Shown here in pieces: positions 1-64,000 of a stretch of 64,000 bases of DNA; the first letter of the stretch is position 1, and each line of letters starts with the position of its first letter. Source of the DNA: Ectocarpus siliculosus (lineage: Eukaryota > Sar > Phaeophyceae > Ectocarpales > Ectocarpaceae). Location: the NCBI GenBank assembly GCA_000310025.1, contig FN649734.1, positions 773,762 through 837,761 on the forward strand. Reading direction: 5' to 3'. Both the position numbers and the translations under genes were made by a program. The notes under the pieces were generated by a model. It saw nothing but the letters and a program-made list of their open reading frames with translations, did not search any database and had not been told where the DNA came from.

Positions 1-2055
1 AAGTTTTCGCCGATGTCCTTCACGAAGCTCACGCACGAGGTACGAGACGACGTGGGGTTAGGTAATTTTCTCGTGAATTGGCAGCCGAGTTAGGCGGTTC
101 CATCGCACCAATGTCTTCGGTTTTAGCCTGTGAACACAAAATACGCCCCCATCAGTTGGACCAGAATAGGTTTTAGAAGCCACGATTCAGCTTCGATATG
201 AAGACAAATCGCCGAAACCCGCACCACCTCGGTGTCTTACTCACGTTGTTCAAACTAACCACGGAAAACAACCAACACCCTCTGCGACGGGTAATCTCCA
301 GGCGTTCCGCGAAGCTCTGCCGAGGTTGGAAAAGCTGGCAGCCCAGGTCAAACCGGGCGCGGCGGGCGCGTCTAAGCTCAGGGAGGTTGCCTCCGCGTGG
401 GAGGCCATATCGAAAGCCCACGACGTCCACTCCAGGCACGAGGACGAGGTCATCTTCCCGACCCTCGAGACGTACTTCCCCGGCCAGGTGGGTGAAGTGA
501 TGCCCGAGCGAAAAGGCTCCCCATCGCTTCGTGAGAGAAGCGTGCTTGCAACTTGGACGAGGAGACACTTGACGACAAGCACAGACGCCCCTCTTTATCG
601 AACGACACGACTGGGTTGGGATTTCATGTGGGACATCCCGTGCGGCGTTCAAATGTTCCATGGGACGCGTGGGACGCCCCCACGGGCGGGTCAGAGGCGG
701 ACAGTTCGTGGAACGCGTACAATCAATCCCCTCTTTTGGCTCCCTTTCTCTGAATGACGGCGCAGAACTGAGGATGTCATTGCGCATTTCATTGAAAATA
801 GTTGGGCATAGATGCGCGAAGGTGGTACCGCGAACCACAGCAAGCCGGCATTGCAACAAGTTGCGTCGTTCGTGTCGGGGATTTTGGGTAAGGGGAGGGG
901 TGAGTGTGCCTTCTATGGATACGTACCCATCCCCAATCGATTGTGCCCTTCCGTGCTTCATTCTTCTCAATCTCGCCCCCCACATTCCGATCCTCCATGT
1001 ACTGTTTTCGGGTACGACCAGACTAGCACCGTCGGTGACGACCACAAGGAGCACGAGGAGCTGATCCACGCTGTACAGTCGGGTTTGAACTCTCTGCTCG
1101 GCAGTGACGGCCTGGGAAAGAAGACTGAAGCAGTATCTGCCAACCTCCTGGAAGAGCTCAAGGCCAACATTAGGAAGTTCGGAAAGGAAGTGCGCGAACA
1201 CATGGACAACGAGGAGCACTTTTACTCCACTCCCGTGACCCGCAAGGTAAGGCATATCGTTGGTGTTGCGGGAGAGCTATGTGGTTCCTTGCGCATAGAC
1301 ATTTTTCATTGTTCTGGGTGCTTATAATGTACCACGTGATTCTCCAAAACTTGACAACGTATGGGATGTTGCTAAGGGTTATCGATAGGTATTTCTCTCT
1401 CCCTCTCCCGCCAGCTCGCCACCTGCCTTACCATCTTCCCCCTTTCCTTTCTCGACTCTTTGCAAACAATGCTGCCGCCCATTCTCTAGTTCCTGAATGT
1501 CACGATTGCTAAGGATCTGGCCCGCAGGAGCTGGGATGTCACCCCCAACCCGGAGATGTCGGAGTTCCTGCGCTGGGTTATGTCCTCGCTACGAATTCGG
1601 GGCCAGAGGGTAAGTCGTAGCAGGCATTGGTTGTTGGAATAGAGTTTCCTCAAATATAATAGTTTGCTGAGCTGGTACAGATATACGTGCTTCCAACGTG
1701 GTTCTATACGTTCTACCGCAGTCTTTTTCGCAGCTCCGTAAATGCCAAGTTTGTCTGACGACGGCCCGGACGCAGAGAAGGACTTCCACACGAAGGGAAG
1801 GGCGTGGATAGTTGTGGCAGACTACTGCACTCACGGTGCAAACCCCCCCGATGCCCCTCCTGCCCCTGACACCGGTTCTCGCTCCCACACCAGACAAAGT
1901 TCCTGAAAACCTGGGTTTGGGCCATGCCGGAACGCGCTCAGCTCGTGGGTTTGATGGTGTATCGCGTCGTCGATGACGTCACGTGGGTTCAGCTGGCCTA
2001 CGATCTGCCCGAAATCGTGCCGCGCGGTCTGCCCGGGTACAGTCGCAGCTTCTAA
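1..2055 (+). CDS. Hemerythrin-like (HHE cation-binding) protein, 3' part
   Basis: Five exons in compatible phase 0: 1-39 (continuing from before the window), 302-487, 1022-1246, 1490-1609 and 1894-2055, giving the last 243 residues and a TAA stop. The joined protein begins FSPMSFTKLTHEAFREALP and carries a typical HHE helical bundle: the first metal His in LTHE, then HDVHSRHEDE, then DDHKEHEEL, then HMDNEE. These are the His/Glu ligands that bind the di-iron centre in hemerythrin-family proteins, so oxygen or iron binding is the expected biochemistry; the physiological role is unknown. The last ~95 residues (from FLNVTIAKDL to GYSRSF) lie after the bundle and include conserved-looking helices. 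All four donors are GT (GTACGA, GTGGGT, GTAAGG, GTAAGT) and all acceptors AG. The true start lies upstream of the window. The family is clear; exon 302-487 could end four bases later. Confidence 0.82.
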
Positions 2056-4418
2056 GTGGCGGCGTTGACCGCAGCACGACCTACAGCAGAAGCATGAAAT
2101 CATCGGTGATCACATGGTAATCGATGATCGAGGGCGGCGACAACTGTTTGATAGACGGGGACTGTAGTCTCTGTAGATACCAATCTGAACGGCACCAGAG
2201 TGTATGGGCATCACGCCGGGTTATTTGAGATGAAAGGTGGAATGGCGGGTGGCACTCTTCAAGGCCCGGGAGTTTCTGAAACACGGCAAGACGGATTGTT
2301 TGTTTTTCGATGGCAGGGTGGAATACTGAACCCTCGAGCATGCTTCTGGATACGGGGGGGCACATTGGAGCTACAGTAGCTCATCGGGCGTGCACCCCAG
2401 GCTTGGGGCATCATTTCGTTTCTCCTAGGCGGTAGGACCAGTTTATCGTCCCTTGGCGCTTTGGCGCCTGGATTTTCGTTGCACTCGCGGACGGGAACGC
2501 CTCAATGCTCACCCGTCAACGAAAACCTTCATACGATAGACTTGTTTGTCCGCGAAGGCCGGGGTAGCGCATCACACAATCGATGAATTATGTACTCGAA
2601 CTTGTTCGAGCTGTAGTAAGCGGTGGGTCATCTCTGTATAGTTCGAATAGCTACTATCGCACGGAACGTGAATCTTAGTACATCGTGTGAGTAGCACGCC
2701 TTAATTGTCGAAAATGCCCAGAAAATATGTGTTGACAGCCTCCACTCATCGTTCGCAGGTTGGGCGATACGTGAAGGTTCATTGTTGTTGGAATGAAGGA
2801 ACAATCTAACCTGTTGTTGTTGTTGTTGTTGTTGTCTTCGCATTAAAAAACCGTTCCACTCTAGGTTCAGTACCTTCTAATGTCCGTACTATAATAGTCC
2901 AACTGACGCAGACGCCTTCCGTGGTCACAAGCCAACTACCCCCAAAGGGTATTGGTGACATATCTAGAACTCTATTTGTTCGTCTGCTCTCCGGCTGTGG
3001 CAAAATGGTCGGTTGTGCACTACTGTAGACTATTTTACATATATGGTATATCCCAACGTTGTGTCCATTTTGCAGCTGGCGGACCTCGCCCTTGCGACCC
3101 TACTGTGCCTCTGAGGCATCCGGTGGTGGAGGTCACGTCTGCTGTTGGTACCGTTTCGCGTTGTTGGTGACTGCTTTATTGGTGACTGTTTAGAATGTAC
3201 TTGCATACGCTGTTGGCGACTGTTAATATTGTGTTGTTGTGGCTGTTTTTGATGGAAGTTCCGACGGGTGTGACATGCTCGCTCGTCGTGATGAGCTCTT
3301 GGCTGTTAGTGTCGAACAACGTTGAATATTGACCTATATTCTCTCTCAAAAGTGGCGTGACTTGATTCGTTTGTGTGTGTTTTCTCTTTTATGGTTTCTC
3401 TTTTATGGTATTCCGTGTCCCGCAGGCAAGACGGCGTTTCACTCGTCATGGTACGGATGGTGGTGGTAACCTGTGCGATAAATCCTGGAAGGGTTTCAGG
3501 GTATTTCTCCGTTGGATGAAAAAAAAGTTTGGTGTCTTGTTCTCACAACTGGCTGTATCCCATCCTTCCTCCCGCGGGCTCGGAGATGGTCAACAGAGAG
3601 GTTTCGTTGGTGACTTCACGGCAAATCATTATTTTTCCTAAAAAAAAATTCCTAAAATCGTATCTAAAACTACCAAGTTGTCATCGACACTACGCCGTGG
3701 TCCCCGTGAAGGAAAACACCAAACGACACACGACACAAAGGAGGGATTCTCCCAGATATTTAGCCGTTCACCCAGCACAGAACTCAGGGGATGAATAGTA
3801 AAATGTAGGTTAGCAATACAGATGTTTTAGTACTTAGGACCAGCTGGTATCATCACTGATGACACACTGAATAAATCATCAGTGTTAGACTTAAAAAGGC
3901 TCGAAATATGTCCAGTACCCAGCCGGTTTTCCTCCACTCACTGAAAAGACTTCACCACATCCCGTTCGGCTGTGGGTAGACTATATCTCTAATGGGTGGT
4001 CTTTCTGTGAGTGTATTTATTTTCAGACACACTCGGGCGTCAAAACCGCTTGTAGGCGAAACAGGTTCATGCGTTGCCGTTGCAAAACAAAAAAATCTTC
4101 TCTGGCGCGTACTATTAGGCCGTTTCCAAACCTCTTTTGGCTCTACAATTGGACAGTAGTGCATGCATATTTCGCGATTAATCGACATGCCACTGCCTGA
4201 AGCATGCGTACATGAGGAGTCCGTCCCTGCTTCCGTTCTCAAGCCTGAAACAAGGAGCAAAAAAACAAAGCCAGCTTGGGACTACCAACGCCGACGATAT
4301 CTATCGTCTGCCCGAAGTCGGAAATATTGTTTGTATAGACTTAATAAATTCTACACAGTCTTCTACATAGTCTCGTTAGGTTCGTGCGGTGCATTGATGT
4401 TCATGTTCAAGTGTGGTC
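2056..4418. other. Spacer without a recognised gene
   Basis: No exon with convincing coding character or splice pairing was seen on either strand. Open frames here are short and lie in AT-rich or simple-sequence DNA. The stretch holds one member of a (TTG)n-tailed dispersed repeat near 2806-2945 and otherwise unremarkable sequence. Confidence 0.5.
2806..2945 (+). repeat. (TTG)n-tailed dispersed repeat, copy 1
   Basis: A run of TTG triplets is followed by TCTTCGCATTAAAA, CCGTTCC, CAGTACCTTCT, GTCCGTACTA and CCGTGGTCACA. The same blocks in the same order recur at 30260-30405, and a decayed version occurs near 53450-53545. The unit is about 140 bp, with no open frame. Shared blocks with a variable microsatellite end suggest a small non-coding transposon such as a SINE or a LINE end, but no A/B boxes or target duplications were established. 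Confidence 0.55.
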
Positions 4419-5530
4419 CTTGGTGCACGGGACAGTTCACGCCCCGCAGTTCCAACTGTTTTCGGACCGAATAATTTCCGAGCGGCAGAACTTCTCGATT
4501 TTTAGTGTTTAACTGCCGTGGCCCGCCGTGGCCCGCCGTGCCCGGGACAATTCACACATACGCCTCGGAGTCTAATGGTTTTGGACCGAATAATTTCCGA
4601 CCGGTAGAACTTCCTCGATTTTTAATGTTTAACTGCCGTGGCCCGCCGTGCCCGGCACAATTCACACACACGCCCCGCAGTTCCAACTGTTTTCGGACCG
4701 AATGCTTTCCGAGCGGCAGAACTTCTCGATTTTTAATGTTTAACTGCCGTGGCCCGCCGTGCCCGGGACAATTCACACACACGCCCCGCAGTTCCCACTG
4801 TTTTCGGACCGAATAATTTCCGAGCGGCAGAACTTCTCGATTTGTAGTGTTTAACTGCCGTGGCCCGCCGTGGCCCGCCGTGCCCGGGACAATTCACACA
4901 TACGCCTCGGAGTTTAATGGTTTTGGACCGAATAATTTCCGAGCGGTAGAACTTCTCGATTTTTAATGTTTAACTGCCGTGGCCCGCCGTGCCCGGGACA
5001 ATTCACACACACGCCCCGCAGTTCCAACTGTTTTCGGACCGAATAATTTCCGAGCGGCAGAACTTCTCGATTTTTAGTGTTTAACTGCCGTGGCCCGCCG
5101 TGGCCCGCCGTGCCCGGGACAATTCACACATACGCCTCGGAGTTTAATGGTTTTGGACCGAATAATTTCCGAGCGGTAGAACTTCTCGATTTTTAATGTT
5201 TAACTGCCGTGGCCCGCCGTGCCCGGGACAATTCACACACACGCCCCGCAGTTCCAACTGTTTTCGGACCGAATGCTTTCCGAGCGGCAGAGCTTCTCGA
5301 TTTTTAGTGTTTAACTGCCGTGGCCCGCCGTGGCCCGCCGTGCCCGGGACAATTTTCACACACACGCCTCGGAGTTTAATGGTTTTGGACCGAAACATTT
5401 CCGAGCGGTAGAACTTCTCCATTATTACTAATGTTGAACTGCTGTGGCCCGCCGTGCCCGGGACAATTCACACACACGGCCCTGAGTTTATAACGGTTTT
5501 GGGACGAATGCTTTCCGAGCGGCAGAACTT
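4419..5530. repeat. Satellite array, about ten ~115 bp units in two subtypes
   Basis: Each unit runs through TTTAACTGCCGTGGCCCGCC, GTGCCCGGGACAATTCACAC, then either CGCCCCGCAGTTCCAACTG (subtype 1) or CGCCTCGGAGTTTAATGG (subtype 2), then GGACCGAATAATTTCCGAGC and GGCAGAACTTCTCGA. Units start near 4505, 4626, 4738, 4848, 4968, 5079, 5208, 5319 and 5430, with a partial unit before the first. Subtype 2 units mostly carry a doubled CGTGGCCCGC and are therefore longer. Subtypes mostly alternate. Frames through the array are open on both strands only because unit lengths happen to allow it; no gene is proposed. Confidence 0.9.
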
Positions 5531-5983
5531 GAAAAATTGGAAGGAATTATTTGCGTCCGGCAGCGTATTTCCGTGAACCGTCGAATGACGTCTTCCCAGT
5601 GAATTGATTGGTGTGTCCCGTTCATCGCTTCGTTCCCGACCCCAACAGTTGTTGTCCGCCCTGGCCTCATCCCCTCCCCCGTTCACTCTCGCAGCAACCC
5701 TTCCCAAAAGCACACACTGCTGCTTTGCCTCTCTCCCTTCAAGACCCGACGATTGTCTTAGTTCTTCACGACACACGATCATCCTCTTCGACTAGTCGGC
5801 TACCTCCTTCCGGCCCTGTCCTGCATCGCCTGCGCTTCATCGTGTACCCCCATCGCGACGCTTTCGTCGGATGTCATCTTTCTTCATCTCCATTAACGTC
5901 TTCAGAACATAGGTAGGTCGTCCTTTCGGGTGCATGCGCTTACGCTTTTGTGTACTCGGGCATAAACCAATCCGTTCCCGCAC

Positions 5984-6467
5984 AACGGCATCCATCCACG
6001 CTACTTCGTCGAGTACGCGACAATCACCCAGGTGAGCTAGCTGTTGTCGCCCTCAGATTCCATGAGCATATACGTTTGTGTGGGTGTCGCGACTCGAGAT
6101 GCGGGTGTGGGCGGGTCTGTGCTTACCTGCCTCCCCACCGTAACTTGCCGCCACACCCACCCAACTGCCCCGCTTCCACGTCATACGCTCATCCATTCTC
6201 CTATGCATACTACAGTATTTATTCATATTTTTTCTGTCCCTCTCTGCCCCAATGTCTATCATTATGACGTCAGGATTGGTCGCCGTCACCAAAGGATACG
6301 ACACCCTTTCCGACATCAAGGCAGAGCGTGGCATCTGCCGGAGGGACACCATCGGGGATCTCGTCCACGAAAAACCCTGGATAGTCCCGTGCGTGGACGA
6401 CGACGACGCCCGACGGGCCTCGAAGACCCTCAAGAAACGAGCCCGGAAGCGCGTCCTCAAAGCTCAC
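5984..6467 (+). CDS. Exon(s) of an unrecognised protein, upstream of the LTR insertion
   Basis: The clearest exon is 6252-6467: an ATG-led, 72-codon frame starting MSIIMTSGLVAVTKGYDT and ending KRARKRVLKAH at a consensus donor GTAAGT in phase 0. Its composition (acidic DDDDAR followed by a basic KKRARKR tract) looks protein-like. A possible earlier exon ends at 6031 with PRYFVEYATITQ before GTGAGC; the phase link between the two is not resolved, so 6252 may be the start or an internal Met. I recognise no family. The intron that starts at 6468 is interrupted after 113 bp by the 10.1 kb nested LTR insertion, and I could not find the next exon beyond it with confidence. The gene may continue past 16.7 kb or may be disrupted. 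Confidence 0.35.
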
Positions 6468-6580
6468 GTAAGTTTGTCTTATTTTCTTGTATTTTTATTT
6501 TCCCCGTGGGCCTATGCTGGAAATTGTTTTTCGTGGTCACAGGGTCTTCCCTGCTGCATACATACATATTTTCCCCATAC

Positions 6581-6906
6581 TGTGGAGGACACCTGTCAGG
6601 AATATAACCAACCATGTGTGCTCATACGAAGTGTAGGAAGATATGGCTCCCTCGGGGTATCTTGTCACAAGGAGAGTGACAGGAAAGGCACCGTCGGAGA
6701 TGGATATCTTCCGAAGTCCCTGGCCACTTGCCGAAAGTGGAAGCGGAGAGTCTTCGACTCTCCTCTCCCTCTGCCGCTATGGCCACTCTCTCTTTCTACC
6801 CTCTTCTCCTCGTTTACACATCACGAGAGGAAATAGCCTTCCCCTGGCAGTGGGATAATACTGCCACGGCACCGGCCTCTGTCTCCGACAGTAGCCAGTG
6901 TCCTCA
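6581..6906 (+). repeat. 5' LTR of element A (326 bp)
   Basis: Matches the split 3' LTR (10677-10689 plus 16390-16712) almost throughout. Ends form an imperfect inverted repeat, TGTGGAGGACA against TGTCCTCA. A short perfect-looking foldback, GTGGGATAATACTGCCAC, sits near its 3' end. Confidence 0.88.
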
Positions 6907-6981
6907 TTGGCGTCGACTAGAACACGGCTCCGCCGTGACTACTGTAGCGAGGAGAGACGACTAAGAAAAAGAGAACCAAAC

Positions 6982-8917
6982 ATGCCGAAAACCTCTTCAC
7001 AAAAGAGGAGAGACTTACGCGATGAAGTCAAGGAGGCGAAGGCACTCGTCGCTGACAAGAATGCGGCGCTGGCGAAGCAGGCGCAGGAGCTGGAGGAGCT
7101 GCGGAAACAGCTCGGCGTCACTGTTTCCCCGTCACCGTTGACCTCTGCAACGCCGGGAAGGGGCACCCCCTCTCCACGCGTGTCTGCGCAGCGTCCCTCT
7201 CAGGGAGACCACTCCCAACAGGAGTCGATTCCCGAAGGGGATGAGCCGGGCAGCGGTGAGGAGAAAGGAGCCACCCCGGAGAATTCGGACAACGGCGGTG
7301 ACGAGGAACATGGCGGCGACGAGGAACATGACGGCGACGAGGAATGGGCTAACCAGAGCGAACGGCACATCATGTACCAATTGCTCGAGGGCTTCCGGTC
7401 ACAGGACGTGTCCGCGGATGACCGACAGGCGCTCATGACCTCCGCTGGGGGACAGTTTGCTGACATGCTCTCCCACCACTGGAAGGAGCAGTCGAATCCA
7501 CCCGAGTGGCTGGTGTCCCTCTTCCGCCCTACCGCAACTCCCCCCACCACGACTCCGGCCTCTGCAGCAGAGGTGGCCCAGGTGAATACTTCTTCGACAG
7601 CACGTAGCAGTATACCAGTTGAGGGAAATCAGAGCAGTGGAGGTAGCACCTCCCCCGACCTTGTTTTTCGTCAACCAATCTTGCCTGCTGTCACTCAGAA
7701 CACACCTGTCCATCCTCGGAACCTAGCCCCTGATTTAACATCTACTCCGGATAGCCAAGATAATAGTGATTACAGGTCTAGCAACCCTGTAGCACCCGAG
7801 TTGGCCCCTACTCCGGATAGCCAGGACAGCGCACACAGGACTAGCAACCCTGTCGCACCGTCTACGCCCCCGCTTGCGCGCTTTTCTATGCCCACAAGCA
7901 CCCCTACCTCAACGCATACATCGGGACACACCCAGAAGTTTAATTTTCGCCAGAACGACCTTCCGAAAGAAATATCGTTTTCGGGGACACCAGGAGATTC
8001 CGATGTTGTTGAGATTCTGACCCGATACCTAGCACGTGTGAAACTAGCCTCTGTTGCAGCAGACGACCCGGCCCGAATCTGTAGTAGACCAAAGAGCGAT
8101 TCAATTCCTCCCGTTCGTCATTCGAGGCCAAGCCTATGACACTCTAGTCGAACTGGTTAGTGGTACTCTCGAATGGCGATCGGCACACCGGTTGACCGCA
8201 CTTCGGAACACAGGACAAGTTGTCAGACCACGAGCACCGGCGACTTAGGACGAATACTGTCAAGCTTTTACCTTTCATTTCTCCGCGCCCAACCGCATTG
8301 CGGTATTAGCCAGAGAGATAGCCGTTCTCAGGCAGGAAGGAAAGACGACAGTGGACGGGCTTGCGCTGAAAGTTACTCAGGCCCGCACACGCCTCCATGC
8401 AGAGGCGGCTCGCTCAGGTCCCTCCCACATTAGCCACTACGAACACGCATGGGACGTTTTCATGACTGCCACATTTGAGAACGGCCTGAAACCTCACATT
8501 AGAGTAGAGTGTGTTCGAGAGGACCCCCCAAAATCATTTCAGGACGCAAGACTCGGCGCGAAAAAACACGAGGCAAATAATCTGAGAGGCGCATCGTCAC
8601 CCACATCCGACACCGTATCCGCTGTTGCATACCCTGAACCCCCACAGCTGAAGCAAACCGTGTCCTCGAATTCGGCGGTCATTAAAGGCCTACAAGCTGA
8701 AGTAACGAGGCTCAAGTCGATGCGGGCCGCCACCAAGACCAGTTCGAGTAAGGGCGCCCCAAAAAAGGCGCGCACCACGGGCAAGGGAAGCTCTTCTTCG
8801 GCAACGAAAGCAGAACCGTGCCCCTACCCGGGGTTCAAGTTCAACCACCCCATCGAACAGTGTGGCTTAAAGAAAAAGCACGCGCAAGAAAAGGGATGGA
8901 CTTGGACTAAAGCATGA
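6982..8917 (+). mobile_element. Gag-like region of element A
   Basis: Starts MPKTSSQKRRDLRDEV, followed by a coiled-coil-like stretch (KNAALAKQAQELEELRKQL), a long Ser/Thr/Pro- and Glu-rich linker, then a capsid-like segment with KEISFSGTPGDSDVVEIL and FVIRGQAYDTLVEL, which is the usual pattern of the retrotransposon gag domain. The end is basic and holds PCPYPGFKFNHPIEQCGLKKKH, reminiscent of a Cys/His knuckle though not a canonical CCHC. The region is broken. It is the fossil structural gene of the element, not a host gene. Confidence 0.7.
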
Positions 8918-9025
8918 CGGGGCCCTTCACGGGACTCCTCGCTCGTAGGGAGACAGGTCGATAGCACACAATTAGCTGAGGAAACTCACGTAGCACAGGA
9001 TGCCCGAGTTGACTCAGCCCCATAT

Positions 9026-9679
9026 GTGCATGACAGTAGAAAATCGAGGGAATCATTTTTTCCTCGGGTGAGTGGTGATGTGAAGTCCGTTCAAGATTCT
9101 AGCAGTAATTCTGAGACATCGGTAGCAGATTCTGCCCAGGCACTGTTTCATAGTCGGTCAAGTAGCAAAGCAGGGAAAAATAGGAAGAACAAGCGCACTC
9201 GTGTGCCGACTTCTAGGTTAGCCCCGCAAGCTGAATTTGTACTGTTTGGTAGTATGCCATTTAATCATAGCACGGAAAGACGTGCCTCTGTTTCAAGTGC
9301 ATCGAGTGGTGGACCCACCTATGCGGCGTTTCATGCGTCAGCACTGAGTAAATATCCACAACACCCAAATGCGATAAATTCGTTCTCCAAGAGAGTGCGA
9401 ATTCCTGCCCGAGTTTGTAATCACGCTGTGTCTGACCTTACTATCGACACAGCAGCTGATGTACCGTGTATATCAGCGTCTTTTATTAAATCGCATCCGG
9501 TCCTGCAACGTTTGCCTCTGAAACCTGTGCCTCCTGGCGCAATTCAGTTGAATAGCGCAGACGGATCAGCGTTAGAAATCCTAGGATACATCCGATTTAG
9601 AGACAGACAGAGTGATACTCAATTGCCCTGCCGTACTAGCAAACGAAAACGAACTAGGGCCCGGAAATTAAACGATTGA
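9026..9679 (+). mobile_element. Retropepsin-like region of element A
   Basis: A Ser-rich lead is followed by DLTIDTAADVPCISASFI, which fits the retropepsin active-site block (hydrophobic-hydrophobic-D-T/S-A/G-A), and by a downstream ILGYIRFR segment as in retroviral-type aspartic proteases. The similarity stops abruptly near 9645 and no polymerase follows, so the element lost or never had the rest of pol. It is a fossil part of element A. Confidence 0.6.
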
Positions 9680-9854
9680 TTTATTCTATCGTTCCTAACA
9701 GTTGCCATGTCTATCTTTTCCGAGACTTGGGACAAATTTATACTACTATTATTCTGTGTTATATATATACTTAGCACAGGACCAGTAGCCACGGTGGTTG
9801 TGTTTGGGGAAACACTCGCGAGGAGAGTTGAATTATACCACCGCTGTCCCAAGA

Positions 9855-10385
9855 TCTTATTTTTTGATGAATAGATAAACTTGCCAGAGGGTCACCTCAT
9901 TACAAGTTCATCCCATCAATATCTTATTTTTTGATGAATAGATAAACTTGCCAGAGGGTCACCTCTTTACAAGTTCATCCTCCATCAATATCTTATTTTT
10001 TGATGAATAGATAAACTTGCCAGAGGGTCACCTCATTACAAGTTCATCCTCCTTCAATATCTTATGTTTTGGTGAATAGATAAACTTGTCAGAGGGTCAC
10101 CTCATTACAAGTTCACCCGGGTGAATAGATAAACTTGCCAGAGGGTCACCTCATTACACGTTCATCCCACCAAGATCTTATTTTTCGATGATGAATAGAG
10201 AAAACTTGCTAGAGGATCACCTCATTACAAGTTTATTCCTCATCACGATGTTATTTTATGATGAAAAGACAGACTCGCCGGAGGGTCCCCTCATTACGAG
10301 TCTATCTCTCGTAAAGATTTTAATTATGATGAATAGACAAACTTGCCAGAGGGTCACCTCATTACAAGTTTATCCCTCATCAACC
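9855..10385. repeat. Tandem array of ~70 bp units in element A
   Basis: About eight units, each with GATGAATAGATAAACTTGCC, AGAGGGTCACCTCATTACAAG and TTCATCC. Within each unit AACTTG and CAAGTT pair as inverted arms around the GGGTCACCTC core. The fifth unit is shortened and later units are more diverged. The array lies between the protease-like region and the 3' LTR, where gypsy-type elements usually have pol or an untranslated tail. Confidence 0.85.
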
Positions 10386-10676
10386 CCACAGCATTAACAT
10401 GCGAAATATTTTAGTACACTAGCTGTCATCATGATAGCCCAGTACCCACAATTTTTTTCTAGACTATACTAGTATGGACCACATCTATCACTACTCCGTC
10501 TGAAGACTCCGTGTTTTTTAACACGCGTTGTATGATAATCAGGCCGAGTTGATGGATGTTGTACCAGGTAGGTTAACTCCAATACATGTGGTGTCTCCAT
10601 GAGCCACTCATGGCTATGGCCGCCAAAAGCACATCTTTAGCACAGATGGACTTGTGGCGCATAGAGGGGGGGGTGA

Positions 10677-10689
10677 TGTGGAGGACACC
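10677..10689 (+). repeat. 3' LTR of element A, left piece
   Basis: The 13 bases TGTGGAGGACACC match the first 13 bases of the 5' LTR and follow a G-rich purine tract (10665-10673). Element B begins at the next base. The remainder of this LTR resumes at 16390. Confidence 0.85.
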
Positions 10690-11175
10690 TGTTGGATGTA
10701 CTCACAGCATTGACAGATTATTGCAACCGAGGAATGTTCCTAGAAGATGGAGCGGGGGATTTTGGGGGTTCCGCAGTTGTAATAAATTGGGGGAATGGTG
10801 GTACCATCTTTGCCACATATTATTGTTTTCTGGGTATGCGTGTCAGCAACGGTGTTGGCCACGTGCCCTTGTTTTATTCATCTTCCTTTTTCCCGGCTAT
10901 CACGCCCTGGGCTATCACGCCCGTGCCCATACTACCTATCCACCATCTATCACGCTGCCAGGCTTTCACGCCTCTAGGCTATCACGCCATCACAACAGCT
11001 ATCACAGCACCAGCGTCAACACATCAGAGCTATCACGCTCCGGAACATCATAGATGCGGCGGGTTACCACACCCGTGGGCAGTTTACTGTATTTTATCGT
11101 TGCCGGCAAACTCGCCGCGCGGTTCTTTTATTTTTGCCGTCTACAACTGCGCCGGGCGCACCAAGCCACCCAACA
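10690..11175 (+). repeat. 5' LTR of element B (486 bp)
   Basis: Identical by eye to 15899-16384. Contains a cluster of GCTATCACGCC motifs (about 10891-11040). Confidence 0.92.
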
Positions 11176-12568
11176 CGCTAGCGAAATAGATCAAGAAAGT
11201 GGCTGCTGTGTCTGCGCGAATAAGACGGCTGGAGGAGATGGACGAAGACCTCCGCGGGGACCAGGGACTAGTTCCTCTCCCCACGGGGAAGACAACGGGG
11301 GGGAAGGACGAGGTTCGTTGAACCTCCCCGATGTGGACCAGCAGGGAGGAACGAAAGCAGCCGCGGATGGAGGGGAACAAGATCCAACTATCGCCCTTGT
11401 CGACCTCCTCCGCCGGGTTGCCAACTTCGCCTCCCAGACTCCGGGACATGACGTCCGCTCAGGCACGTCTAGTTCCCAGCCCATAGAGTTGAAGCTGAGA
11501 GAGAGAGTCGAAGTACCTGAGTGGAATGATGCTTTCTTGAAGGATCGAAGTGTGACTGTCGCGTTCCGAATTTTTACGAGTTGTTTCTCAGGGTGGATGG
11601 ATGCAGAGGGTCTTGAAGAGATCATGAGAGGAGAAGAGATTCCTGTGGGTTCGTTGCACGTCGATAAGACTTGGTTGCGGCAGAGGTATGGCGATGAAAG
11701 TGTTCGAAAGGCCACGAGAGTCTGGATGTGCTTGATCACGAAAATCAACGTTCAACCTATACTAGACCAGATACTAGCTTCAGAGAGTCCACAAGCAGGG
11801 TGGAGAGTGTTTCAGTCCTACTACACTACAAACAGGACGCATGAGAGAGAAATCCTGGACGGCACTTGGAACTGCCTTAGACAGAAGCATGGAGAGACTC
11901 TGGTCGACTACTGGGGAAGGGCGAATACTGTGTGGATGCAATTACAGTCTTGTGGGGACAATCGAGAGGAGACGTTAATGTCGAGACACTTTGCACGTGG
12001 CTTGCTCCCAATGTACGACGATGTCAAAGACCGTATTCTGTTCCACCCCATGCTTTCGAGAGGTACTCTGGAAGAGACGCTGAGGCTGGTCGAGCACGAG
12101 CAGAGGATCAAACGGAGGTGTGGGGAGGGGATCGAGGACACGAGGCATGCGCCCGTCGCTGCCGGCGCAGGCCGGGACGGCGGCATGAGGAGAGCAGCTG
12201 CTGCGGGAGCGGATGGCGGACCATCTCATGAGCAGAGAGGTGCCTTCTTCTGCCAGGTTCACGGAGCGAACTCCTCCCACAACACCCCAGACTGCCATAA
12301 ACTTCGCAAGGACTTCTTGTTCCACTACAACGACTTCATGGCGTTCATTCGCGAGAGGGACGGTATGCGGGGACCAGGTTTTCCTCAGGCCGGGGGGCAA
12401 GAATCGGGGCGCTTGTCGGGCGGATCATATCGAGAGCAGCTGCACCAACTCGACCAAGGGGCAAGCTGGGGTCGGGGCCGCCCGTTCTGTCCCCGTTCTG
12501 CAGGGCCCGACGCTGATGAGCAGCGAGTCTTCAACGAGGCCTTTAGCACCGCTACTCAGCCGGCGACT

Positions 12569-12621
<53 letters not shown>

Positions 12622-13420
12622 CATCGGCGCTAATCCAACGACCTCTGCCTCCTCGACGGCGACCCCCTCTCCACCTCCGGGCGACACTCCTCCAGCAAGT
12701 GGCGCCCCTCTTCGTCTCTTCCTCACACGTAGTGTGAATTCTCTAGGCGAGTCTGATTCTGTGTCTGGAAATGAGATTAGAGTTGTTAGTGATGGGGAGG
12801 TGTCTGGTGTTCCCGTTGCTGGTATGTCTGTGCCTGATGTTCCTGTGGTTCCTGTGGTGAAGCCTGCTGTGACCTTTCAAGCCCCGGTATGGCACACTAG
12901 GATGTCAACACCCAAAGGTGGTGAGCAGTTGCAGGGAGACTCGGGGACGAGAGCGGGGATGTTTGATGCGAGGGAAGGTGTTGCGTCTAAGTGTGATGTG
13001 GCTGTGTTGGGTCGTGCCGAACAAATGGATGTTGACGGTTTCCACCACCGCGCTGGCTACTTTCCCCAACCCGTTTTGAGTTTGACTGACAAGCAACAAG
13101 GGAACACCCTCCCCCAGGGAGTTGGGACCCGGGGCCATCGCCGCTTCGCAGCCCGCTGCCACCGCTGCGCCTTGGCCTGCAGCCGCCGCCGCCGCCGCCG
13201 CCGCCGCACCACCGCCGCTGCCGCCAAGTCCCGGGGCACCCGTGCCGCCTGCATCCTCGCCGGATGTCGCCGCGCTGCCGGACCCGCGGATGACTGCGAC
13301 GAGGACTACCGCCGCTCCGCTGCCCGCCGCTGTTACTACCGCCGCGCCGTTGCCGACACGCAAATCGGTGCCGACCTCCGAGGCCGATGGACCACATCCA
13401 TCTCCGACGGCGCGTATTGA
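11054..13420 (+). mobile_element. Gag-type open frame of element B (788 codons)
   Basis: The open frame begins inside the 5' LTR; the functional start is probably further in. After a basic and acidic lead comes a capsid-like helical domain (about 510 bases in), with EWNDAFLKDRSVTVAFRIF, WRVFQSYYTTNRTHEREIL, GTWNCLRQKHGETLVDYW and RHFARGLLPMYDDVKDRI, the pattern of retrotransposon gag families in which the protein packs the element RNA. It is followed by CQVHGANSSHNTPDCHKL, a zinc-knuckle-like Cys/His motif, then a poly-Gln run of about 17 residues, and a long Pro/Val- and Ala/Pro-rich tail. I cannot place it firmly with Ty1/copia or Ty3/gypsy. The frame looks open throughout. Confidence 0.75.
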
Positions 13421-15898
13421 ACGGCAAGCCGATGATTTGGCCTGGGATGATACGGACCGGTGAGCTGGGGGAAGGCGAGCTGGGGGGCGACGAGATGGAG
13501 GGCGGTGGAGAACAGGATGTTTGGGAGGGGTGCATGTGGGAGATCAAGAACAACCTGCTAGGGGTCGCCCCTCCGAGCGGGGCGCTCCGTTTGGGCTCGT
13601 GACGCGCCTTGCATCGCGCGACGACATCGAGTCTGATCTAACAATGTGGGTTTCGTGTTTAGTTTAGTTTTTTTTGCCTTTCTTTCTGGCAGCGCGTTTT
13701 ACTTTTGCACTGGTTTTTTCTTCTTTGTTGCTGTTTTTATGTACATCCAGAATCATGGGGGGGGGGATGTCATGTGTGACCATGATTCTAGAGGGCATGA
13801 ACAGCAATCGATTTGTTTTTGTTTCCCCATATGAACAGCTACCTTTGCAGGGGGGCTGTCTCCATGTTTGTTAGTTGGCATTTTGATATTCGCGGAGTGT
13901 TCTTGCATGAACTCTGGAAATGTAAGGGGTATGTTTCGGGATGTGACAGCGGGGGGCTGTCTATATGTTTGTTTAGTTTTCTATCCGTTTCGTGGACAGC
14001 AACGGCGGCACCGATTTGCGTGTGCGCACTGTTTAGTTTGGTGCTCAACGACTATACTGGAGCAAGGAGTTGGCAGGAGTGATTGTTAGGGCCTATGTGC
14101 TTTCCGAATACTCGTTTCTGTCGTCCAAGAAATTGTAACATTGTTTCGTTTGAGTTTTTGTGCCTACTCTTTGAAGCTGTTTTCCTCAGAATTGTCCGTC
14201 CCCATTCCGATGTTTTTCTGATGCAGCGCTGCCGCTTGTTTGGTATTTGTCTGAGAATGGTTCTGTGCTGTTGACGGTTTGAGATAATTTCCAGAGAAGG
14301 ATGCATCGCCCAGCGGGGATGGAAACCACGGGCAACGGCGGTTTAGTGACAGATGTATGCGGGTTTGTGGATCCGGAATTGTTTTTTTGGTTGGTTTTTG
14401 GTTTTGGCTTGTTTTCGGCGTTCTTTCGGATTTGATTTTGCGATTGAAATTGCACCTGCAAGAATATTTGACGGCATGAAGGCTGCGTTGAAACTGTTCA
14501 GAAAGGATCATGATGATGGAATAGGGTTATTGGTTTGAATCCTTGCGGCCATGTCGCGAAGGCCGCTACTATGGTTGTGCTTGTTGTTTTTGTTTTTTCC
14601 TTCTGCGTGTGGCATTTTTTTTAGGTAGAAGGCTCTATCTACATTGTTGTTGTCCCCTGTGTGTTTGGCGCGCCTCTCCATGTACCATCGGCCAGGGGTA
14701 ACCCCTCTATTTATATAAAATGCTATGTCTTCGATGCTGTTGTCAATTGTCATTGGGGGGGGAATTGGTGTGTCATGACAATTAACTACAGCAATGTTAC
14801 GAAGAATGGAATGTTTCGTCTGTTTTCGATGTTCGATTTGCAGAGTTCGGGATTTGACAATGCAGGTTGCGATTTTGGGGTTGTTTCCAGTACCCAAATG
14901 TCACAAGATGCGTTTACCAAGTAGAGGGTTGATCCCTTCACGTCTGGTGTTCGGAGAAGGGGGGCCGCAGCCAGACATGCATGGGTAGGGTATGCAGGAA
15001 GAAAATAAAAGGTATTGTAGGAAACTGAACGAACGGAGGTTTGTTTGTGTTTGAGGAAAAATAATGAAAGAAGAAGGGGGGCCTATCTTTGTAGCACTCC
15101 ATGACTCCAATGTACCTCGCGCTGTCAACCACGCAGGCAGGGCACGTAGCGATGTCACATGTTTCAAGGAGATTTTGTTTCTGAGGCAGGTTTGGTGTTG
15201 CTCCCATGTTGCTGAGGTATTCTGGTTTGTAATTTCATCGTGTTTGTTGGACATTGAATTCAAGATTGGCCGATAGAAAATACTCGAAAGGGTTTTTTTG
15301 TATTAATGGTCTTCGTGTTGTTATGAGGATGAGGTATTATTGTGGAGTCGAGCATTTTTGTGCAATCATGATTCTTGTGCTACGTGTGGATTTGAAGTCT
15401 CCTCGGAAAGTGATTTGTCCCGGACGGTGTTGGATGTGTTTGCATTTGTGTTCGTTTTCATTTGTTCCTGATATAACCCATTGCGGTTGTTTCCACGATT
15501 TGAGTTTTGGATGATTTGATATTGGGAATTTGAAATTCATGAGCGACCGATGGAAATTGTTGGTGGTGTTCCTGGTTTAATGGTTTGGAACCGATGGGAA
15601 TTGCAATCAAGTGTTTCTGGTTTATTGGTTTTTAGTGAATGTTTTGATCTTTGGAGATTCTGGATACAATGGAGACCGATGGAGATTCTGGTAGTAGGTG
15701 TTTCTGGTTCGTTTGCGACAAATGGAAGTTCGAACTAGTCTCTCTGGTTTAATGGTTTATGGTTGTTGCAAGAGGATGGGAGGAGAAACGACTGTTGCAC
15801 AATGACATTGATTTCTGGAGTTTTTGGGATGGGTTTCGTGTGATGCATAATATAAGCAAGTTCGGGTATAATCTTGACAATGCAGCGAGCAGGGGGGC

Positions 15899-16384
15899 TG
15901 TTGGATGTACTCACAGCATTGACAGATTATTGCAACCGAGGAATGTTCCTAGAAGATGGAGCGGGGGATTTTGGGGGTTCCGCAGTTGTAATAAATTGGG
16001 GGAATGGTGGTACCATCTTTGCCACATATTATTGTTTTCTGGGTATGCGTGTCAGCAACGGTGTTGGCCACGTGCCCTTGTTTTATTCATCTTCCTTTTT
16101 CCCGGCTATCACGCCCTGGGCTATCACGCCCGTGCCCATACTACCTATCCACCATCTATCACGCTGCCAGGCTTTCACGCCTCTAGGCTATCACGCCATC
16201 ACAACAGCTATCACAGCACCAGCGTCAACACATCAGAGCTATCACGCTCCGGAACATCATAGATGCGGCGGGTTACCACACCCGTGGGCAGTTTACTGTA
16301 TTTTATCGTTGCCGGCAAACTCGCCGCGCGGTTCTTTTATTTTTGCCGTCTACAACTGCGCCGGGCGCACCAAGCCACCCAACA
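15899..16384 (+). repeat. 3' LTR of element B (486 bp)
   Basis: Direct copy of 10690-11175, preceded by the purine tract AGCAGGGGGG and followed by the target duplication ACACC. Confidence 0.92.
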
Positions 16385-16389
16385 ACACC

Positions 16390-16712
16390 TGTCAGGAGTA
16401 TAACCAACCATGTGTGCACATACGAAGTGTAGGAAGATATGGCTCCCTCGGGGTATGTATCTTGTCACAAGGAGAGTGACAGGAAAGGCACCGTCGGAGA
16501 TGGATATCTTCCGAAGTCCCTGGCCACTTACTTGCCGAAAGTGGAAGCGGAGAGTCTTCCACTCTCCTCTCCCTCTGCCGCTATGGCCACTCTCTCTCTT
16601 TCTACCCTCTTCTCCTCGTTTACACATCACGAGAGGAAATAGCCTTCCCCTGGCAGTGGGATAATACTGCCACGGCACCGGCCTCTGTCTCCGACAGTAG
16701 CCAGTGTCCTCA
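16390..16712 (+). repeat. 3' LTR of element A, right piece
   Basis: Continues the LTR interrupted at 10689 and ends GTGTCCTCA, followed by ATAC, the right-hand target duplication of element A. Confidence 0.85.
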
Positions 16713-17142
16713 ATACGGCCAATGCTGCAAAAAAGAATTCCGTCTATCCAGGTTTTTCTTTCGTGGCGATATATTCGTCGGCTTGCTTTCAACAATGTGT
16801 GTATATATTTTTCCTAATCTTCCGGCCTTCCTTGTGAAGTCATCCGAATGTCACGAACTGGATTTATCTCGTGGTGTATCCACGCTAAATTCTGGGGCGT
16901 ATTCACGAAAAAATATTCCGAAGTCTTCGTGGAAATGGGACGTCTCGCGAAATCATTTAGGGAGGTACACACAATTGTATGCAGTAGTGGTCCCGGAAAT
17001 AGTGGCACCCTGAATAGTGAAATGCCCTCAATAGTTGCATCAAAATCTCTTGTCACAATCTCAGCCCGATATCGTGGCATCGTACCACTATTGAGGACGG
17101 GGCCCTCAATAGTGGCATTTTGGGCATCTCACCCCCCCGATA
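16713..17142. other. Spacer with repeated AATAGTGGCA motifs and a 12 bp palindrome
   Basis: From 16997 to 17145 short motifs of the form AATAGTGGCA or its variants recur several times (near 17000, 17014, 17029, 17108 and 17141). At 17085-17096 and 17104-17115 CCACTATTGAGG and CCTCAATAGTGG form a perfect 12 bp inverted repeat with a 7 base loop. No coding signal. Confidence 0.6.
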
Positions 17143-17509
17143 GTGGCAATTCAAAACGACGGAGCCTCCCTGTTTTTCACCGCAAGCTCTGTGCCAAGAC
17201 GCAAGGGAGATTGTTTTATAAAGGTTGGCAACATGTACGTCGAAGAGGACACCTTTCCTGACAACGAGGTAGAGCTAGACAACACCGAAGATTCTGAGAG
17301 TGAGGGAGGTGGAGGGATAAAGGCGCCGCATTGTTCGCGGAACTGTCTGCGATTTTAGGTCCTCTACAAGAGTACGCGGAGTCGTGTGGCATTGGCGAGG
17401 CCGGGCATTTCCTCCGTATGGCAAAGATGGCATTCTTCGCAGCACACTACATGCCGCTAGTCCGGCACGGCATGCCGCAGCTGGACATCAGAGCGTTTGC
17501 CCATTCATA
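17143..17509 (+). pseudogene. Unrecognised coding remnant
   Basis: Two adjoining open stretches have protein-like composition. The first reads MAIQNDGASLFFTASSVPRR, then KVGNMYVEEDTFPDNEVELD and an acidic Ser-rich tract. The second, one frame over, reads LFAELSAILGPLQEYAESCG, then GHFLRMAKMAFFAAHYMPLV and ends RAFAHS with a stop at 17507-17509. An intron ending at TTTTAG (about 17359) could join them, but I could not find a donor that gives a matching phase. It could be the last exons of the gene interrupted by the LTR elements, or a DNA-transposon relic. No family recognised. Confidence 0.3.
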
Positions 17510-19286
17510 GTATAGTGGTATTGGTCGGTTGAGGCCTACAGGTGCAAAGCATCGTGCGTGTTGGGATTGATGCGCCAGAGTGGGGAGTGTTCGGCGTTTC
17601 AACTTGGTTGCTCCAATTGGTTTCACGTACATTGATGTTTTCAACGTGTGTGTTTTGCTTGTATTGTGTTGAACCCCATCATGGATGGCCAGACAAGACA
17701 AAACATAATTCATTTTACTTTGTTTGTGTAGTCCGCCTGCACACAAAGGTAGGGTGCGATCGCCGAAGGCCTCGTTGTCGCAAGGAAGGACGATCAAGTG
17801 TCAATGCACACGTGATGGGCAGACACGTTTGTATTAAGAAAAAAAAAGAAAAAAACGTACATGTACGTATTGTGCAAAATTCCGGTTGTGATTTGTTTTA
17901 GAATCATGATCATCCGACCACAAGTACTTCTAACCGGATCTTGAGTATGCGTGTAGGTTTCTTGCTGATTGACAAGCCGTCCGGAACGAACAATACGCCG
18001 TCTGCGGCTCCCCCATAGCACTGGACATGTACTGCTGTAGGTCTTGACTACATGTACACTGTCAGATCCCGAACTCTCCTCGGTATGGCGTCATGCGAAA
18101 GGATGACTGCTGTGTTGTGTTCCTGGCCAAGCAGCACGCAAACAATTCACAGAATGTCACCATCAGCTTCCCAGCAACAACCTGTGCTGTTTCTACTGCT
18201 GTACAACAACAACACCAGACCACGCCCGGACGTACGAGCCTAAAATAAATCGAAATTTACGAACTTGAGCACTGTTTGAGCCGGTGAGCTGGACACTACA
18301 GTATATTCACAGCGACCATTCGTATGCATAGCATGACCCTATTTTAGAAACAAGAACCCCAGCCTCGGCCGAAACTATGTAGAGATTCCTACAATACATA
18401 CGTGCGGGCGCGTTCTGTATTTTTGTAAATAGCTTCACCACGACCATCCCTACACGTACAGAAACAATACAAACCCAACCGTTACTCTGATGATCTCAAG
18501 GATCAAAGCTCTTTCTGCCCTTCTCCCACACCACCATCTCTGCTTCCACACCATTATCTCTGACTTTCCGGTTCAATCTTCTCCCAAAATGGGCGGCACT
18601 TCCACTCTTTGCGATATTTTCTTTGGGTACCACCGCCGTTTTTCATGGCTGAATGGCAGGGTATGAGCTACAGTATGGTATGTAGTCTCACACGCGATCT
18701 CCGAAGAAGTATCGAGATCCGCATAGATAGAGAAAAACCGAGCGAGATGTGATGAAAATCGCCTATAATCTGCTCCATGCTGTGAGTGGATCATCCGCCC
18801 ACCCAACCGCAACACACATCAGCAGCCAGTAAGCGAGTAGGGGAAAGCAGGCATCCGCGAGAGCAGACACAGAGAGAGTGTGAATGTACACTCCTCCGAG
18901 ATGTGTCGCGAAAATCCGGAATTCGCGAAGAGGAGGAAGAGAAACGCGCTGATCGCTGTTCACACAGATTAAAGTTCAGATGCATGTGCCGACATGGAGA
19001 CACTTATGAGTGGGGGAAGGTCGCAGTGAAGGGCCCCCACGCTCCTTTCGTGAGTATTGTGTGTCGGCGTCGCGTTCGGATTTGTGTTGACGTTTCACCC
19101 GAAACGTAACCGCTTCTTCTTGTCTCTCTCTAGTCTCGTGCCTGGCGGGGGTATTCGGCCCACCGTTTCACTGTGACATGTTTATTCTCCGACGACGAAA
19201 ACCCCCGCATCCAATCCGTCGTCCATTCGCTGCTGCTTGCTGCTGGTCCTCGACGATTGGCAGCGTCATTCGTGGTTTGGGGGACT
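17510..19286. other. Spacer without a recognised gene
   Basis: Open frames here are short on both strands and show no splice pairing or family similarity. Contains A-rich runs (17840-17855) and otherwise plain sequence. It would hold the promoter of the downstream fusion gene, but no TATA-like or initiator element could be singled out. Confidence 0.45.
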
Positions 19287-22200
19287 ATGCGATTCCCAGA
19301 CACGTACAGGCGCCTGTACACCTACGGCTGGCTGGGTTGGCTGCACCTTTCGATATGTGGTGCCTCCGGATCGCTTGATGTCGGGTCTAGCATGGAGCAG
19401 CACGTTCTTGATTCTGGTAAGGCTTTAAATCCCGACACTCATGACCATTTAGAATTGGTTTGGAGGTCTTGGGTGGCTTGTAGTGCTATGCATCCTACAG
19501 CAGCACACACCAAGCACGAATTTTCCGCATGCACCGAAGCGAGCGTTAGTGCCAGGCGCACTTCAATAATTTTTCCGCGGACGAATGAATCCCGTACCTG
19601 CGAGTGTGCGTTGTTGTCGACCAACGGAAGTCTTTGGTGGTCGGCTGACGATACTGCAGCCCTCACCCGAAGGTCAACCCCTCACAAATCCTGGATGCAT
19701 CCAGCTGTAGAGCTCATGAACAGCTGCTTAATTCAAAGCAATTGTTGATCTGGAAATATTCACATCTCTGTTCACGACCGCTCCTCGTCCACCACCACTC
19801 TGGTGCGCAGGATGGTCGCTGAGTTCTACGTACAGTAGTAGCGGTCACTTCCTCTCTGGAGCATCTTATGGGTTTTTCGGACACCAGTTCCGATTAGGTG
19901 ACAGCGAGATCCTTGCGCAACCACGACGCCCTTCGCTTTCCCTGTTGCAGCTGTTTGCGCTGATGGTTCACCCGGGGTCTTCTACATGGCGACGAACACG
20001 TCATCGACAGACTACGTGATGTTCATTCAAGGAGGGGGAGCGTGTGCATATGATGAAGAGCTCTGTGATGAGTAAGTAGGGACGCGTGGTTCGGTGCAAC
20101 CACGAAGAATAGAGCTGCACCTGTCAACGATACAGCAACAAGCAAATCGAAGGGTGGGAAGTTGGCCTCTGTTGGGATTCGGGCACCTCCTTAGTCATGC
20201 AAGTCGCAGGAAACACAACACGTGAAGCCGAATGTTTTTTAGGGAGTGTTGAACACCGTGCGCATTTTGTCCTGGTTGCCAATTTACAGGTATCTCGACG
20301 ACCGCCCGCAGGCGTTCACCTCGACCGGGCTACCAGATGCAATGAACGCCCACGGCGTGTTGTCGGACGACCCGGAGGAGAACCCGTTGTACAGGTAGGG
20401 GGGGCGAGACGGGGTTAGTATACTGCGTTCCTTGCCTGGGATCATATTGGTTTCGACGTGGTCGTGAAAAATGCCGTACGTCTTCCTTCGAGATCGCTGA
20501 TCTGAGACCCACATGCATGGCTTTGTACGGCCGCATCAACCCCTCTCTGCTCGATTCTCTTCTGCAACAATCCACCATCGTGCAGCACATACAACCGAGT
20601 TTTCATCCACTACTGCACCATGGACACGTACATTCTGCACTCTGATTCTGCCGATGGCACACTGCAATTTCGCGGAAGGCATCTACTAGAGTGAGTGTGC
20701 TATGGTAGGCTATCTTCCACCTTGAAAGTGAAAACATGGAGAGTCATGAGAAGAATGACGTCGGAGGTTCATCATGTGTCGTTATCCAATGTCTGCTGTG
20801 CGTAGTGTTCTTGCACTTCATTCATTCCGTCGAACGCCCAGATGTCAGTTCGTTATCTCGCCGTATCCGTGCGAGGTTTACGGGCCTGCGAGGGTTTCTG
20901 TATCCTACGGTACGTCCTATCGGTGAAGCGATGTGAGGTATTATTGCTAGCGACAACCCATTGAGTTGTTCTGCTCTCTGGGGGAAAACGTTTGGCGCGC
21001 GCTTGTTTCTGTGACCACAGTAGCTGTGAAGCGAAAGCCAACAAAAAACACCCCCACGCGTGTCAGATGTCCTATAGCCAACCTACCACGGGCCACCTTC
21101 ACAGCAATATTTTTTTCGATGAACGTTCTCATTTTTATGTCGCTCCGGGCGGGGGATTTTCGTGTTAATCCAGGGAAACGCTCCAGACAGTGCTCGGAAA
21201 CGTTTCTGCAACAGCGACGGTGGTCCTGGTAGGCTCGTCTGCAGGGGGAATCGGTGCTTTCAACGCGGCCACGTGGCTCCTAGAATCGTTCGATCAGGTC
21301 AGAATACTCGCGCTACACGCAAGGCTCGAGCATCGACGGGAAGGGGGGGGTGGCAAGCCATGGTGGTATCACAACTCCATGCAACCAACGTTCAACAACA
21401 ATAGCTTTGATGCGAAGCAACGCGTGGGTTGCGGCCCGTTTGTCGGAGCAGTTGGGTTCGAAATCGGTGTAGAGGAGAACAGTCGTTTCCAAGAGTCGCG
21501 GGGTTGGCGTTATATCCTGCGGGAGTCCATACACATGCTGCTTGGATGCTCCAGGCAGACGTACTGGTGCTACATCCAAAACCGCACTTTCACTACTCGA
21601 ACAAGATCGAGAGCACGTTACTGTTGCTACTGTACTGTCCGCCACACGGCTTCTCGAGTAGCACTGCCGGCGTATCCCCCCTCGTTCCCCCCTCCCCTTG
21701 AAGTGCCCCCCAAAGTACCGTTGAATCGCTGTGCATGACACAGGGTTCACTATTCTTTTGTTTGAAAGCTCCGACCTTGCTTCTCGCACAAAGGGATCCG
21801 CCCCCCAAAAAACACTGCCTTAGGCGTCGCCGGGACGAAGACAACGGATACACTACGACTACGACACCTTAGCTGCAACACCTCCGCCTGTATGCGGTTG
21901 TCATTTTCTGCGTAGCCGGCGTCGATCTTCGGACAGGAATGACCGTCCAATGTCTTCCGGACTCCCTACCTTCCCTTCAGTCTATTGTCATTGATGGACG
22001 GCTTTCAGAAGTCATCAAGACCGCCGTATTCCCGCCTAATTCCACGGTTGCCGAAGCAGGTCTCAGAGCTGAGCGTCGTTCTCGACAGCTCCTTCTTTTT
22101 TGATGTCGACGGCACTCTCGGCGACATGTTGGCGCCTCTCGCCGCGGACCCCTCCATGGCCTACAGCACCATCTGTGCTGAGGTGAACTCGCGTGTGTGA

Positions 22201-25200
22201 CCAATCGGTGTCATCGACCTTGGCCCATCCCTGCCCAACTACCTTCCCAGCACGGTCGCGGTGTGATGGTTTCCCATATCAGATAGTTTCCCACATCAAA
22301 GCAACTTTCTCCATTGGTTCACTCAACCGTCCTCTTGATTTTGTTACTTCGTTCGCGTTCGCGAACACCCACACAGGATTTCAACGGCGGCCCGTGCTGC
22401 TTGCAGTTCAACTGCATGGTGCAGAAAGGGTACTATCCGACCGCGGATGATCGACTAAGGGGTACTTTTGTCTTATCTACACTTCAGGATGCCCTTACGG
22501 GCGCGCTCATTCTGGAGCGTGGCAATGTCAATGTGAGGAGCGCCCCGAGCGTAGGCAGCTACACTCACTTTGCGTGACAGTGGCGTACGCATCGCTTGCT
22601 GCACCAAGGCCTCCGCTTTCCAGGAATGTATGTTTTCAATGCCTTACCCTGCTTTTACGAGTTGACCCCGTCGGACCCGATCCGGACCGCCGATTGCGGG
22701 GCCCCACGCAGTTGTAGGCTAAAACACGTAAACTGGAAACCTGTCGCGCCGTTTACATCTGTCCGTTGGCCTTCTTCTATACAGAGCGAGGCTGTTGAAA
22801 GCGTCTGGGACGTGGCTGCCTACGCAGGGCAAACTGAGACATCTCTTCGCAACTTGGCCGCACTCTACAAGGCGGTGAGAATGGGATTCTAAGCACCAAT
22901 GATCCCCCACGACGCTCAGCTCCAATACGACAGTATCAGACAACTCTCTTCGGTAACACATGCATAGGTGGTGCAAGGTTATTTGTCGTCGCCATCCATA
23001 GTACCTGGTGATGTCACACGGCGCTCGTAAGAGAACAATACAAACGAGCGCGAGGTCTGTGCTTCAAGAGGAAACAAATTGGCGTTTAATCAGAGTTGGT
23101 GCCGTCACACGGTGGTTCGAAGTGCACAGCAAGAAGCCCGCTTGTAGACGTTTCCATCCGCGTGTGTGTGTGCACCCGTCAATGGCATGTAGGAGCTGTC
23201 CTTCTTCGCTCCAAGCTGCATCGATCACGGGCTACTACTTGTCGGCGACGTCGAACTATGGATGTGCCCATCGGGGACCGAATCATTCGACAACGTGAGA
23301 AAAACTTGATGTCACAGTAAGATAAGCAGCGCTTCCTTCTGTCAAGTCTGGTTGGTGTGCTGGGCTCTAGGACCAAGACCGTTAACCGCGGTAGGCCTCT
23401 TCGTTAACTCCGCGCATGACTTCTCTCATGTATCCAGCCAAAAGCGCGGCTAAGATCGTAGATCCTGAGACACACCGTCAAACACCACACCGCCCGTGTT
23501 GATGTGGTGCGGTGAATCGTGCCTGGCACTTGTGTTGGAGAGCAGTCTGTCTACAGTGTTGGAGGCTGACTGTCATCGCATGCGTTGGGGTGTCATCAAC
23601 AAATCAAGCGGGGCGGATTGGTGGTGTCTTCTTCCGGTCCGATGTGTTTTGCCAGGCGCCATGATCTTCAATCAACCCGTTTTGAATGCTCTTGACGTTA
23701 TCAGCCATGAGCCCGGTCTCCCATTCATAGTAGAATCCTCTGTACGCCTTCCCTCGGCGTGCTATTCAGGTCGATGCTCTGTGCCTTACCGATGAAGAAA
23801 CTGGAGCCTTATCTGGGGTAGAGTTCCAAGTAACTCTGGATGACGTTCGCCTACGCTTGGCGGCTGAGATTTCTGTGGACGCATGGGAGCGCATCCAGGT
23901 AGAGAAGCGGGGTGGTGGGTTTCGTCCTCAAGATTAAAGGGGGGAATTGGTAACGTGCTTCAGAGTTTTGATATCGGTGGCTTCCCACCAAGCTTCAATG
24001 TAGTCTGAACACCGACATCGAAACAGTCGCAACGTGTAATTGGAACGTGTAAACCTCGACCATGATATTCGCAAGAAAAATATACGATAAATCAGAACTG
24101 AAGGCTTGCTGCGCCATGATGGATCGCTAGGTTTCATTTCCGGGTAGTGAAACATGGTGCAACGTGGTGCATCAAGGTGATTCATGAGGTTCAGGAGAGA
24201 AACCGAAAAGCGTTAACAAGGAAATGGTTCTGACAATTGCTGTAATATTCATGACGCACCATGAGGATCTCGGTATAAATCATGATTCCCATGGAGTCAT
24301 TTTTCGATGTATTTTCTCTTTTTCATGGATCTCGTGAGACTGCTCACGGGAAACACGAGCACAACACAAGACATATGTCCTCACTGAGCATCATGTCGTA
24401 TCATGGTGCACCATGGCACCATGTGCCAAATCTCCATGACGTGACCCGACACTCTTCAACATGTGGGAATCTCTCTTTTGTTCTTGTGGGACAACGTGGC
24501 CACGCCCACGTACTGCAGTTCTGTACCGTTGCGTCCAACGGATAACTATCCGCAATGATTGCTTGTCATCCACTGGGTAATTATTCAATGATCGAAGATT
24601 GACGGAATAAGTGTAAGAACGGCCATGGAGCAGTGGTGGAACGGGCGTGGCGACGCTAACGAGCAGGCAAGTCCACTTTGGTGTTCCACATGTACAGTAG
24701 TCTAGAACCGCCGCCTCGGTGCGTATTGTTTTGTCCTTTCTGCATGAAGCAGATACGGCTGCAGCTTCTCTGTTCTTCTGCTTGCTCCTACGCGAGAGCC
24801 CCAGAGCTGATTGTCATTGATGATGGCCAAGCTGCTACCCGACAATCTTGCCTACCCTGCTATAACATAGTATGGTTCCCTTCTTCGCCATGGGTGTTGA
24901 TGGTTTTGGACGATGGGTGTTTTGGTTGATTTTTCGACGGGCATCATGTTCTTCACTCTTTGAGCAGGTGGCTCTCTTCGACTCATGCAACGACATTAAC
25001 TGCAACCCAACCTGCATGTCTGAGCTGATACCGGGCACACGAGATGAGAGCGAGAGTACGCTGGTATGGACCCTGGTGCTCGCAACCTGCGCTGTGGCCT
25101 TGTTGGTACTTGGAGGCGGTAAGTGTTCAAGCTTCTATTACATAAGCCCGCGCCGGAGCTGCCGGTGCTGTACCAAGCCTTGTTGGCGCTTCTGTTGTGG

Positions 25201-28200
25201 ACTCGCTCCTATTCGATGCTCGTCATCGAATACTCTGCCGCCACAATTAATCTTGCCCAAAGCGTCTGCAACCAACCGGTGAAGCTTTTGGGCGAGGCAG
25301 TCGTCAAACACAAACTGCATTTACCTTATCGCATCACCTGTATCACGTCTAGGTCAATAGACTGTATTCGGACAACTTGTATCGAATTTCGCCCTATGCT
25401 CTATGCTATGCAGGGCTAATCGCAGTGGTGTGGGGTGTACGGTGGAGAAACCGCGCAGTAGGCATTGTGACATCTGCTTTGCTAGAAGAAAGCCGAAAAT
25501 CCCGAGACAAACAAGCGCCAAGCCTCAGGTACGCCCAACGCACACCAAGTGTTTCCTTGTAAAAATGATCGCCGTTCTGGCCAACATGTCTCATCCCAAT
25601 GCGAACCAAGTGGTTCCTTGTAGAAAATTATCACTGTTCTTGCCCGCTCATGCAAATCAAAGGTGTCGACTTAAACCTGCGATCCATATCTACGTCACCC
25701 GGCCATGCATATTTTTTTACCTTGCTGGTTTACTACCGCCCTGTACCACCCAAGGCAAAACCTGGGGTTCTGTCCGTGTTTCGGGACGATTTAGTCCAAG
25801 TTGTTCGTGTTGAAAAACCGGCGACTTGTCCATGATTCTCAGATGGAAGCGTACAGTGAAAAATCAACCTTCCCCGGACCTTATCAGAATACCATTCATA
25901 CGTTGATCCGGGTCTCTTTCTGATGATGGACCTGATCGAATGGCCAACAGCGATCAGTACAGGCATCTGTCGCTGACATCACGTGGTCATGGCCCTGATG
26001 GCAAGACTGAATCCGTGCTGGAATGGAACAGCCTTAGCTACTGGCTTCCGCCGACACACCGGTGCGCACCTTCGGTCATTGGCATCTTTGACTGTCACCC
26101 GCACAATCTTAAGAGAAAATCGGTCGCCCACCATGCCATTTATTGTGTAATGAACCCGGGCCTTGTTGCAATAGCAGTCGATGGCCCACGAACAACGCTC
26201 GTCTTCTAAGAAAGGCCCACCCGTTTTTTTTTCGATGTGGAAACGCGCCCCGTAGACGCCTGCGCTGTTTCGACGCCCTTCCGACAAGGTGAGGCTGACA
26301 GTGGCGACAAAAAGGCTTTTGACAAAATTGAGGGAATGAGAATGGTCGAGGTTCCTGCCAAGATACTTCATGCACCTCGTGGTCGAAGAAAAACTCATTG
26401 TCCACGAGTTCGAATGCAAGCCCACCGAAGGCCTAGAGTCGGAGATGGGATGACGGAAAGGAAATATTCAAGTATTCGCTCACACGACACCCTCAAAATA
26501 TAAAGTCGTATTTGAAGCAAGAGCATTGTTCTCGATACGCTGCTCGGTAAACCTCGGACATGGACGGGAGAGCGAAGCCCTGCTGCTCACCTTCTTTCTT
26601 CACATCGTTTCTGGCACATTTTCATTCCCTTCGTTCGTCTCGGTTCTACTCCAAACGACATGAACCGAATTTCGGGTTTCAATATGTAGACTATTGGACT
26701 GACTAAAATATGGGGGGAAATGAGGGAATCCATCAACCACACAGGATTCTCTACCACATTTCATGAATCAACACACTGGACACCAACGGAAATGAGTCGA
26801 GTTCGGCACTAAGGGTCAGGATACTGACACGAACTGGAGGACAACGAAAAAAGAGCGCGTACCACCTACAATGACAACATGAGAGGGAGTATTCCATTTG
26901 AGTACAAATGCGGCCTGGCCCGGTGATCTCGTGCTCGTTGTCGGTGTCGATCCTTAGGGTTTCGTTTCGTGCCCGCCGCCTTCTATGCTTTATTTGCCAC
27001 TTGCTCTCCACCTGTTCCGCACTATCCTTTTGTGTTCGAACAGTCGCCGGTGGCGGACACGTTCGCCATCCGGCATCGACACTGTCCCCGAAGAAAAGCA
27101 GCTGCTTCACAACATGGATGGAGAAGTCCCTAAGGGATCCTTGTGCGCGTTGATGGGACCTTCAGGCAGTGGCAAGTACACATAGAGAGTATTTCAGCCA
27201 ACAGCCTGTCACCGTTGAATACTCAACATCCACACGATCCAAAACACAAGGATGGTCTGCATCGCTTCGCTTCGCGGGGTGTCTTGCGGCCGTCCACTAC
27301 ATATTCTCTTCCCTTTAACTGCTTCAGGTTGCGCGTGCCAACGAATGCTCAGGATCTCATGGATCTCATGCTTTTCGGTGCGTTCATTTTTGTCACACTC
27401 AGGCAAGAGCACTCTGCTCGATCTGCTCACCGGAAGGAAGGCGATCGGTCGGTGCAGCGGGGAGTTGATGTTCAACGGAAAATCTATCGCAAACCAAAAG
27501 GTTTCTCGAGTTGGTACAGGGAGGGGCAAGGGAAGTGGGCTTGGAAAAAAAACAAGGAGTCTATTATCCGTTGCCCCATGTAAGCACGACTGTCCCACGA
27601 GGCATTCGAAACTGGTAGAGCCATGTAGGCCAGACTCGATCAAGCCTTGCCGTACGTCCACCACCCGGTCGATACACCGTGGCCCTGTGCGCTGCCGCAC
27701 CCTTTCTCAACGACCCAGGGCTCATACATCTCCAAGTCCGGCTACATGCGGCAGCTTCATATCCCCTTCCTGGAAGGCCTTTCGGTCTTGGAGAATTTGG
27801 TGTTTGCTGTCGTCCTGAGGTACCCGGGCACCCTTGAGGTGCAAACAAAACGAATTGAAACGTGAGTCTTGGACTGGAACCTGACGTTTCTGCCAGGTAA
27901 AACTTGCGACACATCGTCACTCCTCTACACTACCTACCACGCACGGAGTCACGCGTATCTGGGGAGATACATCAAACCGACGTGTGCTGTAGCATGTCTC
28001 TTAATGGTCCCGTGCTGTTGACGTCCACGTCTAGGGCAATCAAGCTAACGTCCCTCGAGGGAAGCATCAACACCAAAGCGGGCGGCTTGAGCGGGGGACT
28101 CAAGCGGCGTTTGTCCCTCGCCCTAGAACTCTTGCCGGACCGCCGAGTTCTGTTCTTAGGTGAGAAGTCGCCGAAAAAAGTGATGCTTTAGAGAATACCG

Positions 28201-31200
28201 CTGGTTGTTGGTGATACCCTGTGACCTTGTTGTATGTAGGTGATATTTGGTATTATTCGTTGTGGTCATACCTAGTATCATTTGGGAGAGTTGTTGGTGA
28301 AACTGTTAAGAATACCAGCAGAAACTGAGTAGCCGTGAATCCACCGAGCAAGTTAGCACTGTGACCAGGAATACCATTTGTTCCACGAAGCGAACTAGAA
28401 AGTGCATACTCTTCCTTTCGTCTGGCATTTTGTTGGCAGCCTCTTTTAACATCAGGAGCAGTCTCGATTATTTCCCTCGAGTGAACGAAGAATATGCCCA
28501 CCCGATTGTTCTGTGAATCAATGTTGCACGCAACAAACACCGAAGACGAGCCGACCTCAGGACTAGATGCCACTTCGTCTCTGGAGCTCATGACTATTCT
28601 CAAGCGCCTGTCGACTAAGGTGTGATGCGGGGAGAGTTTAAGCCAACTCGACTTACGTGTGATGTATTGCATTCTAGGATTCAAACATGAACGTGATCAT
28701 GACCGCCTTTTCATATAGAAATGGTTGGTTCACTCCCCGCTATCACGAAGCGATCGTCACACAGTCTACTTCCACGCAGTACTTGATGGGGCACTTTCTG
28801 CTTGGAACAGAGTCCTTTTGTTCTTTCGTGTACTTCCGGGGCGGACTGTAAACATCACCGTGTCATCACGGCACTTGTCCATTTGAATAAGTTCAAATGG
28901 GTTCGCCCGCTTCGTTTGCCACTCTTGTTCTCGACTTGAACTATCAGTTCTTGGTGTTACTTGCTGCTGCCGGCTTTCTCGAGCTCGGTACGGTAGTCGA
29001 TGGGCACACAGTATCCATGGCCGGGTGCTATGCCGCTTGCTTTCAGTCGCGCGTCGTACTTCGCGCGCTTGTTTGCTAGAGCCTGGCGCGTGGAAGAAAT
29101 TGCTTCCGAACAGCCCACATGCCCACACGCCGTACGCACATGTTTCGCCGTACAGGTTACTTTGGTTGTGGCCATTCATCAGCCTCGACCGGAGCTTTGG
29201 CTGCTATTTACCCACGCGATCCTTCTCAAAGATGGCAGAACTGTATACTGCGGCCCGGCAGATGAAGCTCTGAGCAGTATCACCAGGTGGGAGGTCTGGG
29301 ATGTGCAACTAGAAAAGGCGTCATGATTAATTGGCGACAGATTTTGCTGTCGGCCGCCTGTGACCGGCAGGAGTCGCAATTTTGAAGTCTTGCCCGCTTC
29401 TCCTCTTGTTTGGTCCTTGGAAATACATTGAAGTTTCCATGGAGTATACCACTATTGCGTGAGCGTCTCTGGCGGAAAAAAACCCGCCCATTCATTTTCG
29501 GATGAGTCGTGCAATTTTGCGTCCAAGCTACAGTTTCAATGCCTCCCACCCCATTATCTAGGACTTTCCAGCAGGGTTTACCACTCGAGCACGGTGGTCT
29601 TCATGACGGAATTCGAATCTTAGATAACGTTCTTGTGGTGCATGACATGTTTCGAGAGTTCGGCCTTGGCAAGAACGAGACCTTAACCCCTTCAGCGACA
29701 AAATACGTCAACCTACGAAACAGCCTCATTTGCACAGCTTAACACCGGCACAATCATGTATTCAGCTGTCAGCTACGACGAGGAACGACAATACACTATA
29801 CCGGGTTTCGTCGCAAGCATAGCGCGTCCGCCACCTTCAACTTCACGGGAGTGGCTTCCGTCATGGCTTCCGTGAACGGTTTTGGAGGTTTGTGGGCGCC
29901 TTGGGAAAACCACCCAATCCCTTCCGTAGCAGTGACAAAAACTTCAAAAAACAATTAACTACCAAGGTTTCATAGGCCGCCACATGGACAACAGCTCAAT
30001 GCACATTGCTTCCACGGCTCCAATGGAGCGCGATGGAATCTCTCACCAAAACCGTTTCCTCTGTTCACCCTTCCTATTCAGGCAACGCGTTGTGTGCATG
30101 TAGAATCATGCTGCTGCCGCCATGGCTAGAAGACATAGGTTATACTACGGCGTGGCTTGGAGCAAACCTAGTACCGAAGACGTACCACGTACCCAATTTA
30201 TTCTCATTGCTGCTTAGATGTTCAAAATATTTCTGGGCGTTGGTGCGCGCGAAATATGTCGTCGTTGTTGTCGTTGTTGTTGTTGTTGTTGTTGTGGTTG
30301 TTGTCTTCACATTAAAAGCCGTTCCGTTCTCTCTACCCAGTACCTTCTTCTGTCCGTACTACAGTATGACTTGACGCGGTCGATTCCCGTGGTCACAGGT
30401 TAACTTACCCAAAAACTTGTATACGAAAAAACGATTGACCCGAAGGGTCCGCAAGTCAGTGTAAGTCACCGACAGATAGTCTGGGACACTCCGCTCGCCT
30501 CTACACGCTATGCGAGGCGACCATAGACTGGAAAGAAAAAGAAAAAGAAAAAAAAAAGAAGAAAGACAAAGGGAACAGATGGAGAGGAGGGAAAGAGAAA
30601 GAGAAAGACACAGGAAAAGACACACGCCAGAGTAACTATCGTAGCGAACAAACAAACAAACAAACAAACAGAGCAACACAAGACAACACAAAACAACACA
30701 AAGCGGGCCACGCGAGCAGCAAATGCACGTCATCGTCCGTTTGGGGTTGGTGCAATGGTGCGGTGCCGGGGGGGGGGGTGTACTCCTCATGTTTTGCGTG
30801 CCTTAGCGGTTAGACCATTGACCACGCGTCCTCGAGAGGACGGAGCATTGTTCCCACAGGACCGATCACCGATGGCCAATCGTTCCTTTAAGTCAATCAA
30901 GGGGTTCAATCCAGCACAGCATTTCGCGCCACTCGGTTCCTGTCTTCCCTCGCCGTCTCTTCCGTCTGCTGCACCCCTCCCGCCCCAGCGGTTGTTAGCT
31001 TAGGGTTAGGGTCATTAGATGTTGAAAAAAATATTGTGGCTTTGTAATATGTTGACTTCATACTTCCGGGTGCTCGGGAAGAACGAATGACCCACCGCCC
31101 TTTCGTTTGTAACTTTCTTGACTACACAGGAAATATTTTTTCCGCGCAAGAGATTTCGCGATACCCTGACTCGTACTGACAATATTGTGCCCCCCGCATC

Positions 31201-34200
31201 ATCTATTTCTTGCCTGAAAGAGTCGAGAGAACAGAAAGTCGACAGAGGAAATACAACAACGACCGTATACTAAGGGGAAGGCCAAACAACAAGCGGTAAC
31301 TGCAAGCTGTATTGCGAACCTCCCCTCGTCTGCTCTGTAATTCCTCTTCCCTGAACGGCTCACAAACAAGGCTTCAGGACGCAAAACATGAAAGACACGC
31401 TGAAAGGAACCCCCTTTTTTCGTCTCAGGTTTCTGCCAAGGTCGAACTCCGCTCAGCTAGTACTGCCAGTCGCGATGGAGGAAAAGACCAACACCGAAAA
31501 ACCCGAAACGGTCTCTTCGACGTCGATCGGATCGCGAGAGTCGTTTCCGACGATCGAGAGCATCTTCGCAGAACTTGAACATGCTGACGAGAGCTGCCCA
31601 ACGTGAGTTGCTCGTTAGTTCTCGCTACTCTGTTGTGAACGATGATCTTGGGTAGTGCTTTCGCGCTGGAGTTCGAGTCTGCACACTGGACATCTGTGAC
31701 CACCGAAGTGAGACGTCCATTCTGCAACGTCCGACGGACCACAATGATGTTTCTCGAGTTTTTTGGAGATATTTCGGAAGCCGTTACCCCGTGTTTCCCG
31801 CTATCCGAAAGTTCCCACTGCAGGAAGACTCCCATTCGTCGAAGTCATGAACGTTTCCCCTGCTATTTCTCGGATAACCTTCGCAACGAAGCAGCACCCT
31901 GCTTTACGAATTTGCAAGGCTACAGACTCTCCAAATGTAGAAATTATACGAACGTGGACCGGGAACTTGGATTCCCTTTTCAGTTATTCACGAGTTTTTC
32001 AATTATCGAAATACACGTCCATGTCCCGTGTGAAACGAAACGCGAAAAAAAAAAACATCTCAGACAGAGGGAGCCCACCATTAGCAACAACCTCCTGGCT
32101 GGCACATTGCAAGGACACACAAGCATTCCGGACAGGATCCTGGACATCTTGGTGAGGCGAGCGCAACCTTTGCGGTACGGAATATGTCTTTGGGGTGCCT
32201 TGGGGAGGGTTCTTCTGGAGTACTTCGGCATGCGCCACAGTCATGGGCAGAGGGTCTATCAGCGTGATCCTCGATCCCGCCCCAAAATCGTAGCGGAAAA
32301 TTGCCAATTCATATTCACGCTCTGCGTTTATTTAGGTAGAGATGAACAAATATGTGATGAAGCACGGAGGCATAGAGTTCTAGTGTTGATCGGTCCTCGA
32401 GCGGATCATTGTCGATATTGTGTCATGGCTGCGACTAACACATGCGAGATTGGCTCTCGTACGTCCTAGTAACATGTGCAAGCCGCTCAGACGTTCTGCC
32501 TGTTGCTACGTGCTGTTTTGGTGTTTCAAGATGGCGGTTGATGTGCTACACGTGGAGAGCATCAGAGCAAGCGACGGCCCTCTGCGCGGGACGAGTTCTA
32601 CAGAAGAAACGGCAAAGATTTTCACAAATGAGACGCAACCTACTACTCAGGCAGAAACGGCCATCGAGAACGACGAGACTAAGGTGAACCAGGTATTTCA
32701 TCACTTGTTGCCTGTATCGGGAGCGCTGGTACGGCCAAGCGTGAGCCATGACACACGATAGACGCCCTTCCCGGGAACCTTTGTTTGGGGAGACGCTGGC
32801 CGCCGTTCACCTTCACAGACACGCCAGACGATTCTTGGTGCACCCCATGAAACATACGAGGTGCACCGTACATCTCTTTTCTCCTTCGTGTCTGGCTCTG
32901 GACGGTTGCTAAACATGTTTTCAACGCCGACCGTGCTCAGGGAAGGCACGTGGACCGTCCGACCAAGGCAGACCCCGCCAAGCGAGAGAAAACCCCGGCG
33001 TGGAAAATCGCAGCGGCGTTGATGACACGTTCCTTACAAAGCGGCTACGCCAAGTAAGTCACAGGTAGAGCCGTCAGCATAGTCGTTACTCTCACCGTGT
33101 GGACTTGCACACGATATTCGTGCTTCGCAAACCATCGAATGACGCTGTGACAGGCACAAGTAGCGTTTCTCGCAATTCCACCGAAACGAAACTAAGCCCC
33201 GATAAGGAGTGCCACCCCATTGTGCGCATGCAGTTCGGTCGAGTTGCCGTAAACTAAGCTGCAAGTTGAATATCGTTCGAAAAGGCTTACCAAACTGTAC
33301 TACTTCGCCCACCTGCCGTACACGATGGCAGGTTCCTCCCACCCAGAGGCTGACGTAGAATTTGGCAACGAAAGTAGATAGGTGCTCGGGCGTAGAAGCT
33401 ATGCATCTACTACCGAGAGAGAATGCACTCCTCAACGCAGTGGCTCCAATGTGCTAGTCCCTAACGCGTGTTGACGTATTCGGATGTTGTCATTAGGGTC
33501 TTTGACTTTAAAGCAGAGAATTGTAGTTGAATTTTGGGGGAATCGGATAGCCGCTATGTTTCAATACTTTTCTTCGAAGGCTTCCGCTCATATCTACTGT
33601 TCATATTTTCCCCACGGCACAACTCTGATCCGTAGTCACGTAGGAGAATCTCTCCCATGTGTCGCATCTCCTACGACGATCGCTCGTGGACTGTTTTCTT
33701 GACGGGGTGGGCAACATCTCGTGCTGCCGGCAAACAAGACAGTCAACAAAGCAGGAAGGACTTGACCCGCTGGGACCCACCGTTGTGGTAATGGGCTCTT
33801 GAGAATCGTTGGCCTTGGCATTCTCACCAAGTTGCTATGATTTTCAATTCCTCTGCTTGAACGTTTCAACCTCGTTTCCTCGGGCACCCGTCCTCCAGCG
33901 AGCTCACGTTGTCGACTATGGTGTTGGGTGGTTCTGTGGCCTTCATCGCCGGCGCTCTACGGTCTGCCGACGACAAAGCCACCGCTGTCCACATGGTTCT
34001 CAGCGCTCTTATCAACGCCGTCCTCCCAGTGCTGCTCACATGTGCGTGGGAAAAATCGTACCTCGTTCCGCTTCGTCCTTGATGTCCAAAGAGTCATGTG
34101 GGTGGAGATAACAAGTCGCATTTCTTCTTTTCGTACTTGAGGTCCATGAGTTCGTCCGACACTATGATATTGCTCCGGTTGAGGACACTACGAGGGCCGA

Positions 34201-36245
34201 CGTGGAGTATGTGCATGCTCCAACGCGATGACCGCACATGCCGTCGTCCAGACGCACCCCTGCTGGTGTTAAGAATGAGCGAGGACTGGGCTCTGACAAG
34301 CGTGGAAATGGAAGACAGCTTCTATGGTCCGGCTTGTGCAACCCTTCGGGTCGTCTTCGACCACCTGTCCATAGGAGTGATATGCTCATTTCTCGTGACC
34401 TTGGTCATGCACCTCATATTTTGGTACCCAATCATATCTGGTGAGTGTAACTGCGTTTGTCGTGACACGCTGTGTTGTGTCGTGGCACGCTGTGTTGTGT
34501 CGTGACACGCTGTGTTGATTCATAGGGCAAGTATTTCATGGCGATACCATCAGTGGGATCATTTTCTCCACAGTTAGGGACATTAGATTCGACGTCGAGC
34601 TTGATTATCCTCGTTTTCGACGTATCGCACAAGAGAGTACGACGACCCCACCAGATTTTTGCGCTGATGCTTTTTTTCGTAAGGCTGTTGAGCGGTGCTT
34701 GTAACACGTGTTACAATCCGCTTAACCGTTTACTACGTTCCAAACAATCGTGGCAGAATTGCCGGCCTCAGCGCTAGGCATATATGCCCAGCTGTCGAGT
34801 GCGCTGATTCTTGGAGCGTGGACGATTATCGGGGTGATGGACTCTATGATCGTGTTGGGTGTAGGGCTAACCCAAGCTTTGGCCATTTCGAGTGCCTTCA
34901 ACACCATGTGAGCCGAGCGTGGGTGGGTAGTGTGACCGGTAGCGTTCTTCGAGTACTGTCATTTCACATTGAATGATTATTCTTCGAACATCTGTCACCA
35001 CGACATCGCTCATTTTGCCAAGTAGCAAGTGTTGGATGCACATGTTGTGCGCACTGGGCTCCTTCATGAGGAACATCGGCGGACAATGACGCACCCGACC
35101 AGCACGGTCAATGGAACTAAATGACATTTGGCTGTCGACAGACAACCCTTTTCGTCCGTCTACCGTCGTTCCTCTGTAGATGGTCCGTGTTCTCCGGCAC
35201 GGTGCTGCTGATTTCGACTCTTCCGAGCTTACTCAAGATCATCACCTACTCTTCGCCTACTTGTAAGAACACCGTTGTCTTGTTTCCGATGGGCGGTCTC
35301 ATGCGGGATACACGGATAACCGCTTTGGACACTCTATTCACCAGCTTCGGCAAATCACATACGCATCACTGGCATAGTCTTTGTGAGTCTTTGTTGGCTT
35401 CAGAACTCGGTACATCTGGCAACCCAACCCCGTGGCCATACGCCTGTCGTGTTCGCTCTCTTGACGGGACTCCTGACAATATTTGGGACAGACTGGTCTG
35501 TCACATTTGCTCTCCGCATCCTATTGGACGGCCTCGACAGGACATCCTCCTGTAACTACAGTGGCGCACTTTGTGAGTACGTTTTCACATCACTGCTTGT
35601 CAAGATCGGTCCAATGGTTTCGAGCACGAGGTTCGAGGATCGGTGACCGTGATGTTGTGCATGGATGTTTTGTGCGATGGTTGGATCAAGGCTAAGGGCA
35701 AACAAACCGGACGTCCCCGAGTCGAATTTCACCTTACGTTGTTCCAATACCCAGCCAGATAACTTGCAAAGCGGCCAACAAAGCGGTCTTGTTCACTGCT
35801 GCACGTTTCTGCCTGTTTCGAGCAGATTCTGGATGTGCATCGAATCTATTCTCAACGATGTCGAGGCTCATTCTGTCGTACCAGTCGGACGCAGGAATAG
35901 CCTCATGACGAACGTTCTTGATTTTGGTGATCCTGAAAACATGATACCGCTGAAGCCATCATCTTTGACAGCCGTCACAAACCGTCCGGGTTGTTTACAG
36001 ACTGCACGGCAAACTACGGCGACGTCATCGCGCATGCCCTCGATCTACACCTGCGGGAGACCGGCCTCAACATGGTTGCCATGGTCGGGTTCACAACCGC
36101 TGGCGTGGTGTTGCTCATCACAATCGTGAACATCAAGAGCCGTCACGCCCACATCCTTGATGGCCTCGGCAGCCAAGCTATCGTCAAGAGTGCTACCGAG
36201 AGCAACAAGCATGGGAAAGATCAGACCGCGACGGACGGATCGTAG
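19287..36245 (+). CDS. Pectin acetylesterase/Notum-like ectodomain fused to an ABCG transporter
   Basis: 31 exons with mutually compatible phases: 19287-19416, 19951-20071, 20290-20394, 20586-20690, 21174-21297, 22060-22182, 22377-22461, 22624-22874, 23193-23294, 23770-23898, 24598-24666, 24968-25118, 25414-25528, 25963-26061, 27044-27171, 27403-27500, 27719-27861, 28035-28159, 28546-28619, 29156-29286, 31429-31602, 32085-32151, 32531-32692, 32941-33053, 33899-34041, 34252-34440, 34757-34907, 35180-35262, 35345-35382, 35404-35572, 36001-36245; about 1313 aa. Residues ~44-465 match the pectinacetylesterase/Notum family: CADGSPGVFYM, IQGGGACAY, nucleophile block GSSAGG (Ser ~176), SFFAPSCIDHG (His ~360), terminal CNPTC. 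One membrane helix (~480-506) follows, then a basic linker. The ABCG ATPase has LEWNSLSYWL, Walker A GPSGSGKST (607-615), signature LSGG (711-714), Walker B with DEPTSGLDA, and VAIHQPRP. The remainder is an ABCG-type membrane domain. The substrate is unknown. The start Met, exon 8 length and small exon 35345-35382 are the least certain parts. Confidence 0.78.
30260..30405 (+). repeat. (TTG)n-tailed dispersed repeat, copy 2
   Basis: TTG-type triplets, then TCTTCACATTAAAA, CCGTTCC, CAGTACCTTCTTCTGTCCGT and CCGTGGTCACAGG, in the same order as copy 1 near 2806. It lies in the long intron 29287-31428 of the fusion gene. Confidence 0.6.
30765..30865 (+). repeat. Dispersed repeat with GGTTAGACCATTGACC core, copy 1
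   Basis: A G-run leads into TGTACTCCT, then GCGGTTAGACCATTGACC, then GACGGAGCA and a distal CAGGACC. The same series of blocks occurs at 58085-58200. The core resembles a tRNA D-arm region, so a tRNA-derived SINE is possible, but no full cloverleaf or B box was made out. This copy is intronic in the fusion gene. Confidence 0.5.
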
Positions 36246-37385
36246 ATGCTCCTACGTCGTCCGATAGCCGTTTCCCTACCAAGACGGAACTCGAATTCTA
36301 AATAACTACAGTCGTGGGGTAATATAAGCCGTAGCGTAGCGGCGATCAGCGAATTGACTTGTGCAGATGTATTGGACGCGCGGTCTTTAAAGTACGTTCG
36401 CCGGTGATGGCAGCACTGGTGAAAAGAACGATTCCGACCACCGCCGCAAAGAGAGAGTTTGCACTGCACGGCCTCTTTGTTTAATGGCAATAAACGTCTC
36501 TGGAGAGTGTAAATAGTGCTGTTTTTTTTCTCTTCCCATGCACGCGCGGTGTGCGGGTTAGCCAGTCGAGGGTGTCAATAGGACTACAGTATAGGACTAA
36601 GGTTGGAGGCATCCATAGCCTAATTGAGCAGGAGTACCTGCCATTGCTGGGAATACGAGTGGTCATCAACGTGGCCTTCAGGATAAGCAGGCAATAGCAG
36701 CCTCCCAAACCACGGGTTTCAATATCGTATCCATCGGGGAATGGCCTCCCGTTAACCGAGGTAGATGGGCTGCTATTTCAATCTTGACATCCAGAATTTG
36801 AGGTTGCCGATCAAGGATTGGACTTCATTTTTAACGGAATGTGCCGCTTCATAAGTCGGGAAGTACCCTTGGAGACAACGAATCCATACTTCATTTGGGC
36901 GCACCTCACGTGCATGTAGCGCTGTAGTTTACTTCGCATACACTTGTAATTGTAGGAACGCCTTGACTCCTAAATCGGCCATTGGCTTGTTTCCCTTCGG
37001 CAAATCACGTTTTGTTTCCATGCTGTGGGACATGAATTGATGTGCAACTCCTCGACGAGTTTCGTCGGCGTTGCGTGTCTGAAGCTTCCCTTGATTTTTT
37101 TACGGGAAGCCGCAAGTTCTTACTACGGTAACACTCTCGAGTACGAGACACAGCAAAAAAAAAAAGTGACTGGAGAATGAAGACGTCCAGACCGCGATGA
37201 AGACCTTGAAACTATAGTGCCGACGATGACTAGGCCAAAGAACTAAATCCGAAGAAAACCTACCATGACAGGATACATACAAAAAAGACGTAAACGCCAA
37301 AGAATCACACGAACAAACGCCTCAAGCAGTTCTCCCCGATGGGCTGAGCGGAAGCATGTTGGTCGTTTGGCGATAGGCTTCCACC
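36246..37385. other. 3' flank of the fusion gene, no recognised gene
   Basis: Follows the TAG stop at 36243-36245. No further exon with coding character is evident. Some AT-rich and homopolymer tracts (T-run near 36520, A-run near 37155). Confidence 0.4.
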
Positions 37386-37397
37386 GGATGGGCTGCA

Positions 37398-37625
37398 GCG
37401 GCACCGGCGGCGAGAGGGGTGACCCCCGGCAGCAGAATTTGGCCCGCGGCGGGGGCGGCGGCGGGGGAGACGGCCGGGGCGCAGGCACTCGCGGAGGGAG
37501 CGGCAGCATCGGTCGCAGCACCGGCGACGAGAGTGGTATCCCCTGGCGGCAGGGCTTTCCCCGCGGCGGCGAGGGGAGACGGCCGGGCCGCAGGCACTCG
37601 CTGCGGGAGCGGCAGCATCGGCAAG
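37398..37625. repeat. GC-rich tandem duplication (~105-110 bp, two units)
   Basis: Two imperfect units share GGCGACGAGAG or GGCGGCGAGAG at their start, an internal GGGGAGACGGCCGGG, and the end GGAGCGGCAGCATCGG. On the minus strand they read as an Ala/Pro-rich frame downstream of the duplicated exon-intron unit. High GC and low complexity make real coding doubtful. Confidence 0.6.
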
Positions 37626-37639
37626 CGATGGCATGGTCG

Positions 37640-38235
37640 GCAGGCAAAAGAAAGATGGTGGTTTGTGTGAGTTAGATTGAAACGTCGCACAAGAAGACTT
37701 GCGCAGCGTGCGTCGACGAGCGAAGAGTGACCAGAAGTAATGCTGTTGCAAGACATAACTCTATCTACACGCCCTGACTGGCCTACGTGACCGCGAAACA
37801 CGCGATGAAGACAACGTGGAAGATCATACTGAAACGTAGAAAGCACCGACTGCGACACACACTGGGAAATATTTAGACAACGAGCTTCGTTCGTGGAATC
37901 GCAAAGAGCACCCTCGCGTTGTAGATGTCCCTCCGCTCGACCTCGCCGGGCGCGACATAGCACTTCTAGAAGGAAGCTGCCTTGTCGACGGGCATGCCGA
38001 GAGGGCCATTGTGGGCGAGTAATGCGGCATGTATTGGCGCGAAGTGATGGCGTACAGCGACAGCTGTACGGGCGAGGGACGGAGCGGAAAACTCCTACTT
38101 GTGCTGCAAGTTGAAGACGACAGGCCAGCGTACCTTCTTCGTGATGTCGACCGTCGACTCGCCCTTCAGGCACTCTCTGCAAAGAGGCGGCAAAAAGGGA
38201 GGAGGAAAAAAAAGGTTGTGAGGAAGGACAGTTGC
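37640..38235 (-). pseudogene. Inverted degraded copy of the exon-intron unit at 38.8-39.35 kb
   Basis: On the minus strand a TTTGCAG acceptor precedes ECLKGESTVDITKKVRWPVV, then FNLQHK and an in-frame stop, with the frame then lost relative to the plus copy (which continues EFVPLRLSPAQLSLYAITSR). Similarity continues through VDKAASF, KCYVAPGEVERRD and well into the following intron (shared GTGTGTGTCGCAGTCGGTGC, TCACTCTTCGCTCGT and CGTTTCAATCTAA blocks). Because both exon and intron are duplicated, this is a segmental duplicate rather than a retrocopy. It is non-functional as an exon of that protein. Confidence 0.6.
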
Positions 38236-38876
38236 AAACGGCTAAATAAATCCGGGCAAAGTGTGTTGCTGAGAATAAAGTGTGCTTCTCACGTCAGTTG
38301 ATTGTCATACTGGCGATACCCTACGCGCCCGTGGAAAATAAAGCGGAAATGCATGGCCGTAAAACAACAAAGCGCAACAAAGATCTGAACACAAGGCCAC
38401 ATGAGAGCAAGCACCATATACCACGATGGTACGATCCACACACTTCTTCCAGTGGAGATGGAGGGTGAGGGAATCGGAATAAGAGGGTCTGCGACAAAAA
38501 CGAATTTAGGTCGGAGAGACTGAAGCAGCTTCAGAATTGTTTCATGATTTTGCACTGTTCCCTGATTCGGGCGTAAATTTTGAATTCTACCGGGTATGCC
38601 AAGTTGCAAAGATAACGCCTTCGAGGTATCTTTATGTACGTATTATTTTATGGCTGGAAACGAGCCCTATTGCCACGCCATGCGACCTTTCTCGTTACCG
38701 TTTCTCGCGCCAGGGAGCACTTTGCTGTCCGCAACATGCTTTGTTCGGACTAAGCCAATAGGTTTGCCACTACCCCTCGTCACAGCCCTTACCTTTCCCC
38801 CTCCGTTTTCACCGCCTACCTTGGGATGGGGTGCCTGAAAGATAAATGACGGATTGACATCACGAAGAAGGCATAG

Positions 38877-39744
38877 TGGCCGGTCATCTTCAACCTCCAG
38901 AAGAAGGAGTTTGTCCCGCTCCGCCTCTCGCCCGCGCAGCTGTCTCTGTACGCCATCACGTCTCGCCAGTATGTTCCGCACTACTTGTGGCCTGCCCACA
39001 ACGACCCTCTCTGCATGCCCGTGGACAAAGCAGCTTCCTTCTGGAAGTGCTACGTTGCGCCCGGCGAGGTGGAGCGGAAGGACAGCAACAACGTGAGTAA
39101 GGGTGCTCTTGGCGGTACACCACGTCGTTCCTTGTCTAGACGTTTACCCGTGTGTGTCGCAGTCGGTGCTTTGTTCCTTTCCGTATCATCGTTCATTTAG
39201 ACTTCGTCGTGCGTCTTGCGGTCATGTAGGCCATTCAGCGCACGTAGATAACGTTACGTCTTGTGACGGCACCCCTTCCGGGCACTCTTCGCTCGTAAAC
39301 GTTTCAATCTAATTCACACAAACCATCTTTTGATTTTGTTGCCGACCATGCCCATGACCTGCCCTGATTTTAGGTACTGGCCGCGGTTCCACCTGGCTCG
39401 AGTGGGATCTCGCCGACGCCGCCTTCGGCGACATGTCCGTCGAGAACGCGCGGTCCTTCGCCTCCCGCCACCGTGACATCCTCTCCGCCGTGTCGGCGGC
39501 CGACGTCAACCTGGCATGCGGCGCAGGAGATGCTCCGCCCGCGCCGACGCCAAGCCCTCCTTCACGCGAGCCCTCCGCAGACAACGCCGACCGCACCGAC
39601 GCGACTCGTGGCATCGTGGACATGTCAGCCTTCCTGGACGCCCTGGACAACCCCCTCCTACTTCGCAACATCGGCATAGGTCGTGACAGCAACGACAACG
39701 ACCAACCTCCCAGCGCCTCCTCGTCTTGCCCTTCCGTACCATAG
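38877..39744 (+). pseudogene. Plus-strand copy of the duplicated unit, possibly still partly functional
   Basis: Exon-like block 38877-39093 reads WPVIFNLQKKEFVPLRLSPA, then AITSRQYVPHYLWPAHNDPL, VDKAASFWKCYVAPGEVER and ends KDSNN at GTGAGT. A second block from 39374 reads GSTWLEWDLADAAFGDMSVE, then NARSFASRHRDILSAVSAAD, a Pro-rich stretch, and FLDALDNPLLLRNIGIG before a TAG at 39742-39744. Stops lie just upstream of 38877, where the minus copy has open sequence, and the two blocks do not join in matching phase (phase 0 donor, two-base acceptor). So either an exon is missing from my model or this copy is decayed too. Family not recognised. Confidence 0.4.
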
Positions 39745-40082
39745 GAATTCCGTTTCTGACGGGAGTAATCCTGGGTTGCTGTCGCACCAACGGTACGTCG
39801 ATACAGGCATGACTTCACCTCCAACAACAAGTTGTTTCTTGCGGGATTCACATGTTACGTTGCAACTAGCGCGCAGTCTTTACAACGGGTCATGTGGGAC
39901 TGGGTGTCCCTCCAGTTGCACGACGCGTGCGCATCTTCTCTCCTGTTGTACATACTTTATTCTTTGATCATCTCCGGTCTTGCGGGATGACGTGTTTGTT
40001 GTCGCCCCTTCGGAGTTTGCGTGCGCAAGTGCCAATTCTCGCACGGACAGTATGAGGTATGATGATCATACAACACCAGTCT
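39745..40082. other. Short spacer between convergent gene ends
   Basis: Lies between the plus-strand block ending at 39744 and the minus-strand gene ending near 40083. Nothing recognisable. Confidence 0.4.
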
Positions 40083-40779
40083 TATGTCTTCACTCTATCG
40101 AACAACATGCGCACACACAGCTTTACCGAGGAGATGCCCGTACAGCCAAGTCCTGACGCGGCCTTTATCTCGCGCGCGGTCTGGACGGCGCGGCCGGCCG
40201 TACCCGTGTGAACCAGCCAAGAAGTCGGCGGAACGACGGCGCGGAGGGCGGACGGGGGCGTCCTGCAGAATCGGGTTTTAAGATTCCGGCGCAAGTACGC
40301 CCAAACGCAATAGGCGGTGGTAGCGATTACCAGAGGCTCGCCTTCCACGACCCGAGCACTGTAGGTCCCTGGTGTAGAAATTCACTAGGGGTTGGCGAGG
40401 CGCCAAGAACGCGTGCTCGCGAGGAGGGCGGTCGACCCCTGGCAGAAGGGCCTGTACGGACTCACGCGTCGACGACGAGGATGCCGCGCTTGTCCGCGAT
40501 TGCGCGCGTGCTTTGCGCGTTGCCAAGGGCGCGGCGCTCGAGCAGGTGGTTGGCGAAGGGGGTGTGGAGGAGGAAGAAGAGGAGCTGGGCGTGCGGCGGC
40601 TGGGTTGGGGCATCTATGATGTGGGCGAGGTCGGGAAAAGTTGTGAACACCGTTAGGGGGTGGGTGCGTTTGTCTATGGTTGAGATTTTGTTTTTTGTTT
40701 TAAGCGTGTGCCTGATGTGGTTGGAATTGGACACGACGTGTAGGCGCGTCACGTCGTGTGCATGGAGGCGTTCGGGAGC
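40083..40779 (-). CDS. Unrecognised two-exon protein (3' part)
   Basis: On the minus strand one exon runs from about 40779 (after a GCTGCAG acceptor) to a GTGAGT donor near 40473. It encodes a stretch with RLHVVSNSNHIRHTLKTKNK, THPLTVFTTFPDLAHIIDAP, LLFFLLHTPFANHLLERRAL and RGILVVDA. After an intron of about 105 bp the CCTACAG acceptor continues in matching phase as ARVVEGEPLVIATTAYCVWA, then RRNLKTRFCR, TGTAGRAVQTAREIKAASG, and a stop near 40083. Composition is strongly protein-like and the phase agreement supports this strand over the long low-complexity frame on the plus strand. No start Met is visible, so exons further upstream (higher coordinates) are expected. I do not recognise the family. 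Confidence 0.5.
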
Positions 40780-43700
40780 GGAGGTGAGGGTGCTGCAGCC
40801 GTGGCCAAAGCAAAGAGGGCTATTTCATGCTCGTTTTGCACATATCGCGCGGAACACACTGCCAGGAACAAAGTATTTCAGAATTTCTCATCTCGCGGCT
40901 CAAGCACCACCGCCAAAAAAGTCTTACAGAATTTTCTGCATAGTGCAAGAGGTCGTCCGGCCTGAGCGTCTGCCAACAGCACCAAAATGTGCACTTTGTT
41001 TATCGTATGCGACGTCGCCCTCTTGTAGCGTAGTTTATACATACATACATGCGGCATGCACGGCGCGCCTCCGGAAAGCTTTCATCATAGCGTACAAATA
41101 GTACGAGTAGTGTCAAGAACTACTTTGATGCACGACGAGACAACTACTGCCCAAATGGGGGGGGGCAGTCTACTGCTAGATGTATATACATACAAAAACA
41201 AATGAATGCACTGTTGCTCAGCTAGGTAGGGGGGTGGAAGCACCGAAGGAGCAGCAGTGGGACGTTTCTTACTGGACACGCTCCTCCAGCTACCCCTTGT
41301 TTCTGATGTCTCGGGGGTATCGCACGATCATGTTTCTTATTGGGACGTTTCTTATTGGGACGTTTCTTATATTGTGGCCGAGATTGAGATGTGTTAGCAC
41401 TTTTTTCTTATTTTTCGTGAAGACTTGGACCTTTTTGTCTTCACAAAAAAAAAAACGAACTGCGGGCGCCATCTGTACAACCTGAACAGGCCAAGTAGAT
41501 ACGCTTCCGAGTTCGTACAGGCCAAAAGTATGTAATTGCGATTTGCACAGCAATCGTGTCCATCGCACCCACATTTTTGTTTCTCCAGAGAGAAATTCGA
41601 ACTCCACCCTGCTAATGTTAATAGTTGTTTTAAGACGTGAACCTACATAAACGACGGGGCACCGTACACGTATGTTTGATGGGAGTCGTTGCAGCAGTAG
41701 ACTAACGGCAGAGGGCGTTGTACCCGCTCAAGAGATGGTGTGATAAAATTCAATTTTCAAAATTCATGAAGATGCTGGGTTGACAAAATTCAAATTTTCT
41801 CTTACATGAACGTGTTCGGAACTGCTCGCGCCCTTTTCAAGGCGGGATGTGCCTGACAGATCAGGTGCGGCGCGCAACAAATACACGTAGTGCGCTCTTA
41901 CATGAGACGGCTGTTAAACTCATGCCTCACAATCGCACCTGGACATCTGCTGTCAAACCGGGCTTCACGGTGAGCAGAAGGTGGTTGCCTGTTGTTGGAC
42001 GTGGACGTGGACCAGCTTGCGTGGTCGTTTGATCGCCAAGTCCTGAACTCTCAGCGTCACAGCGAGCTGCAATACCGCTTACCACCATGCCCTCCCCAAC
42101 CTGGGTGTCTGTCTCTATGTCTCTCTGCTGTGGAACCTCTGCTCCACAGCAAACCAAATGAATGATGCACACCGGATCAGCATGAACAGAAATAAAGAAG
42201 GACCAGGGGCTCCGCGAGCAGCAACTTTGGGAGGGGGTCGCGACCGTGGAGGTGCGCTGGCCCAGAACAGCGTAGAGCGTACACAAGAGACAAGCTGCTG
42301 CTGTACACGAGGTACTGCACGAAGGTACTGCACGAGAGGCACAGGATGTGCGGCTGTGCGCGAACGATAGATCCTTCCCACCACACTTTCTCCGCATCTT
42401 GTACATGCTACGACGCGTCGCGGCAAACTGGGCGATGCAACACGGCAACGGCGGGACGAATATGCCGCAGGCCGAGGGCGGGGAGGTTGCAGCACCTGGG
42501 CAAGGCACCCCTTGGAAGCTGGTGCGCGAGCAGCGGGGCTGGCATGAGAATAGGATTGCTGGTTGGCCTTCTGGCGGCTTCAATACGGCGGGTTGAGGTG
42601 CGCTTTCGTTAAGGTTGCCACAAAGGTGGAGAGAGGTGCCTCTCTCGACCTATTTTTTGTGTAGAAGAAGAGTATTATCCTCACCGCTCGCCCCGCTGGC
42701 TCTCTTTTTGTCCCCCTCGCGCCCCATCGCGAAGTGTGGGTAAGAGTTGTACCAAAACGTGTCAGCCGCTATAGCACGCTATTTGTAGGCAATGAAATCT
42801 ACAGCTTGTTGCGGGCGACCTTACCAAAACAGGCACGTTCGGCGGCCGTGGACGGTTTCTACAGCAGTGTACCGCAAGTTTTGTTTTGGTTGAGAATATT
42901 GACTACTGCTGCAATACCAAGAATGTTGTGTAGATAAATTCACAACAGCGACAGCCGACAGCCGGACTCCAGTACTCGCTGCAAGTCTTTTTCAGAAAGT
43001 ATATATACACACGTTCGAGGTAAATTCGTACCTACCGTCGAAGGATTGGGTTGAAGTCTTTGCAGCGAGTAGGAGAAATATCTTTGTTGTTCATTGGATT
43101 GCTGCAACGGGTCGTTCATACTGCTGCAGTTTGCGTCAACCTTGGCGGGTTTACAGCAGTGCTCGCTGCCCCCGATCCACACAAATGACTCTCTTCAGCA
43201 GCGGCGACAGATGCATACCTCCATTTAGACTACACCTCACCGGCTAGGAGCCTTGTAAGTCAACACGGACCCTACAATGTATTGGACGCGGCAACGATGT
43301 ACATGTGGTCGAGGCCTATGGTATACCAACTACGGCATACGTTTACATGGGTTCGCCCCCGCTTCCATCGACTCCTGTGCCGCCGTCCAATCCCACCCCC
43401 ACTCATCGATAAACGTTCGGACTGGTTTTGACGTACGAACACGCGGATATTGTTTCCTACCGATGTTTTGTGTTATTGATGCTGCGTGAAATATTGATGT
43501 TGTCATCACCTGTCCGGCGTTCACAACCCTCGCCCTCTCGTGGTTAGAGGATTTTGCTCTTTTGCGTCAAACGTTTGTGTTGGTGTTCTCGAAGAAACTG
43601 TTTTCTGTTTACCACACAGAAACTCTAAGTCGATCGAGGCTGCAGTGGGAAGGATATCTACCGCATGTGACTGCCTGTTCGACCCAGGATTTCGCATGAA

Positions 43701-44243
43701 ACGATGGCATGCTGAATATTGAAGTGATGCCGATGATCCATACCAAGATGCATCGTTTTGTTTCGACTTGACAGATGCACGTCTTCAGAGAACGGCAGCA
43801 GGCCGGCCGTCGGGCGGGCCATTCCAAGTGTTGTATTTTGTCGACAAGCCGCACGCTGTAATATTAATAGTATATGCGCTTTCCTTTTGGTAGTGCCTTT
43901 ACCTCCCTTGGAATATTCATCTCCTATCGACCACCCTGCCCACTCTAGCCACTGGCTCAGCTTTCCATTTGCGTGTTTCCAAGCTTCCAAGGCAAGAAGC
44001 CTTCGCAGATTTTCTATTTAGTAGACATGTTGGATCAAGCATCAATCGGGGAAGTTGAGTTAGGGTTGGGGATATTTAGGTGCTTACCCCTCCCTGTTCT
44101 ATTCCCTCACAGACTTTACTTCTCGCGAAGGCGGTGCTCCAAGGCATACCACACCCTCTGCATGACTATCCGATTGTCCTCCCAACCCTCCGTTCCCCCT
44201 TGGTTGCTTCGTGCGGTCTTTTTTGCGTGTTTCCTCGCGGTAG
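40780..44243. other. Spacer, no confidently recognised gene
   Basis: May contain 5' exons of the minus-strand gene and of the DUF445 gene, but none could be fixed by phase or similarity. A short tandem GGGACGTTTCTTATT occurs near 41340-41385. An open frame around 42395-42596 (MLRRVAANWAMQHGN, then TPWKLVREQRGWHENRI) looks protein-like, yet has no supporting splice partner. Confidence 0.4.
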
Positions 44244-45864
44244 GCGTATCCCGGGGATAGCGATCCTTGGTGGGTGTTCGTGACGATGCCGTTCATTTCT
44301 GGTGCGGTTGGGTAAGCCCATGTTTTGCTGTCTGATTTTGTATCGGCATGGAAAAATCGTAAGCACGCCGCGCATGTACCGTGTGAGAGTTTTCCTGACA
44401 GTGCTCAAGTAGCGACTGTTCGTGAATCGGCGGAACGCGTGAGTTTTGAATTGTCGCCGGGAGAGCATGCCGAGATCGCGGCTCGGGCTATTTGTTGCAT
44501 ACCGGCTCGACAATCAGGCTCGCGCGGTTCGACAACGTAAGGTACGATTTTGTGGTTTATGGCATCGGTGGCCTTCTCGTTGCTGTTCTTGTGGTCGCGC
44601 TGCCTTAGCCATCCGACCGGCCAACCCTGCTCGAATTCTAGTCGCCTGCCCGAATCGTTGGTTGTTTTTGTTGATCTTCACAATGCGCCGACGACGGGAC
44701 GCACGGTTAAACGGAGCATGTTTTATGGAGTTTTGCTCTGTTGCCACGCCTCATCACCTTGCCTTGCCTCTGCAGGCAGCCTCGCCTACAGGATGTGCTG
44801 TCTTTAACGTGTTGTACGTTGTTGAAGTCCTGGCCACTGCTGTTGTTGTTTAACAACTCTGTTCTCTACTGCAGATACGTGACCAACATCCTAGCGCTCA
44901 AGATGACGTTCTATCCGGTCGAGTTTTGGGGCATCAAGATCTGGCAGCCGGAGGACCAGCCGCTTGGGTGCATTGGGTGGCAGGTGCTCGTGCTTTACCC
45001 CCCCGTAGTTGTTAGCCTTGTGTTAGCTGTGAGTTAGATTGGAATGGTGTCTGCATCAGCGCCCCCTCCCAAGGATCACCCGGGTTCGGCGTCGCATGTC
45101 GAGTAGCATGCCACTGACGTCCGGATCGACTTGCCTCCTCTGTATCTGTACAGCAGAGGACCGTTGTACAAATTCGTTAGCCGTGAGTTGCGACAGTCAC
45201 GTTCTGCCGTTTGCTGTTTGTTGCTGCTGCAACGCATCGACGTGCGTGGTCGATGGCTACTGCTGCAGCAGCAGGGAATCGTTAACGTTTTATTTTTTTG
45301 TGAGTTTGTCGCCATGCCTGTTTTTGTACAGCATCATCCTTCGTTCCGGTCGGAGCTTGTGTCCAGTCTGAGTTGCAGCGGGGCATTGGTGTGTTTAATC
45401 TTGTTCTCATGCCAGCGATACATATCATCGCGCGTGTTTCTTTGCGCCACAACAGGGTATCGTGCCTGCGAAGGCGGCCAAGATGGCGCAAAAGAGCGTT
45501 ACGCTCATGACCGAGAAACTCATCAACATCAAGGTATGTTTGAGGCTCAATGATTCCCCCGCCGAAGTTCTCATTCGATATTCTCTCCCACGCCTACCGA
45601 GTCTGCTGTCTTCCTCTGTTGCTCGAAGCTATCCGGTGCCCTCCCCACGGAAGGTCGACACGGTCACTGCTTCGTTTCTCCCGACGCATTTTTCCCTTGT
45701 ACATATAAAGGAAGTGTTTTCCCGGCTGGATCCCGATGAGATGTGCGAGGCGCTCGAGCCCGGACTTCTGGCGGTGGTGAGTTGCCCGCAGTTATGTAAG
45801 ACACTGCTTCTCGGTGCCACAGGCCACCGTCTCGCGTGGTCGATTGCCTTGGGTAGGCGCTTTG

Positions 45865-45924
<60 letters not shown>

Positions 45925-48322
45925 TATTGCTGGTGCTGTTTGCTTGGCTGCTATCTTTTGAGACACTCTGTCGTCGTCGTTTCCGCGGCTGCGATTGCCT
46001 CAGCGGGCCGTGGCTGTTTTGTGCTATCAATAGCGCTCGACGTGCTGCATCACGCCGTCGTTTCTCCACAAACCCTCGCACCCACGATGGCGGGGCCCCG
46101 GGTAGTCGGTTTCCCGCATATTTGCACCTGTTTCGGTGTGTCAGGAAGGTTAAGTGCCCTCCGAAAGTGTTGTGTCTCTCCGGCGATGATGTTGTTTTTT
46201 TGCTCTTGTGTCCTGCGCGTTGTTCGTATTCCCAACGTAGGCCCGTGTTGCACGACGCGGTTGTTTCGTTGTTGGGGTTCCTTTTTTTCGGTTCCCGTGG
46301 CATGCGCTGGTGCGTCCAGAATTTGTACCTGCCGAAAAGATATAAAGACCGACGTCCAGCATCGATGGTAAGGGATGCGACAAAAAGACGATCATGCTCG
46401 TTGTGATTCTTGACGGACCTTCTTGGTTTATAGGATAGAAAGGGCGGAGGTATCGATTGCACAAAGCGCGTCTCGCCGCACAGATACAGCAGTTTGATCG
46501 TGTTTTGTTCTGTGTCTGTCCGCAAACCAGCTAAATATATGTTCCGCGCAACACAGCAGCACGTTTCGCGCTCTCGCGTATGTAAGCGCCTCCCTTGTTC
46601 TCCCGTGCGCTGTGTCTCCTGCTGTCAGGTGAGCAGGGTGGTGACGGAGATGGCGGCGAAACACATGCCTGGGACGTGGCACTTCTTGCCGGAGGCATCT
46701 AGGGACGACATCGTCCTCAAGGTGTGCGACTGGCCGCCATACTGGCTTTTCGACCACGAACAAGCGCACCTCGGGGATGGACGTTTGGCCATTCTCCGTG
46801 CAGTATCACCGCCCGATGCGTTGTTTTGAATGACCGAGATCCAACCCTTTATCAGCGCTGACTTGCCTAGGGGATTGATTACGATTCTATTGATCGCGCA
46901 ACCGGAAACCTGATTCTGGAACGTCTTCTATATATACCAAAATGGGCATGTTCTCCGGAGATGTTCAGTGGCCACCTGGAAGAATCGGAACAGGTTAAAT
47001 AGATACCCGGGGAGAGCATCAAGACAAGTTGTTCGGGCCGCTTGCTGCGTCCGGTGAAAAAGCGCGGCTCCCTTGCCTCGGGGATCTCTGTCTCCGAAGG
47101 GTCAAGAGCCTACCGTTGGAGAAGCCCTTTTGGTATCGTACTATGTAAATGTTTCGGCGTTGTTTTGAACCCAAATCCTGGCGTATATGCAGCTGTGGAC
47201 CAAAGCAGGTGGCGGCGAAACTGGTCTACCCGAAACGAGCCCACGTCGAAACCCAGTCGCAAACGAACACGCCGCTATTTTTTTTCGTCTCGTCGACCTC
47301 GACAGGCTCTTGAGGACGTGCCGATTTTCATGCGCTCCTTCATGGGCGAGGTGAAGACCAACATCGACGACGTTCTGGACGTCCACCACATGGTAATCAC
47401 CAACCTCGTCAAGAACAAGGCCCTCATGAACCGGGTACGACGAACAAGAACGGTTGCTATTTTCGTTTGGTTAATGTTCTTGTTTTCGTCGGTTTCGTCG
47501 ACTGGCTGCAGGTGTTTCCGGGTTCCGGACGGTTAAACATGAAACCGTTATTGACCCACTAACCCAGGTTTGGGGGGGCAAAGTAATTCGTCTAGCGTCA
47601 CTGGCAATATGTTCCTACCGAACGACCTCTCCAGCTGGAGAGTTCTGATCCGGGGTCCGACCGAGATCATTTCGGTGCCTTGTTCCTTTCTACTGGTATT
47701 TTTTCCTTTCTTATGTATTCGTTTTTTTGGCTTTCAGTCGCGAACGAAATTATCGAACGCTTCGGCCGTTGTGATTGCCGGGGCGGGAATAACGGCTTTC
47801 AACACAGCATTTATCGTACCCGGCGTTGTTTTTTTCGGTGTTGTTGTTGTATCTGTGGCGTCTCCATGGTTGCTGTGTGGTCGGCCTCGTAATTTGTGTT
47901 GTTCGGTCATCGGTGGTTTGTGAATCCGGGGATTCCCAGCTCCTCTCTGCGTCTGTGTTCAGCGCCGTTGTGCATCGCGTTTCGGGCGCGTAGGGGGTCT
48001 GGTTGATGAGAACTGACCAACACAAAGATGGAGCCTCCTGGTTCGGTTGTGTTTGTGGCCAGCTGCTGCCCGACGCACTTCACACCCGTCGGTTTCGCTG
48101 CCGCCTACGTCTTAACGGGCCTTCTCGTTTGTGTTTTTTTTTGCGCCGCAGGTGTTCATGGAGGTCGGCGCGAAGGAGCTGGTCTTCATCGAGAGGTCCG
48201 GCCTGCTGTTCGGGTTCCTGTTCGGCTGCTTGCAGACATGCCTGTGGTACTTTTACCAGGAGAACTGGGTGCTTCCCGTCGGTGGTCTCGTGGTACGCAG
48301 TCCATGAACCTTCCTGTTGAAG

Positions 48323-48356
<34 letters not shown>

Positions 48357-51101
48357 GCCCCAGTCAGACGCACCTTTCGGTGTTATGGACGTTTCTGGAC
48401 TTGTTGATAGTTTTCGTGCGTGATGGCGGCTACTTGTGATGTTGGCCGCAACTGAAACGCCCGAAATCATGCTTTTGGTATTATCACGTATGCGTATGTT
48501 GCAGTTGGGTCGTGAGTGCCACAGTATGAGCTCTTCCCCCCAGGGACGACTTCCTCGGGCTACCCGCCGGCAGTGTCCTGGCACAAAGCCGAATCGGTTC
48601 CGATTCCGTCCGTGCTTTTTCCAATTTGTCGAAGGAGGACATGCTGCATTGCTACGGATTTGGTGATGATGCCGTTTCTGATGCGCTGTGTTGTGTGCAG
48701 TTCGGCAGGTTTTCTGTTTACTGGTTCGTTCTCATCGTCTGTGGTTCCGCTGATGGGAATTTGGCATGGCTCATCTCCCTCCGCCGGTGCAGTGTTTGGT
48801 CAGGGATTGTTGTCTGATTTCTGGTTGCTAGTGATCCATTTATATTTGCCCCTTTCATTTGATTTTGCTTCGTACTTCAACATCAGGTGGGCTGGCTGAC
48901 GAACTACCTGGCACTGAAGATGATCTTCCGACCGGTCAACGTAAGCAGCGAATACGATTGATTGATTTCGTTGGCTTCCCAAACGGCGGGAAGTTCCGGT
49001 GGTTTTCAACAGCAACTGCCGTTGCGTGCTACTGACGTGTTCGCTCGTGTTGTTTATTCCATGTGTTTTCGTGTTGTTGGAGTCATTGATGTCGCCAGAA
49101 CGTTATAATTGTGTACCTGTTTTAGTACGTCACTATTGGCACCATACAAAACTTTTCAGTAACATGGCCATGCACGCGTGAAAATGCGGCACAGCATCAC
49201 CTTTCCGGACGCCAAGCATCTGTGTCCCAAATAATTCCCCGCAGAGTTCCCGGCATCAAACGCATCAAGAGCGCGTACGGCGGATACGCCCACCTTATTT
49301 ATCTGACCGTAAGGGCCGTCGACTACAGTACCCGCCCCTTCCGGCCCGTGCGTGTCTTCTCCTTGGCAGGAGCGGATCGTGTGCGGCTTGAAACTGCAAG
49401 GGCTGTTCTTGAAACGGCAGACGGAGGTGTCGGCACACTTCGCCGAGATCACTTCGAACGAAATCCTCACCTCCCAAGCCATGTGGGAGGTGAGCTGCCC
49501 TACCGAGCCTGCTGTTGGTTATTGCTAGTTTACCTTGGACGAATGCTCACCATGTGTACGTATGTATTCCCACACGCTATATTTGTCGATTCTGTTCGGA
49601 TGTGCGCAGTTTTAAGAGGTTGACGATGGAAAAGGGCGGCTGATTCTGTTTCACAGTACAACGTGAAGCATGCGCTGCAGAAGGAAAGTGGAGAAGAGAG
49701 AAAGAAGTTTCCTGTGTGGCCTCCCTCCTGTGTGACCCAGGCTGGTGCCTTCAGAAAACACAAAGAAAATTGCAATATCTGACGTTTATTATATAATACA
49801 ATACACCGGACGACACGAACACATAATTTCGGTTGTTGGCCATCGCGCGTTCCCATCTTTCACTCTCCACGCAGGCAATATTGACGGGGCCGAAGCGAGA
49901 TAGCTTCAACGACATGTGCAAGAGGCATACCCACAATTTCGTCGACGACATGGCCGGGAGCATGAGGCCGCTGGTGCAGCACATGATCGGGGAGAACGAG
50001 TTCGTCGGCCTGAAGGACGAGATTGCGCAGCAGATGATAGAGAACCTGCCCATGGCAATACGGTAGGAATCTTGTCGCACGAGGGTGCTGGTTTTGCTTG
50101 CGCTGTGGTTCGGCACGGGGGCTTTCAATGTCGCAGGCGAGGTGTTGCCGTAGTGACACCAAAAATACGGCCAATAGTGGTGCTGTACGCTCCGTGCTTG
50201 AGCTATTTAGCAACCGCCGTCTACTACCCAACTGCCAATAGCGTTCGCGACGGTAATGCCTACCGTGTCTGTACCGGCTTGAGAGCATTCCTCGAAAGCT
50301 TGTCTTTTGTCTGGACCGGCCGATCTTTGTCTTGGGGGAGTGAAACCGGCGCGCTTCGCCTGCTGCATGTTTCCCCCAAGGCCCACCTGCCGCCGAGAGT
50401 ACTGTCTGCGAGAATACCCCCACTTCCACCATTTTTTCCAAGATGCGGATGTCGAGGTGGTGCTTTACGCCCGACTTGCCTTTTTCCGTGTGCTGCGGTT
50501 GGCTTGACAGGTTTGGGCACACGTACACGACGAAGGCGCTCGACATGTCCAACACGATCCGAGTGGTGAGAGTTTAGCACGCTGTTCGTGTTGTTTGTCG
50601 CCGGCGTAGATGCCCGGCAGCCTTGTTTCATTTTTTTTCTCGTACAACATGTATGCATAGACTTTGTAGTTTTTCTCGCGTGACCTTTTTTTTCTGTACC
50701 AGAACCCACGCCGTTCAGAAGCAGGACACGGGTTTCAGTTGTCCGTGTCCTGGCTGTGCCCTTGACCCCCGCCCCTCTATCTCCTGTATCGATGTTCCCA
50801 TCCCTCTCCCTAGAATATTTCCTTCCGACCTTCTAGTTTTTTCGTATCGCCATTACTGCTATCACTGCCTGTCCCCCTCCACGCCGTCAATTTCGCGACC
50901 TCACGTTTCCTCTCGCTCCCCACGCCAATGTTGTGTTGCGTCTATTCTGCCGATTTTTGGAAGGCGATGCAAGGGCTGAGTCCGGCGGAATTCGAAGGCG
51001 TTCTCCATCCGGTGTTCGAAGAAGACGAGTGGAAGCTCATCTTGGTCGGGGCGGCGTTGGGTGCTGCGGTCGGAGTGTTTCAGCTGTTCGTCTTGTTCTA
51101 G
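44244..51101 (+). CDS. DUF445 family membrane protein
   Basis: Twelve exons in agreeing phase: 44244-44311, 44875-44983, 45456-45533, 45711-45776, 46629-46721, 47306-47434, 48152-48292, 48887-48940, 49370-49489, 49875-50062, 50511-50565, 50964-51101; 412 residues plus TAG, possibly with earlier exons upstream. The product shows the DUF445 pattern: PFISGAVGYVTNILALKMTF at the start, GWQGIVPAKAAKMAQKSV, the helical middle (EVFSRLDPDEMCEALEPG, MRSFMGEVKTNIDDVLDVHH), a membrane segment in SGLLFGFLFGCLQTCLWYFY, a second GWLTNYLALKMIFRPVN, then LQGLFLKRQTEVSAHFAEIT and the C-terminal FEEDEWKLILVGAALGAAVG helix. The family is widespread in bacteria and its function is not known; two TN-x-LA-x-KM loops and hydrophobic ends imply a membrane location. 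There is no targeting signal I can call, because the true N-terminus may be missing. Exon 44244-44311 is supported by a perfect GY codon split across the intron. Confidence 0.85.
45870..45921. repeat. (CTG)17 microsatellite in a DUF445 gene intron
   Basis: About 17 uninterrupted CTG triplets in the intron 45777-46628. Long open frames on both strands around it come from the triplet run and are not genes. Confidence 0.9.
48324..48353. repeat. (GT)n microsatellite in a DUF445 gene intron
   Basis: About 15 GT dinucleotides starting 32 bp after the donor at 48293. Confidence 0.85.
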
Positions 51102-51589
51102 GAAGGGGGCGCCGGGCCTCGCGCACCCACTGCTCCAAGCAACACTGCTGTTCTTCAATAGTCTGCACCATCTTGTCTTTTTTTAATCTCGGCAATCCCA
51201 AACACAACAACACTGGCTCCACAATGCCCTCCGAGATGGTAGCTTTTGTGTGAAGGCGCGATCCAGGTGGTGTTTGGCAAACAGCCCACGCCCTTGTGCG
51301 TTGATTTGTGTCACTGCTCGTGATACCAAGTAGAGATTGTGTTGGTCTCGAGAGACTTCGACTCCGGCGGTCTGGTGTGAGTGCGACAATGGGTAGCCTC
51401 GCATCGGCGTCACGGAAGGAACTTGCAGTAACCCCCCAAAGAGCACGTTTTCCCGTCTATTGCGGTCGTTAGCTGTCGTCCACACAGTAGTGGGGGAAAC
51501 GTCAACCCCCGGGGACAGTGGCGTTCGAGTCCAGACGCACTGTTTATCGGCGCTGGGCCCTCCACGTGTTTTCTGTTATGAATTAAGCC

Positions 51590-51900
51590 TTTTGGGTTTT
51601 TGCCCGGTACGTTGCGCAACCGGTTGAAGGTATACGCAAGAGACGAGAGAGTACTTGATGGGGACAAGGTGAGGGTCGACGTCGCGACTTTCTTCGACGT
51701 CTTTCGGGATTTGGCCAGTACATTGCGCAACCAGTTGAAGGTACACGCAGCAGGAGAGAGTAGTTGATGAGGACAACGTGAGTTTCGATCGTCGGCCCAC
51801 GTCGTCCCCATCAAGCACTCATCCTTCTGCGTATGACCTTCAGCTGGTTAACTTGCGCAACGTACTGGGCAAAATGCGTAAGTTCTCGTGAGACTGCTGT
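51590..51900. repeat. Cluster of two direct and one inverted ~60-70 bp repeat
   Basis: GTACGTTGCGCAACCGGTTG at 51607 and GTACATTGCGCAACCAGTTG at 51719 are direct copies, each followed by GAAGGTA, a CGCA-rich tract and an AGTACTTGATGGGGAC or AGTAGTTGATGAGGAC block. Around 51805-51870 the same blocks appear in opposite orientation (GTCCCCATCAAGCACT, CTTCAGCTGGTTAACTTGCG). Foldback-like arrangement without coding capacity. Confidence 0.6.
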
Positions 51901-52836
51901 CAATGGTCCCCATCCAGTACTCTCACTGTACCTTAACTGGGAACCATCCTGCACTATTGGTTCTAGGGAGACTGGCGATGTCAAGGTTCCCTTGTCGCTT
52001 GGTTTTGACGACACGAACAACACCAATAGCTCACCGTTACGTGCATAGGAGACCTTTGCGGATAATTCTCGGAAATTTTCCTTGGCTGGGAATGCGCTGC
52101 ACCACTCTTGTACTTCGTCGATTGCGACCTTTCACCGAGAGGGCAGCTTATCCCGAATCTGTTTCCTCGCACTGCCTAGAGGAATTCGCGATCTGTTGAA
52201 ATGTAAAGGTGGTGAAGCCGAAGCAAGCTACGGGTGCTGGATAGGTGTAGGAAAGAGGTGACTGCGGCGTGTAATGTGTCGTCCCCTTGCTCCCCTAGTG
52301 GTAACGCCTGCGCCCAGAATTTGAATTTCTGGAACTCCCTTTTTTCGCGCGCGGCTCCAGCCGCTCTCGGCCATGTCGCTGCCTGCTGCGTCTAGTGTCT
52401 AGGGGTTAGGCCGGCGGTAGTCGTCCAGCCTCAGGTCACTCTTGGGTCAGTGTGCAGGAGCGTGGGATCGAGATGCTTGCGTTGCCATACCAGGAGGTCT
52501 CTGGTGAGAGCTTATCGCGTGTATGGAGCTTCCACGCGGGCAGCAGAGAGAGGTCGGAGTGCCCACGTACTCCAGGTTTAAACTTACTTGCACTTTACAG
52601 CAGTGTTAGACTATTGCTGGTTCCCTCTGCAGGAGTCAGCCCGTGTTGCGGGAGGTAGAGGGCGCTGCTGTAGAACGGGAGGGACGTGTAGCTTCGATAT
52701 CAAACTCCGGAACCTACTGCCTCCCCTGTGTTCTTGTGCCTAGCCTTGCCTCGCTGCTCGTCGTTGAGACGGACATGTGTGTTCGGTAACGGCCGTTGAG
52801 TGCAGTGAGCGAAGTGTTGATCCGGTTCGGAACCAG

Positions 52837-53170
52837 CAAAGCAGATGTGACTTGTGACGACCAGCGCACCCTGGTACTGAACCAAAGTTACCCTCGTAGT
52901 ACGGTATGTGGTTACCCTTTAGCCGTTGTTGCCTGTACTGCGCCACTCAATTGTAGTCGCTCGGTAGGTCGAGACTATTATACAGTACATGCGGTACATC
53001 ACAAAAGCAGCGGTGGGATGCACCTACAAGCAGCGTACATTTATAGCAGCTGTGACATGTGACGACCAGCGCACCTCATCAGTAGGGTATGTGCTTACCC
53101 TTTAGCCGTTGTTGCCTGTACTGCGCCACTCTGTTGTAGACTCTCAACAGGTCGAGAGTACATGCAGGTA
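52837..53170. repeat. Tandem duplication of a ~130 bp segment
   Basis: 52848-52985 and 53054-53160 share GTGACGACCAGCGCACC, GGTATGTG, TTACCCTTTAGCCGTTGTTG, CCTGTACTGCGCCACTC, TTGTAG and AGGTCGAGA, separated by about 70 bp. Confidence 0.65.
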
Positions 53171-53449
53171 CATACAGCAACGGTGGATGCACGTATGTAG
53201 TCTACTGTACCACGCGCAACTTGCGTCGTTTCATGCCCGCTCCGCACGGCAACAGATAGTACCGACTTTATGCTCCCACTGCGGAACCTCTTTTTTTTGT
53301 GTGCTGCAAGCAATCAGGGTGCTACAGAGTTTAGGTATTGCGTAGGAGAACGCTTGACTTCTCTATTCATCAATGGGTAGGCTAGGCATGCCAACATGAC
53401 GAGTATCGCAGTCTCCCGGCAGTGGCCCTTCTTGAGTCACGCAGGCGTG

Positions 53450-53545
53450 GCTGTTGTCTTGTTTACTGTTTTTTTCTTCGCTTCAAAACCGTTCCGATCT
53501 CTGCTCACTAGCATCTAACGTCCAACCACACCAAAAGGTTACAGC
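53450..53545 (+). repeat. (TTG)n-tailed dispersed repeat, decayed copy 3
   Basis: Contains TTGTCTTG, CTTCGCTTCAAAACCGTTCC and a TAGCATCTAACGTCC block corresponding to the order in copies 1 and 2, but with more mismatches. Confidence 0.4.
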
Positions 53546-53920
53546 ACCGAGAAGCAACTAGTTATTTATAATGCTACGAACTCTGGACTTCCTTTGTAAA
53601 TTATTGCGCAACCGTCCGTGGCTTCATCACTCATGGTCTCTCGTTTGAGACGCATAGCACGTGCTCGATGCATGGGTGAGACCGGTTTGGAAACCCGACG
53701 CTCTAGAAAGCCTCAAAATATTTGGACGTTGCATTTCTAATTTGTAGTACATCGTCCACCTTCCCTACCTCCCCTACGGCACCATGCATCACAGGTGGAG
53801 CTGGGCTGGAGTGATTGCAAGAGGATCGGGCGGGAGTTTCCCGGTAGAGCGAGACATCGTTGCCTGGAGAAGGCCCAGCGTACACGCACACCTTTCCGGG
53901 TTACAAGGTCAGGCCCGATA

Positions 53921-56900
53921 ATGCGAATGGAGGACCCGCCGCCATCGTCCACGCTTGTCCACGCGTCTACTCATTGGGTAGATCAAGAGGGGATTCGCAA
54001 CGCGGAATACGGTGGGATCCCCCCCGCCAAAAGCAACACGGACGACGACAACATGTTCGGCGGCAACGACCGACTCACCAAGGACCCGAGCCTGCGGCGA
54101 TCGTTCCCGGCTGCGCCGGCCTGGGGTGGAGACGGTGCAAGCCTCGGACACGTAGCATCAGCAAGAGCAACACCGGGGGGTTCTGGAGCAGCGCCCGCCA
54201 CGCCTGACGGATCAGCGGCACGAGCACCGAGGAAAGAAGGTGGAGGGAGAACACTGGGTGAAAACTCCGGGATGATGAGCGGGCTAGCGGTGGAAGCAGG
54301 CGATGGCGGGGAGGGGGGCGGGGTTGGCCGTGCACAAAGCAGCACGGGTGGAGGGGACGCGCGGCTCCGGGGTCTCACCAGCAAGGCAAGCCGGGAGTTA
54401 TTAGCGTTGGGTTTCCTGATGCTCTTGAATCTCGACGGTGGAGATTGCAACATGAACTATCTTGCAGAGCCTGTTACGGACAGGGAAGATATCGCGGTAT
54501 GCTGCGTGGGCGTGGGGAGTCGTAGAAACACTGCTTCCGCTAACGCTAAGAATTCATTGCTAATTTATCCTAGAGATAGATTCATTGGGGTATATTAATC
54601 ATGAACAACATGAACGAAGGGTCTGGGCCATAGCGGTTGACCTCCGAGACGACTTGAATACCTCAGAAGTAATTCGGGAACACACATGTTTGTTGGCACG
54701 CTTTTTTGTACATGGCCTCATTTCGTGTGTCGGACGTCGGTTGCCGGGATGTAGAACTGTAAGCACCCAGCTTCTTAAGTACAAGGTTTGCCTGCTTCTT
54801 GCGTGACACCTGACGTTTCGCCTTCCGCCGTCACTAAGCGGGGCTAGTACGGTGCTCCGAAGAGTGTGGTTGTTCGTTCGCCGCTCAAGGGTGACAAGAA
54901 TTATTCAGCAGCAGTAGCAGCATCCCCGACTTCAGGCCATGTGGACAGCATGAAGTATTTGCGATAATGTTTCAGCGTTCTGCCTCATTGTCTATGTTGC
55001 CATGCCACGGACTGCGGATCCCCGCTGGCCTGTCGTGTTTCGCCTTCCCTTGTGATTCCAGCTCCGGCATCCGCTGGCGGACGTGCGCGGCCGTGCCATC
55101 TCCAATCTGAGCGGGTGAGTGAAATATGGGTGGACGTCCCAACGGTTCGGAACGGCTTTTTCTTCGACACATTTGAGTCGGTGCTTGTTCTTTATCTACG
55201 TTTAGAACAGGAACGATTGCAACGTATGCGTGGAGGGTTGGTTCTGTGCTGCTGCAGAACTTTTTTTCGGATATTGCCCAGGAGAACGGTTGGGCACAGA
55301 ATACACGCACCTCCGTCCACCCAAATAAGTTTAGCGCTAGTGTCCGCAAACCCTGAGGTGTACCGTTCCCTTCACACAACGTGCACCCGCGCTTCCCCCC
55401 GTCATGCGGTACGGTACGGGTCCCCTTTTCGTCCGCGGCAGGAAAATCTCGTTGGGCCTCCTAAGCCCCTCGGACCTATTGCGGGAGGAGCCATCTTTTT
55501 TCTCGGACGTTGTTGCTCTTCTTTCGGAAGGGATAGGGTTTGAACCATCCGGAAACCGGTCTCCGGAGCGCGGGTCGTTGGAAGGAAGTTCCGCATCGGC
55601 GATCCTGGTGCTCAACCTCTGCGTGCTGCTAGTAAAGGTACTGATTTTTGGTTTCAGCATGAGCGGCGTGCGCAGAGGGTCGAGAAGATTTTTTTTTCCT
55701 CCAGACAGTAGTATGGACTAAATAGCTCCGTACCGCCTTTCAAGGCTCGCCTCCACACTCTTCGACAGACGCGACAGACGCGCTTCTGAACCAAGCACGT
55801 CGTGTTTTTTTTTTTTGTTCTACCACAGGGGCGTGTGTGCCCTGTCTGCCAGACGACGAATATTTTATCTAGAGCATGCTGTCAGCCTGGCAATCCCAAT
55901 CCCATGCGTAGCACAACATATCTCGGGTCCACGGCTCGCACCCCACCCCATTACGTTTTTCCGTGTCACTCCCGAACCCATCCCATCGCGGTTATTCCAT
56001 GTCACACCCCAACCCATTCCACCACGGTTATTCCGTGTCACACCCCAACCCATTCCACCCCGGTTATTCCGTGTCACACCCCAACCCATCCCACCGCGGT
56101 TTTTTCGTGTGGCAGGACCCGGGATGTCGCGCTCGTCTAGCGGGGGGGGGCGCCGCCATCCCCCTCTCCAGGATGATGACGATGGCTGAGTCTTCGCGGA
56201 CTAAAGGCGGAGGCGAGCTTCGTCTCCTCGCGGCAGAGGTGAGAAGAAGACTTGCAGATAGAAATGGATGGGTGTACACACTGAGTGAGTTGAGGGTGTC
56301 ACATGGACGGGAAAAGGTGTGGTTTGGTCGCCTGATACATACGAAGGGATTTCGAAGCAAGCTTTGACGAGAGATCGGGGACAATTCGGGAGTGTGACCA
56401 CGAGTGGTAGGCAGGCCGGGAAGCTCGGAACGGGGGGCGGAATTCGTCGTGCCGTCCTCCAAAGCGAGGGAAACAATCATTGTTTTGTCGCCGGAACCGT
56501 GAACCTTCACTCCCCACTGCCAGGTCTTGGAGCTCGTGGAAACCTCCCCGGGTACCCGTGTAGCTCCTGAATCCGTGGCGGTTTCGGGGGAGGGGCCGGG
56601 TACTGCTAGCCTCCCACCGGTAACGGTGCCTGCGCGTCAGCAGGGATTAGCGTGGAGGGAAGTCGACCTTCCGAACGGTCAACAAAGTCCAGAGCACCAG
56701 CACCAGCACCAGCAGGAGACGGAGGAGGCGTGCGCGCTATTCGGAGACGGGTCGAAGCCCAGGTACGGTGGGGGATGATCTCCGGAGATGGCGACGTTTA
56801 GTGTCTGGGTGTATTTTCATGATGGTACGATCGAAGACCCGCCCGGCACGAGAGGAATTTTCTCCGTAGGACTCACTCCGGATCCCGTGTCCCTCGGCAC

Positions 56901-59900
56901 AAAGGGAGGGTTGTGTACCGTCATCATTTCATCGTCATGGTGGAGGTGGTGACTTTGTGGTCTAGGGGGTAGTACCGTGTAGAGCATAACTCTTTTGGCT
57001 GGCAGAACGCCTGCATCGTTCCGCCAACACTCATGCAGAAGGTTGCCTCCTTATTCTTTTGTTGATCACTCTCCCCTTGATTGTTTCGCTCGGACAACAG
57101 CACCGGGTTTTGGCGACAGCCCCAACCGACTTCTCGGGGTGATGCTCAATTTATTCCGCTTGGAAACGTCCGTTCGCAACGTCCTAGAATTTGGAACGGC
57201 GTGTGTGTGGGCTGTGGACCTCCATGTCCTGTTGTCAATCTCGTCCCCTCGGGACGTGCTCATGCCCGTGATCGCCTCAAGAAGGTGTGCTAGGCGTACT
57301 CAGCACTAGATCCGGATCTAGAACGTTTCGTGTATCTGTGGTACGTACTTGTACGAGAGCGATCCCCCTTGTCTGCCGTGCGTGGGCCAGCGTGGCCTAT
57401 TCGCTCGGTAATCACAATGTCTCTCTAGTCAACCGTTTCTTCGCGCCTCTGACGATAAGCGCCCGCTACCCGCATGAAGGTGGCCCCGCTGGACGAAGGA
57501 TTTCGTGGACGGCCCCCTGTTGTCCGCCGGGAAGAACGCTTCGTCCGAAACCGTGGTGGCCTGCCTCTGCGCGGGGTGGCGCTTCCCGCACGTGCGCCTG
57601 GTCAGGTACGTGTTTGTGTGTGTCTGTGTGTCTTAATTGTTAGCACCGACCGCACCATCCGCTGGCCAATGAAAATAAAATGACGTCAGTCTTTGTAGCG
57701 TGGTCAAAAACGCGTACGCGCTTTCTAGTCGGAGGGTTCTCTATGTGCGTGGGCAGCGGCGAATTATGAAGCAAAACTGGTGGGCAAATATGCGTAAAAC
57801 TTCGTCTTCCGAAAGTGTTTATTAGCCCCGTTCCTCCTAGCCAACTAAATTGTATGTGCCCTCCGTGTTCCGTGTGCTGGGACAGGTCGGAAGAGTCGGC
57901 GCTTTTCGACTTCGAGGTCCGCTTCCGCACCGCCTCGACCCCCGCGGGCGAGACCGGCCTGCTGCGCTGCCTGAGGCACCTTCGCGACGAGATCGTGGAG
58001 GACTATCCCCCCGAGGTACTCCTCCAGAGGCCCGGATCGTTCGGCCGCTTGCTGTCGCTGCTAAGGTGGGTCTTGTTTCGTTGGGAGTGGGGGGGGGTTG
58101 TACTCCTACCCTTCATGCCGTAGTCGTTAGACCATTGACCCCGGATCCCTGCAAGAAAGCCGAGACGGAGCACGCCGGGTTCTCACCGGACCAGGCTCTC
58201 ACGTCACCAAACGCGAAGCGCCGTGAGGTATTTGGCTAGTCGTATGAAGGGTGCGCTGCATCCTGCTAAGGGTGTTCGGCATATTGGGCTTACTTCCTTG
58301 CGAACGGATGACAGTTGCGAAAAACTAAATATATTCCTGGTGCTTTCACTTCCAGAGACAGTCCTGAGTACTGTGTAACTGCCTCGAGGGTGCTTGACCA
58401 ATTTACCACAACGTGGTGCGATCATCCCCTTTGTGCGAGGTGAGGGTCTTCGACCCCGCCGAAGCCAAAAGTACGCACAAAAAAAACTAAGCACCCCCCC
58501 ATCGCGTAGAGAGACCCGTTCGCCCTGGTGTGGTGCGCTGCAGGTACCGTGTCTGGTAGTGAGTCTCACTCTTCTTCTCCCATGGTGACCTTCACGATTG
58601 ATTGTCTTGCTCTTGTTCCCTTGGGTTCGGCTTGTGCTTATTTTTGTGTCGGTCTCCTCGGGAATTTAGAGTGCGTTGTGCGTGCGTAACGATCACTGTT
58701 CTCCCCTCTATAACGGCAGCACGTTGGAGCTACCCCCCCCCGCGCACCTTACGATCGCATCCATTCCAACGCTGAAACATCTCCCACGTACCTAGTCAAC
58801 TATATTTCGAGCCAATGGGGGCGCAGGCAGTCTCCCTTCTTTAGAGGTGTTTTTTTCATCAGCGGTTGTTCAGGTGCTACAAGAGATGGCTCACCCGCAC
58901 TCATCACGTCCCACCTAACCTCCCTGATTCACTTAACACGGTGTCCCCTCTCCCGTGAACTACGTTGGCGGTCATCGCGTGACGTCACTCTGTTTTTTTC
59001 AACACCACATACAATATTTCCCCCCCCATGTTGCGGCTGCACCTCCCCATCCTTCCCCCTTCGCTCAATTCCGCCGCATCGAAATTTGTTCTCCCCCACC
59101 CACCCCGCCCTTGGCTTGGCCTATCGTAGAACTCCTTCCGCCAGCGAGCGCGTGATCGAGGAGGCCCTGTCGACCGCGAGCCGGCTCCTCGAGCGCCTGG
59201 TGAGGTCTGCCCGCCTGCACCAAGATCCGTCGTTCTTGCCCCCCTCGCCTTCGGCAAGTGTTGACATCGACGACCAAAGAGCCCCCGCAGCGGGAGAATC
59301 AGACGGGTATGCCTTCGGCGGGGCCCCGGCCGGCTACGTCCCGGGGGGTGGCGGGGCTGCAGGCGGTAGTACCGTATTCGGTACCCGGTACGGCCGTCAC
59401 GGTGGAGGTGAGCCCACGGATACCGACAGCGGATGGCCGGGATTTCGCGGCGACGAAGAAGAAAACCACCGCCGCCGCCACCGGCAGCGAGTGCTCTGGG
59501 AGCAGCAGCAGCAGCGGCAGCAGCAGCAGCAGGCGGGGGTGCCGCAAGATCAGCGGATGCGGACGACGATGACCCCGGGGGACGCGGCGGTGGCAACCCT
59601 CCTCTCCTTCCGGTACCCCCGGTCCTCGCCAACGGTACGGTTCACGGCCGGCGGCGCTGCGTCCACCGCTCGCGACGGCCGGTTGGGAGGGAAACGGGGA
59701 GCCGCCGGCTCCACCGGCGGCGGCGAGGTGCCGGAAGAGCTCGGGAAGGCGGGGCCAGGGGGCAGCGGAGGAGTTAGCGTGTGCGGCGCCCTGTTCGCGC
59801 TGTTCTTGTCGGCGTGCCCTCTTCTCGGGTACCCAGCCGCTAACAAAGCCAGGGTCACTCTTGCTAGTGGCGGGGGCAGGGTCAACCGCAGCGACGAGAA

Positions 59901-62900
59901 AGGAGGAGGACCGGCGTCAGAGCCGTCGGGAGGTCCATCCAGGGTGGCTGTTTTGGCGGGAGAGATGCTTCAGGTGCGCGGAAACCGCTTATTTTTGTTT
60001 TTTTGGTTCGGGGGAGCGTGCGCCCCACTGCCCTTCATCCGTCGTTTCCCTGGCTCGCCTGGAGAAGCCATGAGATGTGTCCGGTGGTTTTGGGGCTGGG
60101 TAATGTTCCCAGGAGGTTCCCCAACGCGGGTCCCGCTGTTGGAACGTAGACACCGCCGCCGTTCGGGTTAACGAATGAGTATTTTCACACACCCTCCCCT
60201 AGGCATGTCTGGTTTGTTGCAGCAAACATCTGGTTCATCCTTGTTAGTCGTACCTGGGCCGGCAATAACCCGTCATTGCCTCTCCATCCCGGCGTTGTAG
60301 GGATACGAGTTCAATGGAATGGTCTGACGATGCGTTTGCATTAGAACGCCCCCCCGCCTCCCTCTGGCTTCCTGCTCGAGTTCTCTTCCCTCTTCGCCTA
60401 GCCTACGATGCTGCCGCAAGGAGTTTTTGGCGGGATACTTGTCGTGATGGCTCGAATCTGACCTCCTCGCCGAAACCACCTCTTTGTTTGCAGCCATTGG
60501 TCAAGCCACCACACGTTCCACCGCACATTTCCTACCCCCCCTCAGTCGCTGTTTCCGCTCTTGTCGCCACGGAACCCTCAGCCGGTCAAGAGGGTTCCAG
60601 ACTATCATCGAGTCACCAGGTTCCCTGATCTGTTCCCTCGTCGCGTGGCGTTGTGTATTACCCCCCCCCCGTCCCCCCCGTCCCGAAGGCGGTGATCCCG
60701 TACTTGCTCGAACCACAAGGTAATGACGGGGACTGGGGTGAGAGCACCGATTCCGCCTCCGCCGGAGGAGTCGGGGGAGCAGCGGCTGGGATGATAACGT
60801 GCCCTGTTGACGCTCTCCGGGTGCAGGAGGTCCTGTGCAGCACGGGCCAAGTCCTAGGGTACACAGGTACCGTCGTCGGTAGGTCCGGCTCTAATGGTGG
60901 TTTCGGAGATTGACTTTGTTTGTGTCAAGTTCAGAGCATCGTTGTTGTACTTTTCACGGGCATTTCCCCCCAGATGGGGGAGGGGGGGGGGGGTAGTTGT
61001 GTTCCATTTTCGAGCCCCCCAAAAGGGTAGAGACGAGCGTGTGTCAAGTGCTGTGAGCAGCGAGAACAGGTTCCCCGGGCTTTGCAGGAGAAATTGTTTT
61101 GTCCGAAAGTAGGTTTTTAGCTTCCACGTTGGCGGGTTACACATGGCCGTTTCAGAAATTTGGTTGTTTCGTTGTTCGTTGTTTCCGATGGGGAGAGAGG
61201 CATCCACTTTCTTTCCAAAGGCGTTGTACACCGCGTGACACTCACGCGTCCGCTCTTTACAAAGTTGCTCCCTGTGACGTTTATGGTTTGCTGTGGTCTG
61301 TCAAGCTGCAGGAGGAGGAGTTGCACCAGATGGTGGAGCGCCTGAACCGCTGGTGTCGATCGCCGTCCAGCTACTGCTTCTACTATCACCGGACGACTTG
61401 GTGCCAGGTAAGAGCCCTGGCTGAGGCCATGTACCACCCGATTTGTTTCTAGACTTGATCAAGACTTGACGCACGTCCATCTGTGCCGTTAGCTTCGACA
61501 CGGAAGGCTATCTGCTCTAGTAGTGTCACCGGGCAACTTGGTGATACCGTAAGGTTGCGAGTCAGCGCACAAGGGGTGCGATCGATTTTCAAAGCGCAAT
61601 TTCTCCACAACCAGGAGGGTGCGAGCGCCAACTGATACTTGTCAGGAAAGCTCTCGATGAGATATTTCCAAAACCTCCCTTTTCGACAGCAGCAGTGGTA
61701 TTCTAACCTCCTGGTTGTGGAGAAGTTACGCTTTGAAAATCGTTCGCACCCCTGTACGCTGACTCGCATCCTTTCAGTAGGTAAGAGCCTTGGCTGAGGC
61801 CGTCGAAGGACCTCACCGCTGATTTCGACAGGCAAGGCCACATGCTTCCGAAGTGAAGTATTGAGTGTCGACGTGCAGCGTTGGCGAGCACCCTGCTGAT
61901 ACCTACCGCGGATGCTGTCGCTGGCGGGAGGGTGGCGGCGACGGCGACACGCTTGCCGTGGACGTTTTTCGAATGTCGATGTCACGTGGCGCATCTGCAG
62001 GCTTAGTTCATCGCTCGTTTTGAGGTGGATAGTCAGCTAGACACAAGGGTCTAGCAACACAAGGAAGAAATAGCAAAATCAGAAGAGACTCGCATACCCC
62101 CCCCCCTCGCGCTCCTCTCGTGCACACCAGGAAACGACGAACAATTCGCCGGAGGCGGCTGTACCGTCGCTGAGACCAGCGTCAAGCTCCCTCCCAGGCT
62201 CGTTTTGCAGTTGCGAGACATGGTGCTGGATGCCGGGGAAGCAGAACGACGGCCCTCTCTCAGGTCGAGGCTGTGGCCTCTGCTTGCTAGGGCTAGTCCG
62301 AAGGAGGCGGAGATGCTGCAGGTGACTTCAACCCGACACCCCCTAGGTTTACGGTGATTGGAAGTGCGCCACCGCGCCGCGCCCCCGTTTTCGTAGTTCT
62401 TGGACTCTGCCTTTAATGGTGGGTTCTTCTCTCCGTTGACGTTGTCTGGTGTGCTCATATGTAGTCTACATATGATAGCATTGCCCAACGTACACGTGCT
62501 GTTAGTCGGGCGAAACGATACCGTCTGGCGTTAGCGTTTCGCTCTCACCTGTGTCATGAGGTCATCTTCTTTTTGACTTGTCCTGCTGTTGCCACATCCC
62601 CCCCTCTTTCTCGTGCCATACAGTAGAAGGGCAACACTGCCAGGACACCTGATTGTGAACGCGTTGTTCCCTAGCTTTGAGCCTGAAGTGAAGGGTTTAG
62701 AACCCAGCAGCGCACGCACAGACTGCGATCCTCTGCACACTTCTAATACACGTCGTCTCTTTTCACCTCTCCTCTTGTCGCCTTCAATGATTGGTCGGAA
62801 TGGTCTCACGCGCGCCCCTTGTTTGTCTTGTGGCGTTCAATATTCCCGCTTGTAGATCACGCAAGTAGCGTAACTAATGCGTTCCCCCGGCGCCGTGTTG

Positions 62901-64000
62901 TGGTTTCAGGCCGCCCAGGTCCTGACGAGGCAGGCCGCATTGGTGCTCAACATCGGGCGAGAAGGGGCAGGAGGAGGATCAGGACCAGGAATGATCGAGG
63001 GTTGCGGCGGAGGGGCGGCGGCGAACCGAGGGACATCCTGCGATTGGTCGTGGGTGCGGGGGACGCTAGGACAGGTTCGATGCTCCGGGGATACATAGAG
63101 ACGTGGTCATCGACGGTTCTTGTTTTATGCGTTGCCCGCAAGAATCTACCCCTCCCACACACACCAACATACACACAGAACTCGTATCCTCCTATTTTTG
63201 TTCCTTGTTAAGCCGCAGCGCTCTGTCAGCAGCGCTGATTTCGTGTCGTCTACGCCACCACGTCCATCCCACCCCCACTTTCAACCACGCGGCTCCTTCC
63301 CAGCAACTGGTTCTTCTACACCCCCTGGTGTTTATTTTCCGTTTCGGTGCCACATGAAAATACCTTGTAACTTCAGTATCCTCCGCTACCTCCATGATCC
63401 TCCCCTGACCTACTTGTCCGCATCTCAGATAAAGGCTGCGCTGCCCCTCCTTCGCTCCGTGGACGACCCTCGACTAGTCAGCATTGCCGTGGCCCTCTGG
63501 TTCTCCGCCGCGAATGCTGCATTTTCCTCGTCGTCGGGCTCCACCTCGCCAGGTTGGGACAAAAAAAAACTTGTTGGGATGTTCGAGGAAGTTTCCGCGT
63601 TTTGTTGTGCTGAGGAAAGAAGTGGGGATCGCGGTCGTGGTGGCTTTGCCTCGCGCAGGTATATTCACAGAACAAGTTGAAACGGGGCCTAGTTGCTTGT
63701 AGGAATTTGCGTCTTCCCCGACTCAATGGGTACCTGTTCATTGTCTTGCACTTCGCAAAATTGGGGGGTTCGCCGAGCAAGTCTTGGGTTGTATCCCAGC
63801 AGAGCTGGGTTGCTCAGGATTGTGTGTACGCACATGCCTGCACCAGGAACAGTGTCTCTAACTTTCCGTTCTATGTTGGTACTTGCTGATGTATTCGCGC
63901 TGCTCTGTGCGCGGTGATGGCAGTCGAACCTCGGGAGGCCGAGGGGATCGGTGGCGCGGTCGTTGTCAAATTGGTGCACGGGGAGTTCGGAGAACGGGTG
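53921..64000 (+). CDS. Rotatin-like armadillo/HEAT protein, 5' part
   Basis: Exons: 53921-54385, 55062-55114, 55442-55637, 56116-56238, 56524-56762, 57480-57605, 57886-58065, 59130-59973, 60494-60619, 60689-60866, 62131-62321, 62910-63074, 63429-63552 and 63924 onward, all phase-compatible; the gene runs off the window. The first exon gives about 155 mostly disordered, Gly/Ser/Ala-rich residues ending RLRGLTSK. Joined to the next exon this reads GLTSKLRHPLADVRGRAISN, matching the opening helix of rotatin (L-x-HPL-x-E/D-I/V-R-x-RA). It continues with SDLLREEPSFFSDVVALLSE, DPGCRARLAGGGAAIPLSR, AAEVLELVE and later helical blocks (DEIVEDYPPEVLLQRP, KLPPRLVLQLRDMVLDAG, AALPLLRSVDDPRLVSIAVA) separated by long low-complexity loops, including a poly-Gln tract near 59500. 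Rotatin acts in centriole and basal-body assembly, which fits a lineage with flagellated cells. Assignment rests on the N-terminal ~100 residues and the overall repeat character. The boundaries of 60494-60619 and 60689-60866 are the weakest. Confidence 0.68.
55966..56109. repeat. 36 bp minisatellite, four units, abutting a splice acceptor
   Basis: Units at 55966-56001, 56002-56037, 56038-56073 and 56074-56109 share TCACACCCCAACCCAT, CCACC and CGGTTATTCCGTG. The last unit has TTTTTT in place of TTATTCC-type sequence and is followed directly by TGGCAG, the acceptor of rotatin-like exon 56116-56238. Confidence 0.85.
58085..58200 (+). repeat. Dispersed repeat with GTTAGACCATTGACC core, copy 2
   Basis: Same order of blocks as near 30765-30865: G-run, TTGTACTCCT, CGTTAGACCATTGACC, GACGGAGCA and a distal CGGACC. 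It begins about 20 bp after the donor of the rotatin-like exon ending at 58065. Confidence 0.5.
61555..61769. repeat. ~63 bp inverted repeat (foldback element) in a rotatin-like intron
   Basis: The arm 61555-61619 (TGCGAGTCAGCG, GGGGTGCGATCGATTTTCAA, CTCCACAACCAGGAGG) pairs with 61707-61769 (CCTCCTGGTTGTGGAG, TTTGAAAATCG, CGCACCCC, CGCTGACTCGCA) around an 87 bp loop. Outside the arms GGTAAGAGCCCTGGCTGAGG (61408) and GGTAAGAGCCTTGGCTGAGG (61780) are near-identical direct copies. No coding capacity; a MITE-like or foldback insertion is likely. Confidence 0.75.

Follow-up and report, generated by a model that had tools for sequence, protein, structure and literature searches.

At this locus of Ectocarpus siliculosus, the question is whether a single gene encodes both an esterase of the pectinacetylesterase/Notum family and an ABCG-type transporter, or whether two adjacent genes have been read as one, and what a joined protein would do. 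The window, a stretch of DNA of 64,000 nucleotides, harbours a 29-exon gene model on the plus strand (19287-36245), which yields one predicted protein of 1205 residues in a frame without stop codons. We consider it fairly probable that the two domains form one protein whose esterase faces outward; the presence of both domains on one transcript is a prediction.

Gene model and esterase domain

Donor sites in the model are GT in 26 and GC in two of the 28 introns. The GC donors are located at 24666 (CAG/GCAAGT) and 27171, and the latter was chosen because it leaves the Walker A motif (GPSGSGKST) intact; exon boundaries were picked in part by the motifs that they preserve. The donor of exon 15 (intron 15) is poor, with a score of -4.22. 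Two further candidate exons were dropped. One of them, at 29562 in intron 19, has a phase-compatible acceptor but no domain support, and the other, at 23770-23898 in intron 9, is open with phases 0-0 and has COX16 as best Pfam match (E 0.11). The open frame and the preserved motifs make a pseudogene unlikely. The only repeat detected within 19000-37000 is a two-copy repeat of 28 bases, the tRNA search found none, and the Rfam search gave no match.

Exon 1 (19287..19416) encodes the start codon, with A at -3 of the ATG, and a putative signal peptide (residues 1-43). Its hydrophobic stretch GWLGWLHLSICGA was read directly and is below the hydropathy threshold used. Exons 2-5 (19951-20071, 20290-20394, 20586-20690, and 21174-21297) and exons 6-9 (22060-22182, 22377-22532, 22785-22874, and 23193-23294) belong to the esterase domain, and together (19951..23294, plus strand) they encode most of the pectinacetylesterase/Notum domain. 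Exon 10 (24598..24666), with a GC donor, encodes the C-terminal part of the esterase (IDGISVRTAMEQWWNGRG...), which aligns to Notum. Exon 11 (24968..25118) contains the CNPTC end of the esterase and the first part of the membrane anchor.

Residues 39-368 match the pectinacetylesterase/Notum family PF03283 over profile positions 17-351 of 355, with an E of 3.2e-30 and a score of 105.9 bits (cut-off 26.6). The best match to Notum chains of the PDB (E 1.1e-22) covers residues 37-211, and the rest of the domain aligns weakly to Drosophila Notum (E 0.36). A passage of PMC8172013 gives Ser232, Asp340, and His389 as the catalytic triad of human Notum, and includes Trp128 in its oxyanion loop. In the weak alignment to Drosophila Notum, a counterpart is present for each of the catalytic residues Ser, Asp, and His, located in the motifs GSSAGG (from residue 174), LQDAL (from 272), and SCIDH (from 326), with the Asp as the least certain of the three. 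Similar to other members of the family, the predicted protein possesses nearly the whole PF03283 profile and counterparts of the Ser, Asp, and His. Unlike in Notum, the oxyanion-loop Trp is not conserved: in the alignment to PDB Notum, human Trp128 falls in GGW, which reads GGG here, and DSGWF reads DSSFF. Judged from the predicted sequence, the esterase apparently lies outside the membrane and is catalytically competent.

Membrane anchor, ATPase and permease

A single strong membrane helix follows the esterase, with a hydropathy maximum of 2.53 at residues 412-430. Exon 12 (25414..25528, plus strand) encodes the end of this anchor and a basic linker, and is followed by the contested junction, intron 12 (25529..25962). 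Exon 13 (25963..26061) encodes linker and the start of the ABCG ATPase region (VLEWNSLSYWL). The nucleotide-binding domain (NBD) is encoded by exons 14-19 (27044-27171, 27403-27500, 27719-27861, 28035-28159, 28546-28619, and 29156-29286), and a polar linker between ATPase and permease by exons 20-23 (31429-31602, 32064-32151, 32531-32692, and 32941-33053), whose boundaries are less certain, as the basis for this part of the model (31429..33053) is the open frame and the phases only. Exons 24-29 (33899-34041, 34252-34440, 34757-34907, 35180-35262, 35492-35572, and 36001-36245) encode the membrane domain, and the last of them ends at the stop codon TAG (36243-36245). The NBD precedes the membrane domain in one frame, an order that rests on the exon model.

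The ABC ATPase family PF00005 was matched over its whole profile (E 2.3e-22), and the NBD matched solved ABCG2 with an E of 2.2e-36. The match to the NCBIfam model TIGR00955 (pigment precursor permease, ABCG type; E 3e-55) spans 36-291 of 617 profile positions and is below the full-length cut-off. The ABC motifs Walker A (GPSGSGKST), signature (LSGG), and Walker B (VLFLDEP) are intact, Walker A by virtue of the GC donor chosen at 27171, and AIHQP is also present. According to hydropathy, the C-terminal part possesses hydrophobic helices in the ABCG order. The permease part is divergent: ABC2_membrane was matched with an E of 0.039 and 13.9 bits (cut-off 26.9), and the comparison of the C-terminal part with solved structures gave no match at E up to 10. 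The sequence-only reading, made from this DNA before our analysis, had described a full ABCG half-transporter. The Pfam matches to PF03283 and PF00005 are well clear of their cut-offs and of chance, whereas that description is less certain: the helices follow the expected order, but the ABC2_membrane family stays below its cut-off.

One gene or two adjacent genes

All exons that the sequence-only reading had placed between the esterase end and the ATPase (exons 10 to 13, and the acceptor of the next exon at 27044) are exact, with AG and GT or GC borders. The phases that it had given for introns 10-13 (0, 1, 2, and 2) agree at all junctions, and the absence of a stop between the domains is borne out in the spliced frame. 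Its order of esterase ectodomain, anchor, and ABCG transporter is in agreement with the 1205-residue frame, with ordinary splice sites at the contested intron, and with active-site motifs on both sides. Nonetheless, the fusion is not proven, because two adjacent genes would also fit the sequence, the first ending at a stop at 25560 and the second starting at an ATG in frame at 25940.

Two such genes on the same strand would be an anchored esterase ending ...SLRYAQRTPSVSL, since reading through from exon 12 reaches a stop at 25560-25562, and an ABCG half-transporter starting at the ATG at 25940 (MANSDQYRHLSLTSRG...), which precedes exon 13 in frame. We regard this arrangement as unlikely, although both ends are found in suitable frames and, going upstream from the ATG, the first in-frame stop is met at 25904. 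The acceptor at 25963 is also poor in pyrimidines (0.41, with a lower value at one of the 28 acceptors and the same value at another), and the joining of neighbouring genes is a frequent mistake in gene models. Against two genes, both splice sites of the contested intron (donor 25528, acceptor 25963) are in phase and ordinary for this gene. In leave-one-out scoring of the 28 introns, its donor ranked 18 and its acceptor 10, and both scores are reached by seven of the 28 introns of the model, intron 12 included. With random placement, sites as good as these and with matching phase occurred in 1.7% of cases, and the splice scores are about 15-fold in favour of the fusion.

The alternative start is preceded by nine ATGs after the alternative stop at 25560, including out-of-frame ones 14 and 17 bases before it, and the ATG at 25940 has C at -3. 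Moreover, everything between the two genes, from 3' end through promoter to 5' leader, would have to fit into the 377 bases from stop to ATG, which would be short for tandem genes; a passage of PMC7784034 gives a median intergenic region of 2293 bases for tandem gene pairs of Ectocarpus. GC3 differs little between the two halves of the gene (0.644 and 0.663), which was counted for the fusion, as was the precedent of the Adp1 group described below. The base composition of intron 12 resembles both the other introns and the flanks, and therefore does not help to distinguish one gene from two.

Related transporters and possible function

Similar to the ABCG half-transporters (ABCG1, 2, 5/8, 16, and 25), the predicted protein has the NBD first and an NBD sequence of their kind. 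It differs from them in the added N-terminal anchor and esterase, and in the divergent permease. To our knowledge, Notum has no transporter part. The plant ABCG24/ABCG28 type possesses an N-terminal region and an extra helix, and we know of no esterase domain in it. By description, the protein is like this type, which comprises long half-size ABCG proteins; in a table of PMC9409143, the maize proteins for which ABCG24 or ABCG28 is given as a synonym have 883-1112 residues. The sequence-only reading had mentioned the plant type, and had missed the fungal Adp1 group, which shares the same plan. Members of that group (S. cerevisiae Adp1p) have a central NBD between two transmembrane regions and a large soluble domain, and the function of Adp1 was called enigmatic in 2010, as described in parts of PMC2848647. 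The extra domain of the group is most commonly, but not universally, EGF, according to a passage of PMC9426558. The gene model of Ectocarpus likewise places a large soluble N-terminal domain and a helix ahead of the NBD, a likeness that would depend on intron 12 being real. Set against the description of the Adp1 group, in which EGF is most common, the extra domain here is pectinacetylesterase/Notum; a Pfam scan (residues 1-729, E up to 1) gave 16 families, with no EGF family among them. The protein is probably a novel form of the Adp1 plan, in which the outer domain is an esterase that appears competent.

In viral contigs, the esterase-anchor part and the NBD part had 4 and 13 pattern-matching stretches, and the esterase had 216 in prokaryote genomes, none of which was confirmed; the search of the esterase against plasmids gave no match. 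These collections are non-eukaryote, and a scan based on one protein detects only close relatives. No tandem paralogue was seen in the window, where tblastn with the whole protein gave five stretches outside the gene, all with E above 3. A fusion of pectinacetylesterase/Notum and ABC domains was not mentioned in the CC-licensed literature searched, which does not imply its absence in print.

The proposed protein would consist of a signal peptide, a lumenal or extracellular pectinacetylesterase/Notum domain, an anchor, a cytosolic linker, an ABCG ATPase, and an ABCG-type permease. It may dimerise like the ABCG half-transporters and export a hydrophobic or acylated compound, and the esterase at the exit side could cleave acetyl or longer acyl groups, either from the cargo as it emerges or from polymers of the wall or matrix close by. 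Cargo deacylated at the exit would also be prevented from returning. As the outer domain is a recognisable enzyme, it is a direct clue to the cargo, which would be ester-carrying. We put forward, tentatively and as a possibility, that export and deacylation form one step: a wall precursor or an acylated lipid would be pumped out and deacylated by one ABC protein, which carries a built-in and competent serine esterase where the cargo emerges.

Given a real fusion, two other roles of the outer domain have to be weighed, both of which appear rather unlikely. The domain could be non-enzymatic, binding an acylated or carbohydrate ligand or aiding assembly, as sensor or lid of the transporter. The lack of conservation of Trp128 and the difference at DSGWF are consistent with this role, as is the divergent second part of the domain (E 0.36), whereas the counterparts of Ser, Asp, and His are all in the alignment. 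The domain could also act on the cell's own wall or matrix independently of any cargo, with the transporter serving mainly as anchor and for location, which we consider about equally doubtful. Plant members of the pectinacetylesterase/Notum family deacetylate pectin, and the sequence shows no feature that would link the pocket of the esterase with the path of transport. However, the ATPase motifs are kept, although one helix would suffice as anchor.

If the fusion is real, the substrate question of such transporters would become open to tests with ester probes, and an export pump and an ester-cleaving enzyme would have evolved as one protein.

Gene model, domains and motifs

The gene for the predicted esterase-ABCG protein (19287-36245, + strand) was modelled from sequence with 29 exons and 28 introns, with medians of 123 and 317 bases, respectively. 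The spliced frame of 1205 residues is free of stops. Donors are GT in 26 of the 28 introns and GC in two (24666 and 27171, + strand, consensus GCAAGT). The sequence-only reading had joined exons 24598-24666, 24968-25118, 25414-25528 and 25963-26061 in phases 0, 1, 2 and 2, and the model reproduces these coordinates and phases exactly. Intron 9 contains an open stretch of 43 codons (23770-23898, + strand) with AG and GT borders and phase 0-0, possibly a cassette exon or a chance occurrence; its top Pfam match is COX16 (E 0.11).

The reading frame, domains and motifs are established by computation. In the Pfam scan, which covered residues 1-729, residues 39-368 matched PF03283 (E 3.2e-30) and residues 518-666 matched PF00005 (E 2.3e-22). 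Comparison with solved structures gave Notum for the esterase part (best E 1.1e-22, residues 37-211). For the ATPase, the best 60 of 569 matches included pleiotropic drug transporters (E 6.6e-43) and ABCG2 (E 2.2e-36). The top NCBIfam match, among the best 25 of 180 families listed, is the pigment precursor permease TIGR00955 (E 3e-55), spanning 36-291 of 617 profile positions and lying under the full-length cut-off.

The transporter side possesses GPSGSGKST, which hinges on the GC donor selected at 27171, as well as LSGG, VLFLDEP and AIHQP. Human Notum uses Ser232, Asp340 and His389 for catalysis (PMC8172013). In an alignment with Drosophila Notum from the Ser motif onward, GSSAGG, LQDAL and SCIDH lie opposite the Ser, Asp and His motifs; because this alignment is weak overall (E 0.36), the Asp counterpart is the least certain. 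Unlike human Notum, the predicted esterase domain lacks the Trp adjoining the oxyanion glycines.

The single anchor (residues 412-430) is the most hydrophobic stretch of the protein (hydropathy 2.53). The stretches after the ATPase (911-929, 945-963, 995-1021, 1026-1061, 1070-1091 and 1149-1167, of which 1026-1061 could span the membrane more than once) would be compatible with a six-helix ABCG permease. A further stretch over the threshold, 587-605, falls within the ATPase, and therefore the hydropathy threshold alone cannot define helices. The permease scored E 0.039 against ABC2_membrane, under the cut-off, and the part after the ATPase had no match among solved structures at E up to 10.

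A single gene or two neighbours

The one-gene question depends entirely on intron 12 (25529-25962), between the anchor exon and the first ATPase exon. Two genes could instead be present, an esterase ending at the stop 25560-25562 and a transporter starting at the in-frame ATG 25940. Splice sites were scored with leave-one-out matrices from the introns of the model. The intron 12 donor ranks 18th and the acceptor 10th of 28, and both scores are equalled or exceeded in 7 of 28 introns, intron 12 counted. As high a score is reached by 1.3% of unused GT sites (n=1098) and 4.1% of unused AG sites (n=849) in the gene. Two stretches of equivalent sizes (95 and 108 bases) were placed at random 20,000 times, with starts outside the gene and the few draws too close to the window end scored as misses; both sites occurred in 4.6% of draws, and in 1.7% with a phase match, assumed at one in three per site pair. 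The resulting ratio of about 15 in favour of intron 12 (25% versus 1.7%) is a rough estimate, since the matrices derive from 27 introns of the same model.

Two further points favour fusion. Nine ATGs lie between the alternative stop and start, and two genes would be separated by 377 bases from stop to ATG, against a median intergenic region of 2293 bases for tandem gene pairs of the brown alga Ectocarpus (PMC7784034), a yardstick that applies if the window stems from such an organism. The low pyrimidine content of the intron 12 acceptor (0.41; one of 28 lower, one equal) speaks for two genes, and the base composition of intron 12 does not discriminate. No relatives were confirmed in the collections searched, all non-eukaryote, for the esterase or NBD among viral contigs or for the esterase among prokaryote genomes and plasmids. 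Overall, esterase and transporter probably form a single protein.

Other features in the window

Two Hemerythrin HHE (PF01814) matches on the + strand, at 170-754 (E 2.9e-05, 25.0 bits, slightly under the cut-off of 25.3) and 812-1324 (E 0.0058), are perhaps exons of one gene. The stretch 10577-16262 (+ strand) looks like an LTR retrotransposon. Near-identical translations (+ strand, within 10577-11053 and 15753-16262) flank a gag-like open frame (11054-13417, + strand), of which a piece alone matches Retrotrans_gag under the cut-off (E 0.00046); the sole Pfam match of the whole frame is Med3 (E 0.0095). Tandem repeats were recognised by eye in open frames at 4475-4893 (both strands, peptide units of the GPPCP.QFTHTPRSS type) and 55722-56189 (+ strand, short units of the PRLFRVTPQPIP type).

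Relation to Adp1 and proposed working

In yeast Adp1, an ABCG protein whose function was called enigmatic, a large soluble domain carrying EGF repeats and an additional membrane segment precede the ATPase (PMC2848647). The extra sequence of the Adp1 clade is most commonly an EGF domain (PMC9426558). The overall plan is thus not new, since Adp1-type proteins are already known; the outer domain differs, being EGF repeats in Adp1 and an esterase in the predicted protein. The excerpts of literature searched for such fusions contained no description of an esterase as ABCG outer domain. The likeness to Adp1 is one of described plan, and the protein is not assigned to that group.

After the anchor, a basic stretch (WRNRAV...EESRKSRDK) fits the cytosolic side, so the esterase would face outward. 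A single protein with an outward-facing esterase is still fairly likely, slightly less so than the single protein by itself. We rank an active esterase below this orientation and above action on the cargo of its own pump, which is the lowest-ranked and rather doubtful; the outer esterase may instead act on wall polymers, or the outer domain may bind without catalysis.
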